From a virus, in the IMG/VR virus record IMGVR_UViG_3300044630_001179, positions 1-63,750 of that record: a stretch of DNA of 63,750 bases; one strand, 5' to 3'. The notes under the pieces are model-generated. The model was not told where the DNA came from and ran no database searches. It was given only the letters and a program-made list of their open reading frames with translations. Below are positions 1-63,750 of the stretch, piece by piece. Numbering within the stretch: the stretch's first letter is position 1; every line of letters starts with the position of its first letter. The position numbers were made by a program, and so were the translations under genes.

Positions 1-127
1 TTTTGATAGACTCTAACTCGTCTGCCATAATATCAAGTCTGCTGTTATCTTGGTTACTCATCATTACAATTGAATTACCAAAGTGCGTTAATAAGAGTTG
101 CTGTTGTTGAAGTGCTTCTTAGTTTTA
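1..127. repeat. Terminal direct repeat, left copy (circular assembly overlap)
   Basis: Bases 1-127 are identical to bases 63624-63750. A 127-base overlap equals a common assembler k-mer length, so it most likely marks a circular contig, either a circularly permuted or a concatemeric genome, and not a biological terminal repeat. Removing one copy gives about 63,623 bp. Bases 1-64 are the 5' end, on the minus strand, of the coiled-coil gene that ends at 63394. Bases 75-127 are the 3' end of the virion-like gene that starts at 560. Confidence 0.9.
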
Positions 128-560
128 GCACTTGAATAGGAAGTGTTGTTCCTGCCGGTACACCATTAAATGTAATGATGTCACCACCAATTGTAACAAC
201 TGAAACGTTACCCGTTCCACCTACATATAAAAAGCAACCCGGATTACCCATACTTGTTTGAGGAGACATTGTATAAACTACATATGCCTGAGCAGTAGAA
301 GTAAAAATGTTTGCGTTCAAAGTAAGTTGAGTCTGACTATCTACAGATACTACAGTTGCTGCTGTACCGGCTGTGTCATTGTGAACTACATCTCCTGTCT
401 TTATATTTTGAGTAATAAACGTTGCAGCAGAGTCAATTAATTTTGACGCTGTTGCTGTAGTGTTTGTTCCTGATTCAGCTACGTTTGGATATGCAATATC
501 TGCATTATCTGAAGGATGTGCTCTTAGCGACCTTGTGAATGTTGTTTTAAAAACTGACAT
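75..560 (-). CDS. Putative virion protein with a repeated beta-type domain
   Basis: This is a 161-aa protein of unknown function. Residues about 30-97 form a pattern (GTNT, then a DSAATF segment, then GDVV, then a TVV.V.S.T run, then NIF and AY) that is strikingly similar to residues about 120-190 of the connector-like protein at 39791-40729. This suggests a small all-beta structural or decoration module used in more than one virion protein. The rest is rich in G, T and V, with no signal peptide or membrane segment. It is the last of the run of small minus-strand genes before the genome join. Its 3' end is repeated at 63698-63750. The role is inferred only. Confidence 0.7.
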   Translation of the reverse strand: MSVFKTTFTRSLRAHPSDNADIAYPNVAESGTNTTATASKLIDSAATFITQNIKTGDVVHNDTAGTAATVVSVDSQTQLTLNANIFTSTAQAYVVYTMSPQTSMGNPGCFLYVGGTGNVSVVTIGGDIITFNGVPAGTTLPIQVLKLRSTSTTATLINALW

Positions 561-565
561 ATTTT

Positions 566-739
566 TTATTTTTTATCTTGATAAGGAAATGCTCTATTAA
601 GTGCGTCTCTGCGTTCTTTACATCCACAATCTTTACCTGTTGCTTTAGCTACAGTTTCAACTACTTTTTTAATTCCGGTAGCATTTGTGATTTTTTCAAT
701 AGTGTCGCCAAGACCTTTACTTTTTTGTTGCTGTTGCAT
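566..739 (-). CDS. Small conserved-looking protein with C-terminal CGC motif
   Basis: This is a 57-aa reading frame, too short for a usual ORF cutoff. It starts MQQQQKSKGLGDTIEKITNA and ends with a KDCGCKERRDALNRAFPY-type tail. The two close cysteines next to a basic and aromatic tail resemble short proteins seen in many phages, but I do not know the function. It lies 5 bases from the following gene start at 560 and 11 bases after the gene ending at 751, within a tightly packed minus-strand string. That spacing and the codon-like composition support it being real. Confidence 0.6.
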   Translation of the reverse strand: MQQQQKSKGLGDTIEKITNATGIKKVVETVAKATGKDCGCKERRDALNRAFPYQDKK

Positions 740-750
740 TTGATTAGATT

Positions 751-1089
751 TTAAATATTTGAAACTCTTCTACCCATACCAACTCTTGACTTCTCAGCTT
801 TCTTAGCGGCAAGTTTAGAAGGACTTATTTCCGATTTTGTTTTTGGTGTCTTTGAAGACACTCGTGTTGTTGGTCTGCAATATTCATTGCTACCACCTGC
901 ACCACAGGCTTTACCACTTTTTGTATCCTGCCACTTTTCTTTCTCCCATCTTTTCAAACTACTACCTGCTTCAGTCTTTCTAACCACACCTGAACCCTTG
1001 CGACACTTAGCTATTGCTTGTGATGCACGAGCAGATGGGAACACATCATACGATGCTTTGACTTTTTTATAACAGGCATCCTTTGGCAT
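751..1089 (-). CDS. DUF5872-like small protein, Lys/Cys-rich
   Basis: This 112-aa basic protein begins MPKDACYKKVKASYDVFPSA and has a central LKRWEKEKWQDTKSGKACG segment followed by NEYCRPT. From memory these match a small domain (DUF5872-like) found in phages and large DNA viruses, with no established function. Four cysteines (residues 6, 29, 62 and 71 approximately) could bind metal or form disulfides. One copy of the genome-wide 16-bp palindrome (846-861) lies in the reading frame and encodes VSSKT. It is part of the small basic protein cluster at 0.5-2.1 kb. Confidence 0.7.
   Translation of the reverse strand: MPKDACYKKVKASYDVFPSARASQAIAKCRKGSGVVRKTEAGSSLKRWEKEKWQDTKSGKACGAGGSNEYCRPTTRVSSKTPKTKSEISPSKLAAKKAEKSRVGMGRRVSNI
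846..861 (-). repeat. 16-bp palindrome copy 1 (inside CDS)
   Basis: This is an exact copy of the dispersed palindrome, reading GTGTCTTCAAAGACAC on the coding (minus) strand. It is read in frame as VSSKT in the DUF5872-like protein. The seven-base arms are perfect inverted repeats around a CA/TG centre. Confidence 0.95.
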
Positions 1090-1090
1090 A

Positions 1091-1216
1091 TTACTTATTT
1101 TTCTTAGCGATAGTAGTCTTTGTAGTTTTAGCTACATTGCCTTTAAGAAATTTCATTGGTCCTTCCAATGACTTCTTTGATTCGTACTTTGCTGCTTTTT
1201 TAATTACTTGTTTCAT
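1091..1216 (-). CDS. Very small basic protein
   Basis: This is a 41-aa, lysine-rich reading frame (starts MKQVIKKAAKYESKKS). Its ATG overlaps the stop codon of the upstream gene (TAATG), and it ends 2 bases before the next start at 1089. This translational coupling supports it as a real gene. No motif is recognised. The high Lys content suggests nucleic-acid or surface binding, but this is a guess. Confidence 0.55.
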   Translation of the reverse strand: MKQVIKKAAKYESKKSLEGPMKFLKGNVAKTTKTTIAKKNK

Positions 1217-1506
1217 TAGTATTTCCCTCTTCTGTTTTTAGGACTGCTTTGTGTTGAACCACCTTTACCTGCCCATAAGTTTTTACAAGCCCAATATCTT
1301 GGAGTTAATTTATCGGTTGCGGTATCACAACTATGTCTCGCCTTGAAACTCTTACGAGCTGCATCGCTATAATTGTGTCCATAACCTTTTGCTCCGAAGT
1401 GAAGGAGCTTCTCCTCCCCTCCGGAACAGGCTTTAACCATTTTCTTCTTCCCCGGTCTATCCGAAGCAGTAGGACGGTTACATTGCATCTTTGACTTGTC
1501 TGCCAT
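1216..1506 (-). CDS. Conserved small phage protein, Cys/Lys-rich
   Basis: This 96-aa protein has a central KACSGGEEKLLHFGAKGYGH segment followed by a KSFKARHSC stretch and a C-terminal YWACKNLW motif. The spaced cysteines and the HFGAKGYGHNYS signature resemble small proteins I have seen repeatedly in phage genomes, but with no known function. It could be a small metal-binding or structural protein. Its stop overlaps the start of the following 41-aa gene. Confidence 0.7.
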   Translation of the reverse strand: MADKSKMQCNRPTASDRPGKKKMVKACSGGEEKLLHFGAKGYGHNYSDAARKSFKARHSCDTATDKLTPRYWACKNLWAGKGGSTQSSPKNRRGKY

Positions 1507-1511
1507 TGTAA

Positions 1512-1682
1512 TTAGTTTCTAAAATCACGTTTTGTGTGACCCGGATACTGAACTACTTCTTTTGGCTCAGGCATTGCGTATGCGTCTTTAGGAGCAACTG
1601 CTTTTTTTATTTCAGCTACTACTTCTTCAGATACCTGAACGTCTTCTTGGATAACTTCATCAATTAATTTTGACTTTGCCAT
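1512..1682 (-). CDS. Small acidic protein, unknown
   Basis: This is a 56-aa frame (starts MAKSKLIDEVIQEDVQVSEE). It has an acidic helical N-terminal half and a C-terminal EPKEVVQYPGHTKRDFRN tail. It fills the space between the genes at 1689-1874 and 1216-1506 with short spacers on both sides. The function is unknown. Confidence 0.5.
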   Translation of the reverse strand: MAKSKLIDEVIQEDVQVSEEVVAEIKKAVAPKDAYAMPEPKEVVQYPGHTKRDFRN

Positions 1683-1688
1683 AACGTT

Positions 1689-1874
1689 TTACTTTGCTTT
1701 TTTAACTAATTTTTTAGCTACACCTGCAGCTTTTACAGCAACCTTAGCTCCTTTAGAAGGAACACCATTTGCCATTGCTAATGCTTTACCTTTTAAAGCA
1801 TTCTTGATTGAAGGACCACCACCTGAAGGGTTTTTCATTCTTGATGATGCGGGTAAATTTGGAGTTGATTTCAT
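1689..1874 (-). CDS. Small basic Ala/Lys-rich protein
   Basis: This 61-aa protein starts MKSTPNLPASSRMKNPSGGG and ends in an alanine- and lysine-rich helix (AVKAAGVAKKLVKKAK). It resembles histone-tail-like or DNA-binding peptides by composition only. It lies in the small-protein string after the minus-strand promoter at 2158-2165. The function is unknown. Confidence 0.6.
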   Translation of the reverse strand: MKSTPNLPASSRMKNPSGGGPSIKNALKGKALAMANGVPSKGAKVAVKAAGVAKKLVKKAK

Positions 1875-1899
1875 CTTTTTGATTTTTAAATTTTGAATA

Positions 1900-2133
1900 T
1901 TATAATGTTTGTAATCCTTTTATTTTTCCGGCAGCACCGACACGTCTATACGCACTACCACTACCTTCGGTACTGCTAATGTATCTCTTTTTATTTCGAC
2001 CTAAATTATCTTTAAGTCTTTGCTTGCCTTCTTGCACTGCTTTTATTTTTTGTGCCTGAGCGTTTTTAAAAGTAATAGCGTCTAACTGCTGTTGTAGGCT
2101 TGGTTTATTATCTTCTTGTTTTGCTGTTGCCAT
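1900..2133 (-). CDS. Small basic coiled protein, first gene of a minus-strand operon
   Basis: This is a 77-aa protein. The N-terminal half is predicted helical (QQQLDAITFKNAQAQKIKAV) and the C-terminus is rich in R, K, G and Y. It is the first gene after the minus-strand promoter whose -7 box lies at 2158-2165, giving a leader of roughly 20 nt. It probably heads the transcript that runs through the small genes and the lysis cassette across the genome join. No family is recognised. Confidence 0.65.
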   Translation of the reverse strand: MATAKQEDNKPSLQQQLDAITFKNAQAQKIKAVQEGKQRLKDNLGRNKKRYISSTEGSGSAYRRVGAAGKIKGLQTL

Positions 2134-2165
2134 AATAAAAATATTAACTTTGCTCTACAAATGTA
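2120..2165. promoter_or_regulatory. Overlapping divergent Bacteroidota-type promoters
   Basis: On the plus strand TTTG at 2120-2123 is followed after 21 bases by TAACTTTG at 2145-2152, which matches the Bacteroidota TTTG/TAnnTTTG consensus and would drive the gene at 2181. On the minus strand TACATTTG (2165 to 2158) would drive the gene at 2133. The two -7 boxes are only 5 bases apart and face each other, so the two transcripts should compete or be controlled together. Confidence 0.6.
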
Positions 2166-2180
2166 ATAAAATTTAATTAA

Positions 2181-2642
2181 ATGAAAACAACACCAAATGA
2201 TTACCTAAAATTTTGGAGAGTCATCAGGTATTACTACAAGGCTAAGTTCCAATTAAGCCAAGCTGACCTCGACATAATCTTGTTTCTTTACTCGGAAGGG
2301 TACTTTGGGAAGGAGAAGTTTGACGAGTTTGCGGAACTCGTGAGTTGGGAAGTAAACAGGTTTAAAAGACTCCACAAAGATGGGTGGATTGAAACCTTCA
2401 GAAGACGTGGACCCAATGGCAGAGCACTTTACCAACTCAGCTACAAGGCAACTCGTCTTGTGCTTGACATTTACAGAAAATTAAGTGGGGAAGAAATCCC
2501 GACAAGTATCTCTGCAAACCCTATGTTCTTGAAGAATGTCTCCTACAACGATAAGGTTTACAGAAATATGATTATCGAGATGAATGCTTATCAAAAAGCC
2601 AATAAGTACAGGAAGCCTACAGCTGAAAAAGCTGAAGACTAA
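2181..2642 (+). CDS. Winged-helix (MarR-like) DNA-binding protein
   Basis: This 153-aa protein is probably a transcriptional regulator. Residues about 25-90 read as a winged helix-turn-helix: a QADLDIILFLYSEGYF helix, a second helix (EFAELVSWEVNRFKRLHKDG) and a beta wing (WIETFRRRGPNGRALYQLSY). The order matches MarR-type or phage wHTH proteins. It is the only plus-strand gene in this part of the genome, sits beside overlapping divergent promoters, and its 3' end overlaps the 3' end of groES by 4 bases. It may control the divergent small-protein/lysis operon or its own promoter. The regulatory target is inferred from position. Confidence 0.65.
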   Translation: MKTTPNDYLKFWRVIRYYYKAKFQLSQADLDIILFLYSEGYFGKEKFDEFAELVSWEVNRFKRLHKDGWIETFRRRGPNGRALYQLSYKATRLVLDIYRKLSGEEIPTSISANPMFLKNVSYNDKVYRNMIIEMNAYQKANKYRKPTAEKAED

Positions 2643-2896
2643 AGTACAACTACTACATCACGCTCGGATATTACAGTGTACTGCGTATCATCTATCAGCA
2701 TCGTGAAGCTATGAGCCTTGTCATAGTACAACTCATCGCTTTCGTCAATAACACTTACGTCAGTGCCGGGTGCTATCACCAATGCACGCTTATAGCGTAG
2801 CTGATTGGTATCCTCCCCTGACAATATCAGACCACTCTCTGTGGTTACTGTCTCTTGGATGTCTTTTACGATAATGTATTTGCCTATTGGTTTCAT
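2639..2896 (-). CDS. groES: GroES-like co-chaperonin
   Basis: This 85-aa protein is a short version of the 10-kDa co-chaperonin that caps the GroEL cage (bacterial GroES is about 95 aa). It shows the N-terminal strand (MKPIGKYIIVKD), a mobile-loop equivalent (TTESGLILSGED) that would contact GroEL, a GTDV turn and a C-terminal strand (ISERDVVVVL). The roof-loop region is short. It is located 4 bases downstream of the phage groEL, as in bacterial groESL but in reverse order. Phage co-chaperonins such as T4 gp31 are needed for capsid protein folding; the same role is likely here but not shown. Confidence 0.85.
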   Translation of the reverse strand: MKPIGKYIIVKDIQETVTTESGLILSGEDTNQLRYKRALVIAPGTDVSVIDESDELYYDKAHSFTMLIDDTQYTVISERDVVVVL

Positions 2897-2900
2897 TTTC

Positions 2901-4517
2901 TTATTGTTGTTGCTCGTATGTACGAGCCATTGTGATAATTGCGTTTGTACTTAGAATGGTTACAGCTACACTTACTGCGTTCTGCAAGGCTGACCTTGTA
3001 ACTTTCAATGGGTCAATAACACCCATCTCAATCAAGTCACCCATCTGACCGGTCTTAAGATTGTATCCGTGACCAACCGGAGTGCTATCCTTGTAGACAT
3101 CGCTTGGTTTAAGTCCTGCGTTAGCAAGTATCTGTTGGAATGGAGCCATAAGTGCGTTACGAACAATGCTTAATGCTGCGTCATACTCAGCACTATTACT
3201 TGGTTCACCCAACTCAGCACTCTCATCAAGTAACGCTTTGCCGGCACCCGGTAAAATTCCTTCCTCAAGTGCGGAACGTACTGCACAAACAGCGTCATCA
3301 ACCCTGTCGTACAACTCTTTTTGCTCCAAGTCAGTCTGACCACCTACAAATATTACACCAATGCCACCTGTAAGTGACGCTATTCTCTCTAATAAGAAGT
3401 CTTTGTCACCTTTCTTAGTCGCTTCTTTGTGTGACTCCCACAACTGCTTCACTCTTTCCTCAACCAAAGCCTCATCAGCCTTAGCTGTACTGCGAATAAT
3501 GACAGTTTTGTCCTTGCTCACAATAACTTTACCTGCGTGACCTAAGTCTCCGTAGTTGATATGGCTCAAATCATCACCTGTCTTCTCACTATAGTAGGTT
3601 GCTCCTACACTAATCGCAATATCTTGCATCAACTCGTGCTGCTTGTAGCCAAAGTTTGGTGGAGGCACTGCCACCACTTTCAAATTACCCTTAACTGAGT
3701 TCGCTGCAAGTGTGTTCACCACATTACTATTACACGGAGAGATGATAAGTAGCTTCTTGCCTTCACTAATGATTGGTTTCAACACATTCTCAATCTGAAG
3801 TATGTTCGCTATCTCCATATCACAAACCAACACCATCACGTCCTCAAACACGCACTCATCTTTTTTGGCATCATTGATAAACATCGGGCTCAAATACCCT
3901 CTGTCAAATTTCAAACCCTTAGTTGTCTCAGCATATGTGTCTGCCGTTTGGCTTCTCTCAACTGTTACAATACCCGTCTTACCAACGTCCTTATAAACTT
4001 CTGCAATAATGCGACCAATCTCTCTGTCGTTGTTGGCTGAGATAGCCGCCACGTCCAATAACATAGTTGAGCTGACCTTTTTCGCTTTACGTCTTAACTT
4101 GTCCACTACCTTACCCGTTATGTCCACCATATGTCTTAGCACCTCAGTCCTGTTCATATCATCTTTGATATGCTCAAGTCCTCCAAGTACCAATCCTTCT
4201 GTAAGAACAATAGCCGTGGTCGTACCATCACCTGCCGAAGTAGCTGTCTTGTCTGCTGCCTCCTTCATCATCTTAACCGCAAGGTTCTCGCTTGGGTCAA
4301 TTAGGTCAATTGACTTGGCAACTGTTACACCATCCTTAGTAACTGTGATGCCGTGTGTGTGATGCGGACTCTCAATGAGTACAGTGTTACCACTTGGTCC
4401 AAGAGTTGACTTAACAGCCTTAGACATCTTAACTACACCACTGATTAATTTCTTTCTGCCGTCCGAACCGAACTGCAAATCCTTGGGTGAGTACCCAATT
4501 CCTGACGTTTCTACCAT
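2901..4517 (-). CDS. groEL: GroEL-like chaperonin (60 kDa, phage-encoded)
   Basis: This is a 538-aa group I chaperonin, close to the usual 540-550 aa. Visible hallmarks are the nucleotide-binding TLGPSG and TKDGVTVAK segments, the ATPase GDGTTT motif near residue 90 with its catalytic Asp, and the C-terminal equatorial region with GAGKALLDE (GAGK replacing the usual GGG) and a late NAGL segment. The C-terminus ends in EQQQ and lacks the GGM tail of bacterial GroEL. I chose ATG at 4517: the longer TTG start at 4547 lies inside the -7 promoter box and cannot be transcribed from it. It pairs with the groES gene 4 bases downstream, and probably folds the large capsid or fibre proteins. Confidence 0.93.
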   Translation of the reverse strand: MVETSGIGYSPKDLQFGSDGRKKLISGVVKMSKAVKSTLGPSGNTVLIESPHHTHGITVTKDGVTVAKSIDLIDPSENLAVKMMKEAADKTATSAGDGTTTAIVLTEGLVLGGLEHIKDDMNRTEVLRHMVDITGKVVDKLRRKAKKVSSTMLLDVAAISANNDREIGRIIAEVYKDVGKTGIVTVERSQTADTYAETTKGLKFDRGYLSPMFINDAKKDECVFEDVMVLVCDMEIANILQIENVLKPIISEGKKLLIISPCNSNVVNTLAANSVKGNLKVVAVPPPNFGYKQHELMQDIAISVGATYYSEKTGDDLSHINYGDLGHAGKVIVSKDKTVIIRSTAKADEALVEERVKQLWESHKEATKKGDKDFLLERIASLTGGIGVIFVGGQTDLEQKELYDRVDDAVCAVRSALEEGILPGAGKALLDESAELGEPSNSAEYDAALSIVRNALMAPFQQILANAGLKPSDVYKDSTPVGHGYNLKTGQMGDLIEMGVIDPLKVTRSALQNAVSVAVTILSTNAIITMARTYEQQQ

Positions 4518-4544
4518 TTGATTATAATTTAATTTACTGTTGTA

Positions 4545-4552
4545 CAAATATA
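4545..4552 (-). promoter_or_regulatory. -7 promoter box for groEL-groES
   Basis: TATATTTG on the minus strand matches the Bacteroidota -7 consensus exactly, about 27 bases before the chosen groEL start. No clear TTTG element is seen at the expected -33 distance, so it may depend on an activator. Confidence 0.55.
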
Positions 4553-4633
4553 GTCAACCTGTGGTATATTAAGTGGTATTCTTGAAATATTTTTATTCCA
4601 TAAGATAGATTACACCCGTTAGGGTGAGGGGTT

Positions 4634-4953
4634 TATGTCAATTTTTGCCGGGCAAATGTCAATTTATGTCGGTTTTATTTTAATTTGTAAAAACTCGACA
4701 TTGGCTCAAACGTAATGCAGTAAAGCATTTAGATGGTTTAGTGACATATGAATGTCACAAATGCAGAAAAATTTCCCCTATTCTCTTATATATATTTCCC
4801 TCCTTTTATTATTTTTTTCCCATATTATTTTCTCTTAAAAATCGACATAATCGACATTAAAAGAATAAAGTATTAATTACTAATAAGTTACAAAAATAAA
4901 ATCGACATAAAAACGACATAAAATCAAGACAAAAATGTCAATATTGACATAAA
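4634..4953. repeat. Iteron-like array A (GACAT repeats), possible origin or operator
   Basis: This 490-bp gap between groEL and the gene at 5010 has no gene. It holds at least eleven copies of a GACAT/ATGTC core in both orientations: ATGTC at about 4635, 4656 and 4666, CGACATT at 4695, an 18-bp inverted repeat GTGACAT-ATGA-ATGTCAC at 4741-4758, pairs of CGACATA/T at 4843-4858 and 4903-4921, and a perfect 16-bp palindrome ATGTCAATATTGACAT at 4936-4951. Between them lies a very AT-rich stretch (4770-4840). The same motifs and AT-rich block recur at 14.2-14.4 kb. Confidence 0.6.
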
Positions 4954-5009
4954 GAAAGGGAGACCTAAGAATAAGCCCCCCTTTACTAAACCATAAACCT
5001 CAAAGTATT

Positions 5010-5267
5010 TTAGTCCATCTCAGGACCTTCCATCATTTCAGCTTTGATGTTACCCAAGAACACAGCCTCAGACATACGACTAATCTTCTCAGCGTTGTAC
5101 ATAGCCTTCTTAATCTGTGCAGCTTGTGCGATGCCGGTCTGACCATCAGGACGATTGTTGATTAACATACCATCACTAACATTCAAGCCAAAGCCCGCTC
5201 CCTTTTGCTGATAGATGCTGTTTTTCAAGTCTGCCTTGTAAACAGAATTTCCAAATTTTAGTTTCAT
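5010..5267 (-). CDS. Small protein of unknown function
   Basis: This 85-aa protein starts MKLKFGNSVYKADLKNSIYQ and ends in an acidic, Met-rich tail (EMMEGPEMD). It has no membrane segment or recognisable domain. It is isolated between the iteron-like array and the GC-richer region upstream, and is transcribed toward groEL. Good codon structure and an A-rich leader support it being real. It might be an origin- or operator-associated protein, but only its position suggests this. Confidence 0.6.
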   Translation of the reverse strand: MKLKFGNSVYKADLKNSIYQQKGAGFGLNVSDGMLINNRPDGQTGIAQAAQIKKAMYNAEKISRMSEAVFLGNIKAEMMEGPEMD

Positions 5268-5594
5268 AATAATTGTTTTAAAACGAATGCGAAATATTTC
5301 AGGGTAAAGATAATTAATTTTTAGATACTCGTAGTGTTGGGGCTATATAGCGGTTTGACGCTGACTGCCCCGGACCGGAAACGACTTTTTTTTTGAGGGG
5401 TGGGGGGTCAATTCGGCTCACGCCTCACAGACTTTTTAGCTTTTTGCCCTGCCTTTGTATGCAGTGGATGGGTCACAGGTAGCGTGACCCGTCCCCTGCC
5501 GGCTGTTGCGTGCCGGCTGTTGCCGTCCCTCCTTGCATTACCCATCCATTGCCCCTGCTTTGCTTTGCTGTATTGAATTGTCAAGCCCTTTGCA

Positions 5595-5610
5595 GTGTCT
5601 TCAAAGACAC
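5595..5610 (+). repeat. 16-bp palindrome copy 2 (intergenic)
   Basis: Exact GTGTCTTCAAAGACAC in the region upstream of the first early gene. No hammerhead core follows it. Confidence 0.95.
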
Positions 5611-5754
5611 AAAAAGAGAGAAAAGGCACAAAGAGAGATGCCTTAGCCCCTGCCTTGCCCTGTGTATGTCTAAACATTGTATGCCCTTTGTACATTACTA
5701 ACAGCCTGACAGCAAAGATTTTTAGCTTGAAATAAAAAAAAGATTGAAAATAAT

Positions 5755-5784
5755 TTTGCAGTATGAAGATTTATACTACATTTG
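5755..5784 (+). promoter_or_regulatory. Early promoter, Bacteroidota type
   Basis: TTTG at 5755-5758, an 18-base spacer, then TACATTTG at 5777-5784. This fits the TTTG/TAnnTTTG consensus with a slightly short spacer and lies about 31 bases upstream of the first gene of the plus-strand early region. Confidence 0.65.
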
Positions 5785-5814
5785 TGAAAGAATTAAACAA
5801 TTAATCAACTAAAA

Positions 5815-6465
5815 ATGTACAAAATGAACAATCTATTATCAATTGAAACAGCGTTTCTAAACCTGCCACAAGTGAAGCAGGCATTGAATTTAAGCGAAAT
5901 TCGAGCGGTTCAAAGAACCATCACAAACGCAAAGAAGAAAAAATTCGAGCAAACGCTCGCCCTGTCTAAGTTAGTGACACAGGCTGTTGCGTGGTTTCAG
6001 TCAGAGGATGGCAAACGTGCCTGCAATGATGAGGGCATCAGTTGGAGCAATGAGGAAATAGGCTTGAAGGTTTTCGGATGGCAAAAAAGTTTCTTCTACA
6101 AAGTAGTTAAGGCAGGCAAATTGGATGAGGCAATTGTTACCACGTTCAAAACAAAATGCGATGAGGCAGAAGCAAATGGGGACGAGCCCAACAGGTCATT
6201 GGAAGGCTTATTGAAATTCGCTAAGCAGGTGGAAACAGGAAACACAGGCGGTGGAAATGAGGAGCACGAAATGAGCGACCCTGAAACAACAGGTGAAGCA
6301 CAAATTGAAACAAGGGTTGAAACCATTTTAACGTTCACGTACAAAAATGAAGCAGGCAATGTTTCAGTGCGTATTGATGCAAATGGCGTGGTGAAGACTA
6401 CCAACACAGACGAGCAAATTCGTGAGGCTATTGCAGTATTAAATTTCAGTTTACAAAACAGATAA
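5815..6465 (+). CDS. First early-operon protein, unknown, possible DNA-binding
   Basis: This 216-aa protein is unrecognised. The first two thirds are helical and rich in K and E; a central segment (ISWSNEEIGLKVFGWQKSFFYKVVKAG) has the feel of a helix-turn-helix. The C-terminal part after a Gly/Glu/Thr-rich linker (about 140-165) is beta-like (TILTFTYKNEAGNVSVRID). The start may be ATG 5815 or ATG 5824, three codons apart. It is followed after 25 bases by the amidoligase gene and shares its promoter, so it may be a partner or an early regulator. Confidence 0.6.
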   Translation: MYKMNNLLSIETAFLNLPQVKQALNLSEIRAVQRTITNAKKKKFEQTLALSKLVTQAVAWFQSEDGKRACNDEGISWSNEEIGLKVFGWQKSFFYKVVKAGKLDEAIVTTFKTKCDEAEANGDEPNRSLEGLLKFAKQVETGNTGGGNEEHEMSDPETTGEAQIETRVETILTFTYKNEAGNVSVRIDANGVVKTTNTDEQIREAIAVLNFSLQNR

Positions 6466-6490
6466 TTATCAACCATAAAAATCTACTACA

Positions 6491-7357
6491 ATGCAAACAG
6501 GTATCATTTACACAACCACAGGTCAAAGAGACAGAGGCGAGGTTTCAAATTACCACAGGAAGCCGGAGCCCCTATTTTTAAACAAAACTAAGCACGCTGT
6601 TGACGTGGCAGGCTTAAAGAAGGCAGAGCAAAGAACTGCCATCAAATTTGAGGGCGGAGATTATGAGGCGAAATTTACCATCGGTTTTGAGGTTGAGAAA
6701 AACCAATTGTCACGTAACGCAGTGCGTGAGTATGAGCTTTTTTGTGGCTTCGAGCGTGACGGGTCGTGCGGTTATGAGGCAGTCACTCACGTGCTCCCAT
6801 TACTTCCGGCAGGCAAATGGCGTACAAAGGTTTTTGACCTTATGCACAAAGCCGAAAAAATCATTGATGACAGATACAGCCCGTCTGACAGACGTTGTGG
6901 CGGTCACATTACCATTGCTGCCGATGGCTTCACAGGTGAGGAATTAAGGGCTGCCGTTCGCAAAAATGCAGGCATCATTTACGCCCTATTTCGCAACAGG
7001 CTTGAAAACAGATATTGCAATGCAAACAACAGGATGCAGAATATATCCGGTGACAGGTATCAGGTGAGCCTTGCAAAAGGCAAATGCTTAGAGTTTCGCT
7101 TGCCATCACGTTTTGAGTCTGTTAAGCAAATGATGAGAAGATACGAGTTATTTTATGAGATGGTTAATTTCAGCGTAAGCAAGCCGAACGGGTCACACGA
7201 GGCGTTTTTAAAGAGCATTACGCCCATCGTCTTATCAATGTACAATGGTGACACAGACAAAGCAAATGAGGTTCTGAGACTTGCAAAGCTATTCAGAGCG
7301 TACATCCTTGATGGCACAATACATCCTGACATTGCGAGATATTTAAGAGGATATTAG
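6491..7357 (+). CDS. Amidoligase-family enzyme (glutamine synthetase-like fold)
   Basis: This 288-aa protein is likely an ATP-dependent COOH-NH2 ligase of the amidoligase family (Amidoligase_2 type), which joins a carboxylate to an amine. Motifs in order: a metal-binding GFEVEK near residue 64, FERDGSCGYEAVTHVLPL near 90-107, DRRCGGHI near 136, and a late KCLEFRLPSRF. These match the acidic and His/Arg positions expected of the family. Published analysis of amidoligases (Iyer and colleagues) reported neighbourhoods with class II glutamine amidotransferase and gamma-glutamylcyclotransferase domains, and exactly that fusion is encoded at 8817-9917. Substrate unknown: peptide tagging or cell-wall/peptide modification are possibilities. 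Confidence 0.8.
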   Translation: MQTGIIYTTTGQRDRGEVSNYHRKPEPLFLNKTKHAVDVAGLKKAEQRTAIKFEGGDYEAKFTIGFEVEKNQLSRNAVREYELFCGFERDGSCGYEAVTHVLPLLPAGKWRTKVFDLMHKAEKIIDDRYSPSDRRCGGHITIAADGFTGEELRAAVRKNAGIIYALFRNRLENRYCNANNRMQNISGDRYQVSLAKGKCLEFRLPSRFESVKQMMRRYELFYEMVNFSVSKPNGSHEAFLKSITPIVLSMYNGDTDKANEVLRLAKLFRAYILDGTIHPDIARYLRGY

Positions 7358-7370
7358 GATACAATGGGGG

Positions 7371-7386
7371 GTGTCTTCAAAGACAC
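7371..7386 (+). repeat. 16-bp palindrome copy 3, hairpin before ribozyme 1
   Basis: Exact GTGTCTTCAAAGACAC, extended by flanking GGGG and TCCC that can pair across it. Stem III of hammerhead ribozyme 1 begins 4 bases after the end of this palindrome. Self-cleavage would leave this hairpin near the 3' end of the amidoligase transcript. Confidence 0.95.
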
Positions 7387-7390
7387 TCCC

Positions 7391-7443
7391 TGCTGTCGCA
7401 GGGTGTTTGCCCTGCCTGACGAGTCCAACAGGACGAAACAGCA
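7391..7443 (+). ncRNA. Hammerhead ribozyme 1, type III
   Basis: All elements of a hammerhead are present. Stem III pairs TGCTGT (7391-7396) with ACAGCA (7438-7443). The cleavage base is C at 7397 (GUC). Stem I is GCAGGG/CCCTGC with a TGTTTG loop. The core CTGACGA is at 7416-7422, stem II is GTCC/GGAC with an AACA loop, and GAAA is at 7435-7438. Cleavage should occur after 7397, leaving the ribozyme core on the downstream RNA with a 5'-OH. The next ATG is at 7465. Confidence 0.93.
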
Positions 7444-7464
7444 ACCACAAAAAAATCAAATCAA

Positions 7465-7575
7465 ATGGGAACACACATCACAATTTTAGAGGCAGTAATT
7501 ATCAGCCTGACATCCATCGTTTTATGGGTGTTTGTTAAAACTTTAATTCAACATTATAAACCATCAAAAAAGTAA
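7465..7575 (+). CDS. 36-aa single-pass membrane peptide
   Basis: The frame begins MGTHITILEAVIISLTSIVL and continues as one hydrophobic helix (about residues 7-27) followed by a short basic tail (QHYKPSKK). The start is preceded by the AATCAAATCAA leader typical of this genome. It is the first gene downstream of hammerhead ribozyme 1 and lies 3 bases before the next gene. It could be a small host-takeover or lysis-timing peptide; the function is unknown. Confidence 0.65.
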   Translation: MGTHITILEAVIISLTSIVLWVFVKTLIQHYKPSKK

Positions 7576-7578
7576 GTT

Positions 7579-8118
7579 ATGTACATCAAAACAGCCGAAA
7601 AAGTACGTGTAGAAAATTACCCGTATTCATTTACACTTCGCACTACATTGTTCGACACAATGGAGTTCAACCCTAAAAAAGGTTACAGACACGTGACCCA
7701 AACAATCAACCCAAAGACAGGGCGTGAGAACAACCCAAAGAAATCGACATACTATCCGCTCCTTGTTCGGTACAGAAACGAAGAGGGGCACATAAAAAGT
7801 ATGGCTTTTGACTTCAATGGGCGTGATGAGTTGAACAGGGGCGTTCAGTTTATAGCAGAGAACTTCGACCTATTCAGTGCCGATGAGGTTCAGTATTTGT
7901 ACTCAATCCTATTCACGATGACAGCCGTTGATATGAAGGCGACAGTGATATATGGAGGGGCGAAATTTGACGACCTTAAACCTATTTATGACCCGTTTAT
8001 CGACACTATCAAGCAGGGCTTGACAGGTGGGGGAAATGTACTGACAGGTTTGAGATTAGATGCGGAGGCAATAGAGAAGGCAAAGCCTGAGGGGTACAAT
8101 CCATTCAGAGTTAGGTAG
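7579..8118 (+). CDS. Early protein of unknown function
   Basis: This is a 179-aa soluble protein. The N-terminal half is beta-rich and basic (YPYSFTLRTTLFDTMEFNPK, then GYRHVTQTINPKTG), followed by a helical section (FIAENFDLFSADEVQYLYSI) and a Gly-rich region near residue 152. No domain is recognised. It sits between the amidoligase and the GAT-II/GGCT gene, so it could supply or receive the product of those enzymes, but that is only a neighbourhood argument. It ends 10 bases before palindrome copy 4. Confidence 0.65.
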   Translation: MYIKTAEKVRVENYPYSFTLRTTLFDTMEFNPKKGYRHVTQTINPKTGRENNPKKSTYYPLLVRYRNEEGHIKSMAFDFNGRDELNRGVQFIAENFDLFSADEVQYLYSILFTMTAVDMKATVIYGGAKFDDLKPIYDPFIDTIKQGLTGGGNVLTGLRLDAEAIEKAKPEGYNPFRVR

Positions 8119-8127
8119 CAAGTGGGG

Positions 8128-8143
8128 GTGTCTTCAAAGACAC
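8128..8143 (+). repeat. 16-bp palindrome copy 4, hairpin before ribozyme 2
   Basis: Exact GTGTCTTCAAAGACAC flanked by GGGG and TCC. The TCC at 8144-8146 is also the outer part of stem III of ribozyme 2, so the extended hairpin and the ribozyme stem compete for the same bases. Confidence 0.95.
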
Positions 8144-8195
8144 TCCGTCCCTGAGTGAGTTGCTCAGGCTGATGAGTCCCAAAGGACGAAACGGA
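8144..8195 (+). ncRNA. Hammerhead ribozyme 2, type III
   Basis: Stem III pairs TCCGT (8144-8148) with ACGGA (8191-8195). The cleavage base is C at 8149. Stem I is CCTGAG/CTCAGG with a TGAGTTG loop. The core CTGATGA is at 8169-8175, stem II is GTCC/GGAC with a CAAA loop, and GAAA is at 8188-8191. Every invariant core base is present. The ATG of the 64-aa gene follows at 8217. Confidence 0.94.
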
Positions 8196-8216
8196 AACCA
8201 CTTAAATTAAATTCAA

Positions 8217-8411
8217 ATGACACAAGAACAAATGACCATCGAAAGACAGCGTAATGAAACCATTCAGGACGTAATCGACAGACTACTTTACCTGCCGGCA
8301 GACAAGTTGGAAGAGTACAAGTACTACCTCAATGTATTAGTGGACGTGTATCCCATTGATATGAAAATTGAGGACGGAATCAGAATCTATCACGTATCAA
8401 AAAGAAAGTAA
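8217..8411 (+). CDS. Small acidic early protein
   Basis: This is a 64-aa protein that starts MTQEQMTIERQRNETIQDVI and has a helical, charged N-terminal half and a short beta-like end (IRIYHVSKRK). Its first six residues are the same as those of the 111-aa protein at 17783, perhaps by chance. It is translated from the RNA left by hammerhead ribozyme 2. No family is known. Confidence 0.6.
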   Translation: MTQEQMTIERQRNETIQDVIDRLLYLPADKLEEYKYYLNVLVDVYPIDMKIEDGIRIYHVSKRK

Positions 8412-8412
8412 A

Positions 8413-8538
8413 ATGAAAATCTTATCAGTAATCTTAATCGTATCGTTCCTAACTTCTTGCAGTGTTGAGTACAAAATTGCTCACTACAAAAGACCAAACA
8501 GAAAACAGACCTGCATCGTTGGGAAGAGACCATTCTAA
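8413..8538 (+). CDS. Small predicted lipoprotein
   Basis: This is a 41-aa frame beginning MKILSVILIVSFLTSCSVEY. The hydrophobic signal ends in a lipobox (LTSC) typical of bacterial lipoproteins; the mature part is about 26 residues and basic. The start is 2 bases after the upstream stop. Small early lipoproteins in phages sometimes block superinfection, but no specific evidence exists here. Confidence 0.6.
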   Translation: MKILSVILIVSFLTSCSVEYKIAHYKRPNRKQTCIVGKRPF

Positions 8539-8550
8539 AATCAAATCAAT

Positions 8551-8712
8551 ATGGAAAGTCAACACTATTTCAAAGTATTCTACGGACAAGTATGCGTATG
8601 GTCAGTAGTCGCCCACACTAAGTGGGAGGCTATTGACAAGGCGTACTACAAATTCATTGGGGATAGACCCCATTTAGATAGGGCAAAGTTCAAGGCAAAG
8701 AAGGTTTATTAG
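8551..8712 (+). CDS. Small early protein, unknown
   Basis: This 53-aa frame starts MESQHYFKVFYGQVCVWSVV and has a basic C-terminus (RAKFKAKKVY). It follows the AATCAAATCAAT leader 12 bases after the lipoprotein gene. The WEAIDKAYYKF segment resembles a short amphipathic helix. The function is unknown. Confidence 0.55.
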   Translation: MESQHYFKVFYGQVCVWSVVAHTKWEAIDKAYYKFIGDRPHLDRAKFKAKKVY

Positions 8713-8720
8713 AAAATAAA

Positions 8721-8752
8721 TTTGGAGATGTCTAATTTATGTCGTATCTTCG
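8721..8752 (+). promoter_or_regulatory. Possible promoter before the GAT-II/GGCT gene
   Basis: TTTG at 8721-8724, 20 bases, then TATCTTCG at 8745-8752, one base off the TAnnTTTG consensus. It would start transcription just upstream of palindrome copy 5. Confidence 0.35.
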
Positions 8753-8780
8753 TTCAATATCAGTTCAATAACAGGGTTCT

Positions 8781-8796
8781 GTGTCTTCAAAGACAC
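8781..8796 (+). repeat. 16-bp palindrome copy 5 (5' leader, no ribozyme)
   Basis: Exact GTGTCTTCAAAGACAC, 21 bases before the ATG at 8817, with outer GGG (8773-8775) and CCC (8799-8801) able to pair. Unlike copies 3, 4 and 6 it is not followed by a hammerhead core. Confidence 0.95.
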
Positions 8797-8816
8797 TGCC
8801 CACAAATCAAATCAGT

Positions 8817-9917
8817 ATGTGTGTAATCATTATCAAGCAGACAGGGAAGCACGTTCCTCAGGAGGTTGCAAAGACCTCAGCAAGAATCAATCCTCACGGG
8901 TTGGGAATTATTTGGCTCGACACGTTCGAGGTTACCTATCACAAATCGTCCGAATACGCAGTATTGGACACAAAGCGACCATTCATCGCTCATTTTAGAT
9001 ATGCTACCATTGGTGCTATCAACAAGGAGAATACGCATCCATTCAGATGCGGGAGTAACAAACAGGAGTGGCTTATGATGAACGGTACTATCAGAGCACT
9101 TGGCAATTTCAAGAAGAGTGATTCAAGAGTATTGGCAGAGAACTTGGGAGAGATACCACGTCATAAATGGAAGAAGGAATTGGAGCAGTATGAGTGCAGG
9201 TTCGTTACGATTAACACGCACAGCAGAACGTATCAGGTGTATAACAAAGACTTATGGATTCAGAAGGATGGCGTGTGGTACAGCAAGGACAATGTACTTG
9301 AAGATAATTTAGTTGCGGTGTATGGCACGTTGAAGAAGGGTTACAGCAATTACAACCATTACCTTACCGGCTCAAAGCACTTGGGTAAGGGTGAGACCAA
9401 AGATAAGTATCCGCTTGTCATTCAGGGTTTGCCATACTTGATTGAGAAGAAGGGAGTAGGGCACAATGTGGAGGTGGACGTGTTCAAGGTGAGCGGTGGA
9501 ATATTGGCACAGCTTGACAGGTTGGAAGGTCATCCTAATTGGTACAGACGTAAGCAGATTGAGATTCAGATGAAGGACAAGACACTTACCTGTTGGATAT
9601 ATTTTAATATCAGAGAGAACGAGAAGGGACACGAGTTGCATAAGACATACACTCAGTTGCCTAACAAAGTGAAGTGGTACGAGGAGGAGGATGAGATAGA
9701 GAGCGAGAGGGTATTTAGTAAGTATGCTGACAGGCAGTTGAGTTTGCTCGATATATTCGAGGATGATTGTGAAGATTGTGGTTTTGATATAGTAAATGAG
9801 AAGCCCATTTGTGTAGATTGTTTTCACGACTTGGAACACGATGGCTTTGCGAACTACCATTGTAGTGGTTGCGATGGTTGGTTTGCTGAGGATGAGGTAC
9901 TGCGATTTAAACCTTAA
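8817..9917 (+). CDS. Class II glutamine amidotransferase fused to gamma-glutamylcyclotransferase-like domain
   Basis: This is a 366-aa multidomain protein. I chose ATG 8817 because it gives MCVIII, placing the catalytic Cys at position 2 as needed in Ntn-type class II glutamine amidotransferases; the longer GTG start lies in the palindrome. Residues 1 to about 165 form the GAT-II-like domain (AHFRYATIG and NGTIRALGNF segments). Residues about 167-275 form a GGCT/AIG2-like domain with the YGTLKKG substrate loop and the acidic LDRLEGHPNWYRR motif. The last 55 residues have CEDCG, CVDC and CSGC pairs, probably zinc-binding. With the amidoligase it suggests a linked amide-bond making and breaking pathway. 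Confidence 0.82.
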   Translation: MCVIIIKQTGKHVPQEVAKTSARINPHGLGIIWLDTFEVTYHKSSEYAVLDTKRPFIAHFRYATIGAINKENTHPFRCGSNKQEWLMMNGTIRALGNFKKSDSRVLAENLGEIPRHKWKKELEQYECRFVTINTHSRTYQVYNKDLWIQKDGVWYSKDNVLEDNLVAVYGTLKKGYSNYNHYLTGSKHLGKGETKDKYPLVIQGLPYLIEKKGVGHNVEVDVFKVSGGILAQLDRLEGHPNWYRRKQIEIQMKDKTLTCWIYFNIRENEKGHELHKTYTQLPNKVKWYEEEDEIESERVFSKYADRQLSLLDIFEDDCEDCGFDIVNEKPICVDCFHDLEHDGFANYHCSGCDGWFAEDEVLRFKP

Positions 9918-9932
9918 CCTCAGTAGTGGGTG

Positions 9933-9948
9933 GTGTCTTCAAAGACAC
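9933..9948 (+). repeat. 16-bp palindrome copy 6, hairpin before ribozyme 3
   Basis: Exact GTGTCTTCAAAGACAC with outer GGG (9928-9930) and CCC (9951-9953) that can pair across a small internal loop. Ribozyme 3 begins at 9954. Confidence 0.95.
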
Positions 9949-9953
9949 TGCCC

Positions 9954-10004
9954 TCCGTCCCGGGATGTGCGTCCCGGCTGATGAGCTCGAAAGAGCGAAA
10001 CGGA
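9954..10004 (+). ncRNA. Hammerhead ribozyme 3, type III
   Basis: Stem III pairs TCCGT (9954-9958) with ACGGA (10000-10004). The cleavage base is C at 9959. Stem I is CCGGGA/TCCCGG with a TGTGCG loop. The core CTGATGA is at 9978-9984, stem II is GCTC/GAGC with a GAAA loop, and GAAA is at 9997-10000. Stem I and II sequences differ from ribozymes 1 and 2 but pairing is kept, which is covariation evidence that the fold is under selection. The next ATG is at 10020. Confidence 0.94.
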
Positions 10005-10019
10005 AACCATCTAAACAAA

Positions 10020-10169
10020 ATGTCTATGAATTATTTTATCTTAGTCCTGAGTTGTTTTGTAAGTGCAATGGCAGGATGTTTTATCGGAGCGTATGTAACT
10101 TACAGGTCAATGAAAGTAATCGTGAGACGTAAGGTCGCACAAATTTTAAAAAATCAAAATCAAAAGTAA
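10020..10169 (+). CDS. Small membrane protein
   Basis: This 49-aa frame (MSMNYFILVLSCFVSAMAGC...) has one hydrophobic helix (residues about 4-27) followed by a basic cytoplasmic-type tail (RSMKVIVRRKVAQILKNQNQK). It is placed 16 bases after the last stem of hammerhead ribozyme 3, so I use the internal ATG and not the longer frame that runs back through the ribozyme. The stop abuts the next start at 10170. The function is unknown. Confidence 0.65.
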   Translation: MSMNYFILVLSCFVSAMAGCFIGAYVTYRSMKVIVRRKVAQILKNQNQK

Positions 10170-10403
10170 ATGAAAAATCTAAACGTGTTTGAAATCGCAA
10201 CAAGTGGTTGGGAGGAAGAGAACTTCCGACTAATGACAAATCTTACTGAGAAGCAAATCAGAGATGTAATCAAGCCAATGGTTGACAAGGAGAGAGAAGA
10301 CGACATTGTGCTAAGCAATGATGATTATGTGCAGGCTTTACAGGACAAGTACAGGAATAAGATAGTAGTACTATTCGTTGACTTCGAGTTGTTAGAATTT
10401 TAA
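10170..10403 (+). CDS. Small acidic early protein
   Basis: This 77-aa protein starts MKNLNVFEIATSGWEEENFR and has a helical middle (TEKQIRDVIKPMVDKEREDD) and a beta-like hydrophobic C-terminus (KIVVLFVDFELLEF). It may be a soluble regulator or part of a small complex. It directly abuts the upstream membrane peptide gene. No family is recognised. Confidence 0.6.
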   Translation: MKNLNVFEIATSGWEEENFRLMTNLTEKQIRDVIKPMVDKEREDDIVLSNDDYVQALQDKYRNKIVVLFVDFELLEF

Positions 10404-10406
10404 GTT

Positions 10407-10574
10407 ATGAGAAAATATTTTCAAATAACAAAGGGGTTGGTGTACTTCTTTGCTGAGTTGGTGTGGTTCTTTATTGTATCCATACCGTTGGCAATTTTGT
10501 TATTGACCATTGTTGAATCAGTATCATTAATCAAATCAATTATAATCAAATGTCAAAAAATCACTACGAGATGA
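10407..10574 (+). CDS. Small membrane protein overlapping the next gene
   Basis: This 55-aa frame (MRKYFQITKGLVYFFAELVW...) has one or two hydrophobic helices spanning residues about 11-48 and a basic end. It starts 3 bases after the previous stop and overlaps the start of the next gene (10550) by 25 bases in another frame. The strong hydrophobic pattern argues for a real gene. Confidence 0.5.
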   Translation: MRKYFQITKGLVYFFAELVWFFIVSIPLAILLLTIVESVSLIKSIIIKCQKITTR

Positions 10575-10867
10575 GTGCGGTTGCCTCCGCAAATCTTGAA
10601 ATCGACTACCTACGAGGTCAGTTAAATGAGGCAAAGAAAAAACTAAAAGATATTGTAGAAGCACGATTGTTTCTAAGAAGCAAGGGGTACTTTGTTGAGA
10701 ATCTTTGGACTACAGATGACGTTACAGAGAACTACAATTGTACACAGGAACAGGCACAGCAGGTTCTTGAAATGGCACTTACAAACACAGCAACCATCGA
10801 GCAAATATGGAACGCCATTGACGATGCGTGCGACTCATTAGAAATTCGTAAAAATCTAAATCAATAA
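10550..10867 (+). CDS. Helical early protein, unknown
   Basis: This 105-aa protein begins with a coiled-coil-like helix (NLEIDYLRGQLNEAKKKLKD) followed by a globular helical part with WTTDDVTENYNCTQEQAQQV, which could be a small winged-helix or ubiquitin-associated-like fold. The leader has the AATCAAATG arrangement. The function is not recognised. Confidence 0.6.
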   Translation: MSKNHYEMSAVASANLEIDYLRGQLNEAKKKLKDIVEARLFLRSKGYFVENLWTTDDVTENYNCTQEQAQQVLEMALTNTATIEQIWNAIDDACDSLEIRKNLNQ

Positions 10868-10871
10868 TCAA

Positions 10872-11267
10872 ATGGAAATCAAAATCATTCAAGGAGTAAA
10901 GCGAGAAGTCTTAGAAGATGTTTTCGTAACAGCGTTAGAAGGCGGCAGTAACTATTGGTACTACTTACCTGAGGAATCAATTAAGGCAATACGCAAGGCA
11001 GTACCTAAGAGCGAAGACCCATACATTAGTACAGCAATCTTAAAGGCAATCTTAGACCACGATGTGAAGATAGCTATCAATGATGCAGAGAACGAGGATG
11101 AAGTTATCGGGGTTATTACACGTGGAACAATGCAGGCACGTCTTCAATTGCTATCAGATAGCAATGAGAGGTGGGCGTTGGAGGCACATATGCGTGAGGA
11201 AGGAGATGCCGGTTCAGCAGATGTAGTATTTCAATATCTAACTATGGGGGAGGTGGTTTATGGATAA
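10872..11267 (+). CDS. Early protein, unknown, mixed alpha/beta
   Basis: This 131-aa protein starts MEIKIIQGVKREVLEDVFVT. Segments such as EGGSNYWYYLPEESIKAIRK and GVITRGTMQARLQLLSDSNE, and the position in a phage early operon, recall small conserved phage hypothetical proteins. No catalytic motif stands out. It overlaps the next gene by 8 bases, suggesting translational coupling. Confidence 0.65.
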   Translation: MEIKIIQGVKREVLEDVFVTALEGGSNYWYYLPEESIKAIRKAVPKSEDPYISTAILKAILDHDVKIAINDAENEDEVIGVITRGTMQARLQLLSDSNERWALEAHMREEGDAGSADVVFQYLTMGEVVYG

Positions 11268-11457
11268 GGAACAAACATTAATCGACAGACTAAGGATGTT
11301 GCAGGAGCAAGCGTCCTTATTAATTCAGGAGTTGGAAGCAAATCCAAACTTCCCTGAGGGTCATATCATCACGAAAGAGTCTTGGGACAATGCAGACAAA
11401 ATTATCCACGATGGTTTTGTTTACGTGAAATATACAGACCTATTGTTTTATAAATAA
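11260..11457 (+). CDS. Small helical protein
   Basis: This 65-aa protein has an N-terminal helix (LIDRLRMLQEQASLLIQELE) and a beta-like C-terminal part (IIHDGFVYVKYTDLLFYK). It is coupled to the previous gene by overlap and is the last gene before the promoter at 11443-11472. The function is unknown. Confidence 0.6.
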   Translation: MDKEQTLIDRLRMLQEQASLLIQELEANPNFPEGHIITKESWDNADKIIHDGFVYVKYTDLLFYK

Positions 11458-11472
11458 ATTGTACTATATTTG
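11443..11472 (+). promoter_or_regulatory. Internal early promoter
   Basis: TTG at 11443-11445, a 19-base spacer, and a perfect TATATTTG at 11465-11472. It overlaps the end of the upstream gene and lies about 55 bases before the gene at 11527. Confidence 0.65.
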
Positions 11473-11494
11473 TACGGAATTTAATCAAATCAAC

Positions 11495-11511
11495 GGGAGC
11501 CTTGTGCTCCC
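11495..11511 (+). promoter_or_regulatory. Leader hairpin
   Basis: GGGAGC-CTTGT-GCTCCC is a perfect 6-bp GC-rich hairpin between the promoter and the start codon at 11527. It lacks a clean U-tract (ATAAACTTTTATC follows), so it is more likely a leader stabiliser or an attenuator than a full terminator. Confidence 0.5.
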
Positions 11512-11526
11512 ATAAACTTTTATCAA

Positions 11527-11769
11527 ATGAAAAGCATCATCACATTAGAAGATTTTAGCAACACGGGAAGGTTCACAGGAAGAGTAGCATACCTCGATAA
11601 GAATCCGGAAGTAGAACTGCACGAAGACTGTACAGACGTGGTTCAGTACATTGGCGGTCATATCATTCAGGTATTGAAGTCAGGTCAATTTATGGTGGAC
11701 GAAGGGTTCAGAAGTATCTCATTAGACGAATCAGAGGGTTGGTTGTATGTAAAAAAAATTAACAAATAA
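11527..11769 (+). CDS. Small acidic beta-rich protein
   Basis: This 80-aa protein starts MKSIITLEDFSNTGRFTGRV. Its pattern of short strands (VAYLDKNPEVELHED, YIGGHIIQVLKSGQFMVD, GWLYVKKINK) suggests a small barrel or SH3-like fold. It has its own promoter and leader hairpin, which is unusual for this region. The function is unknown. Confidence 0.6.
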   Translation: MKSIITLEDFSNTGRFTGRVAYLDKNPEVELHEDCTDVVQYIGGHIIQVLKSGQFMVDEGFRSISLDESEGWLYVKKINK

Positions 11770-11794
11770 TTGAACGATGTATGAACATTTTCAC

Positions 11795-11802
11795 TATATT
11801 TG
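11795..11802 (+). promoter_or_regulatory. -7 promoter box before the DnaA-like gene
   Basis: A perfect TATATTTG 21 bases before the ATG at 11824. A TTG lies about 22 bases upstream. The longer in-frame TTG start at 11800 falls inside this box and is therefore rejected. Confidence 0.55.
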
Positions 11803-11823
11803 TTTTCAAATCAAATTGAAGTT

Positions 11824-12126
11824 ATGAAGCACGATGTTTTTAATCAGTATGTAGAAAGGGTGGCTGACTTGTTCAGCATTAGCAAGGAGGATATATTCTC
11901 CAAATCAAAGAAGAGAGAGTTGGTAGACGCACGTCACTTGGTATATTACTTATGTGCTAAGAGACCTATGCAAATCACATACATTCAAAAGTATATGAAC
12001 GAGGCAGGCTACGAAATCAAGCACTCATCTATCATCCACGGAATCACTGCGGTTGAGCAGAAGATAGCGGAAGACAAGGACTACGTATCCATTGTCAAGG
12101 ATGTAGAGAGAGCAGTTTTTATTTAA
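11824..12126 (+). CDS. Stand-alone DnaA domain IV-like DNA-binding protein
   Basis: This 100-aa protein resembles only the C-terminal DNA-binding domain of the bacterial initiator DnaA. The helix DARHLVYYLCAKRPMQITYI corresponds to the conserved domain IV helix, and YEIKHSSIIHGITAVEQKI corresponds to the DnaA signature that reads the DnaA box (normally a DHTTV-type motif). The AAA+ domain is absent. It sits upstream of the recombination and replication genes and could bind the phage origin, mimic or titrate host DnaA sites, or repress. The iteron-like arrays at 4.6-5.0 kb and 14.2-14.4 kb are candidate targets. Confidence 0.75.
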   Translation: MKHDVFNQYVERVADLFSISKEDIFSKSKKRELVDARHLVYYLCAKRPMQITYIQKYMNEAGYEIKHSSIIHGITAVEQKIAEDKDYVSIVKDVERAVFI

Positions 12127-12160
12127 TCAAATCAATCAGTTAATAATCAAATCAAATCAA

Positions 12161-12805
12161 ATGGAAAACAAAAAGACAGTTTTCGAGAGGCTATCTGCCA
12201 TCAATGTCAATGAGCACGTTGAAAAGAAAGACAATCTTACGTACCTATCTTGGGCGTGGGCTTGGTCAGAAACAAAGAGAGCGTGCCCTGACGCCACTTA
12301 CAAAATCGGGGAAACTACCTATGACGATGCACTTGGATTTATGTGCCACACTACGGTAACCATTGAAGGCGAGACCTTGGAGATGTGGTTGCCTGTGATG
12401 GATGGCAAGAACAAGTCAATGAAGAAGACAGCGTATAGTTACAGCACTCGCTTTGGAGACAAGCAGGTTGATGCTGCGACTACGTTCGACATTAACAAAA
12501 CCATTATGCGTTGCTTGGTGAAGAACTTAGCGATGTTTGGATTAGGGATTTATATCTATGCAGGAGAGGATTTACCGGAAGGAGAGTCTACAACTACAAA
12601 GGTGGAGGCTCCTAAGAAGACAGCCCCGGCAGTTGGAGATGCGTTACCTGACTTAAAGAAAGGTACAGCTAATTGGGATGCAGTTGTAAAATACGTAACG
12701 GCTAACAAGTCTTTGGGTATTGAGAAGATTGGGTCACAAATTACACGCAAGTACAAAATCAGTCCTGCATTAAAGAAAGAAATCGCTAACCTAATAAACG
12801 CATAA
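12161..12805 (+). CDS. Single-strand annealing recombinase, DUF1071/Sak3-like
   Basis: This 214-aa protein is probably a phage annealing protein of the DUF1071 (Sak3) group in the Rad52 superfamily. Signatures seen: NLTYLSWAWAWSETKRACPD near residue 25, a beta-sheet core with TTVTIEGETLEMWLPVMDG, and FDINKTIMRCLVKNLAMFGL followed by GIYIYAGEDLP. After a Thr/Ala/Pro linker (about 145-165) there is a separate C-terminal helical domain. The exonuclease follows 2 bases later, the usual SSAP-exonuclease pairing used for recombination and genome concatemer formation. Confidence 0.87.
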   Translation: MENKKTVFERLSAINVNEHVEKKDNLTYLSWAWAWSETKRACPDATYKIGETTYDDALGFMCHTTVTIEGETLEMWLPVMDGKNKSMKKTAYSYSTRFGDKQVDAATTFDINKTIMRCLVKNLAMFGLGIYIYAGEDLPEGESTTTKVEAPKKTAPAVGDALPDLKKGTANWDAVVKYVTANKSLGIEKIGSQITRKYKISPALKKEIANLINA

Positions 12806-12807
12806 CA

Positions 12808-13548
12808 ATGGCAGATATAGATATAATTTCAGTACTACGTGACGACAACGAGTACTACAATGGTATTGGCAAACAATACTTATCCAATTCAGATATAGGC
12901 GTGTTGCTTAACAATCCTCAGGACTTCGGGAAGACACGTGAAGACAACAAAGCATTTATGGATGGCAGATACTTCCATCAGTTAATCTTGGAGCCTGAGA
13001 AGGCGAAGGATATGCCGGCAGTAGATGTGAGCACACGCACAACCAAAGAGTACAAAGCATTCTGCGAAGCAAACAACCTACCGTTCTGTATGTTGAAGAA
13101 GGAGCAGGACGAGATTCAAAACTTGGTGAGCATCATCAACGGGAACATTGCATTCTACGATGAGATTTACAAAGCAGGTAATCTGTACGAGACTCCGGCA
13201 ATTGCAGAGATTCAAGGTATGATGTGGAAGGGTAAGGCTGACATTGTCACAGACAATGCGGTGATTGACCTGAAAACTACAAGTGACATTCACAAGTTCA
13301 AGTACACTGCTAAGTCTTACAACTATGACAGTCAGTGCTACATTTATCAGGAGTTATTTGGTAAGCCATTAGTTTTCTACGTGATTGACAAAGGCACCGG
13401 AGTTCTTGGTATATTTAGACCAACAGAAGACTTTGTAAAAGGTGGGGAAATCAAAGTTGGTAAAGCGATTGAGGTATATAACAAGTATTTCAGTTCTACG
13501 CCATCAGATGACATTGTCAACTATTACATTGACGAGTACTTGTTATAA
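12808..13548 (+). CDS. RecE/Cas4-like PD-(D/E)XK exonuclease
   Basis: This 246-aa nuclease likely resects double-strand ends for the annealing protein encoded just upstream. Visible elements: a GRYFHQLILEP helix (conserved His region), the catalytic core GKADIVTDNAVIDLKTT with Asp and D-x-K, and a SQCYIYQELFG motif, in the order of the RecE/YqaJ/Cas4-type nucleases. The size fits the family. The genes are separated by 2 bases and probably co-translated. Confidence 0.87.
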   Translation: MADIDIISVLRDDNEYYNGIGKQYLSNSDIGVLLNNPQDFGKTREDNKAFMDGRYFHQLILEPEKAKDMPAVDVSTRTTKEYKAFCEANNLPFCMLKKEQDEIQNLVSIINGNIAFYDEIYKAGNLYETPAIAEIQGMMWKGKADIVTDNAVIDLKTTSDIHKFKYTAKSYNYDSQCYIYQELFGKPLVFYVIDKGTGVLGIFRPTEDFVKGGEIKVGKAIEVYNKYFSSTPSDDIVNYYIDEYLL

Positions 13549-13552
13549 AAAA

Positions 13553-13618
13553 TTATGGCGTGTAACGTATATTGGGAATCTAAATAAGGTGAACGTTGTC
13601 CTTTCATCCACGCCATAA
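13553..13618 (+). ncRNA. Unexplained inverted repeat / possible structured RNA
   Basis: A perfect 10-bp stem TTATGGCGTG (13553-13562) and CACGCCATAA (13609-13618) encloses 46 bases in which AACGT (13564-13568) can pair with ACGTT (13593-13597). It starts 4 bases after the exonuclease stop. Too large for a simple terminator, it does not match any ribozyme consensus I can recall. Confidence 0.4.
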
Positions 13619-13644
13619 ACTTATTTTTGCTCCCCCCGAAGCAA

Positions 13645-13660
13645 GTGTCTTCAAAGACAC
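13645..13660 (+). repeat. 16-bp palindrome copy 7 (before tRNA-like element)
   Basis: Exact GTGTCTTCAAAGACAC ending 4 bases before the tRNA-like acceptor stem. Confidence 0.95.
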
Positions 13661-13664
13661 AAAG

Positions 13665-13755
13665 AGTCAGGTCGCTTAAGAGATGCATAAGTCAGTGCAT
13701 ACAGGTAAAGCGTAGGGATACTATGATGCAGGTTCGACTCCTGTCCTGACTCCCA
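13665..13755 (+). tRNA. tRNA-like element, class II size, degenerate middle
   Basis: The 3' half is a textbook tRNA end: T-arm GCAGG-TTCGACT-CCTGT (13728-13744) followed by CCTGACT, one base, and an encoded CCA (13753-13755). The 5' end AGTCAGG (13665-13671) pairs fully with CCTGACT. The total is 91 nt, like a class II tRNA, and GTAG-GGATA-CTAT could be a long variable arm. However, the D-loop lacks GG and I cannot draw a standard 5-bp anticodon stem with U33. It may be a decayed tRNA, an atypical one, or a tRNA mimic used as an RNase P processing signal. Confidence 0.5.
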
Positions 13756-13828
13756 CTAATCATTAGCTTAGCCTCAGAGGTTAATGGTTGGTATAAATAG
13801 ACTGAGGCAACAAATAAATTTTAGACCA

Positions 13829-14143
13829 ATGGCACAAGACGAAAAAATCTTTGCAGACGGATTCTCATTCAAGAGAAACGAAAAAGCTCCTGACTTTGTA
13901 GTCGGAAGATTATCAATGAAAGTAGATGAGGCAGTCGCCTTCATCAGACAGCACGAGAAAGGCGGATGGGTAAACCTTAACATTAAGACTGCACGCAGTG
14001 GCAATCATTATGTTGAGTTGGATACCTATGAGCCGACTGTTCAGAGTGGTATGAAACCACAATCAGAGAAGGCTGCTACTCCAACACAGAAAGCACCTAA
14101 ACCGGATGCTCCTGATGAAGAAGATTTAGACCTTCCATTTTAG
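13829..14143 (+). CDS. Single-stranded DNA-binding-like protein
   Basis: This 104-aa protein has a beta-rich N-terminal domain (FSFKRNEKAPDFVVGRLSMK, then GGWVNLNIKTARSGNHYVEL) and a disordered Pro/Lys/Thr linker ending in the acidic tip EEDLDLPF. That tip closely matches the SSB C-terminal partner-binding motif (DDDIPF-like). I chose ATG 13829 because it is the MAQDEK start after the leader hairpin. It lies between the recombination pair and the primase-helicase, as expected for a replication SSB. Confidence 0.75.
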   Translation: MAQDEKIFADGFSFKRNEKAPDFVVGRLSMKVDEAVAFIRQHEKGGWVNLNIKTARSGNHYVELDTYEPTVQSGMKPQSEKAATPTQKAPKPDAPDEEDLDLPF

Positions 14144-14172
14144 AATTGACACCCATTTAGAGAACAAAAATT

Positions 14173-14199
14173 GGGGGAGTGAAAACTTCCCCTTTTTTT
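14173..14199 (+). terminator. Rho-independent terminator after SSB-like gene
   Basis: GGGGGAGT-GAAA-ACTTCCCC (8 bp with one G-T pair) followed by seven Ts. It ends the transcript about 30-55 bases after the SSB-like stop and isolates the replication region that follows. Confidence 0.85.
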
Positions 14200-14217
14200 A
14201 CCTCTAATGCGTGACGA

Positions 14218-14370
14218 AAATGTCAATGTGTTTTCCCTATATTCTCTATATGTGTTTTTCTATTCTTCTTATTTTTTTAAATTATAATTTGAATAAAAAA
14301 TTGACATTATCGACATTAGTTCTAATAATCAGATAGTTAGCTATAATAAACCGACATAAAAACGACATAA
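14218..14370. repeat. Iteron-like array B next to primase-helicase, candidate replication origin
   Basis: ATGTCAA near 14220, TTGACATT and CGACATT (14301-14316, 9-bp spacing) and two CGACATAA copies 11 bases apart (14352-14370) surround an AT-rich block with TTCCCTATATTCTCTATAT. The repeat core, its spacings and the pyrimidine/AT-rich block match array A at 4634-4953. It lies immediately upstream of the primase-helicase ATG (14372). Confidence 0.65.
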
Positions 14371-14371
14371 G

Positions 14372-16795
14372 ATGATACATAATGTGACGATATTCCAAAA
14401 TATTAGAGATACTGACACGCCATTCTTCCGAGATGTACACGTTATACTCGATAGAATCAAGGACGGAGCCGGTGCTACTAAGGATTTGGTAAAGAAGATA
14501 CGCTTAGAAAAGCGTAAGCCTGAGAGACAGGAACTAAAGAAGCAATTACCTGCGATATGTTTTAGTGGTACGTTTAATAAGAGAACAGATGCGTCACTGA
14601 TTGAGCATTCAGGTTTGATATGTTTGGACTTCGATGGGTACACAAAGCAGAAAGAACTATTGCAAGACAAAGAGAACTTATCAAAGAACAAGTATGTGTT
14701 TTCAGTATTCATTTCCCCTTCGGGTAATGGGCTGAAAGTATTGGTGAAGATTCCGGCAGATGCAGAGAACCATACGATGTACTTTAATTCGTTAGAAAAG
14801 TACTTTAATTCGCCTTATTTTGATAAGACGAGCAAGAACCTTAGCCGAGTGTGTTACGAGTCCTATGACCCTCTAATTGCGATTAATGAGAATAGTAGCA
14901 TTTGGGATGTGATTGAGGAACCTGAGTATACTGAGGTAAGTAAGACGAGAGACAAGGCAACCATCCCTATCACGGATGAGAATAAGATTGTGGAGATACT
15001 TGTAAAGTGGTGGGAGAAAAAGTATCCAATGCACGAAGGACAACGTAATCAGAATGCGTATGTGCTTGCTATGGCGTTCAATGATTTTGGTATTAACAAG
15101 AGTCTTGCGTCATATGTACTAAACCAATTTGCTTCGGAAGACTTTTCACTTAGGGAGATTGGAACGACAATTGACTCAGCGTACAGACATACTGCAAACT
15201 TCGGGACTAAATACTACGAGGATGAGGAGCGTATCAATAGCATCAAAGCAAAGTTGAGGAGAGGTGTATCAAAAAAAGAGATTCGCATCCAACTGCAAGA
15301 TTCCAATTTGGACAGCGAGACTATCGACTCGGTGCTTAACAAGGTTGAGGAAGAGAATGCAATGCAAACCTTTTGGGACAGGAACGATAGAGGAGTCATT
15401 AAAGTAGTACACGTACAGTTCAAGCAGTTCTTAGAGGACAATGGGTTCTACAAGTATTGCCCTGAGGGTGGTAAGAACTACATCTTTGTAAAGGTTACCA
15501 ATAACTTGATTGACCATACGAGTGAGAAAGAGATTAAGGACTTCGTGCTTACGCACTTATTGGAGTTGGACGACATTGGCGTGTACAATTACTTCGCTGA
15601 TAACACACGCTTCTTCAAAGAAGAGTTCTTATCACTTCTGTCAACGATTGAGATTTACTTCATTGCTGACAGCAAAGACTCATCTTACTTGTACTACAAA
15701 AACTGTGCGATTAAGATTAGCAAAGAAGGGGTGACAACGCTTGACTACTTGGACTTGGGAGGATACGTGTGGAAAGACCACGTGATAGACAGGAACTTCA
15801 ACCTGTGCAGCGTGACAGAGAAATGCGACTTTAAAAAGTTTGTGAGCAATATCAATGGTGGAGATGTGCACAGAGTTAGAGCAATGGAGAGCACCATTGG
15901 ATTCCTACTACACGGATATAAGAACCTATCATTCTGTCCGGCTGTGATTCTGAACGATGAGGTGATTAGTGACAACCCTGAGGGGGGAACAGGTAAAGGA
16001 CTTTTGATGAGTGCACTGAGTAAGATGAAGAAACTTGTTGTGATTGATGGCAAGTCGTTTGCTTTCGAGCGTAGCTTCGCTTATCAGTTGGTGTCAGCAG
16101 ACACGCAGATACTTTGCTTCGATGACGTGAGAAAGCATTTTGACTTCGAGCGTTTGTTTTCGGTTGTTACTGAGGGTCTAACGCTTGAAAAGAAAAACAA
16201 GGACGCCATCAAGATACCATTCAGCAGGTCTCCGAAGATTGCCATCACTACTAACTATGCAATAAAGGGAGCGGGAAATTCGTTTGCAAGAAGAAAGTGG
16301 GAGTTGGAGTTGCATCAGTATTATACCAAAGAGTTCACGCCACTTGATGAGTTTGGAAAATTAATGTTTGGCGATTGGAACGATGACGATTGGTGTGAGT
16401 TCGACAACTATATGATTGGGTGTCTAACTAATTATTTGAGAACAGGACTTGTGAAGAGTAAGTTTGTGAACCTCAAGATTCGTCAGCTATCAGCAGAGAC
16501 TTGCCACGAGTTTATTGAGTGGTGTGGACTTGTAGATACGCATCACAACAGAGAGGTAATGTTGCAACCTGACACGAGACTTTACAAGAACGAGTTGTAT
16601 TCCAACTTCGTGGATGAGTATCCTGACTACGGACCGAGAGGTAGGATGAGCGTAAGTAGAACCAAGTTCTATAAATGGCTTATCGCTTACGGTATTTACA
16701 AGGAAGGAGTGATGCCACAGGAGGACAGAGACCAACAAGGTAGATGGATTATCATTAAGAGCAAACCTGAGGGACTTGAAGAAGCACCTTTTTAA
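14372..16795 (+). CDS. Primase-helicase (BT4734/VirE-N-like primase plus SF3-type helicase)
   Basis: This 807-aa replication protein likely makes primers and unwinds DNA. Residues about 1-190 resemble the BT4734-like/VirE N-terminal domain, an archaeo-eukaryotic primase relative, with GLICLDFDGYT (catalytic acidic pair) and VFSVFISPSGNGLKVLVKI. Residues about 215-280 fit a primase C-terminal helical domain. The helicase has Walker A (NPEGGTGKGLL, near residue 535), Walker B (ILCFDDV) and a sensor-like AITTNYAIKG segment. The C-terminal part is probably DNA-binding. No DNA polymerase is evident in the genome, so host polymerase is presumably recruited. Confidence 0.87.
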   Translation: MIHNVTIFQNIRDTDTPFFRDVHVILDRIKDGAGATKDLVKKIRLEKRKPERQELKKQLPAICFSGTFNKRTDASLIEHSGLICLDFDGYTKQKELLQDKENLSKNKYVFSVFISPSGNGLKVLVKIPADAENHTMYFNSLEKYFNSPYFDKTSKNLSRVCYESYDPLIAINENSSIWDVIEEPEYTEVSKTRDKATIPITDENKIVEILVKWWEKKYPMHEGQRNQNAYVLAMAFNDFGINKSLASYVLNQFASEDFSLREIGTTIDSAYRHTANFGTKYYEDEERINSIKAKLRRGVSKKEIRIQLQDSNLDSETIDSVLNKVEEENAMQTFWDRNDRGVIKVVHVQFKQFLEDNGFYKYCPEGGKNYIFVKVTNNLIDHTSEKEIKDFVLTHLLELDDIGVYNYFADNTRFFKEEFLSLLSTIEIYFIADSKDSSYLYYKNCAIKISKEGVTTLDYLDLGGYVWKDHVIDRNFNLCSVTEKCDFKKFVSNINGGDVHRVRAMESTIGFLLHGYKNLSFCPAVILNDEVISDNPEGGTGKGLLMSALSKMKKLVVIDGKSFAFERSFAYQLVSADTQILCFDDVRKHFDFERLFSVVTEGLTLEKKNKDAIKIPFSRSPKIAITTNYAIKGAGNSFARRKWELELHQYYTKEFTPLDEFGKLMFGDWNDDDWCEFDNYMIGCLTNYLRTGLVKSKFVNLKIRQLSAETCHEFIEWCGLVDTHHNREVMLQPDTRLYKNELYSNFVDEYPDYGPRGRMSVSRTKFYKWLIAYGIYKEGVMPQEDRDQQGRWIIIKSKPEGLEEAPF

Positions 16796-16806
16796 AACAA
16801 ACAGAT

Positions 16807-17562
16807 ATGATTGAATTAATAAATGGAGAATCATTAGAGGTTATGTCAAAGATGGACAATGAATCTATTGATATGATATTTTGTGATTTGCCATACGGGA
16901 CAACGAGAAACGATTGGGATGCAATAATACCATTAGGGGAACTTTGGGAGCAATACAACAGAATAATTAAAGAAAACGGAGCTATAGTTTTAACCGCAGC
17001 AAATCCTTTTGATAAAATATTAGCCTGTTCAAATATGAAGGACTACAAGTACGATTGGATTTGGCACAAAAATAAAGCAACGGGTCACTTAAATTCTAAG
17101 AAACTTCCATTGAAGGCACACGAATATGTTTTAATCTTTTATAAAAAGCCGCCAACATATAATCCGCAATACACAATGGGACATAAACCTATGAATAAAG
17201 TTTCTCCAAAGGGCATACCGCATCCTGAAAAATTAAGGAATTACGGTCACATAAATTTCCAAAATGGTAATGAAGGCGGTTCGACAATTAGATTGCCAAG
17301 GACTGTGTTGGATATACCTGTGATAAATAATGATAATCCATTAAAGTTTCACCCCACACAAAAGCCGGTAGAACTTGCAGAGTATTTTATCAAGACGTAT
17401 TCAAATGAGAATGATACCATTTTAGATAACTGTATGGGTTCAGGCTCTACCGGGATTGCTTGTATAAATACAAGACGCAATTTTATTGGGATAGAAATAA
17501 ATGAAGAGTATTTTGTCAAAGCAAAAAATTGGATTGAAAACGAAAAAAACAAAAGAATATGA
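16807..17562 (+). CDS. DNA methyltransferase (N6-adenine or N4-cytosine)
   Basis: This 251-aa protein is of the beta-type amino-methyltransferase order: catalytic CDLPYGTTRNDWD (DPPY-like, here DLPY) near residue 27, a target-recognition region in the middle, FHPTQKPVEL near 177, and the SAM-binding DNCMGSGSTGIAC near 205. No restriction endonuclease partner is seen next to it, so it looks like an orphan phage methylase used to protect the genome or alter regulation. It overlaps the following small gene by 4 bases. Confidence 0.9.
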   Translation: MIELINGESLEVMSKMDNESIDMIFCDLPYGTTRNDWDAIIPLGELWEQYNRIIKENGAIVLTAANPFDKILACSNMKDYKYDWIWHKNKATGHLNSKKLPLKAHEYVLIFYKKPPTYNPQYTMGHKPMNKVSPKGIPHPEKLRNYGHINFQNGNEGGSTIRLPRTVLDIPVINNDNPLKFHPTQKPVELAEYFIKTYSNENDTILDNCMGSGSTGIACINTRRNFIGIEINEEYFVKAKNWIENEKNKRI

Positions 17563-17786
17563 AAACAGCAGTACAAGAATTAATTGAAATGATGGAAGAC
17601 GCAAAATCAAAGAAATTTGATAAAATAGATTGGCTCGTTATTATGAAAGTATATAGTACAGAAAAGAGAGAAAAAGACCAAATGATTAACTTCCACAAGT
17701 GGATGAAGATAAATGAAAAGGAAGAAAAATATTTTCATTATTCAGATGAAGATATGCTTAACGAATATTTAAACAGAGACATATGA
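17559..17786 (+). CDS. Small helical protein coupled to methylase
   Basis: This 75-aa charged helical protein begins MKTAVQELIEMMEDAKSKKF. ATGA overlaps join it to the methylase upstream and to the next gene downstream, indicating translational coupling. No family is recognised. Confidence 0.65.
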   Translation: MKTAVQELIEMMEDAKSKKFDKIDWLVIMKVYSTEKREKDQMINFHKWMKINEKEEKYFHYSDEDMLNEYLNRDI

Positions 17787-18118
17787 CACAAGAACAAATG
17801 ATACACGTGGGAATGATTAATTCATTTAATATAATTACGGAGAAAAATACGTTTGAGGAGATTGCAAAGTCAGAGGTGAGTTTTTTTGCTCACGTTCCTG
17901 ATGAGGAGGTACCACTGAAATTGATTCAACTTATGATGGACTACTTCAAGTCTTATGAGATGTTTGAATACTGCGTAGACCTAATGGAATACATTGCCTT
18001 AAACTTCAATGATGATGGTACACGTATTGTTGACGGATGCGAATGTCCTCAGCCTGTGATAACAGAGTACAGTAGGACAATGTTCTGTGGTACTTGTAGT
18101 AAACGATTAAGAAAATGA
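17783..18118 (+). CDS. Small protein with C-terminal zinc-finger-like Cys cluster
   Basis: This 111-aa protein has a helical body (VPLKLIQLMMDYFKSYEMFE, then YCVDLMEYIALNF) and a C-terminal CECPQP...FCGTCSKRLRK cluster that may bind one zinc. It overlaps both neighbours by 4 bases and precedes the helicase, so it may be a helicase partner. The function is unknown. Confidence 0.65.
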   Translation: MTQEQMIHVGMINSFNIITEKNTFEEIAKSEVSFFAHVPDEEVPLKLIQLMMDYFKSYEMFEYCVDLMEYIALNFNDDGTRIVDGCECPQPVITEYSRTMFCGTCSKRLRK

Positions 18119-19572
18119 TTGAAAGACTACCGGCATACAGCAACAAATCAATGTGGGAATACTGCGAGATTCTAAAACGTGTAATCACTCAGTTTAAGGA
18201 AGTAAAGGTTGGTAGAGGCAAACAGGTAGAGGTAATCAAGGTTCCTAAATACAGTACTGAGAAGCACCTTGTAGACAATATTGTCAGCAGTTGTGAGTAC
18301 TATAAAAACTTATACGAGATGGAGGACAAGCAAGGATTTAATTACAGGGACTATCAGATTGACATTATTGAGAAAGGTCAGCAGATACTTTCAAAGTATG
18401 GGTTCCTGTATTTGGCAATGGAGGTACGTACCGGCAAGACCCTAACAAGTCTCGGGATAGCTGAGCGTGTGCACGCAAAGAATGTTTTGTTTGTTACCAA
18501 GAAGAAAGCCCTGAGCACCATATCAGACGACTACTCAATGCTTAGCCCTTCGTATTATATGCAGGTCATCAACTATGAAAGCCTCCACACCGTGATGAAT
18601 GAGCAAAGATGGGACTTAATTATTTGTGACGAGGCACACGGAATGGGAGCGTTCCCTAAGGCGAGTGGACGTGCAGAGTTGGTTGCACAAGTGATTAAGA
18701 AATGCAGACCAATGGTAATGCTACTTAGTGGTACACCAACGCCTGAGTCGTACTCACAGATGTACCATCAGGTATATGCAATACCTAACAACCCGTTCAA
18801 AGAGTTTAAAAACTTCTATAGGTTCTGCGACAAGTACGTTAAAATAAAACAGCGTAAGATTAACGGACTATTCGTTAATGATTATAGCGGTGGACTTGAT
18901 ACCATCCTCAAAGAGATGGAGCCTTATACTATTAACTACACGCAGCAGGAGGCAGGTTTTATGGCTGAGACCAAGGAAGAGATATTGGAGGTAGAGATGA
19001 AGCCATCGACTTATGCGATGATAAAAAAATTAAAGAAGGAATTGGTGATAGAAGGAAAAGAAGAAATAATTTTGGCAGACACTCCGGTTAAGTTGATGAT
19101 GAAGGTGCATCAGTTGAGTAGCGGCACGATTAAATTTGAGAGCGGCAATAGTATGATACTTGACCTAAGCAAGGCTGAGTTTATCAAAGAGCAGTTTGAA
19201 GGATGTAAGATTGGAATCTTCTACAAGTTCAAGGAAGAGTACAACGCACTCAAGCAGGTATTTGGTGATGACTTAACCTCTGAGCTAAGTGTCTTTGAAG
19301 ACACCAATAAGAACATAGCATTACAGATTGTAAGCGGACGTGAGGGAATCAGTTTAAGACAGGCTGAGTACTTAGTTTACTACAACATTGATTTTAGTGC
19401 TACGAGTTATTGGCAGAGCAAAGACCGGATGACCACAAAGGAACGCCTCGAGAATCAAGTATATTGGATTTTCTCTAAGGGTGGTATTGAACACGACATC
19501 TACAAGGCTGTCACAAAGAAGAAAGACTACACTGTTAACCATTTTAAAAAAGATTTTTATGACAACGACTGA
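18115..19572 (+). CDS. Superfamily 2 DEAH/SNF2-like helicase
   Basis: This 485-aa protein couples ATP hydrolysis to movement on nucleic acid. Motifs in order: Walker A VRTGKTLTSLG near residue 103 (GKT), motif Ia region with NVLFVTKKKALSTI, motif II CDEAHGM (DEAH), motif III LLSGTPTPES, and a C-terminal RecA fold with QIVSGREGISLRQAEYLVYY (motif V-like) and QSKDRMTTKER (motif VI). The layout resembles phage UvsW or SNF2-like helicases used in replication or recombination. Palindrome copy 8 lies within it, read as the VFEDT segment. Confidence 0.9.
   Translation: MIERLPAYSNKSMWEYCEILKRVITQFKEVKVGRGKQVEVIKVPKYSTEKHLVDNIVSSCEYYKNLYEMEDKQGFNYRDYQIDIIEKGQQILSKYGFLYLAMEVRTGKTLTSLGIAERVHAKNVLFVTKKKALSTISDDYSMLSPSYYMQVINYESLHTVMNEQRWDLIICDEAHGMGAFPKASGRAELVAQVIKKCRPMVMLLSGTPTPESYSQMYHQVYAIPNNPFKEFKNFYRFCDKYVKIKQRKINGLFVNDYSGGLDTILKEMEPYTINYTQQEAGFMAETKEEILEVEMKPSTYAMIKKLKKELVIEGKEEIILADTPVKLMMKVHQLSSGTIKFESGNSMILDLSKAEFIKEQFEGCKIGIFYKFKEEYNALKQVFGDDLTSELSVFEDTNKNIALQIVSGREGISLRQAEYLVYYNIDFSATSYWQSKDRMTTKERLENQVYWIFSKGGIEHDIYKAVTKKKDYTVNHFKKDFYDND
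19289..19304 (-). repeat. 16-bp palindrome copy 8 (inside helicase CDS)
   Basis: GTGTCTTTGAAGACAC on the plus strand, the reverse orientation of the palindrome relative to the gene that carries it. It encodes VFEDT in the helicase frame. This is the only coding copy whose CA-centred orientation is opposite to transcription. Confidence 0.95.
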
Positions 19573-20197
19573 TTCAAATGTATTAAACATCAACATCCCA
19601 AACCTTAAACTAAAAGTAAGAAGGAGTTGGCTTACCAAAAAAGAAAGCGACAGCTTAACGTTTGATAACTGCTACGCCTTTGCAATACAAAGCATAGCCG
19701 GGAAGATACTTACGTTTCACATTATGACTGACTACGGAATGCTTCGCAGTAGAGTACCTATCTCAGAGTTGTTTTACGAAGAACCATCTAAAGATATACC
19801 TGCAGACTTCAAGCAATTGTGGGATTGTTTTAGTGAAAACGTTAGTGTAGTTGAGTACTTGTACTTAGCTGAAAAAAGATGCAAGGTTATCCTGAAAGAT
19901 AAATCACTTATATGGGCAACTTATATGTTTACAGTAGATTGGTTTAGTAATCCATATTCAGATGAGCCGAGCGATTATAAGTGCGGTCACATACTATTGG
20001 CTGATGATGGGTATCTCTTATGCCAACCTAACAACAGGATATTTTGGAAGGACTCCAACTTCATTACCAATGAGTTCCCTATTAGTCCAAAGGAGTTTAA
20101 AGTGGATACCACATTACAATGCGTAGAAGCTGAGAGTGACAGATGGGTTAGTTCAAATGGTGATTCTTTTTATTACGACATCAACGAAATAAAATAA
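19559..20197 (+). CDS. Early protein of unknown function, beta-rich
   Basis: This is a 212-aa protein, with start ATG 19559 chosen over a longer frame that runs deep into the helicase. It overlaps the helicase end by 14 bases. The sequence is rich in short strands and aromatic residues (LKLKVRRSWLTKKESDSLTF, WATYMFTVDWFSNPYSDEPS), with no membrane segment or known motif. The place in the helicase-nuclease run suggests a replication-related role. Confidence 0.6.
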   Translation: MTTTDSNVLNINIPNLKLKVRRSWLTKKESDSLTFDNCYAFAIQSIAGKILTFHIMTDYGMLRSRVPISELFYEEPSKDIPADFKQLWDCFSENVSVVEYLYLAEKRCKVILKDKSLIWATYMFTVDWFSNPYSDEPSDYKCGHILLADDGYLLCQPNNRIFWKDSNFITNEFPISPKEFKVDTTLQCVEAESDRWVSSNGDSFYYDINEIK

Positions 20198-20199
20198 AT

Positions 20200-20526
20200 A
20201 TGGTAAAATGTATCTGCATCAACGACAAGAATCGTCCGAGCAAAATACCACAGAGCAAATGGCTTAAAGAAGGACAAGAGTACACCATCATCTTCACGCT
20301 AATAGTTCTCCCACAGAAAACTTTGGCAGTGCAGTTGGAGGAGATTGACCTTGACGAAAGCTGTATGCCTTACGAGTTCTTCTTAGCCAATAGGTTCGCC
20401 TTTACGCAGGAGGAATTAGAGAAGCTAATTGTATTTATTGAGGAGTGTAATAACGTTAGTCTTTCTATTAAAGACTTATTAAAACAAACGAATGAAAGAG
20501 CAGCAAGTACAAGCCAAAAAAATTAA
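20200..20526 (+). CDS. Small phage protein, unknown
   Basis: This 108-aa protein starts MVKCICINDKNRPSKIPQSK. The sequence WLKEGQEYTIIFTLIVLPQK suggests an SH3- or OB-like small barrel, similar in feel to conserved phage proteins of Bacteroidota. The C-terminus is helical and overlaps the VRR-NUC gene by 35 bases. Confidence 0.65.
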   Translation: MVKCICINDKNRPSKIPQSKWLKEGQEYTIIFTLIVLPQKTLAVQLEEIDLDESCMPYEFFLANRFAFTQEELEKLIVFIEECNNVSLSIKDLLKQTNERAASTSQKN

Positions 20527-20797
20527 AGAGTTAGAGGCTCAGGGATACTACGTTATTAAGCTCACGATGACTAACAAGAATGGGATACCGGACTTGCTTG
20601 CCATACCACGAGACAGTGACGTGATATTCATTGAGGTAAAGGCAACCAATGGTAAGCTATCTAAGTTGCAAGAGTACAGATTAAAAGAACTTCAAAACCA
20701 CGGAGTGAAGGTTGAGGTATTTAGAGAAGAAAAAATCAAATCAAATGAAAAGAGCAAAGGATTGGTACAGAATAAGCGGGACGATGCAACTGATTAA
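20492..20797 (+). CDS. VRR-NUC domain nuclease
   Basis: This is a 101-aa nuclease of the PD-(D/E)XK superfamily (VRR-NUC). The core reads YYVIKLTMTNKNGIPDLLAI (G-PDL with catalytic Asp), then DVIFIEVKATNGKLS (E-x-K), then LSKLQEYRLKELQNHGVKV. The family includes Holliday-junction or flap nucleases, so it may process recombination or packaging intermediates. The gene overlaps both neighbours. Confidence 0.87.
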   Translation: MKEQQVQAKKIKELEAQGYYVIKLTMTNKNGIPDLLAIPRDSDVIFIEVKATNGKLSKLQEYRLKELQNHGVKVEVFREEKIKSNEKSKGLVQNKRDDATD

Positions 20798-20945
20798 AGA
20801 TGAAAGAGTTATTAGGGAATACAGGTTTAACGACATTTATAAAAGAAGAAAAATGCTAAGAATATGGAACGATGAAATAAAGCCAAATGGAATATCTCGA
20901 TACGAATTAATCATCATACCCGAAATTGATGCATATGTTCGTTAA
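20745..20945 (+). CDS. Small basic protein, unknown
   Basis: This 66-aa protein starts at ATG 20745 after an AATCAAATCAA leader (the longer frame runs back into the nuclease gene). It starts MKRAKDWYRISGTMQLIKDE and is rich in R, K and I. It could be a DNA-binding accessory of the nucleases. No motif is recognised. Confidence 0.55.
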   Translation: MKRAKDWYRISGTMQLIKDERVIREYRFNDIYKRRKMLRIWNDEIKPNGISRYELIIIPEIDAYVR

Positions 20946-20951
20946 AAAAAC

Positions 20952-20959
20952 TAATTTTG
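20952..20959 (+). promoter_or_regulatory. Possible -7 promoter box
   Basis: TAATTTTG matches TAnnTTTG, 26 bases before the gene at 20985. No good -33 element is visible, so it is a weak call. Confidence 0.35.
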
Positions 20960-20984
20960 TTAAAACGCTTATGCGAATCCAATA

Positions 20985-21173
20985 ATGGACAACAACATAG
21001 AGAACGCTCGAGCAGAGCGTATCGCTTTTAGAATAAACGAACAACACTTGTTGTTGGCAAGCATCTACGAGAATCTCGTGGACAGGGACTTCGTCCCCGC
21101 AGAACGAGACATAAGAAATCTTGTTGTAGACCTGCGACTAATATTAAAATCATTAGAAGACGATGACTTTTGA
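20985..21173 (+). CDS. Small acidic protein
   Basis: This 62-aa helical protein starts MDNNIENARAERIAFRINEQ and ends LEDDDF. It overlaps the start of the following nuclease gene by 11 bases. The acidic end is similar in type to partner-binding tails, but it is short. The function is unknown. Confidence 0.55.
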   Translation: MDNNIENARAERIAFRINEQHLLLASIYENLVDRDFVPAERDIRNLVVDLRLILKSLEDDDF

Positions 21174-21576
21174 AACAGAGGTGGACTTAATCAGAGAGAA
21201 GAAAGCAATTGAATTATTCGTTAGCATCTTCGGAGGTTCATATAATAAGTTAGACCCACACGATATAGACTACAAAGTATTTGATAAAGACAAGAACCTT
21301 ATTGCATACGCAGAGGTTAAAGGTCGAATTAGGTCAATGAAGACAGCGTACCCATTACCACTCGCTGCTAAAAAATTAGTTAAACTAATTGACAAGAGAA
21401 TCACTCCGGTGCTTATATGGGCGTGCGACGATGGCATCATCTATGGCAAAGCCAATAAACTTTACGGAGAGATTAAATGGGGAGGGCGACCTCCCCGTGA
21501 TGGTTCGTCTAATGATAACGAGATGATGGTTTACTATGATAAGCAGAAGGAACTAAAGTACGTTCGGTACGTTTAA
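21163..21576 (+). CDS. PD-(D/E)XK-like nuclease, unknown
   Basis: This 137-aa protein has the restriction-endonuclease-like core DPHDIDYKVFDKDKNLIAYAEVKGRIRSM in pieces: a DIDYKV Asp and an AYAEVKGR E-x-K about 15 residues later. It may be a small resolvase or a protein of the same fold. It is the last gene of the plus-strand region and ends directly against the stop of the convergent 2376-aa gene at 21577, with no room for a dedicated terminator. Confidence 0.72.
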   Translation: MTFETEVDLIREKKAIELFVSIFGGSYNKLDPHDIDYKVFDKDKNLIAYAEVKGRIRSMKTAYPLPLAAKKLVKLIDKRITPVLIWACDDGIIYGKANKLYGEIKWGGRPPRDGSSNDNEMMVYYDKQKELKYVRYV

Positions 21577-24500
21577 CTACTGACCAAACTTTGACTTCCC
21601 GAATCCTCCCTTGCTTTTACCTTTACCACTTCCAAATCCTGCTGACCCAAATCCTTTTTTAGATTTAGGAGTATAGTTGTACATCTCATCTTTCATTGCT
21701 CTTTCCAAGCTGTCCTTTGTTTTTTTGATATTCTTCTTTGCTTGCTCTGCATCGTATTCAGGAGCATTAGGACCAAATGTTTCTTCCCAAAGTTCAGGGT
21801 CGTAACGCTTCATATCAGATTCGTTCTCATATCCTTGTAACTTTTCCAACTTGATTTGTCTTTTATTTTCTGCATTCTCATCTGCTTGCTCAAGGTCTTT
21901 ATACATATCCTTCATTACAACTTTACGAACGTCTTTGTACAAAGGAACAAGACCTAAGTTTCCTAATACCTCAAGAGGAATACGAACGGTTAGTTCTTTC
22001 TTTTGTCTTTCAATAGCCGCAGCTTCTTTCTTTTCAGGTTCAGATAACTTTCTAATTATTAAATCAGTCGTTTTAGCAGCAGGACCAAAAGAACCTAACA
22101 TATTAATACCGTAATCAAATAAGTCTGTCGGTCTTCCTTTTCTTTCAGGAGGAACAATAGTATATTGAATGGCATCTTTATAAGGGTCGTAATCTCCCTC
22201 TCTTAAAAAGTCAAGATATTTTTCATTGGCACGTTCTACTCCGTAGTTTAAAAGTCCCTTTGAAGCATTACCAAAGTCACGACCAAGTGTCAATGATGTA
22301 AATGCTGAAGCAAGTGACTGACCAAGTTTTTGCATAAATGACTTCTCATCTTCCGGCTCATCCTCTCCACCAAATGCTAATTCCATAAGTCCTGAACCTA
22401 ACATCTGAGTCAATAATGTATATACCATCATACGTGTAGCAACCGCACCTAATAAAGCACCTCCTTGCTTCTTAGTCAATGAACCATTACCAATTGCAGC
22501 ATTAATAGCTGTTCTTGCAGTAACATATTCAAATATTAAGAATCGAGTCATAAAGTTATTAAAGTTGTTGAATCCTCTTAATAATAAACTTTGATTCGGT
22601 TTTGTAGTTCCTTTTAAGATACCCATAAATGCGTTGTCAGTAGCACCTGTCATTACAGACCTTTCATCTGCAACAGTCTTTGCTTGCTCAATGGCTTCTT
22701 TATTGTCAGCCATATACTTTTCATCATTAGCTGCAATCTTTTCAAAGTCTACATCTTTTCCTGAAACTTTTTTGAACTCATTAGCAAAAGACCCAAACCA
22801 CATTGGACGCATAATAATTTTATCCGGGGTAGAGATTAATGCATCTGCACTTAACTCAACTACGTTTGCATATTTCTTACCTGTTAAATTATAAATCTGC
22901 TGAATTTTATTAGCAACAATGTTTTTAGACTTCCCTCCTTTAATACCACTTGCTTGCTTTATAATTGACGTATCAATCAACTTGCCTGATAATGTATCAG
23001 TAGGGAATATTCTATTGGTCTGCTTACTATTTACATTCTCCATAACTAATGGAGCACTTTCAGACATAATAACACCTTTATACTTTGCACCTTCTATGAA
23101 AGCCTTAGGGTCTGAAATAACAGCAAAGCCAATGTTTGAAGTAAGCTCAGAAATAAATCTTCCTGTGCCTGCAAGTATCGCACGGTAGCCTTGTTTGTTT
23201 ATGTAATCAATTGCATCATCAGCAATTGAAGTGCTAACGTAAGAATTGGTAAGTAAATTCTCAATAGCCTCCTCAAAAGCACTATTAATAGCATTGATAA
23301 TGTCTCTTTTTTGTTTAGGTATTCTACCTTCCTCTTCTAAATTAGCAATGGCTTGATTGATTGTTTTACGTGCAGTACGGATTGGTTCAGTCAAATTATA
23401 ATCCATCAAGACAAACTTAGCACCACGTTGAGCACTTGCAAATACATCAAAGTTTAATGGAGACACCTTGCCGGTTCTCGCTATCAATGACTTCGCTTTT
23501 GTAGATGGTCTCATTGAGTCGTTGTACTCAGTAATGAACGCACTACCTGCAGTTAAATCGTTAGGCTGATGCTCGTGTAATACGTTCAAGTGAACGTAGT
23601 TGTTGAGTGGATTAATCCTATCACCACGAATGATAGCTGCTGTGTACTCAGCTTTATCTCTAAGTGATTCGTTTACACCACGAATATCATTAATGGCATC
23701 CTTCTCCGCTTGATTAAATGATTTGTACAACTTCTCGTTATCAATGTTGCCATCAGAGTCAGTGTATGTATCAAGTATATCTTGTAGCATCTCTGCATCA
23801 CGCTCACCAAACTGAGACTTGCCGGCATCAATATGTTTGATAGTTGCTCTTAAATAATCTGCCGCAGGATTAACTTGCTTGTTCCCTTTATTTGATTCAA
23901 ACTCAAGCTGAATCATATAGGTCATCATCTTGAACTTAGACATTAATGTTTTATTAGGGTCAAGTTTAAACGACTTAGCAACTTTCTCTTCTGCTTTTTC
24001 TAATATATTTTGAATCTTTTTAAGCTCAGCACTAAACTTAGCCTCGCCTTCTGCTGCTTTATTTAATACTGAATTGAATATATCCTTTGTCTTGAAGTCA
24101 CCAAATAATTGGTCGATATTGAACAATGGGTTTCTTCTTATTAATTCAACAATGGCTCCTTTCTTTGTAATCAAAGACTTTATTCTTGCATAAAGTCCTG
24201 AGAACTTGGCAACCTTTGCATTCTTAATAGCATTAGTTAGAGTCTTACCATTGTTAATTGCATTCATCTTTTCTACCATCAACTGTGCGTAGTGAGGTAA
24301 GTAGTTGTTATTGATGTTGTCAATTACCTTGAGTAAGTTCTTTAGTTCTGTGTTAGTTAATCCTTTTAGAGCGTCAGTCTTTATTAGACGAGCAATTTCC
24401 TTAGCCAAATCTCTCTCATCCTTGCTTGGCAATTCACTGCCATCAACCTGAGACGCTTTAACTACGGCAATTAGTTCGTCTTTTTCTTGCTGAGCCTCCT

Positions 24501-27500
24501 CTTCTGTTAACTCAGTTTCTTCAACCTGAGGAGCGATGTCCTCTTTATACTTACGCATTGTCTCGGCTTCCTTCTCGTCAATCTCTTTCTCATCAAGCAT
24601 TTTCTTGATTGAAGCTGCGTAATCTAACTCATCATCCTTAAATACCTTGTTCTCTGAGTTATTAAACCTATCTGCTAACTCATCAGCTTTTGATTGCTCG
24701 TTGTCAATCTCATTAAGTATGTCGTTTACATCCTTGGTAACTACTGACTTCTCTTCAAGATTAAGCACAGCTTGTCTTGCAGAGAACATATCAACCAATT
24801 CTAAATAACGGTCAAGGTATTGGTCAGGAATAAGTGTTGGGTTAATTGAGAATAATCTTTGTAACGGACCCACTAAACCATCTGCAATACCAATCTTTGT
24901 AACAATATTCTTTTTAGCGGCTCTTAACTTGCTTTTAGCAACGTCAATCTTATTGGCATATTCTGCGTTAGCAAATACCTTAGCCATATAATCAACAAAA
25001 CTTGACACTGAAACCTCGTTCAGCATATTTACTTTGCCAAATCGAGCAACAATGTTAGCAGCTTGAACGGCTGTAATCTTTCCGCCTGCTGCCATCTCAC
25101 GAATCTCTTTTGCTAACTCTTTAGCAGCATCTCTTGACAGGTCTCTGATTCTCTTGATGACAAGCATCTTTTCTGCTCTTGTGATATTGGTAATATCTTT
25201 TAAAGCACCAAGCACACGACCAATAGATACAGCACGCTTAGGTCCGATACCCATTTTTATCCTTGCTTCACGCTCCATTATCTTTTTCTGTAAGTCATTG
25301 GCGTTCTTATATACTTCTGAATTTCTGATAAAGGTATCTAAGTTAGATACAATCTTATCGTCAGCAATGCCTCTTCTTTTTTGACGAGCAATCAACTCAT
25401 CAGCCTTAACCATAAGTGCATCATATTCTTCCTGAATAGGAGCAATCTGAGTAACAGCATTGATACCATTAACAACATCACGGCTGCTTACGTTATTATC
25501 TTTAGCAACTCTTTTTATGGCTTCCTGTAATGCAACCCCTGTATCAACCAATGCTTTTACAGCTTTGATTATAACCTTCATTACAGGAAGTGCAATGTTT
25601 ACACCAAGATTTTCTCTCTCAAACTTCTCAATATCTTTTAATGCTTGCTCAAGAGCAGCAGATATTTTCTGTCCTGTGGTCTTATTATTAGGGTCTAATG
25701 CAAGCAATTCATCAAGTGTTCCTTCAACATCTTCTGTAACTTCCTCAACTGTTGGCTCAGCCTTTGCTTTTGCTTTAGCTTTTTTAGCTTCAGATTTAGC
25801 TTTATCTTTTGCTTTTTTCTTAGCAGCCTTGTCAAACTCTTTCTTTTGGATTTTGTTGTAGCTATCAGCGATTGCTTTTTTAGCATCACCCAATGTTTCA
25901 TAACCATCCAAGTTAAGTTCATTACCATCAGCATCTTCTGCTGTAAAGTAAAATATCTTATCCTCGTCAGTTATCTTAGTGATGGTTCCTAATGGTTCTT
26001 CATCCGTGTTTGTAGCCTCTACGGTTACAGATGACAAATAGGTACTCATTCTTCCACTATCTGTTTCTCTTTCATCTTCTTCGTAGAATAAAGCATTTTC
26101 TCTATTAAATGCAGGAGTCTTAACGTCAGATGCTGTAATAGGTTCAAACGCCTCTTCTTCTACAACATCGGGAGCCACTTCGGCAACCGTCTCTGCTTCA
26201 ATACCTAAGTATGCTTCAGGACTTACGCCTTGGAACTCTGCGTCCCTTGCGATGGCTTGGTCGATTTCCCGATAAATACCTTGCCCACTTTGTCCAACTT
26301 GGGACCCTTTGCTTTTAATTCTTCTAAGAACTTCTTGCCTTTTTCCCTTGTCGACATACCTTGATTCGACAGGTCGATATTCTGATTGTTCATAACTTAT
26401 ATTATTTTCGTCTAATATTTCTGTAAATCTACCGATTTTATCTTGAAGTTCAGCATCTGCAAAGTCTAATACGTCAATAAATGAAACTGTGTTTTTACTT
26501 TCATTAACGCTAAAATTTGATATGCCTGCTTCTTTCAAAGCCTTCATTGCACCATTAATATCACTTACTTGTACTTGGTATTCGTTGGCGTTATGCGTGT
26601 CTGTACCTTCATCTGTGTACTGAGCAGCAATACTTGCTTCTTGAACTTCAGGAGAAATAGTTGCAGCTAACGCAGCAAACTCTTCAGCTTGGTCAATGGT
26701 AGCTCCTTCTAATGTAACTAAGTTTGATATTTCAACAAAGTCTTCTCCTGCATCATTTTTGTAACCACCAATTACGTCATCAATAACCGCATTAGGGATG
26801 CCAAGTTGTGTAGCAAGGTCAGAAAGTTTTTGCTTGTATGCCTTGTAATTATCATTTTGTCTTAATGCCTCTGCTTCTTCTACCGTTTCAATCTTAGTAT
26901 TAAAATAAGGAGCAATGTTTACTTGTGTCTTTGAAGACACTACTTCTTCCGTGCCCTCAGGAGTGATGGTTTCTTCGGTCCCTGCGGTAACGACTTCAGG
27001 TTGGACGTTTCCTTCGCCCACTTGCTGCAATCCCATTTCGGGTTGTTCTGTGCGTAGCACGCTTTCATCTGTTGCTTGTTCTTGAATGGCATCTTGTTCT
27101 GATTTTATAGTTTCTGTCACAGCTTCTTCTTGTAGCTGATTCTCTTGAATATTTTTAATCTGCCCTCTGATAGCGGCAGCTTTATCTTTTCCTGTCTGAG
27201 TGGTATTGCCTTCTAACTTCTTTAAATCTTTTTCTAACTCAGTAATAGCATTAAGGCTTGGCTCGTTAAGCTCAGGGTTACCTTGTCTTACTTGCTCCTT
27301 AATTGATGCGGTAACAATCTTATCTTGTATTTTAAACTCACGACCTTCGTAGTCGTTCTTAATTTCAATCTTAGTTTTTGCCAAGTCAGTAGGACTCATT
27401 GTATTGATTATCTCATCAACTTGCTCCGCAGAAACTTTCTCTCCATTTACTTTGTAAGATGGTTTAGCAAGTCTCGCTTGAATAGTAGAACGAATACCAC

Positions 27501-28707
27501 CCGGTAATTCTGCAATACCTTCTAATGCAATTTCAGACACATCCATCTCTTGCCCAATTGCCGCTCTTGCTGTTGCCTCTCCTAATGAACCACCGGCACC
27601 TTCAACTGCTGCACCGGCTGCTATTGCTCTTGTAGCTGCACCTCTTGTCACAGCACCTGTTGCTGACTTTGCTGCAGACCTGCTTACAATTTTAGCACCA
27701 ACTCCTGATGCAAGTTTGCCTGTAAAGGCGTCAACTGTACCAATAATTGAACCACGTGCAATTGCTCTATTTCTAATGCTATTTAACTTTTCAGGATTCT
27801 CAAGAATAGCTTTCACATTCTCCTTGGTCATTTCCTTTCCACCTAACTCTTCTTGAAGTAACTCTCCAAATGTAGAACCCATCTCTACCACACTGCTTGC
27901 TAAACCAAATGCATAAGGAACAGAAGCGATTGCTCCTGCTGCTGCACCGGGGATTGCTCCAACACCACCTGCTAACGCACCGGTACCTGCACCGTATGCA
28001 GTACCTGCTCCAACGCCTGCCGCACCGGCTGCCAAGGCATCGGTATTAGTAGCCATTGCTGTGATTGAACTTGTAAGAACCTCAGGAATAATAGAAGGGT
28101 TATTTGCTAATCCTTTTACTACACCCCAAAATCCTTTTCCTTCATTCTCATAAATTTTTTGATAGTTTTGCATTTCTGCAGATGCACCAAGTGACTGTGC
28201 ATTTTTGTTGGCGTTAATGAACTTTTGTATTTGTTCAGGAGTAGCTTTTGTACCTTGTAATAAAAGTTTATCTGCTTCTTGAGCAGCCGTGCCTTGTCTG
28301 TATCCCGCAGCAACACTGCGAGCCATATCATCTACAAAGTCACCGATACCAATTGGTACGATGTTGTCAAGTCCTCTTAATACGCTGCCAAATGCTCCTG
28401 TAAAATAATCTTGTTCTTCAGGTTGTTTTGACGAAACCGAAGAACCAACCCCTGAAGGTAATGCCGTACCGACTTTTTTTTTAGAAACAGGTTGCTGTCC
28501 ACTAATTCCAAATTCAGGGAACTTTGAAAACAACTCATCTTCATTAGTGTACTTCCCACTATTAGCGGTAGCTACAAAGTCTTTTAATGCGTTAACATCA
28601 TATCCTTGCAATTCAGGGAACTTAGATATTAAAGTAGCCTCATCGGGATATTTCCCACTATTAGCGGTAGCTACAAAATCTTTTAACGCTTGTCTTAAAT
28701 CCGGCAT
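21577..28707 (-). CDS. Giant internal virion (ejected cargo) protein
   Basis: This is a 2376-aa protein, the second largest in the genome, at the end of the structural operon. The N-terminus has two copies of an ALKDFVATANSGKY motif ending in SKFPE (residues about 5-33 and 40-68). Residues about 195-275 are Gly/Ala-rich and likely cross a membrane, followed by a long charged, coiled region and conserved helical stretches. No transglycosylase or polymerase motif is seen. Position after a gp14-like and a 596-aa protein matches the ejected inner-core proteins of podoviruses, which form the DNA path into the cell. Palindrome copy 9 is read as VSSKT. Confidence 0.75.
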   Translation of the reverse strand: MPDLRQALKDFVATANSGKYPDEATLISKFPELQGYDVNALKDFVATANSGKYTNEDELFSKFPEFGISGQQPVSKKKVGTALPSGVGSSVSSKQPEEQDYFTGAFGSVLRGLDNIVPIGIGDFVDDMARSVAAGYRQGTAAQEADKLLLQGTKATPEQIQKFINANKNAQSLGASAEMQNYQKIYENEGKGFWGVVKGLANNPSIIPEVLTSSITAMATNTDALAAGAAGVGAGTAYGAGTGALAGGVGAIPGAAAGAIASVPYAFGLASSVVEMGSTFGELLQEELGGKEMTKENVKAILENPEKLNSIRNRAIARGSIIGTVDAFTGKLASGVGAKIVSRSAAKSATGAVTRGAATRAIAAGAAVEGAGGSLGEATARAAIGQEMDVSEIALEGIAELPGGIRSTIQARLAKPSYKVNGEKVSAEQVDEIINTMSPTDLAKTKIEIKNDYEGREFKIQDKIVTASIKEQVRQGNPELNEPSLNAITELEKDLKKLEGNTTQTGKDKAAAIRGQIKNIQENQLQEEAVTETIKSEQDAIQEQATDESVLRTEQPEMGLQQVGEGNVQPEVVTAGTEETITPEGTEEVVSSKTQVNIAPYFNTKIETVEEAEALRQNDNYKAYKQKLSDLATQLGIPNAVIDDVIGGYKNDAGEDFVEISNLVTLEGATIDQAEEFAALAATISPEVQEASIAAQYTDEGTDTHNANEYQVQVSDINGAMKALKEAGISNFSVNESKNTVSFIDVLDFADAELQDKIGRFTEILDENNISYEQSEYRPVESRYVDKGKRQEVLRRIKSKGSQVGQSGQGIYREIDQAIARDAEFQGVSPEAYLGIEAETVAEVAPDVVEEEAFEPITASDVKTPAFNRENALFYEEDERETDSGRMSTYLSSVTVEATNTDEEPLGTITKITDEDKIFYFTAEDADGNELNLDGYETLGDAKKAIADSYNKIQKKEFDKAAKKKAKDKAKSEAKKAKAKAKAEPTVEEVTEDVEGTLDELLALDPNNKTTGQKISAALEQALKDIEKFERENLGVNIALPVMKVIIKAVKALVDTGVALQEAIKRVAKDNNVSSRDVVNGINAVTQIAPIQEEYDALMVKADELIARQKRRGIADDKIVSNLDTFIRNSEVYKNANDLQKKIMEREARIKMGIGPKRAVSIGRVLGALKDITNITRAEKMLVIKRIRDLSRDAAKELAKEIREMAAGGKITAVQAANIVARFGKVNMLNEVSVSSFVDYMAKVFANAEYANKIDVAKSKLRAAKKNIVTKIGIADGLVGPLQRLFSINPTLIPDQYLDRYLELVDMFSARQAVLNLEEKSVVTKDVNDILNEIDNEQSKADELADRFNNSENKVFKDDELDYAASIKKMLDEKEIDEKEAETMRKYKEDIAPQVEETELTEEEAQQEKDELIAVVKASQVDGSELPSKDERDLAKEIARLIKTDALKGLTNTELKNLLKVIDNINNNYLPHYAQLMVEKMNAINNGKTLTNAIKNAKVAKFSGLYARIKSLITKKGAIVELIRRNPLFNIDQLFGDFKTKDIFNSVLNKAAEGEAKFSAELKKIQNILEKAEEKVAKSFKLDPNKTLMSKFKMMTYMIQLEFESNKGNKQVNPAADYLRATIKHIDAGKSQFGERDAEMLQDILDTYTDSDGNIDNEKLYKSFNQAEKDAINDIRGVNESLRDKAEYTAAIIRGDRINPLNNYVHLNVLHEHQPNDLTAGSAFITEYNDSMRPSTKAKSLIARTGKVSPLNFDVFASAQRGAKFVLMDYNLTEPIRTARKTINQAIANLEEEGRIPKQKRDIINAINSAFEEAIENLLTNSYVSTSIADDAIDYINKQGYRAILAGTGRFISELTSNIGFAVISDPKAFIEGAKYKGVIMSESAPLVMENVNSKQTNRIFPTDTLSGKLIDTSIIKQASGIKGGKSKNIVANKIQQIYNLTGKKYANVVELSADALISTPDKIIMRPMWFGSFANEFKKVSGKDVDFEKIAANDEKYMADNKEAIEQAKTVADERSVMTGATDNAFMGILKGTTKPNQSLLLRGFNNFNNFMTRFLIFEYVTARTAINAAIGNGSLTKKQGGALLGAVATRMMVYTLLTQMLGSGLMELAFGGEDEPEDEKSFMQKLGQSLASAFTSLTLGRDFGNASKGLLNYGVERANEKYLDFLREGDYDPYKDAIQYTIVPPERKGRPTDLFDYGINMLGSFGPAAKTTDLIIRKLSEPEKKEAAAIERQKKELTVRIPLEVLGNLGLVPLYKDVRKVVMKDMYKDLEQADENAENKRQIKLEKLQGYENESDMKRYDPELWEETFGPNAPEYDAEQAKKNIKKTKDSLERAMKDEMYNYTPKSKKGFGSAGFGSGKGKSKGGFGKSKFGQ
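26935..26950 (-). repeat. 16-bp palindrome copy 9 (inside giant virion CDS)
   Basis: Reads GTGTCTTCAAAGACAC on the coding strand and is translated VSSKT, the same frame and peptide as copy 1. Confidence 0.95.
28553..28689 (-). repeat. Direct repeat pair in 5' end of giant gene
   Basis: A nearly identical 38-base segment occurs at 28553-28590 and 28652-28689 (two mismatches) and encodes the two ALKDFVATANSGKY motifs at the N-terminus of the 2376-aa protein. It is a recent internal duplication. Confidence 0.85.
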
Positions 28708-28728
28708 AATTAACTATTTTATTTTGTT

Positions 28729-30519
28729 CTACCTAACATTACCACCTGTGATTCCTCCACCACCCGTAGGAGCACCATTAACTTTTATAAATTGTTCAAG
28801 GTTTGCTTTTTCTACTGCAGCCTCTGATTTATTTAAGTTTGCATTATAAGTAAACCTCTGACCATTTGGAGCAATAACTTCAACGTCATTACCGAAAGGA
28901 CCACCTATATCATTCACTTTAAAAGTAGGACCCAATAAACTTTGTAATGATTTACTTGATTGTACTGATTTTACAGTAAACAATTCAGGCATTATATTTA
29001 CAACAGGAGCAGCAGCAGTTTCTCCTGCTCTCAATGATTTAATAGTTCTCCACTCTTCAGGTTTCAACGCACCATATCCGGTACCGCCACCACCTGCTTT
29101 AACAGCTTGTTGTCTATCTACTACACCGTGAAGTTCAACTCCTGTACCTGCAAAGTCAAATAAGCTAATTGGCTTACCTGCTGTATCTAACATTGATATT
29201 GTTCTATTCTTCTTACTATCTGCATAAGTAAGTTTAACTACACCCGGAGTACTCACATCAACACCAAGTAAACCTTGTGCCTGAGCGTTTGGAGTACCTA
29301 ATAATATATCTGCTGCTGCTTTTTTCTCAGCTGCAGTCTTACCTGTATATAATTGGTTCCAAGCACCTGCCGCAGCTAATTCATTTTTCTTTTCTTGACC
29401 TGCTTGATATTGCCATTGTTGTGGCTGAGGACCGTAAGGGATAGTTCCTGTAACGTCAATCTCTCTCTTATCATCTATCTTACCTAACAATTGAGTTCTA
29501 ACCCATTGACGAGCTTCTTGTTCTTGTTCTTTATAATGAGCACCACTCTTGTCAATAATAGGCAATCCTGAGCTTTGATTAATCTTTAAAAGAATCTTGC
29601 TCTTATCTTTTGCTGCTACGTCTTTATCATAAGTAAATGACTCTTGGCTATACTTACCTGTGTTCTGAGTAAGAACAGAAGAGATGTTATAGTCATTAGC
29701 AAAGTATGAATCAATCGTACTATTGATTGCTGCGTTGGCTTTATCAATTGAATCTTTAAACTCAGGATGCTTGGCTGCTTCTCCTTGCAATGCTCCAATA
29801 CCTAATAGTTTTGTTACCGTACCTGCTCCTGTTTTAGTTGCAGCTTGGTAAATAAAATCCATACTTGTACCTAAATTCTTAACAGTATTGTTCATTACTT
29901 CATCTGCTTTCCAAGCAGGGATGTCAGCCAATATTTTACCTTTAATAACGTTAACCGGAGCCACATCATTCGTCAATTCTAATACACCTGTTGTAGCATT
30001 TGGTCTCATTATACCAACATTAACTACGCCTGTACTTGGGTCAATAACTGCTTTTGATTTTGAGAAATCAGCAAAGCCTTCAACTGAAGCCATATTAGCT
30101 CCTGTTAAAGCCTGAAGTTCTCCGCTTTGGATACCCTCCATTTTCTTTTTGTAATTCTCTTGATATAGTTTTTGTAAATCAAACAATGTATTTGTTCCAT
30201 CTACATAGTTTTGTCTTCTAAAAGTAAAGTCCTGCAGCTTCATTTGACCTGACTTTAATAGTCTATTGTCAATCATCTGCTGCTCCATCATTGAATGGGC
30301 GTAATCATTTGTAAACTTGTTTGCATCTTGGAATTGACCTTGCGGTGCATTTTCCAATGTTTTCTGAAACTCACGAGTCGCTTGGTCAATTGCGGCTTTT
30401 TTTTGCTCACGAATAGTGGTCTCTTCTTTAAGCATATCAGATATGCCTTTACCTACCTCTGCCCAATTTACCTGACTATCGGCACTTCGTTCTGCGTATT
30501 TATAATATGTTGCCATCAA
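28729..30519 (-). CDS. Internal virion / cargo protein
   Basis: This 596-aa protein is mostly helical and polar, starting MMATYYKYAERSADSQVNWA. It has a long coiled N-terminal part (residues about 20-150) and a Gly-rich tail (GAPTGGGGITGGNVR). It lies between the gp14-like protein and the giant cargo protein. By analogy with T7 gp15 and crAss-like cargo proteins it may be an ejected internal protein; no sequence motif proves it. Confidence 0.65.
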   Translation of the reverse strand: MMATYYKYAERSADSQVNWAEVGKGISDMLKEETTIREQKKAAIDQATREFQKTLENAPQGQFQDANKFTNDYAHSMMEQQMIDNRLLKSGQMKLQDFTFRRQNYVDGTNTLFDLQKLYQENYKKKMEGIQSGELQALTGANMASVEGFADFSKSKAVIDPSTGVVNVGIMRPNATTGVLELTNDVAPVNVIKGKILADIPAWKADEVMNNTVKNLGTSMDFIYQAATKTGAGTVTKLLGIGALQGEAAKHPEFKDSIDKANAAINSTIDSYFANDYNISSVLTQNTGKYSQESFTYDKDVAAKDKSKILLKINQSSGLPIIDKSGAHYKEQEQEARQWVRTQLLGKIDDKREIDVTGTIPYGPQPQQWQYQAGQEKKNELAAAGAWNQLYTGKTAAEKKAAADILLGTPNAQAQGLLGVDVSTPGVVKLTYADSKKNRTISMLDTAGKPISLFDFAGTGVELHGVVDRQQAVKAGGGGTGYGALKPEEWRTIKSLRAGETAAAPVVNIMPELFTVKSVQSSKSLQSLLGPTFKVNDIGGPFGNDVEVIAPNGQRFTYNANLNKSEAAVEKANLEQFIKVNGAPTGGGGITGGNVR

Positions 30520-30539
30520 CTGAATGTTTTATTTTACTA

Positions 30540-31358
30540 CTAAAAAAGTTTTTTATAGGTCGATGGTTGAAAAGGATTGAAGCCGTACATATTAAGACCT
30601 TGTTGTCTTAAATTTCTTAAAGCATCTCCGCTTTGTTTCCCCATAAAATCTTGGTATTGGAATCTATTCATTGAACCTACCTTGCCATAATCAACACCTC
30701 CAATTGTTCCCAATCCTGAAATTTGTTGTTGTATTTGCTCAGGAGTCATACCTTGTCTTTTACCCATATCTTCAATACGACCTAATTGACGAGCACCTGC
30801 ACTCTTTTCATATAATGGAGCCATACTTGCAAGTTGACCTGCCATACTTGTAACACCTTCAAATCCTTGTTGAGTTGCTTGTGCACCTAACTCAGCCGCA
30901 TTTGCTGCAGCTAACTGAGCACCTGCTACTTCTTCCAAATCTAATTGCATACCAATATCTCTAAGGCGACCTTCTTCTTGTGCACTTAATCTTTCAAGAC
31001 CCATTAAGTCTTGACCCATAGCAGTTCTGATTCCTGCCTGTCCTTCTTGTTGTGCCATTTGAATACGACCTGCTGTAGCAGCCGCACCTCTTTCGCTCTC
31101 TACACCTGCTTGAATAGCTTGAGCACCTTGAGAAAGCAATGCTTCTCTTTCCAATTCGTATGGTTCTTTTTGGATGCTTAGCTTGTCATAAACATTGACT
31201 TCAAGTTTTTTTCTTGCTTCTTGCATAGCTTCTGCTGCATCACGCTCAGCTTGACGCTGTGCTTGTTTCTGCTTACCTGCTTGAACAAATGACATTGTGG
31301 TTGTGCCTGCTGTTGCGGCTAACCCGATTCCTGCTGCGATTGTAGTAAATGCTGCCAT
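30540..31358 (-). CDS. T7 gp14-like internal core protein
   Basis: This 272-aa protein begins with a hydrophobic Ala/Gly/Thr-rich segment (AAFTTIAAGIGLAATAGTTT), followed by a long Gln/Ala/Glu-rich coiled coil (residues about 25-185) and a Pro/Phe-rich tail. This architecture matches internal virion protein B (gp14-like) of podoviruses, which inserts into the outer membrane during ejection. Placement upstream of the two larger internal proteins supports this. Confidence 0.65.
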   Translation of the reverse strand: MAAFTTIAAGIGLAATAGTTTMSFVQAGKQKQAQRQAERDAAEAMQEARKKLEVNVYDKLSIQKEPYELEREALLSQGAQAIQAGVESERGAAATAGRIQMAQQEGQAGIRTAMGQDLMGLERLSAQEEGRLRDIGMQLDLEEVAGAQLAAANAAELGAQATQQGFEGVTSMAGQLASMAPLYEKSAGARQLGRIEDMGKRQGMTPEQIQQQISGLGTIGGVDYGKVGSMNRFQYQDFMGKQSGDALRNLRQQGLNMYGFNPFQPSTYKKLF

Positions 31359-31359
31359 A

Positions 31360-31770
31360 TTATAATACTTTTATCATTTCTGCTGTATAAGAATCTCCCT
31401 TGATATATCCAAGTTCTTCGTACATTCCTATAAGGCTTTCATTTTTAATTAATGCGTAACTATATTTACTTCCCGACTTCTTGCAAATCTCTGTCAACGC
31501 TGACACCAATAACTTAATGGCGTCTTTTCTTTGTGGCTTATTAGTGTATTCCTTGTTTGATATTATCCAATCTACCCAAGCCACTTTGGAATTAGTGATG
31601 TACATAAATCCTGCACATACAGGAGTTTCTTCATCATATATAATTATACCACCCTTGCCATCGTTAGGTAGGAAGTCTCTTTGAGGAGGCGTCCAACCCC
31701 ACTGTTCCCACCATCCTACAAGAATATTATCGTAGTCAGTTTCGTTCAGTTCTCGTATAATTAATTCCAT
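31360..31770 (-). CDS. GNAT-family acetyltransferase
   Basis: This 136-aa protein has the GNAT order: an N-terminal strand (ELIIRELNETDYDNI), a strand pair ending VCAGFMYITN, the acetyl-CoA-binding helix region (YTNKPQRKDAIKLLVSALTE) and a C-terminal YSYALIKNESLIGMYEELGY motif. It sits within structural genes, so it may acetylate a virion or host protein; similar GNATs occur in phage tail regions. A TATCTTTG promoter box lies at 31778-31785, leaving an almost leaderless mRNA. Confidence 0.82.
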   Translation of the reverse strand: MELIIRELNETDYDNILVGWWEQWGWTPPQRDFLPNDGKGGIIIYDEETPVCAGFMYITNSKVAWVDWIISNKEYTNKPQRKDAIKLLVSALTEICKKSGSKYSYALIKNESLIGMYEELGYIKGDSYTAEMIKVL

Positions 31771-31777
31771 ATTCTTA

Positions 31778-31785
31778 CAAAGATA
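31778..31785 (-). promoter_or_regulatory. Possible -7 box before the GNAT gene
   Basis: TATCTTTG on the minus strand, 7 bases before the ATG at 31770. It fits TAnnTTTG, but no -33 element is clear. Confidence 0.35.
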
Positions 31786-31791
31786 TTAAAT

Positions 31792-32595
31792 TTAAGGAAA
31801 ACTTTTCATAACCTCTGTCTGAACTACAAACAATTCTACCTTGTCTGTAGACGTGTTCTCTATATTGAATGTACAATAATGACCTAATACTCCGTGTGAC
31901 TCTGCAACCGAGTTCTTGATGTATAAGAAAAACGCATCTTGAATAGGTATCGGAGTTGTCCCCGGAATAGTAGTATCTATTGTCAATTGGTTTACAGCAG
32001 TAGGTAAATCTACGGTAATTGCCGTAACCTTACCTGCAAGTACAGGAGTGGTATATGGAGGAACTGAAAAGTATAAAAGGTCGCCAATGCTGATGATGTT
32101 ACCAATGGATATACCAACGGCAAACTTAACCACATTACCCCCTGTTACCTGAAAACTTCTGCCTATACCATTTACGCTTCTTAAAGCAAGTTCACCTATT
32201 GCATTGTTTCTAATAAAGGCAAAGAATGAAGCCTCTTTCTTCTCAAACCAATTGGCTTCAATAAAACCTGATACCTGTAAGTCAGTTTCTAATTGTACAG
32301 ACCACTTAGCATCTCCCTCCAAGTTGATAGTCTTGAACAACTTATTCTCAAGTGGTGAGGTATTAAATACACTCTGTAGTGTAGCCGGAGTAAAGTCTCC
32401 TGAAGGATTCCCAATCTTTACCCACCAAGGACTATAAAATGTATTACGACTTGCGTTTACATTGTGCCTGTAAAGGTCTCCTCCTTTAAACGTATAGAAA
32501 TAGTTGTTCATTCCTATCATCCAATCAGGATAATAAGAGTAGAAGGATACCCATCCTCCAACTATATCGCTATACGATAATGTATAATTTGCCAT
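31792..32595 (-). CDS. Virion structural protein, unknown
   Basis: This 267-aa protein is rich in aromatic residues and beta strands, with WVSFYSYYPDWMIGMNNYFY near the N-terminus, FYSPWWVKIGNPSGDF and a long beta-rich C-terminal half. This suggests a tail or fibre-associated beta protein (possibly a beta-propeller blade set that completes the nozzle). It follows the 460-aa surface protein in the tail gene cluster. Confidence 0.65.
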   Translation of the reverse strand: MANYTLSYSDIVGGWVSFYSYYPDWMIGMNNYFYTFKGGDLYRHNVNASRNTFYSPWWVKIGNPSGDFTPATLQSVFNTSPLENKLFKTINLEGDAKWSVQLETDLQVSGFIEANWFEKKEASFFAFIRNNAIGELALRSVNGIGRSFQVTGGNVVKFAVGISIGNIISIGDLLYFSVPPYTTPVLAGKVTAITVDLPTAVNQLTIDTTIPGTTPIPIQDAFFLYIKNSVAESHGVLGHYCTFNIENTSTDKVELFVVQTEVMKSFP

Positions 32596-32606
32596 AGTTA
32601 TTTATT

Positions 32607-33989
32607 TTATAAACAAGCTGTTTCACAAGTTGAAAAAGCATCTAAATTTAATGTATTTCCTAAATCACCACTTACTACAGTATAAACAGCCGTAAAAATA
32701 CTTGCTACTGCATTATTTTGACAATCAGCATCAGTTATAATACCGGTACAATATGCGTTTGCATATGTGTTTGGTGAAGCTGTACATTGATTGCAAACCA
32801 CCTCAACATTAATAGTATCTCCTAATCCAACATTCCAAGTGCCGCTTGAAGTAGAACTTCTACTTTCAATTATTGAACCATTTACATATAAATCCATTGT
32901 ACCACTTATAGCAGACATCGTATAATCCCAAGCTAATGATGCAGTTGTTGGAGCTCCACAAGCTGCTTCGCATAATTCTAATGTTGCATAGGTACCTGTT
33001 CCATCACCCGGGTCTGTGCAAATCCCTTCAACACAATTATATGAAACTTCAGGAGGTGCTGAACAAACTCCTAAAGCTATAACCACTCCTGCTGAATTAA
33101 CTTGAAACCAATCATTACTTCCTGTAATTGAACCTTCGGCAAGATAGAATCCTGCTGTTAATGGAGTTGAACCATAAGCATCAGCATATACAAAATCATA
33201 TAATCCAACTGTGCCCGGGGTATTTGCTAATGAAGCATTATAGTAAGTAACGGTCTCAGTCAACTCGCACACTGCTGTACTTGTTGCAGCCATTACACTT
33301 GAACTAAATCCTGTAAGTAATTCAGGACAAGCAACTGACATTTGCCAAGCTGTACCTGAACAAGGACCAACTACCTCAAAGTTAATAATGGATGGAGACG
33401 CTGTTAATTTTGGTATAACCATCATTGTACTACCGGGAGCAGATACTCCCAATGATACATCCCCCGCATTAACGGTTATACTTTGAGTGTCGCCTGTTGC
33501 AACAAAAGCTGTTCCATTGTAGCTAAACTCTGTCAAAGCAGGGTAAGTGGTTCCTGATATTCCACAATCACCACCTGTTTGTCCTACATAAGTAAAGTTC
33601 CCTGAAGTACTACTTTGATGTAATCCATCAACAGGAGAAGTTAGTTTATTATAAACATTTGCTCCAAGTGTTGCTCTTATGCCATCAGGGACCCCATACG
33701 GGTCGAATCTAACTATAATAGCACCAACATCACCTCCTGTACTTCCGGTGTCTAAATCAAGCAAGTAAATGCCTTGACCGCCACTTGCGTTAATAGTCTC
33801 TCCGCAAGGAGTTGCACAAGTAGGACAATTTTGTTGTGGTAGTAATACTCCTCCAACCTGCTCTCTCACGATAACTCCATTGGAATAAAATCCATCAGCC
33901 GCAAGAGTAGTCAAACCTTCATTTGTAAATACTGCTGTTGCAGACCCAAGAGAAGGAGCGTTTAAATAATATGATGCACTTGTTGCCAT
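32607..33989 (-). CDS. Cys-rich tail/surface protein with DPGDGTG motif
   Basis: This is a 460-aa extracellular-type protein: Thr/Gly/Ser-rich beta sequence with many cysteines. A cysteine motif near residues 316-342 reads YNCVEGICTDPGDGTGTY and then four Cys-spaced residues; the same motif occurs in the C-terminal part of the 1616-aa protein. Such Cys-Asp-Pro-Gly motifs look like a small disulfide-linked domain. Repeated beta domains suggest a fibre, decoration or receptor-binding protein. Confidence 0.65.
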   Translation of the reverse strand: MATSASYYLNAPSLGSATAVFTNEGLTTLAADGFYSNGVIVREQVGGVLLPQQNCPTCATPCGETINASGGQGIYLLDLDTGSTGGDVGAIIVRFDPYGVPDGIRATLGANVYNKLTSPVDGLHQSSTSGNFTYVGQTGGDCGISGTTYPALTEFSYNGTAFVATGDTQSITVNAGDVSLGVSAPGSTMMVIPKLTASPSIINFEVVGPCSGTAWQMSVACPELLTGFSSSVMAATSTAVCELTETVTYYNASLANTPGTVGLYDFVYADAYGSTPLTAGFYLAEGSITGSNDWFQVNSAGVVIALGVCSAPPEVSYNCVEGICTDPGDGTGTYATLELCEAACGAPTTASLAWDYTMSAISGTMDLYVNGSIIESRSSTSSGTWNVGLGDTINVEVVCNQCTASPNTYANAYCTGIITDADCQNNAVASIFTAVYTVVSGDLGNTLNLDAFSTCETACL

Positions 33990-34001
33990 TTATTTTTTAT
34001 T

Positions 34002-37000
34002 TTAAGATGTTCCGCATATTGGTAACATAGACCAAAATGACTGATGGGTTAACGATGTACTTGATGTAGCTATTATTGTTCCTCCTGAGTTTCTTAATTC
34101 AAGTGTAAAGTAAACAGGGGTCGCTGAACCGCTTGGCTCAAAATATGTTATTTGACCATTATCAGGGTCTGAATCTGATATAGTCACAGTAGCCGTAGAA
34201 GAAGGGAAACCTGTAGTTACAGTTATGTAAGACCCAACCGGAGCGTTTGATGTGTTTATACCATATCTAACTGTACAAGCTGCGTTGTCATTACAATTGT
34301 TCTCTCTACACTCAGGAGCACCTAAGGATATTGATGCCGCAAAACAGTTTGCTTGACAGTCCTCTAAGGTAGAGTATGTTCCACTTCCATCTCCCGGGTC
34401 AACACAACTTCCACTTTCGCAGTTGTAAGACTCTACCACAGGAGCACCACATCCACAACAAGCATCACTTGCACTTTCGTCCGAATAGCATAATGTTGTT
34501 GAGATGGCTTCTCTTAAATCCCAAATAAAGTACAAGTAATCTTGTAATGCAGGAACCGTAAAGTTTGCAAAATTATTTGTTCCTCCTCCTTGATTAGGTG
34601 TAGCTGTAGTAGCCAACCCTAATAAAGTATTAATATCAGAGGTGTTATTTCCGTATAGAGTATCTGATGTATAGTACTTAAACTCGTCTGTTGCAGGATT
34701 AAATACGAATGTGTCAGTAGCAAATTGATTAGTAATTAAGCTAACCGTACTACCTGTAGGAGGGAATGCTCCTGTTCCTACAGCACCCGTTGTCACGTTG
34801 TATCTTGATATAAGAGGTGTAGTTGTTCCTGATGCAAACGTTACAAGACTTGACTGTAATGGAGAGGTAAACGCTCCATCTACATATCTATATTGCGTAT
34901 GAATGGTATCACCTGAGTCATAGTCATTAGTCAATACAACCTGAACGATTGTTAATTGAGCCGCTTGACAACAATCAGCAAGTACACTTAAAATAATATC
35001 TCCTGTATAATTAATTGTAATTGAAACAGTTTCTACCGATACGTTATTCTTATCAAATGTTATTACACCACTTTCAGTTACAAATCCTGTAGTGTCAGTT
35101 GTACCATCATACTCAACTACTATCTCGAACTCACCATCTTCGCTTATTGATACAACTGAATAAATCACATCAGCAAGACCAACGGTAGGACCCAAATCAA
35201 CACAATAGTTGAAAGACTTGGTCTCTTCGGCTAATGTAGTTAATGTAAATGTTTGAGATATACCACACTCTATACACTCAATATTGTAAGGTAAGTCTAA
35301 CTCATTACTTGATAGAACGTACTCGTTCATATAAGGGTCAAAACCACCAAGTTTTTGTGTATTAAACGAAATGTTAAACTCATCTCTAAACCAAGTTCTC
35401 ATATTCATCTCAGAGATAACTTTCAATTGGTCTTGAGCATAAGAGTCTCCTCTTAATTGAATCACAGCTCCACGCTTTACGTCAGTAAAGTATCTGTCAT
35501 AACCCCATTGAACATAACTCTCAGGGTTAAAACTAATACCATATTTCTCGCTACGAGCAATCTGCGTTCCCAATACCTGAGGTACAGATGCTACAACTCC
35601 TCCTCCTGTGGAGTCAGAGATAAGATTCTTATCAGCCAATACATATGAAATCTTGTCTTCTTGTAATAAAAGTATATCTGTTTGACGACCATCCATTACG
35701 AATATCTCTCCAAATGATGGTTCACAAACTTTATAGTTAAGTAATCCTAAATTAAATTCATTTAACTTATTTACGTTTGACTCATCACTATATACGCCAC
35801 TGTATGTAATATCAGCAAATCTATCTGCCGCTTTATAATCTTGAGCAGAAACGCTTGTTACTCTGTTTCCAAAGTTGAACGAGTTGCCTACTATAGAGTC
35901 TCTAATCTTATAACTCTCGGCTCCGTTTCCAAAAGCAAAGCAGTTAAAGAATTTTGTATCTACAATTGCAGGGATGCCTGCTGCAATATTTTGGTCTTGA
36001 ATATTACCTAAGTGGTTTCCCCCAACAATAGGTAGTGACAATTCATTTTCAAAAAACACATCAGGTAACGAATCAGATGGAAGAGTCTCAAATATGATTG
36101 TCTTATCTGAACGGAATACCGTTATATTAACTTCAACATTTGAAGCACGAGCATTAGGATAGCCTACGCCTGTACAAGGAAGTGTTCCCGTTACCATCAA
36201 TTGTAATTGGTTGGTAGCTGTATTTCTATAAAACTTATAGTAGTTAATACATAAGTCAGTTAATATATCTCCTGCCGTATTTGTAATCCCGGGAATAAAT
36301 TCATTATCAGGAGTACATTGTCCTCCACCTGCATATCTTGTACCATCATTTAAAAACTGCTCAACATCATCACCTATCCACCAATCATACATATTGTCGT
36401 ATGCATTTGATGAAATAAGCGTTTTTTCCAAAGTGTTTCTTCTTTCCTCACAAGAATTACCAACACCACCTCTGCTCTGTTTAATACTTAATACAATGCG
36501 GCTACCTGCCGGTACATCATAATCAACCCAAGCTGATGTAGCTGTATCAAATCTATTCATTGGATAGTAAAGAATAGGATAAGGTCCTCCTCTTGGAGAG
36601 GTTTCAGTCACCTTTCCCGGAGCTATAATAGCTAATTCATCCTGAACAATGTTAAAGCTGTTAGGATTAATTTTAGCATATACACCTGCAGGTATTGGTA
36701 TCATTACATCAGGGTCCAATGCACTTGGTATTTCCAAGAAGCCTGATGCCTGAGAAGACTTCTCAAGTATAGTTGCATAAACACAAGAACTTGTAGGACC
36801 ATTAGAATCAGCCTTAACAATAAGCCTGTCTCCTGCTTCTACCTTACGTGCGTTCTCACCTTCAAGCAAGAAATATGCATTGTTTGTTATAGGGTCTTGG
36901 AAGAAAATGCTAACGTAAATCGTTTCATAGTTTTCTTCGTCAGGCTTAATAACAAACTTATATCTTGTTGCCCAAGATGGAGGTAATTGAGTTGGCGGTA

Positions 37001-38852
37001 TTACAACCTGAATAGCATTCTTAAAAGCAGAGAGTCCACAAGGAATATGCTCTGTGTTATTAGGACTTACAAGAGCAGTTGTTGCTCTATTAAAGTCATC
37101 CATATATACAATACCAATCTCATAGTCACGATTGCTGTGCAAACTTTGTGGGTTTGCAATCTCTTGGAATGTAGCCTCTGCAAATGATACTGCATAGTAC
37201 TCATAAAACGTTTGAGTAGGAGTACTTAAATTATTAACGTATCGCATTGCAGGGAACTGAAGTCCAATTACACTACTGCCGGGACTTGTTACAATACCAA
37301 CAGGTTGTGCAACCGCACTAATACCACTTCCATTCTTAATGAATGCATCTAAGTTATTTGGTATCGCACAGTTAAATGCATCTGTAAATGTTGTTCCATT
37401 ACAAGCATTGGCTACTGTTTGAATATTTGCAGCAGTACCTACTGCATTTTGAAACTCTACGCTCGTTGCCAACTGATACACTGATGTATATGTAGTAGAC
37501 AAAAAGAACGCAAAGTTTAATCTAACATTGTCTGTTGTTTCGGTAGGGAACGGAGTTTGACCGGTAAACTGAGAGTGAGATATTGTTATCTCTAAGTTGA
37601 TTGCCGAACCTGACACTAATGTCTGTCCTGCTAAATCAAATGTAACTATAGCGTTTGCAATATTTACACTTCCGTTTATTGAATAGTTTCCTGATTGAAG
37701 ACCATCGTCAATATTTGTATTACCAATAGCAGTAGATACTAAATTAGTAGTGTACTCAAATTTAACAGGAGCACCAAATTGGTCTACTAAATCATATCCC
37801 TCAACATAGTTACCATACATTAATCTATTACCCATAATTGTCTGAGCCTTGGCAAAACGAGGTACGTTATCGTACAATCTCAATAGCTCAGCCTCAGATA
37901 GAATGGTGAATATTTTGCTGTTTGTAAATGTATATTGATAGTTGGTATTGTCTGCAAGACCTAAATTAGCCTTGTCGAGTTTCTCAATAACCTTAATTAC
38001 ATTGCCATCTGCTCTCTTAAATAATAAGTCTATACCAACTACAAGAGAACTACCTGAGTTGTATGTAACAATTGCTGAGTTACAGAAATTAGTCATACCC
38101 TCATTTAAGAAACTCTCAATACTAAAGCTAAATGGATTAGGCACAAACGCAGGTTGAGACCACTGAGAAGTGGCACTATACTCTCCGTCAATGTATCTGT
38201 ATCTGTAAGCAAAGCAAATGAATCTTGTGTTCAAAAAGTTCTCTTGACCATTGGTTACAATTGGCTCAACTCCCGGTGATTCTACCGGTGGCTTCTTAAT
38301 AACAAGCAATGACTCTGCTGTGATTTGGTCTACATTACCAATTGGATTAGGGTAGTTCCTTTTGATGTTCATACATCTCGGAGCATTATAATCATCAGTA
38401 AAAAAGAACAAATCGTTTAATATATCAATACCCGTAACTAAGTAGTTCGGGTTAAAGTTAAGTGTTGTGTTAACGCCACCACCATCATCAACAGAGACAA
38501 TGTGATAGGTTAAAATGTTTGATGAAACATTAAAAGAAACAATTAAGTCAAGTTTGCCCGTAGCACCTTCTGAAAAATTTGGGTCGTGCACAAGCCAAAA
38601 GATAGTCTCAGTTGCACTATCTTGAAGTGCCCCAATACATCTTGCTGATGCACTGAGCGGAGTTCCGTCAATATAAGCCAATGAAGTAAGGGGAAGATTC
38701 CCCTTTGTATTTTCAATTACCCCAACTTCTGAGTTCTCTGTTGAACCCATCCTGATATTCATAGCATCTATATACTCACCTTCAGGCAGTAAACGTTGGT
38801 CTACTACCTTGTTCATCCTACCTGCTATAAAGTTTCTTGAAATATTTGCCAT
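34002..38852 (-). CDS. Nozzle/tail tube-like virion protein (gp12/muzzle-like)
   Basis: This 1616-aa protein starts MANISRNFIAGRMNKVVDQR, with an early NIRMGSTENSEVGVIENTKG segment that recalls the N-terminus of podovirus gp12-type tubular/nozzle proteins (self-avoiding beta-propeller). The middle is a long beta-rich body. The C-terminal 150 residues add a Cys-rich domain with the NCESGSCVDPGDGSGTYST motif and a Thr-rich end. Gene order after ring-like proteins fits the muzzle of crAss-like virions. The role is inferred from position and N-terminal resemblance. Confidence 0.7.
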   Translation of the reverse strand: MANISRNFIAGRMNKVVDQRLLPEGEYIDAMNIRMGSTENSEVGVIENTKGNLPLTSLAYIDGTPLSASARCIGALQDSATETIFWLVHDPNFSEGATGKLDLIVSFNVSSNILTYHIVSVDDGGGVNTTLNFNPNYLVTGIDILNDLFFFTDDYNAPRCMNIKRNYPNPIGNVDQITAESLLVIKKPPVESPGVEPIVTNGQENFLNTRFICFAYRYRYIDGEYSATSQWSQPAFVPNPFSFSIESFLNEGMTNFCNSAIVTYNSGSSLVVGIDLLFKRADGNVIKVIEKLDKANLGLADNTNYQYTFTNSKIFTILSEAELLRLYDNVPRFAKAQTIMGNRLMYGNYVEGYDLVDQFGAPVKFEYTTNLVSTAIGNTNIDDGLQSGNYSINGSVNIANAIVTFDLAGQTLVSGSAINLEITISHSQFTGQTPFPTETTDNVRLNFAFFLSTTYTSVYQLATSVEFQNAVGTAANIQTVANACNGTTFTDAFNCAIPNNLDAFIKNGSGISAVAQPVGIVTSPGSSVIGLQFPAMRYVNNLSTPTQTFYEYYAVSFAEATFQEIANPQSLHSNRDYEIGIVYMDDFNRATTALVSPNNTEHIPCGLSAFKNAIQVVIPPTQLPPSWATRYKFVIKPDEENYETIYVSIFFQDPITNNAYFLLEGENARKVEAGDRLIVKADSNGPTSSCVYATILEKSSQASGFLEIPSALDPDVMIPIPAGVYAKINPNSFNIVQDELAIIAPGKVTETSPRGGPYPILYYPMNRFDTATSAWVDYDVPAGSRIVLSIKQSRGGVGNSCEERRNTLEKTLISSNAYDNMYDWWIGDDVEQFLNDGTRYAGGGQCTPDNEFIPGITNTAGDILTDLCINYYKFYRNTATNQLQLMVTGTLPCTGVGYPNARASNVEVNITVFRSDKTIIFETLPSDSLPDVFFENELSLPIVGGNHLGNIQDQNIAAGIPAIVDTKFFNCFAFGNGAESYKIRDSIVGNSFNFGNRVTSVSAQDYKAADRFADITYSGVYSDESNVNKLNEFNLGLLNYKVCEPSFGEIFVMDGRQTDILLLQEDKISYVLADKNLISDSTGGGVVASVPQVLGTQIARSEKYGISFNPESYVQWGYDRYFTDVKRGAVIQLRGDSYAQDQLKVISEMNMRTWFRDEFNISFNTQKLGGFDPYMNEYVLSSNELDLPYNIECIECGISQTFTLTTLAEETKSFNYCVDLGPTVGLADVIYSVVSISEDGEFEIVVEYDGTTDTTGFVTESGVITFDKNNVSVETVSITINYTGDIILSVLADCCQAAQLTIVQVVLTNDYDSGDTIHTQYRYVDGAFTSPLQSSLVTFASGTTTPLISRYNVTTGAVGTGAFPPTGSTVSLITNQFATDTFVFNPATDEFKYYTSDTLYGNNTSDINTLLGLATTATPNQGGGTNNFANFTVPALQDYLYFIWDLREAISTTLCYSDESASDACCGCGAPVVESYNCESGSCVDPGDGSGTYSTLEDCQANCFAASISLGAPECRENNCNDNAACTVRYGINTSNAPVGSYITVTTGFPSSTATVTISDSDPDNGQITYFEPSGSATPVYFTLELRNSGGTIIATSSTSLTHQSFWSMLPICGTS

Positions 38853-38853
38853 T

Positions 38854-39777
38854 TTATTTTATTTGCTTGTCCATACCTCTTAAGTTCATTAAGAGTCTGC
38901 CCGGATGAATATTGCTAATTCTAATTTTTGCGTTTCTCAACAATGCACTTTTCTCTTTACGAGCACGAGCAATGATGTATTCTTGCACGCCTAATTTAGA
39001 ACTTAAAATGTCATATTGAATAGATGCATAAATATATTTCTCAAACAACTTATTTACAGTAATTAAAGAATTATCTCCCTGCTCCATACCATCAGAAACG
39101 TACTCAAGAATACAAGATAATCCTGACATAGACGAATCAAAGTTAATTACTCCTGCTTTTCTATCCACATTAAATGTAGGATTAAAATTAGCTGTCTCTG
39201 TATTTAGTCCATAAGCTGTTCCAATGTTCGCCTCAAAGTACCACATACCATCATAGTTCCATCCCAACTGACCATTGAATTGATTGCCTTGATTTAAGTA
39301 GATGCTCTTCTTAGTCTTAGTTAATCTGTCAAAGTCAATGTTTGAATACTGAGGACTCAATGCGTTTCCGTCTTGGTCAAATAAAATACGACCTGTATTA
39401 TCTTGTAAGTACGCCTTAGATGAAAGTGTTTGAATATTTTCAGTCAATGGTCTTAACCAACCATCTTTATACAAAGAAACTCTTACCCAATTGACATAGT
39501 CAGAAGGTAAGATAAATCTTAACATATCAGGTACAGTCAACTCTAATACTTTAATTTCTTTAAATGCATCATAGTTTAACTCCTGAATAGCACGCTTAGC
39601 GTGGAACAATACTTTAAAACGTTCCTCGTTGTTAACCAAAGAATGGTTTCCTGAGTACATCAATAAGAAGTTATTTACAATATCTTGTAAACTTACATAC
39701 TGATACGACCCCCAATTCTTATCTTCAGGTACAACACCTCCATTTTCGTAATATTGATACTGTGATATATATGCCAT
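38854..39777 (-). CDS. Tail ring / connector-like protein
   Basis: This 307-aa protein starts MAYISQYQYYENGGVVPEDK. The N-terminal helix-rich region with LQDIVNNFLLMYSGNHSLVN and the later LEYVSDGMEQGDNSLITVNK match the feel of podovirus head-to-tail (gp11-like) ring proteins. It is 1 base after the nozzle-like gene in reverse order. No domain can be proven by eye. Confidence 0.65.
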   Translation of the reverse strand: MAYISQYQYYENGGVVPEDKNWGSYQYVSLQDIVNNFLLMYSGNHSLVNNEERFKVLFHAKRAIQELNYDAFKEIKVLELTVPDMLRFILPSDYVNWVRVSLYKDGWLRPLTENIQTLSSKAYLQDNTGRILFDQDGNALSPQYSNIDFDRLTKTKKSIYLNQGNQFNGQLGWNYDGMWYFEANIGTAYGLNTETANFNPTFNVDRKAGVINFDSSMSGLSCILEYVSDGMEQGDNSLITVNKLFEKYIYASIQYDILSSKLGVQEYIIARARKEKSALLRNAKIRISNIHPGRLLMNLRGMDKQIK

Positions 39778-39790
39778 ATCTTAAAAGTTT

Positions 39791-40729
39791 TTATGGATTT
39801 TGTTCTTGTTGTTCCTTAGCCATATTGAATTGTACAACTTCGGATTCACGAATAGATATACCACAATACTGAAGAATCCTTGTAATTAATTTATACTCAT
39901 CTTCCGGAGGTAATTCAAAGTCTTGGTAGTCAGATTGTGATTGGTCAAATACAGGCTCACCATTAGCCAAAGTAATGTATGTCCATTTAGGCACCTTAGG
40001 GTATCTAAAATAGGTTGCAAGAACCTGACCCTTGTTACTTATGGTTGTAGGGTAGAAAGTCAATTCTTCGCCTTGTAATGCGTAAACAGGGAACTCTATT
40101 GTTGGTTTAGTTAAATTAGAGTTAACCAATAAATTAAGTTTACTATTAATTACCTTTTCTGCTTGATTAATAGTTGAAGAAGAAAATATCGCATAAGCGT
40201 TACCTGCTGCCAAAAATATATTTGAATCTAATTGAATTGCTGTATTACTAAGTACCAATACCACGGTAGATACCAAACCTGTAGTAAGATTTGTAACTAC
40301 ATCTCCTGCTGAAAGACCATTGGTTAAGAATGTTGCTGTACTATCAACCAACTGCCCACTAACTACAGCAGTATTTGTCCCGGTCTTAAGCGTTACAGGC
40401 TTGCATTTAACATCCAACAACATATAGGTTAAATATCCCGTAGTTGAAGGAGTAGGCATTGAAAATTTATTAGCTGATATTTTTGAAAGATAATCTGTAC
40501 GTAAGAAATACTCCAACACTTCTGCAATAGGTTGTTCCATATCGGCATAATCTACGCCTGCTGCTCTTGCATTTTCAGCATTTATAACCTTGTTATAGCT
40601 GCTAAAATATTCCTCGTAAATTTCCATCTGCGAATTTTGAGCATACAGATTGAAATCAGAAGGTGATACATATCCGTAGTTGTTTTTATTCAACACAGAT
40701 AATACCGTATTTCTTACTGAGTTTATCAT
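39791..40729 (-). CDS. Head-tail connector-like protein with shared beta domain
   Basis: This is a 312-aa protein. I chose ATG 40729 because a promoter -7 box (40744-40751) and a terminator lie inside the longer frame. Residues about 120-190 (LKTGTNTAVVSGQLVDSTAT and following GDVVTN) match the beta domain of the protein at 75-560. The rest contains helical and beta segments typical of connector or ring proteins. Position after the capsid genes and before the 307-aa ring-like protein supports the call. Confidence 0.68.
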   Translation of the reverse strand: MINSVRNTVLSVLNKNNYGYVSPSDFNLYAQNSQMEIYEEYFSSYNKVINAENARAAGVDYADMEQPIAEVLEYFLRTDYLSKISANKFSMPTPSTTGYLTYMLLDVKCKPVTLKTGTNTAVVSGQLVDSTATFLTNGLSAGDVVTNLTTGLVSTVVLVLSNTAIQLDSNIFLAAGNAYAIFSSSTINQAEKVINSKLNLLVNSNLTKPTIEFPVYALQGEELTFYPTTISNKGQVLATYFRYPKVPKWTYITLANGEPVFDQSQSDYQDFELPPEDEYKLITRILQYCGISIRESEVVQFNMAKEQQEQNP

Positions 40730-40743
40730 TAGTTCTTTTTTTA

Positions 40744-40751
40744 CAAATATA
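40744..40751 (-). promoter_or_regulatory. -7 promoter box, near-leaderless late promoter
   Basis: TATATTTG lies 15 bases before the ATG at 40729, so the RNA leader would be only about 8 nt. It follows directly after a minus-strand terminator, indicating a separate transcription unit for the tail genes. Confidence 0.6.
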
Positions 40752-40752
40752 C

Positions 40753-40785
40753 ATAAAAAAAAAGAGGGCACAACAAGTGCCCTTC
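40753..40785 (-). terminator. Rho-independent terminator after capsid-module gene
   Basis: On the minus strand GGGCAC-TTGTT-GTGCCC with a short A/T extension is followed by TCTTTTTTTTT. It ends the transcript after the 247-aa gene and precedes a new promoter. Confidence 0.85.
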
Positions 40786-40816
40786 TTTCTAATCATCAAT
40801 CAATAATCAACATCAA

Positions 40817-41560
40817 TTATCCTAAAACAGCTTCTAACATCTTTAAGGAGTCAATGCCATCATCGCTCTGTAAGTAGTGGGCTACCATCTCATATGGGTC
40901 CTCTCCAAACGGAACAGACAACATCTTCTTCTTATTGGTAGCGGTATTAAACCACACCTCTTTGTCGCTGTTTCTTAATATCAATAATTTGTTCTCAAAG
41001 AATGTACGAACCTTAGCCTGAAACTTTAATTCAGGGTCGTTTAATATATTCAAGAACTCTTTAGGGTCTCTTTTAGCAAATACCAAAATGTCACGTCTTA
41101 ATTCAGCAGTAGACACGGTAGATGGGTCTTTTCCAAACATAACCCTTGTCAACGTTTCAATTTGGTCAAGTGATAACTGACGAGCTTCAATTAGAGCCTC
41201 AACTTCTAAGTTCAAGTCTTCTACCTCAGCAGCAGCGTCTTTTTCTTTATCTACTTCAACAAATATGTTACCGTTCAATGGGTGATAGTGGAGAAACTCC
41301 TGTAATACAGGGTTGTTCTTTGGAACTCTTAAAAAGCCATCTTCAAAGATAATAGGCTCAATAATAAAGTTTCCGTCTTGCTCGTCCTCAAATGGGGACT
41401 TTTGATTCGTGCAATATCTAAGAGCACGATTAACATTGTTCTTCTCGTCAAACCACATTAGTGGGAATCGAGGGTGATTTCTTGACGCTAACGTATATGA
41501 TAGCGGATTTCCTATTTTAAGTCTATAGACTTTATCTACAGGAGTAGTACCTTTTGCCAT
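40817..41560 (-). CDS. Head-associated protein, unknown
   Basis: This 247-aa protein follows the major capsid gene. It has an N-terminal beta-rich half (KVYRLKIGNPLSYTLASRNH, then FLRVPKNNPVLQEF) and a helical C-terminal half (LNLEVEALIEARQLSLDQIE). It could be a head completion, decoration or stabilising protein. No domain is recognised. It has its own A-rich leader after the MCP terminator. Confidence 0.65.
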   Translation of the reverse strand: MAKGTTPVDKVYRLKIGNPLSYTLASRNHPRFPLMWFDEKNNVNRALRYCTNQKSPFEDEQDGNFIIEPIIFEDGFLRVPKNNPVLQEFLHYHPLNGNIFVEVDKEKDAAAEVEDLNLEVEALIEARQLSLDQIETLTRVMFGKDPSTVSTAELRRDILVFAKRDPKEFLNILNDPELKFQAKVRTFFENKLLILRNSDKEVWFNTATNKKKMLSVPFGEDPYEMVAHYLQSDDGIDSLKMLEAVLG

Positions 41561-41591
41561 TTTGTATTTGATTTAATTTGATTTTTAAAAA

Positions 41592-41617
41592 AAGGAGAGT
41601 GTCTTTGAAGACACCCT
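41592..41617 (-). terminator. Terminator after the major capsid gene, built on the 16-bp palindrome
   Basis: On the minus strand GGAGG-GTGTCTTCAAAGACAC-TCTCC forms a stem of about 12 bp (one G-T pair) and is followed by a run of Ts. Palindrome copy 10 (41599-41614) is the core of the stem, so the genome-wide palindrome serves here as a normal terminator. Confidence 0.8.
41599..41614 (-). repeat. 16-bp palindrome copy 10 (in MCP terminator)
   Basis: Exact GTGTCTTCAAAGACAC on the minus strand, 26 bases after the MCP stop codon, at the heart of the terminator hairpin. Confidence 0.95.
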
Positions 41618-41639
41618 CCCTATAGATTTTCTTCCTTTA

Positions 41640-43058
41640 TTATCCGTAACGGAATAATACGAAGTTGTTAGCACCCAAGGTACATACGCAACGCTCAGAA
41701 AGGAAGTTAACCTCCATTGCATCCAAGTCGCTTGTAGCAGCACCACCGGCAGAACCTGTAATCCAAGTTTTGTATCTGCGGTCTTCAGCTTCAGAAGCAC
41801 GGTAACGAACGTGTAAGAAAGGACGCTTAGCGTTCTTGCCCATAATTTGGTCGTACACTGAAGTAGAACCTGCAGGAACCATCAAACCTGTGATAGTACC
41901 GGTTGCAGTTGCAGCAGTAGTATTTAAACCACCACGCATTGTTGGGTCATTTAGGTATTTCCAATCAGACTTGTAGAAGTCATAACCTCTACGGAAACCT
42001 GTGAAACCTAAGTTCAACGCCATATCAACATCGTTATCGAAAAGACCGAAAGAAGCTGATTGAGCAACACCACCTGAAGTGTAGCCGTTCAATGTAGCTA
42101 ACATATTGTCAATATCGAAGCTCAATCCACGATTTACGAATACAACGTTCTCTTCGATAGCACCTTGCTTGTCAAGACGAGAAACGATTGAATCCCAATC
42201 AGAAAGAGTTGTTGGAGTACCACCACCCCAAACGTTACCACGGTTGTTTACAACGTAGAAGATACCTTCAGAACCAATGTAACCTGCAGTAGCAGCACCT
42301 GAAGAAGATGCAGCCGGAACAGCTTCAATCATTGAAGTCTCTAAGTAATCTTCAAAACGTAAACGAGTTTCGTGCTCACTCTTTAAATACCAAAGGTATC
42401 CTGTAGCACCATTCTCTGTAGTTACTTCTACCCAACCGATTTGAGCCATATCAGAACCGTTAACCGCATACTTATCTTTGATGATAATAGGGTTGTTGCT
42501 GTAGATGTCATCTTCAGATTCTAAAGAACCAACCATTCCGTTAGTACCTTTTTTGAACTCAGAACCGTAAATGAATACAGTACATTGAGTAGAAACTGCG
42601 AATGCTTGACCTGCAGTCTCATAGTAAGCTACTGTGAAAGTAGTTGCTGAAGGAACTGCTGTAACGATAGCCTTGTTGAAAACACCTGATGTATTGTTTT
42701 GAATCATCAAAGTTTGTCCAACACGGATAGCGATGTAAGTAACACCACTGTCAGCTACAGTAAAAGTTGCGGTTGCCGCACCTGCTGCTGCTGCTGAAGT
42801 ACAGTTTGTGTACTTAATGTGTAAACGTCCTTGTTCTGCCCATTTGATTTGGTCAGAGTTAGACGGCATCTCTGCTCCTACCATACGTAAGAAAGATGCG
42901 ATTGTTCTATTACCATAACGCTCAAATTCTTTCTCGTATGTATCAGGAAGATACTGATTCAAGAAGTTGAAGTTGGTAATGTAGTTTGTCTGTAACGCCA
43001 CCTGCTCAGCACTTGGCTGTAATTGGTAGGTGGGGTTATTCAATAAAGCACTTGCCAT
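41640..43058 (-). CDS. Major capsid protein
   Basis: This 472-aa protein is called major capsid protein by position: portal, scaffold-like, then this gene, then a strong terminator, and a highly biased codon and GNAT-free composition rich in A, G, T and V. An inserted beta domain (residues about 75-160) fits the additional domain seen in many HK97-fold capsid proteins. Segments such as FLNQYLPDTYEKEFERYGNR (N-terminal arm) and FLHVRYRASEAEDRRYKTWI (near C-terminus) are compatible with the HK97 fold. No fold search was possible. Confidence 0.8.
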   Translation of the reverse strand: MASALLNNPTYQLQPSAEQVALQTNYITNFNFLNQYLPDTYEKEFERYGNRTIASFLRMVGAEMPSNSDQIKWAEQGRLHIKYTNCTSAAAAGAATATFTVADSGVTYIAIRVGQTLMIQNNTSGVFNKAIVTAVPSATTFTVAYYETAGQAFAVSTQCTVFIYGSEFKKGTNGMVGSLESEDDIYSNNPIIIKDKYAVNGSDMAQIGWVEVTTENGATGYLWYLKSEHETRLRFEDYLETSMIEAVPAASSSGAATAGYIGSEGIFYVVNNRGNVWGGGTPTTLSDWDSIVSRLDKQGAIEENVVFVNRGLSFDIDNMLATLNGYTSGGVAQSASFGLFDNDVDMALNLGFTGFRRGYDFYKSDWKYLNDPTMRGGLNTTAATATGTITGLMVPAGSTSVYDQIMGKNAKRPFLHVRYRASEAEDRRYKTWITGSAGGAATSDLDAMEVNFLSERCVCTLGANNFVLFRYG

Positions 43059-43079
43059 TTTTTTTAAATTTTAATTGTT

Positions 43080-44171
43080 TTAAACTCTTTTTATACTGCG
43101 GATTTTCAGGTTTCTACCTGAATCAGGGTTTACCGCCTTCACCTGCATTCCTCCTGATGTCGTGCCAACTTCGGGTGCTTTACGCTCTGACATATTGATG
43201 TTCTTGATTTTACGAGTAACATCATCAGTTGCATCAGCCATACCTTGTTCGTAAAAATACTTAGCGAACTTGTCAGGATTCATTGCTATTGACAAAGACC
43301 TATGATAACCTGCTGCGTCTTTCATCAAACCTTGGTCATCCAAAAACTTATTTATAAAGTTTTGTGGGGTTGCTTGGTTCTTTTTCAACTCATTGGCGTC
43401 TCCCGGAGCAAACGTGAACTTCCTGTCATTAACATTGAACTCAAAACCTTTGAACTCTCCGCCAAAAACCTCGTTCGTCTTTTGGTCAAACCATTGACGT
43501 TTACGATTGTTCTCCTCTTCAATTGTCTTTGCCTCTTGGGTATATTGCTTAAAACTTTGATATACTTCTTTCTCTTCATCGGGGATAAATGCCGTTCTTG
43601 ACTCAAGGGGCATCTTGTATTTCTCCTTCTGAGAATTGAAATATTTCTTGGCTTCAGCAAGAACTTTCTTTTTTGCGATTTTTGCTTTTTTAACGGTTGA
43701 CTCATCATCCAACTCCTCGTCAAATTTGTAGTCATCCATCAAAGCCTCGATGTCATCACTATCGAGACCCTCCTGCGTAGCAGTTAGGTATTCTTTAAGA
43801 AGTTGGTCAGGATTCATCGTCTCGAAGTCATTCTTTAACTTAACAAAATCTTCAAAACCACGCCCTGTTTCCTTCTTGTATTTCATATAAGCAGCTACAT
43901 CTTCAGGTAAAGCCTCGTTGTTTTCACGCTCCGAAACTAAATCATCCAATGAGTTAATCTGCTTATTATATCTCTTACCAATATATGAAAGAACGTCTTC
44001 ATCTTTTAGCTCAACCGCTTTTGGTTGAGGTTCAGGTTCCGGGTCGGCTGCTGCCGGTTCCGGATTGTTTTCTTGATTTAACGACTCTTCGTGTTTTTCA
44101 AGTAACTGTTGTTCTACTTCTTGAACACTCTTCGGTTCAATTATGTCTAATGCTCTAACTTTTAATTCCAT
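43080..44171 (-). CDS. Scaffold-like capsid assembly protein
   Basis: This 363-aa, highly charged and acidic protein has long helices (LLEKHEESLNQENNPEPAAA, then a Pro/Glu-rich linker and EELDDESTVKKAKIAKKKVL) and a C-terminal tail ending in KIRSIKRV. Location between portal and major capsid protein and the acidic, helical composition are typical of scaffolding proteins. A TAAGTTTG promoter box precedes it at 44192-44199. Confidence 0.7.
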   Translation of the reverse strand: MELKVRALDIIEPKSVQEVEQQLLEKHEESLNQENNPEPAAADPEPEPQPKAVELKDEDVLSYIGKRYNKQINSLDDLVSERENNEALPEDVAAYMKYKKETGRGFEDFVKLKNDFETMNPDQLLKEYLTATQEGLDSDDIEALMDDYKFDEELDDESTVKKAKIAKKKVLAEAKKYFNSQKEKYKMPLESRTAFIPDEEKEVYQSFKQYTQEAKTIEEENNRKRQWFDQKTNEVFGGEFKGFEFNVNDRKFTFAPGDANELKKNQATPQNFINKFLDDQGLMKDAAGYHRSLSIAMNPDKFAKYFYEQGMADATDDVTRKIKNINMSERKAPEVGTTSGGMQVKAVNPDSGRNLKIRSIKRV

Positions 44172-44191
44172 TTGATTTGATTTAATTTATA

Positions 44192-44199
44192 CAAACTTA
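44192..44199 (-). promoter_or_regulatory. -7 promoter box before scaffold and capsid genes
   Basis: TAAGTTTG on the minus strand fits TAnnTTTG, 21 bases before the ATG at 44171 and just after the portal stop. No clear -33 match. It would allow separate high expression of the capsid module. Confidence 0.45.
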
Positions 44200-44218
44200 T
44201 ACAAAAATTTTGACATTT

Positions 44219-46654
44219 TTAACGAGGCTCAAATTCCGCTAAGTCAAACCCATCCAAACTATCCTCGTTTGACTCAAAAGTCATTGGCGGAAGATTGTTC
44301 TTTCTTTGATTAATTAACTTAGATTGCTCGGTGTTTTGCTGACTAATTCTTTTAGCTTTTGCGTCCTCTTTCATCTGCTCTCTTGCAGTTAAGTCACCAA
44401 CCTCCATACCACGTAGCTGAAGATTATACTGAAACTCCTCACGCATTAACTGAGATTTAAGCATAGCTTCCTGCTCAGATTTTTGAATGTCAAAGGCAAC
44501 CTCTGCTTGTTTAATCTGCATTTTAGATTGAGTTTCCAATTGTATCTTCTGCATAGCCGTCTCTGCTGCCATCTGTTGAGCTTGTAATTGCTGCTGAGCA
44601 ATCATAGCTTGTTTCTGCATAGCCATCTTCTCCTCACGTTCTTGAGTCTTCACACGCTTCATCTTAAGTAATTGGTTTGCCAATTTAAGATTGCGAATCT
44701 CACGGATGTCAATTGCATCCTCAAGATTAATGTCGCCCTTAGATAATGCCATTTGGATATTAGCTTCAAGCTGTGCTTTCTGCTCTTCATCAGGTGAAAC
44801 CTCAATGAAAATACCAAAGTCATAAATGTAAAGGTCTTTAATATCGTTTAATATAGATACGTTGTACTTTCCAATTTGGTTTGCAAACTCTTCTTTAAAG
44901 TCAGCATACTGCAAAATGTCAGCAACTCTATATGTTAAAGCCTCAGCTAATGTACGGAACACGTACAATGAACCATCAAGGATATGTCTTGTAGCTGTAT
45001 TAGAATTTAACGCAGCTAATTTCTGTAGACCAACTAATGAGTTAGGGTCAGGATTAGAACCATCTCTTGCTTCGTTAAGACCGGTTACGGACCTAATCAT
45101 ATCAATGTAATGGTTCATATTGGTGATTAACATCTGCGTTTTAGCTGCACCTGAGTTAGATGTCAACTGAGTAATAGGTACTCTTGCATTGTTAAAGTCA
45201 CCATCTTGAGTAAAGCTACGTCCAATTACACTACCTGTTTGGAAGTATAACCTTAATGCATCCTCAGGATTATATGCGTTACCCGTTCCTAAGTCAATTT
45301 CATTTAAGCCATCAGCATCAATAAATACACCATCGGGTACGGTACGAGCAATAACTTGTTGTAGTTTTAAGTGCGTGATTTGAATCAAATCAGCAAATGG
45401 TATCATCCTTCTGCACAATGATTCAATAGCACCTTTGTACATACGAGGAGCACAAGCAACATAGTTAGGTATTGCGTGTTGAGATGCTGACTTAGGACGA
45501 ACCATATTCTCAGACATTCTCCATTGCAATAAGATATTAGTACCCATTACCATAATACCTTCATACCACACATCAATTGTTTTCTCAATCTTTTCAAAGT
45601 TACCTTCCTCCATCATTTCAGCAGGAGGGTTAAAAGTTTCGTCTTTCTCAATTACTCGAGAACCACCACCTTCAAGTCTTTTCTTTTTATAAACAACTTT
45701 CTTTGTGCTCTTATAATTAAAATACATCAACGTGCAAGTGTCTCTATAAAACATATCGTTCTGATAGAACTGTGCTACGTTGTAATAATCGTACCACGCT
45801 TGGCTATATTGAGTAATTTCTTGTAAGTCTTCTTTGGTTAATGATTGGTCAATCTTCATAAGTTCCGTTAAAGGAACTGTCTTAATTTCTCCCCAATAAA
45901 AACAATCTTTAAAAAATGGGTCTTCTGTATAGCTGTAGACCATATTTGCAGGGTCTACATATGAAATCTTAACACCTGTTCCTTGTAAGAACTCGTGCTT
46001 TGCAACACTAATACCAATAACAGTTTGGTCGTAGTTTAATCTTTTACGAATATCTTCATAATGATTCTCATCAAATATTGTATTAATAGCTTCTTCTTCA
46101 GCTATCTCAATTGCAGGCTTATAATTAAGCTGCATATATAATGATAATTCTTCGTCTGTTTCAGGAAGCTCATCGGGCTCCATCATAAATGTGTCTACCC
46201 CTGTCTTCTCTTTGATAGTCATCAAAATATCTTTTGACACCATCTGTGCTTCAACCATATCCTGATACTTACTTCTTTTAGCTTGAGACATTGCATCTTG
46301 TGCATATGCTTTAACTTTGAATAGCCTATCAGACATTCCGTTTACAACAATATCAATAAATTTTGGAAGAATAGGAACCGGAGTCCAATCAAGATTTAAG
46401 TAAGACAAATCACCATCAATAGCTAACTCATTTTTATATTTACCAATTGGTTGCTCACCTCTTGCATAAAGTCTTAATCTACGGAAATCTTGCCATTGAC
46501 CATAGTATCTACAGTTGTTACCATCTTTTCTAAACCATTCGTATTGAATAGCCTGACCCACTTGCAATCCAAAAGCATCTGTTGCTTTCTCGGCATCAGT
46601 CGCTAATTGACTTGGGAATGCTGCGGTGTTTATGTTGATTGTTACATTTTTCAT
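44219..46654 (-). CDS. Portal protein
   Basis: This 811-aa protein follows terL and precedes the scaffold gene, as expected for a portal. The N-terminal region (residues about 1-120) with QAIQYEWFRKDGNNCRYYGQ and YRPK-like segments, a central beta domain and a long C-terminal Gln-rich coiled coil (residues about 660-760, QKQAMIAQQQLQAQQMAAET) fit portal proteins with extended C-terminal crown or barrel. Size and order match crAss-like portals. The ATG overlaps the terL stop by 4 bases (ATGA). Confidence 0.85.
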   Translation of the reverse strand: MKNVTININTAAFPSQLATDAEKATDAFGLQVGQAIQYEWFRKDGNNCRYYGQWQDFRRLRLYARGEQPIGKYKNELAIDGDLSYLNLDWTPVPILPKFIDIVVNGMSDRLFKVKAYAQDAMSQAKRSKYQDMVEAQMVSKDILMTIKEKTGVDTFMMEPDELPETDEELSLYMQLNYKPAIEIAEEEAINTIFDENHYEDIRKRLNYDQTVIGISVAKHEFLQGTGVKISYVDPANMVYSYTEDPFFKDCFYWGEIKTVPLTELMKIDQSLTKEDLQEITQYSQAWYDYYNVAQFYQNDMFYRDTCTLMYFNYKSTKKVVYKKKRLEGGGSRVIEKDETFNPPAEMMEEGNFEKIEKTIDVWYEGIMVMGTNILLQWRMSENMVRPKSASQHAIPNYVACAPRMYKGAIESLCRRMIPFADLIQITHLKLQQVIARTVPDGVFIDADGLNEIDLGTGNAYNPEDALRLYFQTGSVIGRSFTQDGDFNNARVPITQLTSNSGAAKTQMLITNMNHYIDMIRSVTGLNEARDGSNPDPNSLVGLQKLAALNSNTATRHILDGSLYVFRTLAEALTYRVADILQYADFKEEFANQIGKYNVSILNDIKDLYIYDFGIFIEVSPDEEQKAQLEANIQMALSKGDINLEDAIDIREIRNLKLANQLLKMKRVKTQEREEKMAMQKQAMIAQQQLQAQQMAAETAMQKIQLETQSKMQIKQAEVAFDIQKSEQEAMLKSQLMREEFQYNLQLRGMEVGDLTAREQMKEDAKAKRISQQNTEQSKLINQRKNNLPPMTFESNEDSLDGFDLAEFEPR

Positions 46655-48900
46655 CTAATCAATTGACTTGTTGTTCCTTCGTTTTTATATTTAGCGAAGT
46701 TAATAATTAATTTCGATTCTTTTTTCTCCGGTATGTATAGATGCTTCTGATTAGCCATAATGCATAATCCCGAACTAATGGAGGCATCGAACCTTGTTCT
46801 GTCATTAATGTCAAACTTAGCCCAATCCTCAAGCGTTCTTGTAAATGGCATTGTGCCCATTTCTTCAGGGTCTCTATACTTTGCTTCCAAGTCTAATCCA
46901 ACATACTTCTCAATATAAGATTCAATAGCGGAGGCGTGTGCTTGCTTAACATCTTCTGATGAGTTTGGAATACCTCCTAACTCACGCTCAGTCTTTGTTA
47001 ATTTAGCCAACTGCTTATCCGGTCTATTAATAGAAAATCCTCTGTATCCTCTATTTTTAATATGGTATAAAAGCCTTGGTTTATTATTCTCCACTAAGAT
47101 AGGCATTCCGTAGAATATACAAGCCATTAGTACTTCTTCAAAGAATATTTCTGCCGTTTGTGGACGAGCAATGTACTCTAAAAAAAATTGATTGGTTGGT
47201 GCGTCATCCATATGAAACTTAGTCATACCGTGAAGTGCACCATTAGAACCACGTCCACCTACTACAGCAGAGATGTCATAAGAGTCACAACCAAATGAAC
47301 CAAGATGCTCATTACCCGGATACTTGATTCCGTTGCGTATGTGCACATTATTTTGCATATGCTTAGGAGGTGCCCAACTTATTAGGAACCTACCTCGTGT
47401 ATCAGGAGTCCATATCACCTCGCTATCTTTAATACCATCCTTCCACGAAAATGCCCCACGAGTAAGGTATTGCCCCTTAATCATTGAGTCGTTATAATCA
47501 ATCTGCTGATATAGTTTAGTTAAATTGAATAAGGCTTGCTTGCTCTCGTCTCTAAAAGCGTGAGACTCTGTTCTTGGAAACTGACGATAAAATTCGTTTA
47601 GTGCGTCAGCATCACTATTTAAAGACTCAACCTCCGCTTCCCAATAGTCAATGGCTCCGTTTTTAATCCAATTACCATCCACACCCATAATAGGCTCCTC
47701 AGGTTTGCGAAACACAGGATGACCATATCTGTCAATGAATCCTTCCATATTCCACTCCATTGGAATAAATATGGCATATAAACCACTTTTAGTTTGCCCG
47801 TTGGCGTTACGTACTTTTACGTTTGAGTCCTCGTAAATATCTTTATAGTTCTGTCCCCCTTTGCTTAATGCATTGGACGTTGAACCCATCATACATTTAC
47901 CGATAATCTTACTACCCAAGCGAAGACAGGTTTTGGTTACACGCCAATTCTCTTTAATGTTTACAGGCTTGGTCCACTTGGCAGACTCATCGTGTGCCAA
48001 AAATAATAGCTTCTCTCCATCGTATGAGTTGTCCTCAGTATTTTTCCAATCTATTGATGTATCAAGTCCATCGACATCATTGTCGTCAGTCTCATACATA
48101 TTCTTCTTAGTAATCTTTGCTGCCGGAACCCTATACGCCAACTCAGTTTTTGGCTTGTCCATACCATCCATAATCGGTTTGAAAAAGAATGGTAGGCGGC
48201 TATTGATTGGTACAACCTTATCGGTGAACATCTTCTTAGCATCCGCACCTGTCTTAGATAAGATACCTATACGTGCGTCACGAGCGAGCGTACCTATGTT
48301 CACGCACTCTGATGATGACATAAACGAGAACCCTGAACGTCTAATTTTTAGGTATATCATACCAAATGACCTCGGGTCAGCACGACAGGCTTCCCAAAAT
48401 ATCCAATAGATTCTATTGGCTTCACGGAAGTCAGGGTATCCTATGTCAATACTTGACCATTGCAAGTACATATAATGAGAGCCGGTTATGTAAGTCTTTA
48501 CTCCATTGTTCATAAACCAACATCCTTGCTCACGGTAGTCAAACTCCTGCTCAATATAATCTACCCAACGGTCTTTAAATTCTTTTGGCTTTTCGTTCCA
48601 TTGAAATATGGATTGTATCTTGGCTAACTCACGTGGAAGGTCTTGACGTTCCCAATATTGTTCAGCCTTAGTGGAGTGTCTTTGAAGACACTTTTCAGGA
48701 GCAAGCGGAAGAGCAATAATTAATCCTTCTATCTCTACTATCTGTCCTATCTGTCCGGTCTTTGAAATTACAATAACATCGTATTGGTCGTTATACCCAT
48801 ACAGCCACGACCTCACCCTATTTTTGTTAGAGATAACGGCAGCCGGTATGTGATTATCGACTATACGGCATAGATTATTGTTTTGACCTTCTTTCTGCAA
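46651..48900 (-). CDS. terL: Terminase large subunit
   Basis: This 749-aa DNA-packaging motor has an ATPase region with IRRSGFSFMSSSE in place of a standard Walker A (the usual GKS lysine is Phe), a Walker B KLLFLAHDESAKW (acidic pair) and a coupling motif GSTSNALSKGG. A nuclease-like section starts at FGCDSYDISAVVGGRGSNGA with Asp. This pattern is like crAss-type terminases. Palindrome copy 11 lies in the N-terminal part and is read in another frame (CLQRHS). The upstream 95-aa gene is probably its small subunit. Confidence 0.9.
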   Translation of the reverse strand: MQKEGQNNNLCRIVDNHIPAAVISNKNRVRSWLYGYNDQYDVIVISKTGQIGQIVEIEGLIIALPLAPEKCLQRHSTKAEQYWERQDLPRELAKIQSIFQWNEKPKEFKDRWVDYIEQEFDYREQGCWFMNNGVKTYITGSHYMYLQWSSIDIGYPDFREANRIYWIFWEACRADPRSFGMIYLKIRRSGFSFMSSSECVNIGTLARDARIGILSKTGADAKKMFTDKVVPINSRLPFFFKPIMDGMDKPKTELAYRVPAAKITKKNMYETDDNDVDGLDTSIDWKNTEDNSYDGEKLLFLAHDESAKWTKPVNIKENWRVTKTCLRLGSKIIGKCMMGSTSNALSKGGQNYKDIYEDSNVKVRNANGQTKSGLYAIFIPMEWNMEGFIDRYGHPVFRKPEEPIMGVDGNWIKNGAIDYWEAEVESLNSDADALNEFYRQFPRTESHAFRDESKQALFNLTKLYQQIDYNDSMIKGQYLTRGAFSWKDGIKDSEVIWTPDTRGRFLISWAPPKHMQNNVHIRNGIKYPGNEHLGSFGCDSYDISAVVGGRGSNGALHGMTKFHMDDAPTNQFFLEYIARPQTAEIFFEEVLMACIFYGMPILVENNKPRLLYHIKNRGYRGFSINRPDKQLAKLTKTERELGGIPNSSEDVKQAHASAIESYIEKYVGLDLEAKYRDPEEMGTMPFTRTLEDWAKFDINDRTRFDASISSGLCIMANQKHLYIPEKKESKLIINFAKYKNEGTTSQLIR
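48676..48691 (-). repeat. 16-bp palindrome copy 11 (inside terL)
   Basis: Reads GTGTCTTCAAAGACAC on the coding strand but in a different frame from copies 1 and 9 (translated CLQRHS). Confidence 0.95.
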
Positions 48901-49162
48901 ATCCTTGTTTTGTATCTGTTTTACTTATTCCTCTGTCTGCGGACTCAAGATTTTCTTTCTCCGCTTCTATTCTACTCAATATCTCAAACGCATCAAAGAT
49001 GGCTAACTTCTTAGCTGCTGCTGCGTTCTTCATCTTATCGGCAGATACATCTGTATCTGACTCTGTATTAATAATATCTTCCTCAGCTACCTTTACAAGA
49101 TGGTTAACCGCTTTGTATCCGGCTTCAATAATCCTTAGTTTTATTTCTTTAGTGTCTTTCAT
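48875..49162 (-). CDS. Probable terminase small subunit
   Basis: This 95-aa helical, charged protein starts MKDTKEIKLRIIEAGYKAVN and is directly upstream of terL, overlapping it by 26 bases. The length, helical pattern (KLRIIEAGYKAVNHLVKVAE) and position fit a small terminase, but no DNA-binding motif can be confirmed. Alternatively it is an unrelated small structural protein. Confidence 0.5.
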   Translation of the reverse strand: MKDTKEIKLRIIEAGYKAVNHLVKVAEEDIINTESDTDVSADKMKNAAAAKKLAIFDAFEILSRIEAEKENLESADRGISKTDTKQGFAERRSKQ

Positions 49163-49635
49163 TATTTAACCTTTAAAAAAATTACCTGAACCAACCTTGC
49201 GGTTTCTGCTTCTCCAAAGTTATCAAAAATATTCCTCGAGTGTGGAGCTTCTGAGTTAAACGCAATCATACGATTAAACTTAGAGTACATCGTAAGCAGT
49301 GGCTTCTTGTCCTCATCATAGATGGTTGTGCCGTCATTCTCGGGTGCCTGCTCGTTTAAATACAATAAACAGGTAATATCACCCATCATTTCATCTGTAT
49401 GTACAAAATTTGGTTCTTCTTGGTTCAATGGTGACTTACGAATAAAGTTTAAGTCTACTTTATAACCACTAAATAAATTAGTGACGTATAAGGCAAACTC
49501 ATCGTTCTTGTCTCGAGGTTGAATGTTCCTGAATACGTTGTCACCATCTGCCACGTCTTGGAACCCGTAAAAGTGGATGTCTGATACATAAGCGTTTGGG
49601 TCTTTAATAATGTTGTCGAATGTGATTAGATTCAT
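49162..49635 (-). CDS. 2OG-Fe(II) oxygenase-like protein
   Basis: This 157-aa protein is likely a non-heme iron, 2-oxoglutarate-dependent oxygenase (DUF6445-like). It has the iron ligands H-x-D in VHTDEMMGDITCLLYLN near residue 81 and a distal His in SEAPHSRNIF near residue 133, with ARLVQVIF following, whose Arg would bind 2-oxoglutarate. It might hydroxylate a capsid, fibre or host protein, or a modified nucleotide. It overlaps the upstream GroES-like gene by 4 bases. Confidence 0.8.
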   Translation of the reverse strand: MNLITFDNIIKDPNAYVSDIHFYGFQDVADGDNVFRNIQPRDKNDEFALYVTNLFSGYKVDLNFIRKSPLNQEEPNFVHTDEMMGDITCLLYLNEQAPENDGTTIYDEDKKPLLTMYSKFNRMIAFNSEAPHSRNIFDNFGEAETARLVQVIFLKVK

Positions 49636-50195
49636 AATTTAATTGTTATTTGATGGTCGTACATTCTATATAGTTTCTCATCATCTACTGTAAACTCGTA
49701 TTCGCTATCCGGAGAAAAGCATACCATATCTCCTGCTTTTATGCCACGCACAAGTAAATACTCGTTTGGATATTTCATTACACCCATTAGAGGCTCTTCT
49801 GAGAATGGCTTCTTGATATAACTTTGTGTAGTGGGGATAGGCTTAACAAAACAGAATCTATCATAAGCGTTCCACGTGGAGTCTTGCTTATACATATAAA
49901 ACTGCTCCGTCTCTATAAAGAATAGGTCGTCTTTAAAAAAAGACTTGCCACTCTTCTGCCTACCCCGCATATCATTATAAAACTTAAATACGTTATGGTG
50001 CACAAGTAAAGTATCACCTTGCTTAATTGGTCCTTTATATCCCAATGGGAGTTCAACTACTTCTGCAAATCTGTTAGAAAACTTATGGTCTTCCTCAGAA
50101 GTACTGACAATAAAGTCTACCCCACCAATATCCTTGGTGTTATCATACCTTTTACCATTTACAGGTTTTGCTATAAAATAGAACGGAGACTTCAT
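49632..50195 (-). CDS. GroES-like duplicated beta-barrel protein
   Basis: This 187-aa protein has two GroES-like segments. The first has FAEVVELPLGYKGPIKQGDT followed by LLVHHN (compare GroES GEVLAVG...VKVGDIVIF). The second has KAGDMVCFSPDSEYEFTVDD followed by a KLYRMYDHQITI end that parallels the C-terminal strand of GroES. It may be a co-chaperonin relative or a barrel used for another purpose. It is adjacent to the oxygenase in an overlapping pair. Confidence 0.5.
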   Translation of the reverse strand: MKSPFYFIAKPVNGKRYDNTKDIGGVDFIVSTSEEDHKFSNRFAEVVELPLGYKGPIKQGDTLLVHHNVFKFYNDMRGRQKSGKSFFKDDLFFIETEQFYMYKQDSTWNAYDRFCFVKPIPTTQSYIKKPFSEEPLMGVMKYPNEYLLVRGIKAGDMVCFSPDSEYEFTVDDEKLYRMYDHQITIKL

Positions 50196-50422
50196 TATAT
50201 GTTTATGTTATATTCAATTGAGATAGGGATGGTAGCGTTAAACTCTTTCCAAAGCACTACCTCTGCTTTCTCATTTATAATGTAAATCTTAATAGATTGT
50301 TTCTCTGCATCAAGTTTAATTAAGTGTATTTCATTAGTATCATTAAGTACTTTTTGCCCTACAATGTAGTGCATAGCACCTCCTTTATAATCCGGTCCTA
50401 TTGATATTTTGCGTATGTCCAT
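50195..50422 (-). CDS. Small protein of the accessory block, unknown
   Basis: This 75-aa protein starts MDIRKISIGPDYKGGAMHYI. It is beta-rich (IKLDAEKQSIKIYIINEKAE), with no catalytic motif. It overlaps the DUF2061-like gene by 38 bases and touches the GroES-like gene. It probably belongs to the same transcript. Confidence 0.6.
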   Translation of the reverse strand: MDIRKISIGPDYKGGAMHYIVGQKVLNDTNEIHLIKLDAEKQSIKIYIINEKAEVVLWKEFNATIPISIEYNINI

Positions 50423-50642
50423 TATTATTTCTTTTATTATTTAGACCAAATTTAATCCATTTATACCATATACGTTCGTGAATATAATATTGAATAGGTT
50501 TATATACTAATTCTGCTACGCCAAATGCTGCTCCTACTTTTATAGAACCGCTTACAATCCACATAATAAAAAATCCAATTGCGGTGCTTACTATTCTATA
50601 ACTGATAGTTTTAGCTATATGTCGTTTCTTTTCTACTATCAT
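50385..50642 (-). CDS. DUF2061-like small membrane protein
   Basis: This 85-aa protein starts with a basic segment (MIVEKKRHIAKTISYRIVST), two hydrophobic helices (residues about 18-33 and 36-50) and a C-terminal KPIQYYIHERIWYKWIKFG region. The order matches the DUF2061 family of small membrane proteins. As I recall, DUF2061 genes occur near APS kinase genes in some bacteria; here it is next to a nucleotidyltransferase, an APS kinase-like gene and a sulfotransferase. A role in anion handling or sulfate is possible but unproven. Confidence 0.7.
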   Translation of the reverse strand: MIVEKKRHIAKTISYRIVSTAIGFFIMWIVSGSIKVGAAFGVAELVYKPIQYYIHERIWYKWIKFGLNNKRNNNGHTQNINRTGL

Positions 50643-51016
50643 AATCCTAAATCTTTTCTTATTTTGGTTGCAGATATTTCAGCCACTTCAGTTGGAGGTA
50701 TGTGCTCAATAATATCATAGCCTACTCCTCTTCCAAAATTCACACTTGATATATCCGGAACCACCATTACTGATACGTTAGGATTGTCTTTGTACTCGTT
50801 TTTAATCGTGTTTAATACTTCACTAACAGGAAAAGGATTCTTTTCATCCGGCTCTACATCCCTTATACCAATTAGAACTCTTCCTCCCTCATCCAATACT
50901 TGTTGAAACATTTGTCTGTGTGCTTCGTGTATTGGCTGCCAACGACCTATAAATAAAGACCATTGGTTGTTTTTACGTTGCATTGAACTTGCAACGTGTA
51001 CTTTTTTACTCCACAT
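50639..51016 (-). CDS. Cytidylyltransferase/adenylyltransferase-like nucleotidyltransferase
   Basis: This 125-aa protein has the HIGH-superfamily motif GRWQPIHEAH near residue 24 and a C-terminal EISATKIRKDL motif near residue 113, as in nicotinamide-nucleotide or phosphopantetheine adenylyltransferases. By context (APS kinase and sulfotransferase neighbours) it could activate sulfate as an ATP sulfurylase replacement, but ATP sulfurylase is usually larger and this is only inference. The gene overlaps both neighbours by a few bases. Confidence 0.72.
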   Translation of the reverse strand: MWSKKVHVASSMQRKNNQWSLFIGRWQPIHEAHRQMFQQVLDEGGRVLIGIRDVEPDEKNPFPVSEVLNTIKNEYKDNPNVSVMVVPDISSVNFGRGVGYDIIEHIPPTEVAEISATKIRKDLGL

Positions 51017-51422
51017 ATGATTTGATTTGATTTAAGCATTCTTCTACCGTTAAGTTGTCCGTGTTAATCTGTAAAAAATTTTCTAACTCAGGCTCTTCAA
51101 AATCACTTACGTGAAATTGCTCTCTGCCTCTTGGCTTTGTGTAAGTAAGGTAAATCCATTTTACGTCAGTAGTAAGACTGTTTAAATAGTCCCTTGCTTC
51201 TTTGTATGGATATACCAATGATAAAACTACAGGCTTGCCTGTGCTATTTATATAATGGGCAATATCACTTGCCCTATTTAAGTTTTTAATCCGACCTTCT
51301 TTGCTATAATCTTTGTTGGCAAATAGTTCTCTTAGCTTATCTCCATCTATATTGTGGACATTAATTTTATTAGCTAAAGTAGACTTGCCACTATGAGGTT
51401 GACCAAATAATACTAATATCAT
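51006..51422 (-). CDS. APS kinase-like P-loop protein
   Basis: This 138-aa protein starts at ATG 51422, whose ATGA overlap with the sulfotransferase stop supports that start over the longer frame. It has Walker A FGQPHSGKSTLA, a NIDGDKLRELF segment like the substrate site of adenylylsulfate kinase (LDGD.R) and GRIKNLNRASDIAHY, the conserved GxxxN..R..I motif of APS kinases. It is shorter than the usual 170-200 aa. The expected product is PAPS, the sulfate donor for the adjacent sulfotransferase. Another small-molecule kinase activity is the alternative. Confidence 0.75.
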   Translation of the reverse strand: MILVLFGQPHSGKSTLANKINVHNIDGDKLRELFANKDYSKEGRIKNLNRASDIAHYINSTGKPVVLSLVYPYKEARDYLNSLTTDVKWIYLTYTKPRGREQFHVSDFEEPELENFLQINTDNLTVEECLNQIKSYVE

Positions 51423-52237
51423 TTTGAATATTTGAATTGTTGAAAGAACCATTGATAGTTATCCCATATCCAATTGTTTACATCCTTACCTAAAAGCTGT
51501 TTTGCTTTTGATGGAACCGGCTCTAACTTAGTTCTAATAACGTGGTCTCCAAAACTACCATACACCTCATCATCTTCTTTTGTTACCTGCTCTATATTGT
51601 CCCAATCGTGCTTAAAGTATGGTATGCCCAAATATTCATATATCTTAACCATAGTAGTATCAGGATACAAACACAAGTCTTCAAACTTGACAAACAATAT
51701 ATGCTTGTCTATACCCAATCTATATAACTCTTGAAGTCTTTCAATAGCTAATCCAATAGGTTGAGACTGTGCCCATATGTCAATACGCTTAGGTACGGTT
51801 GTACCCTGCATCTGTGCCCAATTAAGAATGGCATTTGCTTTATCAGGATTCTTTCTGTAGTTATTCTCCATAGACGCAAATACGTCTCTAAGGTCCCTTA
51901 CCATACATATAATCTTTGGCTCAGGATGAATAAAGTTGAGGAAGTCGTAATGGATTCCCCATCCACGAGATTTGTCTACAACATATTTCTTGTCAGTAAT
52001 AGCATTGTAATAAGCTGTCATACCTTCTTTGCAAAATGCTTGGAAAGCAGTTTTCATTATCTCAGGGTCCTGTGCTTTAAACTCAGGAGAGTCTGTGTAA
52101 TTACCTCTTGCAGCAAACACAAGTTCTAATACACCTGATGTAGGCGTTGCGTATATGTCAGGATTTTGTGCTAATATATTTTGTAATAAAGTTGACCCTG
52201 CTCTTGGCAAAGAACTTTGATAGAATATTTTTTCCAT
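51419..52237 (-). CDS. Sulfotransferase-family protein
   Basis: This 272-aa protein has the PAPS-binding 5'-phosphosulfate loop (SSLPRAGSTLLQNIL) at residues 8-22 and the 3'-phosphate-binding CMVRDLRDVFASMENNYRKN near residue 112. These are the two hallmark motifs of the family. It would transfer sulfate to a glycan or protein. It is translationally coupled to the APS kinase-like gene and follows a glycosyltransferase, so sulfation of a surface sugar (host or virion) is plausible. Confidence 0.85.
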   Translation of the reverse strand: MEKIFYQSSLPRAGSTLLQNILAQNPDIYATPTSGVLELVFAARGNYTDSPEFKAQDPEIMKTAFQAFCKEGMTAYYNAITDKKYVVDKSRGWGIHYDFLNFIHPEPKIICMVRDLRDVFASMENNYRKNPDKANAILNWAQMQGTTVPKRIDIWAQSQPIGLAIERLQELYRLGIDKHILFVKFEDLCLYPDTTMVKIYEYLGIPYFKHDWDNIEQVTKEDDEVYGSFGDHVIRTKLEPVPSKAKQLLGKDVNNWIWDNYQWFFQQFKYSK

Positions 52238-52238
52238 A

Positions 52239-53114
52239 TTATTTTTTAAGAGATGCTATAATCTTATCTACGTCAAATATTTCATCCTCATTGTTATAAG
52301 GAAACTCTAATAAATCACCTGCAATATTGTATTTCTGTAAGAATGAATTTCTTAACTCAGGTTTTTTAGTTTGAGGATTTGCTAAAATATTATCGTGTAA
52401 GCTATGACCAAAGACAACCGGGCTGTTGGCAATCCAACATACAGTACTTGGTTTGTTAATGGCAGCAGCAGCGTGCTGACCAAAACTATCCATAAGTAAT
52501 CTTTTATCGCTTAGTTCAATTAAGACTGCTAATGCTCTAAAGTTATCTGAAACTGTATAGGTACCATCATATGCCACTTGGTCTTCTCTCCTAATATGGA
52601 TGATGTTGTATTCGTTTTTAAATTCTTCTATAATTTTTGTTACAACTGTTGCAGGAATATCTCTTGCCCAAGAATACTTTAATTCTTGTTGCACTGCTCC
52701 ACCATTGGTTTGTAATAAAAGAATAGGCTTGTCTGATACAAACTTTTTAGAGAAAAAAGACTTTTCTCTATCTGTAATAAATAATTCGGGATTGGTTGAC
52801 TCAGGCGTTTCAATGCCAAACATATTGCACCACGTGTGTACTAAATGTTCTGACTGAGACAGATGACCTGCTTCAAAATAAGGGTCGTGTCCAAAAAACT
52901 TGAACTCTTTATTCTCAATATAGTCTTGGTAAAAGTATTGAGTGCCTCCAAATGAAAACGCTCTATCTACGTGTGGGTTATCCAAAAAAACTTCAGGATA
53001 ACCACTCATTACTATTAATTGCGAATCAGGGTATTGTTTTTTAATTTGCTTACATACTGTCGTAGACATTATGGCTTTGCCAATACCCCCATTAATTTGG
53101 AATATTATATTCAT
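52239..53114 (-). CDS. GT9/heptosyltransferase-like glycosyltransferase
   Basis: This 291-aa protein begins MNIIFQINGGIGKAIMSTTV, a GT-B nucleotide-sugar N-terminal motif like ADP-heptose:LPS heptosyltransferases (family 9). Later it has LLQTNGGAVQQELKYSWARD and the C-terminal domain segment VCWIANSPVVFGHSLHDNIL. It could modify host lipopolysaccharide or virion glycans. It lies 2 bases before the sulfotransferase gene and likely supplies the glycan that is sulfated. Confidence 0.75.
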   Translation of the reverse strand: MNIIFQINGGIGKAIMSTTVCKQIKKQYPDSQLIVMSGYPEVFLDNPHVDRAFSFGGTQYFYQDYIENKEFKFFGHDPYFEAGHLSQSEHLVHTWCNMFGIETPESTNPELFITDREKSFFSKKFVSDKPILLLQTNGGAVQQELKYSWARDIPATVVTKIIEEFKNEYNIIHIRREDQVAYDGTYTVSDNFRALAVLIELSDKRLLMDSFGQHAAAAINKPSTVCWIANSPVVFGHSLHDNILANPQTKKPELRNSFLQKYNIAGDLLEFPYNNEDEIFDVDKIIASLKK

Positions 53115-53136
53115 ATTAGATTAGATTTAATTGCCA

Positions 53137-53165
53137 ATAAAAAAACTCCTACTATTCTGTAGGAG
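53137..53165 (-). terminator. Rho-independent terminator after the small gene at 53152
   Basis: On the minus strand CTCCTAC-AGAATA-GTAGGAG is followed by TTTTTTTA. It overlaps the stop codon region of the 107-aa gene and separates the fibre module from the accessory block. Confidence 0.85.
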
Positions 53166-53475
53166 GCACGTAAGCTAAAACCTCAGTTGCTAATTTATCT
53201 AACAACGCTTGGTCTAAGTCAGCAGCTTGAACTCTAAATGAATCAACATTTGGTTCATTAGGAAGCCAATCAGAAAACAATGTGTTAAAGTTATTGATAG
53301 CGTGATATGTTTTTGTACCGGTGTAACCTTCAGGTTTACCTGCCCATACATTGTCAACTACAGCATCAACATCTGCTTGGAAAGCAGCAATTGGTGCTTG
53401 TACGTTTTGAGTATCAGAGATTGCTTGAACTGTGCCAAATCCAAAGATGTGTAGCGTGTTCCATAAGTTTGCCAT
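53152..53475 (-). CDS. Small protein after the fibre gene, unknown
   Basis: This 107-aa protein starts MANLWNTLHIFGFGTVQAIS. It is moderately hydrophobic with segments like TKTYHAINNFNTLFSDWLPN. It is between the giant fibre and the terminator at 53137-53165, so it may be a fibre chaperone or a small virion component. No family is recognised. Confidence 0.6.
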   Translation of the reverse strand: MANLWNTLHIFGFGTVQAISDTQNVQAPIAAFQADVDAVVDNVWAGKPEGYTGTKTYHAINNFNTLFSDWLPNEPNVDSFRVQAADLDQALLDKLATEVLAYVPPTE

Positions 53476-53497
53476 AGTAATATTGTTTTGTGTAAAA

Positions 53498-56400
53498 TTA
53501 TGATTTATTTTCTAATTTTAATAATCTATCGTTTATTTCCTTAAAAGCGTTTACATAAGAAGCGTAGATGGCATCTTTCTCAAATTGTAAGATTGGACTA
53601 CCTAAATTCTTATCAAGAACCTCTAAGCCATTCTCATCCACTCTTGAAATGCTATTGGTTTCAACCACACAAGCCATTGCTTGTTGCACTTCTTGTGCTA
53701 TAAAGCCATACTTTTTGTGGCAAGACTTATCCCCGTTCCAACAATAGCTTACCGGTCTTAGTTTAACAATGTCATCTAAGCCAAATCCTGTATCTTGAAT
53801 TGTATTCTTTCTTCTTCCATCAGAGATACCACCCCCTAAACTACATATGTTGTTTACAAATGTAAAGTTGTTTGCTACAGCAGATATGCAAGAACCAATC
53901 ATATGAGCATTAATAGCACTATTAGTTGAGTTATTACATCCACCAAGTACAGATGAAAAGCAAGAGTTAGCTGTGTTATAAGCACCTCCTCCAATAAAAG
54001 TATAATCACCTGAAGCTGTATTGTTTCTACCTGCTACAACTATATTAAATTGTGTACCTGAGGCTACGTTACTTAATCCATTACCTACAAAGTTATAGTT
54101 TGCAGTTGCGCTATTACCTTGACCGTTTATAACTGTGCCGTGGAAGTTTCCTGTGGCTATGTTATTACATCCAACACCAAGAAAACCATAATTGCAAACT
54201 GTACAACTTGCACTACCACCACCTACAAAAGAACAATTACCTAATGCCTTATTGTTTACACCACCTCCTAAAAATGACTGAGCACCTGATGCGACATTAC
54301 CACCTCCTCCACCAATTGCACTTCTATATCCTGAAGCAGTATTGGATTGACCACCGCTAACAACTGAAGCAAAAGCATTTGCTGTGTTACCAATACCTCC
54401 TGCTACAGTAGTATAATTTGCAGTGGCACTATTACTATCACCACCTGAAACTGTTGTTCTATATGCTGAAGAAGTATTGTAAATACCACCACCTACAAAT
54501 GAACGATAGCCTGAGGCTGTATTACCATATCCACCTACTACAGTTGCTTGGTTTGCACTTGCTGTGTTTAATTGTCCTCCTCCAACAAAAGAAGCATTTG
54601 AATTTGAATTGTTGCCTTGACCACTACCAATAAAAGAACAATTTCCTGAAGCTGTATTTTGTACTCCTCCTACTACTGCTGAAGTACCTCCACTTGTTAC
54701 GTTTTGATTTCCACCACTAATTGTACTATAATTTGCTGATGCTGTATTTTGATTACCTCCTCCAATTGTTGTAAGAGTACCTGTAGCGTTATTACATCTA
54801 CCACCTGATATAGTTGCGTTATTTCCTGAAGCTATATTAATACAACCACCACCAACTACACCCATATATCCTGTTACTGATGCACAGTTATTATAACCAC
54901 CTGAAACTGTTGAATAACTTGCTTCAGCATTGTTATTTGCACCACCACCAACTGTTGAATAAGTTCCGCCTGCAACACCAACACTCCCTCCTGCCACTAC
55001 TGAACCATATCCACTTGCAGTGTTTTGATAACCACCACCAATAGTCCCTCTTACACCTGAGGCTGAATTTATGTAACCTCCACCTACAGTTGAATAAGTG
55101 TTAGATGCTGTATTGCCTCTACCACCTGCTGCTATAGAACGAACACCTGAGGCGGTATTTTGATAACCACCTGCTACTACAGCCTCTGTATTATTTGCAC
55201 AGTTAAATGTACCTGCACCAACAAATGTTTTTGCACTTGAAGAAATGTTACCATATCCTCCTGAAACTGTTGAGCCATAAGCAGAAGCTGTATTGTTATG
55301 TCCTCCCCCTACAAATGCTCTTTCTCCACAAGCGGTATTGTTATAACCCCCTGCCACTGTTGCTTGAGCATTTGTTGCTTCATTACTATAACCTCCTCCT
55401 ACAGTAGAATAAACACCTGTTGCACAGTTTGGATAACCACCTCCTACAGTTGAATAAGCACCTGATGCTAAATTAGTACTACCTCCACCAATAGCTGAAC
55501 AAGCTCCTGAAGATACGTTAAAATAACCTCCTCCTATTGCAGAATAAGCACCACTTGCTGTACTTCCTCTACCACCAAGAATAGCTGCTTCTAAACCTGT
55601 TGAACTATTTGATTCTCCACCTGCTACTACTGATTCACTTGTAGTAGCTATGTTACCATATCCCCCACCAACAAAAGGATAGAAACAGCCACTTGCTACA
55701 TTATAATATCCTCCACCAACAGTTGCTCCATTACCTGTTGCTCTATTCTGAAATCCGCCACCTATTGTTGAAAATCTACCTGCATTTATTCTTGTTGGAT
55801 TAACTGTCCATCCATTTGTAAATGTTCCTCCTGTAGAGTTGTTACCAACACCACCCCCAATTGTAGCACCTAATGCACATACATCGCTAACTGAATGACA
55901 AACTGAGTTAAAACTACCACCACCTAAAGTTCCATAGGCTTGGTTATTTAATCCTTGATAACCTCCACTAACAGTTCCTGAATAACCTGATACAGTATTA
56001 CCTAAACCACCACTTACAACTCCATTTGCAATTGAAGAAGTATTACTATATCCTCCTCCTACAAATGATTTAGCACCTGATGCTGTATTAGACCATCCTC
56101 CACTTATTGTAGAACAAGCTCCTGAAGCTGTGTTTCCAATTCCTGCTGCTACAGATGTGTGACCACTTGCCACTGAACCACATCCTCCTGCTACAGCTGC
56201 AAAAGTACCTGAAGCTGTGTTAGAAGCACCACTACCAACAAAAGAATATCTACCACTTGCTGTGTTTCCTTGTCCTCCTCCCACTGTTGCTCTATAACAA
56301 GAAGCTGTATTGTTGAATCCTCCTGATATTGTTGAATATGCAGATGATGCAGTGTTACTTTTACCTCCCCCTATTGTAGCACAGTTACCTGAAGCTATGT

Positions 56401-59400
56401 TAGATATACCTCCTGATATATTTGAACGAATTCCTGAAGTTGCGTTAGTAGAACCTCCGCCTATATTTGATTGTGGTCCTGAAACTACATTCAAAATACC
56501 GCCTCCAACAAACGAATAAGTTCCGCTTGCTGAGTTTTGATAGCCTCCTACAACTGCTGAATAAACATTTGATGCTGTGTTGTCATAACCTGCTCCTACA
56601 AAGGAATAATTTGCACTTGATAAATTTGATTCACCACTTACAACAGCTGACCTTGTGCCTGATGCATTATTACTTAAACCACCTCCTGTAAAACTGTATG
56701 TACCTGAAGCTGTGTTTGACTGACCACCTCCTACAACTGACCTATTTGCTGAAGCTGAATTATTACTACCACCACCTATAAAAGATGATGTATTTTGTGT
56801 TGTATTAGAAAGACCACCTGCAATAGCAGAATATGAACCCACTGAAGCATTAGCTGAACCACTTAAAGAACCACTATATGCTCCTGATGAAGTGTTAGTT
56901 ACACCACATCTTACAGATGAACATAATCCTGCACCTGTTACAATAATAGCTTCACCTGAATAAGGTGCTGTATTGGTAATACAGAACGTACCTGATGTTG
57001 TGATTGGAGAACCTGTAATGCTTATGCCTGTACCTCCATTTGCAGCAACGGATGTTACCGTTCCTACGCAAGAAGTCTTATTATTAAATGTATTCCAATC
57101 AGTACTACTTAAGAATCCATTACTTGCAGTACCTGCTTGAGTAATGCTTATAGCACCGGTACCACTATTATAGCTAATAGGAGCCGTTCCGCTTAATGAA
57201 CCTAAAGTAATAAAGTTAGCACCATTGGTTAACTGACTTGTATTAGTTGGTATAGTGATAACACCCGTAGTGCTATTATAAGCACCACTACCTGCCGCAA
57301 ATGATAATGCTGCACGTGCTCTGCTATTTAAGTAATATTGGTTTGTGGTTCCTTCAGGAATATTGTCAGTAGTCAAACTAACAGCACCTGTAAATCCGTT
57401 TACACTTACCACTGCGTCAGTATTATCTACCTGTTGCCACGCAGTGCCATCAAATATCGCCCAATCCCCTACGAACCAATCTGTAATTCCATCAAGGTTT
57501 GTGTTACCGGCTACACTTACAATGTAATAGTAACCTCTTACTCCAACACCACTTGTTAAAGTAGGTGTGTTAGTAGAAGCGTTCCACGTGCCTTGATAAA
57601 TGGTACTACCAATCAAACCATTGATTTGGTTTTGTACTTTACCAAACGCTGTAAGAATGCTATCAGAAGCACTAATGCTACCTCCTGTAATATTAACACC
57701 GGTAAGAACCTTTCCTGTTACTGCAGCATTGTTCAAAGTTACTGAAGCTGCACCCGGACCTGAAGCCGTAGCCTCACCCGTAAGTGAAGTAATATAGTTG
57801 CCTGCTGCTTGTTTATTATTAAAAGTAGTCCAATCAGTTGAACTTAAGAATCCATCCTGACTACCACTTGCCTGTTGAATTGTAATATTTGGAGTAGAAC
57901 CACCGCTTGATGCCAATGGACTACTTGCTGTAACGTTACCTACCTTAGTATTAAACGTTGACCAATCAGCAGCACTTAAAGCACCACGATTAGCAGCACT
58001 CGCTGTAGGTACATTTAATGTAATTACAGGAGTAGTTGTACCATTAGCTACGCTTGAACTTAAATCAGTTCCACTTGTGCCTAATGTCAAAGCAGCTACT
58101 GATGTAACCGTTCCAACACTCCAACTTCTATCTGCACTCAAGTCATATTGAGTACCATTGATAGAAAGTAATCTTGATGTTGGAACATAACTGCCTGCCG
58201 GTTGCTTGTTATTGAATGTATTCCAATCTGTTGAAGAAAGGTATCCATCACTTGCTGCTCCTGATTGAGTAATTGAGAATGTTCTATTTGCACTTAAATC
58301 ACCACCACCTTGTAAAGGTGCAGTTGTGCTTATTGTAGTTGCGGCATCTGCAGGAGTATATCCTAAAATTCCTGCAACAGTATTATTCTCATATCTTAAT
58401 GTAGTACTATTCCACCAAATACTTGCTTTGTTTGCAGGACTTGGAGCATAGACATTATGTAATTCTCCAAGCTCATATCCTGTATCTACGGATACATAAA
58501 TCTTACCATTATTTGCGTGAGCATAAGTAACATAACCCACAATTACTGCGTGGTTAGGAGCAATAGGTCTTATATTTGTTAATTGACCCGGAGTAACTGC
58601 AGATAAATAAACTACATCTCCATCAACCCAAGTTTCACCTTGAAGTGAACCTGTTGTATTAATTTGCTTTACCTCACCAAAGTTTGTAATAAATCCTTCT
58701 TGATTTACTAAAATAGTCTCAGTAACAAGACCTAATACTTCTGTGCTATTATTCTCATTATTACCCTGAGCCAATACAATAGCAAGACGCTGACCTTGAG
58801 CACCGCCTTCTGCTACCTTTCTTATTCTTACTACTTGATAGTTTGCTTCAAGTAAATCAATTCCCGACTTGTTTACTACTCGTGTAACAGTTTCTTGTCC
58901 AATTTGAAGCGTAACATTGTTACCCATCAACCTTAAATCCATTGTTCCATCAGTAGAGTTCCACTGCATACGTCCAACCTGTAATGCACCTGTTGGTGTC
59001 AAGTCAGCTTGAAAGTATCCTGCAGAAATGCCAAACTCTCCTAAATCAACATTAGTTGTTGCTCCTGTGTAAGGAACAAATCCTGTTAATCCCGGAAATG
59101 TTTGAAGTGCACCTGTACCATCAATGTACTGAAGACTTGTACCCGCACCTGTAATTGCAATCGTACCATTTGCAGTCAATGGGCTATTTGCCACACTAAA
59201 TGCTGATGGCATACTTACACCAACAGAAGTTAATCCCGTGTCTAAATCAGTCCAAGAAGCGGTAATGGTACCACCATCTTGCTCATTAAGCGTTAATGTC
59301 TTTGTTGTTGTTCCTGTAACCGCAGCACTTACAATACTTCTATCATAAGCTGTATTCCAATTACCTGAGTTATCAGTGATATATGTAATGGTTCCGGCAG

Positions 59401-60907
59401 TAGATTTAACTAAGCCGGTTCCACCTAAATAATTTTGTTTGTTGTTGAATGTTGTCCAATCAATAGCACTTAAGTATCCATCTACCAACGTTGTTGCTTG
59501 AGGAATACTGAAAGCCCCTGTTAAGTTATTATATACCAATGGAGATGACGCACTTAGCGAACCAAGTGTAATGTATCCTGCTCCATTTAATATTTGATTA
59601 TTATTTGTAGGAATCGTTATAACACCTGTTGTATTATTATACGCTCCGCTACCCGCAGCAAAACTTAATGCCGCTCTTGCTCTACTATCTAAATAATAAA
59701 GATTAGTTGTTCCTTCAGGAATGTTGTCAGTCGTAAGACTTACTGCTCCTGTAAATCCATTTACGGATGTAACTGAATCAGTGTTGTCAACTTTCTGCCA
59801 AACACTTTCACTAAATATAGCCCAATCACCTATCTGCCAATCAGTAATGCCATTTAAGTTTGTATTACCTGCTACGTTTACAACATAATAATGACCTTGA
59901 ACACCTACGCTACTTACTAAAGTAGGTACGTTTGTGCTTGCATTCCATACCCCTTGGTATTGAACGCCACCAACTAATGCATTGATTTGACTTTGAGTCT
60001 TACCAAATGCAGTTAATATGCTATCAGAAGCGTTAATAGTTCCTGCTGTTGGATTAAATCCTGTTAATACCTTACCTATTACAGCAGAATTACTAAGTGT
60101 AACAGTTGCTGAACCCGGACCACTTGCAGTAGCTTCACCTGTTAATGCAGTAATATAATTACCTGCATTTTGTTTGCCATCAAATGTAATCCAATCAGAA
60201 GAACTCAAGTATCCGTTTTGGGAACTTGTTGCTTGCTGAATACTAAATACACCTGTTGCAGAATTAAATAATAATGGAGATGTGGCACTATAAACAGGTA
60301 AACTTATCCATTCAACAGTTGTTGCAGTACTTGATAAAACTTGTCCTGCTGTACCAACTGACTCATTATAGTCCATAACTACACCTTGAATTGTCAATTG
60401 TGTAGTTACATTAGCTGTTTCTGAAGTAACATCTAATGCTTGAATATTTGCATCAAGAACAATATCAATGTCAGCCGTATTACCAACTTCTAATACTTGT
60501 TGTAAATTAGGAGTAAAGATTGGAGGAAGCGTGAACCACTCCACTCCATCACCTGTGCTCGTAAGAACTTGACCCGGTGTTCCAACCAAATCAAGTGAAT
60601 CAAATACACTACCTACTATATGAGTTTCCTCATTTAAGTAGGTAATGTATAGATTAGCAGTATCTGTTACGTCAAGATAAGTTGTAGTAATTGTACCAAA
60701 TAAATTAATGTCTTGTGTAGCGGTATTGCCAAAGTCCAAAATACCTTGCAAGTTATTTGCAGGCATTAATGGGATAAAAAGGTCTAATAGTTCTTGTAAC
60801 GTAAAATTATACGTTGCATCTTCTATTTCTCCTCCAACACTTGTACCAATTAGCTTATCGGCTAATTTAGGTACAGGTACAACTTCGTATGTACTAATCT
60901 TTGACAT
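53498..60907 (-). CDS. Giant tail fibre/adhesin with YadA-like repeats and S74 chaperone
   Basis: This is a 2469-aa protein. Residues 1-50 are an anchor-like segment that is similar to the start of the 88-aa gene at 60922. Residues about 50-1300 are beta-rich modules, with a roughly 200-residue module present twice (near 290-500 and 1060-1270). Residues about 1330-2350 are dozens of 14-16-residue GGG-N-ASG repeats as in YadA-type collagen-like heads or trimeric adhesins. The last 110 residues start at SDGRRKNTIQDTGFGLDDIV with a KYGFIAQEVQQAM motif, an S74 intramolecular chaperone that trims itself off. Likely trimeric, host-binding. Confidence 0.9.
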   Translation of the reverse strand: MSKISTYEVVPVPKLADKLIGTSVGGEIEDATYNFTLQELLDLFIPLMPANNLQGILDFGNTATQDINLFGTITTTYLDVTDTANLYITYLNEETHIVGSVFDSLDLVGTPGQVLTSTGDGVEWFTLPPIFTPNLQQVLEVGNTADIDIVLDANIQALDVTSETANVTTQLTIQGVVMDYNESVGTAGQVLSSTATTVEWISLPVYSATSPLLFNSATGVFSIQQATSSQNGYLSSSDWITFDGKQNAGNYITALTGEATASGPGSATVTLSNSAVIGKVLTGFNPTAGTINASDSILTAFGKTQSQINALVGGVQYQGVWNASTNVPTLVSSVGVQGHYYVVNVAGNTNLNGITDWQIGDWAIFSESVWQKVDNTDSVTSVNGFTGAVSLTTDNIPEGTTNLYYLDSRARAALSFAAGSGAYNNTTGVITIPTNNNQILNGAGYITLGSLSASSPLVYNNLTGAFSIPQATTLVDGYLSAIDWTTFNNKQNYLGGTGLVKSTAGTITYITDNSGNWNTAYDRSIVSAAVTGTTTKTLTLNEQDGGTITASWTDLDTGLTSVGVSMPSAFSVANSPLTANGTIAITGAGTSLQYIDGTGALQTFPGLTGFVPYTGATTNVDLGEFGISAGYFQADLTPTGALQVGRMQWNSTDGTMDLRLMGNNVTLQIGQETVTRVVNKSGIDLLEANYQVVRIRKVAEGGAQGQRLAIVLAQGNNENNSTEVLGLVTETILVNQEGFITNFGEVKQINTTGSLQGETWVDGDVVYLSAVTPGQLTNIRPIAPNHAVIVGYVTYAHANNGKIYVSVDTGYELGELHNVYAPSPANKASIWWNSTTLRYENNTVAGILGYTPADAATTISTTAPLQGGGDLSANRTFSITQSGAASDGYLSSTDWNTFNNKQPAGSYVPTSRLLSINGTQYDLSADRSWSVGTVTSVAALTLGTSGTDLSSSVANGTTTPVITLNVPTASAANRGALSAADWSTFNTKVGNVTASSPLASSGGSTPNITIQQASGSQDGFLSSTDWTTFNNKQAAGNYITSLTGEATASGPGAASVTLNNAAVTGKVLTGVNITGGSISASDSILTAFGKVQNQINGLIGSTIYQGTWNASTNTPTLTSGVGVRGYYYIVSVAGNTNLDGITDWFVGDWAIFDGTAWQQVDNTDAVVSVNGFTGAVSLTTDNIPEGTTNQYYLNSRARAALSFAAGSGAYNSTTGVITIPTNTSQLTNGANFITLGSLSGTAPISYNSGTGAISITQAGTASNGFLSSTDWNTFNNKTSCVGTVTSVAANGGTGISITGSPITTSGTFCITNTAPYSGEAIIVTGAGLCSSVRCGVTNTSSGAYSGSLSGSANASVGSYSAIAGGLSNTTQNTSSFIGGGSNNSASANRSVVGGGQSNTASGTYSFTGGGLSNNASGTRSAVVSGESNLSSANYSFVGAGYDNTASNVYSAVVGGYQNSASGTYSFVGGGILNVVSGPQSNIGGGSTNATSGIRSNISGGISNIASGNCATIGGGKSNTASSAYSTISGGFNNTASCYRATVGGGQGNTASGRYSFVGSGASNTASGTFAAVAGGCGSVASGHTSVAAGIGNTASGACSTISGGWSNTASGAKSFVGGGYSNTSSIANGVVSGGLGNTVSGYSGTVSGGYQGLNNQAYGTLGGGSFNSVCHSVSDVCALGATIGGGVGNNSTGGTFTNGWTVNPTRINAGRFSTIGGGFQNRATGNGATVGGGYYNVASGCFYPFVGGGYGNIATTSESVVAGGESNSSTGLEAAILGGRGSTASGAYSAIGGGYFNVSSGACSAIGGGSTNLASGAYSTVGGGYPNCATGVYSTVGGGYSNEATNAQATVAGGYNNTACGERAFVGGGHNNTASAYGSTVSGGYGNISSSAKTFVGAGTFNCANNTEAVVAGGYQNTASGVRSIAAGGRGNTASNTYSTVGGGYINSASGVRGTIGGGYQNTASGYGSVVAGGSVGVAGGTYSTVGGGANNNAEASYSTVSGGYNNCASVTGYMGVVGGGCINIASGNNATISGGRCNNATGTLTTIGGGNQNTASANYSTISGGNQNVTSGGTSAVVGGVQNTASGNCSFIGSGQGNNSNSNASFVGGGQLNTASANQATVVGGYGNTASGYRSFVGGGIYNTSSAYRTTVSGGDSNSATANYTTVAGGIGNTANAFASVVSGGQSNTASGYRSAIGGGGGNVASGAQSFLGGGVNNKALGNCSFVGGGSASCTVCNYGFLGVGCNNIATGNFHGTVINGQGNSATANYNFVGNGLSNVASGTQFNIVVAGRNNTASGDYTFIGGGAYNTANSCFSSVLGGCNNSTNSAINAHMIGSCISAVANNFTFVNNICSLGGGISDGRRKNTIQDTGFGLDDIVKLRPVSYCWNGDKSCHKKYGFIAQEVQQAMACVVETNSISRVDENGLEVLDKNLGSPILQFEKDAIYASYVNAFKEINDRLLKLENKS
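53840..56900 (-). repeat. Degenerate coding repeat array of the fibre head
   Basis: About 3 kb of 42-48 bp units encodes consecutive GGG.xN.ASG-type 14-16-residue repeats. Individual units are diverged at DNA level but keep Gly, Asn and Ala/Ser positions. Long stretches like this can recombine and change fibre length. Confidence 0.85.
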
Positions 60908-60921
60908 CCGCTATAAAGTTT

Positions 60922-61188
60922 TTAATGTACTATCTTCAAATCATCTCCTGTTCTATAAAGTTCACCCACAGCTAAACCTGCTAATACTGCTGCTGCATTA
61001 TCTGCATAGACAGGAACGTTAGCTATAACAATAGCTGCAGCGTTAAAGTTTGCCTGAAATAAAGCTAACAACTCTGCCGGAGTAAAGTTATATGTTGCAT
61101 TTTGAGGTGTATTACCAACCCTTGTGCCTACAAGTTTATCATTTAACTGCGGTGCCGCATTATTAGGATACGAATTAATTTTTCCCAT
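60922..61188 (-). CDS. Short fibre-anchor paralogue
   Basis: This 88-aa protein starts MGKINSYPNNAAPQLNDKLV. Its first 50 residues line up with the first 50 of the giant fibre (conserved KI-Y, DKL-GT-VG, ATYNFT and ELL-LF). It ends in a short tail (AVGELYRTGDDLKIVH). It may be a truncated fibre used as adaptor, or a remnant of duplication. It is located just upstream of the fibre and likely in the same transcript. Confidence 0.7.
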   Translation of the reverse strand: MGKINSYPNNAAPQLNDKLVGTRVGNTPQNATYNFTPAELLALFQANFNAAAIVIANVPVYADNAAAVLAGLAVGELYRTGDDLKIVH

Positions 61189-61426
61189 CTTCTTTTTGTT
61201 TTACTTCTCCTGTTTGCGTATTGATTACAGCATTAGGACCGTATTTCTCAATAAGAACTTTTTCGTTATTAGAAAAAGCCTCCATTATTTTCTCTGCTTG
61301 AGAAACAAGGGCTTGTTTCTTTAACTCAAGGTCTCCAAGACTAATCTTAATCTTAGTGAAATCTTGTGTTCCTTTTTGGATAAATTCTAATTCTTCTGCT
61401 GTCAAGTTTACTGTTTCGTTTGTCAT
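61175..61426 (-). CDS. Small coiled-coil protein
   Basis: This 83-aa protein starts MTNETVNLTAEELEFIQKGT and has a helical, likely coiled-coil middle (LGDLELKKQALVSQAEKIME) and an acidic/lysine tail. It overlaps the anchor paralogue by 14 bases. It is the first gene after the promoter at 61450-61457 and may assist the fibre. The function is unknown. Confidence 0.6.
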   Translation of the reverse strand: MTNETVNLTAEELEFIQKGTQDFTKIKISLGDLELKKQALVSQAEKIMEAFSNNEKVLIEKYGPNAVINTQTGEVKQKEDGKN

Positions 61427-61449
61427 TTGATTTGATTTTTTAATTTATA

Positions 61450-61457
61450 CAAATATA
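61450..61457 (-). promoter_or_regulatory. -7 promoter box for the fibre module
   Basis: A perfect TATATTTG on the minus strand, 24 bases before the ATG at 61426, with the AATCAAATCAA leader between. No strong -33 element. Confidence 0.6.
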
Positions 61458-61471
61458 GTAAATAAAAATTA

Positions 61472-61927
61472 TCATTTTGGTAGATACTTACGTGCTAACC
61501 ATAGTACGAACAGGATGAGGATAAGCCACAAAAAAACTGAATAGTTCGCTTTCTTATCGACCTTCTTCTCAAAACCTTTAGCCTTAATATCTTTTTTGAC
61601 CGAAACCTTATTCTCAATAGACTTAGACACAGTTACTTTGGACGAATCCACTACGTGTCTTCGTGTTTTTTTGAGCCTAACTTTCGCATTAAAGTATTGC
61701 TTACCATCAATTACTAATGGCTTAGCTGTATCAATGGGTACTATCTCAACCTCATCAATATCCTCTTTAACAGAAATAGCGTTCTGTTGTACAGAAACGC
61801 TATCCTTCTTTTCGACAACTGTGCTGTCAATATGGGTTTCTACTTGTGTCTTGGTAACCATTACCTTCCTTGAAGCACAAGAGAATAGTAAGAAACTAAG
61901 TAATATTAAGGTAAGATGTTTTGCCAT
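61472..61927 (-). CDS. Unimolecular spanin-like lipoprotein
   Basis: This 151-aa protein begins with a lipoprotein signal (MAKHLTLILLSFLLFSCASR) with lipobox FSC, a charged periplasmic stretch of about 100 residues and a C-terminal transmembrane helix (SVFLWLILILFVLWLARKYL). Outer-membrane lipid anchor plus inner-membrane helix is the design of unimolecular spanins (T1 gp11-like), which fuse the membranes at lysis. It overlaps the end of the endolysin gene, as expected in a lysis cassette. Confidence 0.75.
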   Translation of the reverse strand: MAKHLTLILLSFLLFSCASRKVMVTKTQVETHIDSTVVEKKDSVSVQQNAISVKEDIDEVEIVPIDTAKPLVIDGKQYFNAKVRLKKTRRHVVDSSKVTVSKSIENKVSVKKDIKAKGFEKKVDKKANYSVFLWLILILFVLWLARKYLPK

Positions 61928-62360
61928 TTGATTTGATTGCTTTTAAAATTTGACCCCTATTTTTACCATTGGTATAAGATACGTGTACCCAATCAGGATT
62001 AGAATCAGAGCCAAACTCCCAAATCAATTGGTCGAACTCCAAGTTGTCTTTGATATAGTCAAAGACCATCTTATTAGTCACACCATTTGGAGTGCCATCC
62101 ATATCAATATCAACTGCTTGACCTTTACAATGTTGAGAAGTCAATGACCCTCCTATTATCTTGTTAAGTTCAGCCGACCTGTATCCACTTGATATATGGA
62201 TTGGACATCTAAAGTTATTGCGAATAGGCTCAAATACATTCTCCGCTAATAATTTAAAGTTGGCAATATGCTCTTCTGTCGGCATATTACTAATCCCATT
62301 ACGCTTTGCTGATTCGCTTCTGATTAACTCAGATAGTGCTAAGTGCTCACTTATTTTCAT
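61896..62360 (-). CDS. M15-type peptidase endolysin
   Basis: This 154-aa protein is a zinc D,D-carboxypeptidase/endopeptidase-like lysin. It has SSGYRS near residue 55, SQHCKGQAVDIDMDG near residue 75 (His and Asp zinc ligands) and DWVHVSYTNG near residue 125 (third ligand His and partner). These are the M15 hallmarks. It cuts peptidoglycan peptides at the end of infection. It overlaps the holin-like gene by 14 bases. Confidence 0.9.
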   Translation of the reverse strand: MKISEHLALSELIRSESAKRNGISNMPTEEHIANFKLLAENVFEPIRNNFRCPIHISSGYRSAELNKIIGGSLTSQHCKGQAVDIDMDGTPNGVTNKMVFDYIKDNLEFDQLIWEFGSDSNPDWVHVSYTNGKNRGQILKAIKSNGKTSYLNIT

Positions 62361-62610
62361 TGTCTGTTCCTTTAAATCCTTTAATTAATCCTGTTACCGC
62401 CTCAATGGTTGTAAGACCTAATGCCACAGCACTAAGTGCAAACGTTGCCCATACAAGTGAGTCTGCCGGAGCAAAGTCACCCTGAGTTTTTGAGTTGTCG
62501 TATAAAGTATAGAATAAAGCAAACGCTCCTACTATACCTACTAACCTTTTACTTGATGTTCCACTTTCTGAGGAAAAAAATCCTCCAAGCCATCCGAATA
62601 CTTTTTTCAT
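62347..62610 (-). CDS. Holin-like membrane protein
   Basis: This 87-aa protein has two hydrophobic segments (RLVGIVGAFALFYTLYDN and VWATFALSAVALGLTTIEAV) with a short charged C-terminus, a class II-type holin layout. It is encoded immediately before the M15 endolysin. Function is inferred from topology and location. Confidence 0.75.
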   Translation of the reverse strand: MKKVFGWLGGFFSSESGTSSKRLVGIVGAFALFYTLYDNSKTQGDFAPADSLVWATFALSAVALGLTTIEAVTGLIKGFKGTDNENK

Positions 62611-62958
62611 TTAATCGTTATTTGTAGTGTCAACTTTGGTTTTACCCCAAAAATTCTTCTTCTCTTTAATCTGAATGGTATCGTGTATATACACTGTATC
62701 TACCCTAACCTTCATCCCACTAATCTCACTTTTAAGGTCTTTAACTTCTGCTTTCAAAGTTACTATTTTAGTAATTGCCTGAGCAACTAATTTGTCTTCT
62801 TTCTTTTTTGCCTTTGCGTGTACCTGATGAAAATTGCTATGATTTTGCTTTGCATCCTCAATTAGCTTTTTAAACTCTGCATCTTTCTGCTGCTCTGCAT
62901 CTTGCTGCTGAGCACTTAATGTACATCCTGTTAGAAAAAGTAAAAATAAATACTTCAT
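62611..62958 (-). CDS. Small lipoprotein with coiled coil
   Basis: This 115-aa protein has a lipobox signal (MKYLFLLFLTGCTLSAQ), a long helical region (residues about 20-85) and a charged tail. It may be an outer-membrane subunit of a spanin pair, but a unimolecular spanin is also present. It sits in the lysis cluster between the membrane coiled-coil gene and the holin. Confidence 0.65.
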   Translation of the reverse strand: MKYLFLLFLTGCTLSAQQQDAEQQKDAEFKKLIEDAKQNHSNFHQVHAKAKKKEDKLVAQAITKIVTLKAEVKDLKSEISGMKVRVDTVYIHDTIQIKEKKNFWGKTKVDTTNND

Positions 62959-63251
62959 TACTTAATGCTTTGAATTTTACCTAATTGCTCTAACGTACTT
63001 AGCTTAGAAGTAGCCGCAGCTAATGATGAGTCAGTTCTTCTAAGTGTAATCTGCATCACCTCAACTTTTCCTTCTAACTTCTCAACCTTTGTATTTTGAG
63101 AAACTATCTGTTCTTTAAAAGTAGACTTAACGTCTATGTATAGGTACGATATTGCTATCAATACCAAAAATAACGTAGCAACAATTGGATTCTTCGCAAA
63201 AGTCTTGAAATCCATTACACTCGTTATTGGGTTTAAGTTTTTTACTGCCAT
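62958..63251 (-). CDS. Membrane-anchored coiled-coil protein
   Basis: This 97-aa protein has one N-terminal transmembrane helix (NPIVATLFLVLIAISYLYID) followed by a coiled coil (VEKLEGKVEVMQITLRRTDS). This is like inner-membrane spanin or accessory lysis proteins. It overlaps the next gene by 1 base. Confidence 0.65.
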   Translation of the reverse strand: MAVKNLNPITSVMDFKTFAKNPIVATLFLVLIAISYLYIDVKSTFKEQIVSQNTKVEKLEGKVEVMQITLRRTDSSLAAATSKLSTLEQLGKIQSIK

Positions 63252-63262
63252 TGTATTATTAT

Positions 63263-63394
63263 TTATCGTCCTTGACCTCGGTACGCTTTTTTATAAAGTT
63301 TACTTGTTTTGATTTTGCTTGTCTTGTTTTTTGCAGCTACACCTCTTTTTTTAGGCTTGCTAATATAAGAACTTGTGTTTGTTGCCTTTGCCAT
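63263..63394 (-). CDS. Very small basic protein
   Basis: This 43-aa Lys-rich frame starts MAKATNTSSYISKPKKRGVA. It overlaps the stop of the upstream coiled-coil gene (TAATG), with good coupling. It resembles other small basic proteins at 1.1 and 1.7 kb and is of unknown function. Confidence 0.5.
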   Translation of the reverse strand: MAKATNTSSYISKPKKRGVAAKNKTSKIKTSKLYKKAYRGQGR

Positions 63395-63687
63395 TATTTT
63401 CTAATTATAAACTCAGTAATAACTTTTAATGCACCTAATCCAACCAATGTAACCAACGCATAGAAGTAAGCCTTGTACTTTTTCAACTCAGCTTTTAACT
63501 CATATACTTCTTTCTTAACTTCTTTAAAATTACCAATCAGTCCACTTGAATCTTTATCTATTGGATTGCCGGCTAATAAAGTATATACATCTTTTAGCAT
63601 AGCCTTCATCTCAGATACCTCTGTTTTGATAGACTCTAACTCGTCTGCCATAATATCAAGTCTGCTGTTATCTTGGTTACTCATCAT
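63394..63687 (-). CDS. Coiled-coil membrane protein, XhlA-like, spanning the circular join
   Basis: This 97-aa protein has an N-terminal coiled coil (LESIKTEVSEMKAMLKDVYT, then KEVYELKAELKKYKAY) and a C-terminal transmembrane helix (FYALVTLVGLGALKVITEFI). This is the layout of XhlA-like lysis-associated proteins. Its first 64 bases are also present at bases 1-64, so the gene is intact only when the genome is circular. It begins the lysis cluster that runs toward lower coordinates. Confidence 0.7.
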   Translation of the reverse strand: MMSNQDNSRLDIMADELESIKTEVSEMKAMLKDVYTLLAGNPIDKDSSGLIGNFKEVKKEVYELKAELKKYKAYFYALVTLVGLGALKVITEFIIRK

Positions 63688-63750
63688 TACAATTGAATTA
63701 CCAAAGTGCGTTAATAAGAGTTGCTGTTGTTGAAGTGCTTCTTAGTTTTA
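63624..63750. repeat. Terminal direct repeat, right copy
   Basis: Identical to bases 1-127. See the left copy. Confidence 0.9.
63698..63750 (-). CDS. Right-end fragment of the virion-like gene at 75-560 (partial)
   Basis: This repeats the 3' end of the gene that is complete at 75-560, because of the terminal overlap. It is not a separate gene. Confidence 0.85.
   Translation of the reverse strand, partial: KLRSTSTTATLINALW

Follow-up and report, generated by a model that had tools for sequence, protein, structure and literature searches.

Three hammerhead cassettes in the early region

The window, a stretch of 63,750 nucleotides covering positions 1 to 63,750 of virus record IMGVR_UViG_3300044630_001179, comes from a phage whose host probably belongs to the flavobacteria. 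Its early region contains three cassettes, located between co-directional genes and each composed of a hairpin and a type III hammerhead ribozyme followed by the start codon of an ORF:

7366–7390, plus strand: upstream hairpin of cassette 1 (palindrome core 7371–7386 plus GC extension), beginning 8 nt after the stop of the 6491–7357 ORF
7391–7443, plus strand: hammerhead 1, type III; RF00008 44.7 bits; predicted cut 7397/7398
7465–7575, plus strand: ORF of 36 aa (MGTHITILEAVIISL...), small predicted membrane protein, after cassette 1
7579–8118, plus strand: ORF of 179 aa without family match, between cassettes 1 and 2
8125–8146, plus strand: upstream hairpin of cassette 2 (palindrome core 8128–8143), whose lower stem competes with stem III for 8144–8146
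8144–8195, plus strand: hammerhead 2, type III; RF00008 45.1 bits; predicted cut 8149/8150
8217–8411, plus strand: ORF of 64 aa (MTQEQMTIERQRNETIQDVIDRLLY...), after cassette 2
8817–9917, plus strand: ORF encoding a glutamine amidotransferase-like and a gamma-glutamyl cyclotransferase (PF06094) domain, after cassette 2 and before cassette 3
9928–9953, plus strand: upstream hairpin of cassette 3 (palindrome core 9933–9948 plus extension)
9954–10004, plus strand: hammerhead 3, type III; RF00008 44.5 bits; predicted cut 9959/9960
10020–10169, plus strand: ORF of 49 aa (MSMNYFILVLSCFVSAMAGC...), small predicted membrane protein, after cassette 3

The three hammerheads were each recognized by the RF00008 model, by a structural descriptor and by an energy model, and the exact palindrome GTGTCTTCAAAGACAC forms the hairpin behind which each of them sits. 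The three complete hammerheads described in the earlier note are all present, with the CUGANGA and GAAA core and the NUH cleavage triplet intact, and the predicted cuts are identical to those it had named. Stems I (7–8 bp) and II (4 bp) are closed by loops and stem III (4–5 bp) is open, as in type III; the cut lies at most 3 nt from stem I. The palindrome, which had been placed no more than 10 bases before each ribozyme, ends 4, 0 and 5 nt from it, and the ATG, claimed to follow closely, is found 21, 21 and 15 nt past its end. The three elements share one direction within 2.6 kb, as do the clustered hammerheads of other phages. Their hairpins begin 6–10 nt 3′ of the stop codons and, since the elements lie just 9–16 nt after these stop codons, there is no space for a separate promoter; a search for Bacteroidota-type promoters 5′ of the cassettes found none. 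Hairpin and hammerhead together gave RNA fold z-scores of −4.8 in cassette 1 and −4.3 in cassette 3.

All three elements matched the full-length RF00008 model, with E-values from 1.7e-7 to 2.6e-7 in a 9.1 kb search. A scan of the whole window at the Rfam gathering score, which for RF00008 is 48.5 bits, listed no matches, the three scores being 3.4–4.0 bits lower; this score is a cut-off of the database, not a defining property of hammerheads. Taken literally, the Rfam check proposed in the earlier note thus fails, yet E-values of about 2e-7 and the covariation of the stems rule out chance. Covariation was analyzed in an alignment of 54 sequences, picked by the exact palindrome core without any requirement on the stems. 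Paired cells amounted to 99.5%, against 35–49% in slid controls, and both sides of a pair were altered in 213 cells, compared with 62 in shuffles and 3–27 in slid controls; 12 base pairs showed such double changes. Stems I–III are therefore conserved by compensatory change, as had been claimed for stems that vary in sequence but keep pairing.

Distribution and layout among phages

The same cassette of hairpin, ribozyme and start codon occurs in hundreds of other phage sequences, and the layout is found in at least six phage groups without shared proteins. A set of 22 related genomes was compiled, 17 of which were chosen for a palindrome–hammerhead match and 5 by the terminase large subunit gene (terL) alone; at least one full hammerhead match (>48 bits) was present in 21 of the 22, and in four of the five chosen by terL. 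R1 matches at 20–35 bits were not counted as hammerheads, because this model covers palindrome columns. A scan of genome contigs returned chance matches for the most part, with 12 hammerheads passing, seven of them with a hairpin. In GenBank, the nearest record is MW202828 (77% terL identity); it lacks the palindrome, contains no hammerhead detectable with the structural descriptor and gives no Rfam match over its early half, which indicates that the cassette is dispensable. Among GenBank phages, Megablast found no match to the early region, and nucleotide searches with other cassette loci gave no useful ones.

The layout was then defined on a comparative set of 262 distinct hammerheads of type III, the majority taken from IMG/VR. 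A hairpin ends within 6 nt of stem III in 213 of 260, about 18% being without a detected hairpin; at control positions the frequency is about 18% (28–52 of ~256 when shifted, 30–36 of 260 when shuffled). In 151 of 214 cases (71%) the hairpin directly abuts stem III, and the tail between hairpin and cut measures 5–8 nt in 190 of 214. Typically, the hairpin begins 8 nt after the stop codon, the ribozyme comes next and the ATG follows 22 nt later, both spacings being medians; an upstream stop lies within 40 nt of 220/262 hammerheads, compared with 141/693 control positions. The hairpin is also associated with the upstream gene: it is present in 188 of 218 hammerheads with a gene end within 75 nt upstream and in 11 of 25 otherwise (Fisher p = 6e-6). 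Within single entries (L280, L311 and L336), a leader hammerhead lacks the hairpin and its intergenic counterpart carries one. Most hammerheads have a hairpin in each of the six largest groups that share proteins and contain at least three hammerheads (113/120, 37/49, 11/11, 8/8, 4/7 and 3/3); these statistics are not fully independent, as two groups contribute 125 of 199 loci, and for single loci alone the contrast is just 28/48 versus 14/48.

The hairpin sequence varies: at orthologous cassette sites the layout is kept and the hairpin changes. The start of the gene encoding the 49-aa ORF, for instance, follows a cassette with another hairpin, GCAGGGAATCCCTG, in L136, and eight ORFs related to the 64-aa one stand behind cassettes with seven different hairpin entries, one row having no detected hairpin. 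Clustering of the downstream ORFs showed that orthologues of the 36-aa ORF in L121, L123, L143 and L144 also have the cassette; overall, the 244 ORFs downstream of cassettes fall into 148 clusters, so that gene identity varies. For the 179-aa protein, close relatives were sought in IMG/VR and none was confirmed. Covariation, intergenic position and recurrence in at least six protein-unrelated phage groups thus support the earlier proposal of a modular self-processing cassette in an early operon; "one operon" is too narrow, the layout being far wider.

Proposed role and known systems

The three elements are best read as self-cleaving type III hammerheads that split one early polycistronic RNA into end-protected mRNAs, a reading to which we assign a probability of about 0.7. 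It builds on features observed directly, namely the sequence, structure and covariation of the elements, their position and recurrence, the swapping of hairpins and the association between hairpin and upstream gene. Each ribozyme would cut once after transcription, so that the gene or genes before it and those after it end up on separate RNAs; because the ribozyme is of type III, the cut falls between the upstream hairpin and stem I. By known hammerhead chemistry, the upstream product would end in a stable hairpin and a 5–8 nt tail with a 2′,3′-cyclic phosphate, resembling the product of an intrinsic terminator, and the downstream mRNA would start with a 5′-OH and carry stem I and then stem II at its extreme 5′ end, ahead of a short A-rich leader that runs up to the start codon. 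We infer that these structures would protect the ends from exonucleases and influence expression; the most likely function would be to turn one operon into several mRNAs, each with protected ends and an abundance of its own, with no added promoters or terminators.

Several known systems resemble the cassette in part. The RF00008 family (clan CL00010) shares the CUGANGA/GAAA/NUH core, the three stems with stem III open and the full-length match; unlike it, the elements in the window score under the cut-off, have a very short stem II loop and abut an upstream hairpin. As with an intrinsic (Rho-independent) terminator, a GC-rich hairpin and a tail of about 6 nt would form the end of the upstream product; however, the T-run is absent after the three hairpins, the hammerhead taking its place, and the 3′ end is predicted to derive from RNA cleavage. 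Clustered prophage hammerheads are active in vitro, and those of A. tumefaciens also in E. coli (Perreault et al. 2011, PMC3088659). They likewise occur as several co-directional copies next to changing genes and were proposed to cut long phage transcripts, but the passages of that paper considered here describe neither an upstream hairpin nor a consistent order of stop, hairpin, ribozyme and ATG (PMC3088659). Theta (HDV-like) ribozymes of gut phages, in the part of the account considered here, are also self-cleaving ribozymes for RNA processing, although of another class and tied to tRNA-based recoding (PMC10879173). Thus the ribozyme class and its clustering were already known, and no account of the abutting hairpin was found in the literature searched; de la Pena/Garcia-Robles 2010 or Jimenez 2011 may mention it.

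The hammerhead of sTRSV is of type III. RiboJ, a synthetic insulator, places the sTRSV hammerhead in the 5′ leader and raises mRNA about twofold (PMC6206723). The cassette resembles it, at the level of sequence, in that the 5′ leader holds a ribozyme whose predicted self-cleavage would leave a hairpin at the 5′ end; unlike the phage hairpin, which is upstream and would remain with the other product, the extra hairpin of synthetic RiboJ is downstream, before the RBS (PMC6206723). It is conceivable, with somewhat less than even odds, that several unrelated phage groups converged on a compact device of abutting hairpin and type III hammerhead, set between stop and start codons, that replaces a terminator–promoter pair, a single cut giving the upstream mRNA a terminator-like 3′ end and the downstream mRNA a 5′-OH start sealed by a hairpin, with an interchangeable hairpin sequence, representing the natural general form of the synthetic ribozyme insulators.

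The purpose of phage hammerhead clusters has been a question since Perreault et al. 2011, and given the abutting hairpin, the tail of 5–8 nt and the dependence on a gene upstream, a vague notion of transcript processing becomes a specific, testable model of both RNA ends. If true, it would explain how separate mRNA levels are set inside one phage operon in a protein-free manner, and would provide natural parts for synthetic biology. A laboratory system is offered by the elemo group of cultured phages, which infect Flavobacterium sp. BAL314 and have predicted hammerheads; in phage elemoA there is a type III site near 19084–19138 and a type I candidate near 17317–17341.

The palindrome as a genome-wide element

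The palindrome is not confined to the cassettes: the window contains 11 copies, against 0.81 expected matches (up to 3 mismatches), and eight of them, several within ORFs, have no hammerhead:

846–861, minus strand: further palindrome copy
5595, plus strand: palindrome copy
8781–8796, plus strand: hairpin formed by the palindrome, with neither hammerhead nor T-run; the ATG at 8819 follows after 22 nt
13645, plus strand: palindrome copy
19289, minus strand: palindrome copy
26925, minus strand: palindrome copy
41599–41614, minus strand: intrinsic-terminator-like element in which the palindrome supplies the hairpin (GGGAGG-palindrome-TCTCCTTTTTTT), downstream of the 41640–43058 ORF
48676–48691, minus strand: palindrome within terL, codons CLQRH

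At 41599 the GC-rich hairpin is followed by a T-run, as in intrinsic terminators, and the same site is found in many relatives. Because of the copies without hammerhead, with their other uses as terminator hairpin and intragenic sites, we rejected the idea that the palindrome is in itself an accessory of the ribozyme.

The palindrome (GUGUCUUCAAAGACAC) could instead be primarily a sequence-specific RNA or DNA site for a phage or host factor, to which the hammerheads were joined secondarily. Such a site would fit the roughly ten identical copies present in each related genome, the near-exact synonymous conservation inside terL and the skewed orientation of intergenic copies relative to the flanking genes (151 versus 14), as well as the core being invariant in 54 of 54 aligned cassettes, where the exact core was the selection criterion. 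However, related cassettes carry unrelated hairpins, so a specific factor is not required for the cassette. As the primary explanation it is unlikely, even though the strongest of the rivals; it is compatible with RNA splitting by the hammerheads, and both may hold together.

Hairpin, stem III and the fold of cassette 2

Somewhat less probable is that the hairpin chiefly helps the ribozyme, stacking coaxially on the short stem III and blocking invasion by the upstream mRNA, so that cleavage is fast whatever the upstream gene and end protection is a by-product. The 71% of hairpins adjoining stem III directly would agree with this, and stem III averages 4.1 bp with a hairpin and 5.7 bp where both hairpin and upstream gene are lacking (p = 0.01, hairpin versus none). 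However, the frequent absence of the hairpin where no gene ends upstream is not predicted by such an aid unless stem III is longer there, which is partly so; moreover, energy models that leave out tertiary contacts give more stem III pairing for the isolated hammerhead than for one preceded by its upstream sequence.

Cassette 2 differs in its predicted fold, in which an outer helix may enclose hairpin and hammerhead:

8120–8125, plus strand: 5′ strand of the possible outer helix, AAGUGG, pairing with 8198–8203
8198–8203, plus strand: 3′ strand, CCACUU, in the leader 5′ of the start codon at 8217

Bases 8144–8146 are used by both the lower stem of the hairpin and stem III. In an energy model that leaves out tertiary contacts, the stem III pair probability is about 0.001, and the minimum free energy is −37.2 kcal/mol compared with −33.9 for the active fold including the outer helix; the main predicted fold therefore has no stem III, and cutting may be slow or conditional. 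The hammerheads, at least that of cassette 2, might thus be conditional switches instead of constitutive cutters, operated by the interplay of hairpin, stem III and outer helix. The pairings at 8144–8146 are mutually exclusive, and the pairing segment recurs at the equivalent place of orthologous cassettes (L136, L143, L115 and L154), with changed bases in L123, L144 and L108; the orthologues, however, are few and related, and the energy model shows no such conflict in cassettes 1 and 3. An outer helix as a general feature was rejected, since it occurs in 11% of cassettes versus 9% with shuffled partners, and was kept as a possible feature of cassette 2 and its orthologues. On balance a switch is improbable.

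That excised segments are ligated to form circles of RNA, as happens with retrozymes and viroid-like RNAs, is very improbable despite the several tandem co-directional hammerheads: the bordering genes differ from cassette to cassette, and the cassettes do not directly repeat a single unit, neither a reverse transcriptase nor a repeat structure was noticed, and spliced or circular products of clustered phage hammerheads were sought and not found, according to the part of the study considered here (PMC3088659). Equally improbable are inactive relics or chance folds, which the sub-threshold Rfam scores might suggest; the E-values and covariation speak against them, and the cores are maintained in hundreds of sequences.

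Three hammerheads of the window and their neighbourhood

The earlier note had proposed three complete type III hammerheads, each behind the same hairpin, and both features were confirmed in the sequence of this single IMG/VR virus record of 63,750 bases: the three hammerheads are present, the palindrome GTGTCTTCAAAGACAC precedes each of them exactly (3 of 3), and the window holds 11 copies of it.

7391-7443, hammerhead of cassette 1; predicted cut 7397/7398; upstream stop codon 7357
8144-8195, hammerhead of cassette 2; predicted cut 8149/8150; upstream stop codon 8118
9954-10004, hammerhead of cassette 3; predicted cut 9959/9960; upstream stop codon 9917

The Rfam check suggested in the same note gave a divided answer: RF00008 matches all three over the whole model (44.5-45.1 bits, E ~2e-7 for the 9.1 kb searched), but the scores fall 3.4-4.0 bits under the curated gathering score, so standard Rfam annotation is silent on them.

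The cassettes sit within a rightward early gene run, starting at about 5815, whose genes include those for a DNA methyltransferase, a primase-like protein, an exonuclease and a Sak-type annealing protein. In the three cassettes the stop codon lies 9-13 nt from the palindrome and about 6-10 nt from the longer hairpin, a gap so short that a private promoter would need to sit in the upstream gene; a promoter scan found no Bacteroidota-type promoters near the cassettes. Cassettes 1 and 3 are immediately followed by genes for small, membrane-protein-like products of 36 and 49 aa, cassette 2 by the gene for a 64-aa protein. The host is likely flavobacterial, judging from the terminase relatives: the nearest cultured phages are Flavobacterium phages of the elemo group (44% identity) and phages of Cellulophaga, and the nearest GenBank record is MW202828 (Manatee Spring, 77%). 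A GroEL-like chaperonin gene with a GroES-sized ORF behind it lies at 2639-4547 (-); GroEL/GroES are annotated in MW202828 and in the cultured Flavobacterium phage elemoA.

Cassettes 1 and 3 are predicted to fold as the hairpin followed directly by the hammerhead (z = -4.8 and -4.3, respectively). In cassette 2 the lower stem of the hairpin (8125-8127 with 8144-8146) cannot form together with stem III (8144-8147), whose pair probability is about 0.001 in an energy model without tertiary contacts. An outer helix, AAGUGG 8120-8125 with CCACUU 8198-8203, can hold both arms together, bringing the active fold within 3.3 kcal/mol of the optimum in the fold model; cutting of cassette 2 may be slower or regulated. 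A pairing segment is also present in the orthologues L136, L143, L115, L154, L123, L144 and L108, with altered bases in the last three; the outer helix is limited to this one orthologous site and is no general feature of the cassettes. There, the helix could tether both cleavage products or work as a switch.

Conservation in related phages

IMG/VR was searched for the palindrome followed by CTGANGAG, stems not being required, and nearly all of the 53 stretches recovered proved to be full hammerheads with an A-rich leader and an ATG behind them; four, coincidental matches within other sequence, were dropped. In the alignment of 54 sequences 99.5% of the cells were paired and 12 pairs had changes on both sides, with 213 double-change cells versus 62 after shuffling and 3-27 in slid controls. 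With the covariance model, the window and 21 of 22 related genomes each showed 1-4 hammerheads above 48 bits; a palindrome-hammerhead match was the reason for choosing 17 of the 22, and four of the five selected through terminase alone carried at least one hammerhead.

The general hairpin-hammerhead cassette

The palindrome search, two generic type III scans and a scan of bacterial and archaeal genomes gave at least 262 distinct hammerheads. Among the matches listed, 213/260 have a hairpin of 5 bp or more that ends within 6 nt of stem III, in comparison with 28-52 of ~256 at seven shifted positions and 30-36/260 after shuffling; in 151 it stands directly on stem III, with zero spacer, and the hairpin-to-cut distance is 5-8 nt in 190/214. 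With the palindrome-selected set excluded, the generic scans still gave a hairpin in 70/83 and 56/81 of the listed matches. Among the matches listed, 220/262 hammerheads lie no more than 40 nt behind the end of a co-directional ORF (141/693 control positions), the median distance being 8 nt, and a downstream ORF, present in 244/262 and falling into 148 clusters, starts at a median of 22 nt.

Grouping the listed loci by shared proteins gave 55 groups, two of which supply 125/199 loci; loci with a hairpin form the majority in 33 of them, versus 13 for control positions, and in all of the six largest groups with at least three hammerheads. Among listed single loci the contrast is weaker (28/48 vs 14/48). 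In large groups the enrichment is robust; in isolated ones, which are likelier to include false hammerheads, it is moderate.

That phages carry hammerheads and that these occur in clusters is known, as is the proposal that they cut long phage transcripts (PMC3088659). The analysis shows the sequence, structure, conservation, layout and statistics of the cassettes; for the fixed layout, the abutting hairpin and its dependence on an upstream gene, we found no earlier description in the literature searched, whose coverage was incomplete.

Role of the hairpin

Cleavage, the chemistry of the new ends, their protection and any effect on expression are what we infer for the cassettes. Two readings of the hairpin were compared. 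On the first, it shields the 3' end that cleavage would create on the upstream mRNA, which predicts that a hammerhead with no gene ahead of it can do without a hairpin. Among the matches listed, it is present in 188/218 hammerheads with an ORF end within 75 nt upstream and in 11/25 without (Fisher p = 6e-6, an optimistic value, the sequences being related). In each of L280, L311 and L336 a hairpin is missing from the first hammerhead, which lies in a leader, and present at the next, which is intergenic. The elemoA type III hammerhead, which heads a leftward operon ahead of its first gene and adjoins divergent genes, also has none.

MT497017 (elemoA) 19084-19138 (-), predicted type III hammerhead before the leftward operon
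MT497017 (elemoA) 17317-17341 (-), core of a predicted type I hammerhead candidate

Both predictions concern cultured elemo-group phages of Flavobacterium (elemoA; L490, L491). The type I candidate pairs its stem II as GAC/GTC in elemoA and, by compensatory change, as GGT/ACC in elemoB; in elemoF this stem is mismatched.

Alternatively, the hairpin may support the short stem III, which should then be longer where the hairpin is absent; indeed, it averages 5.7 bp where hairpin and upstream gene are both lacking and 4.1 bp where both are present (hairpin versus none, p = 0.01). Protection of the 3' end and support of stem III may operate together.

Since the type III cut directly precedes stem I, the downstream RNA would begin with a 5'-OH and a stem-loop, an end expected to resist bacterial mRNA decay pathways requiring a 5' monophosphate. 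An insulator of the same, hammerhead-derived kind raised mRNA about 2-fold in E. coli, and its authors suggested the terminal hairpin as the cause (PMC6206723). Some cassettes (L114, L123, L143, L144, L156) have an extra hairpin, e.g. CCGGAGGTTTGAAACCCTCC, between hammerhead and start codon, similar to the one that RiboJ carries downstream.

The palindrome across the genomes

Most related genomes hold about 10 copies of the palindrome. At orthologous cassette sites the hairpin is retained with a different sequence: the hairpins ahead of the IQDVIDRLLY gene family include TTACACAGCCCTTCGGGGTTGTGTAA, a TTCGAA form and the palindrome, both as such and in its TTTAAA form, and the gene starting MSMNYFILVLS follows a palindrome cassette in the window and a GCAGGGAATCCCTG hairpin in L136. 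Selection at this position therefore acts on the hairpin, not on a single sequence.

In many relatives a T-run terminator with the palindrome as its hairpin follows the 41640-43058 ORF, and the flanking stem bases change together; 151 intergenic palindromes are oriented with the flanking genes and 14 against, counts that are not independent. It is plausible that the palindrome is the standard transcript-end hairpin of this phage family, made 3'-terminal by termination or by ribozyme cleavage. At 8781-8796 (+) an intergenic palindrome immediately precedes a leader and ATG as a hairpin only, with neither hammerhead nor T-run, as in several relatives; this state may precede ribozyme gain or follow its loss. 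At 13645-13752 (+) a degenerate tRNA-like element comes about 30 nt after the palindrome and shows what looks like an acceptor-like stem, GAGTCAGG/CCTGACTC (RF00005 19.1 bits, under the cut-off of 29; no tRNA by ARAGORN).

Palindromes inside genes misfit the transcript-end view and point to a second role.

48676-48691 (-), palindrome within the terminase large subunit gene (terL), codons CLQRH

In terL of the related sequences L017-L092 it lies at the same codons, and CLQRH is nearly always spelled alike while the flanking codons vary; with this near-zero synonymous variation in many relatives, the palindrome is under selection at the nucleotide level within a coding gene.
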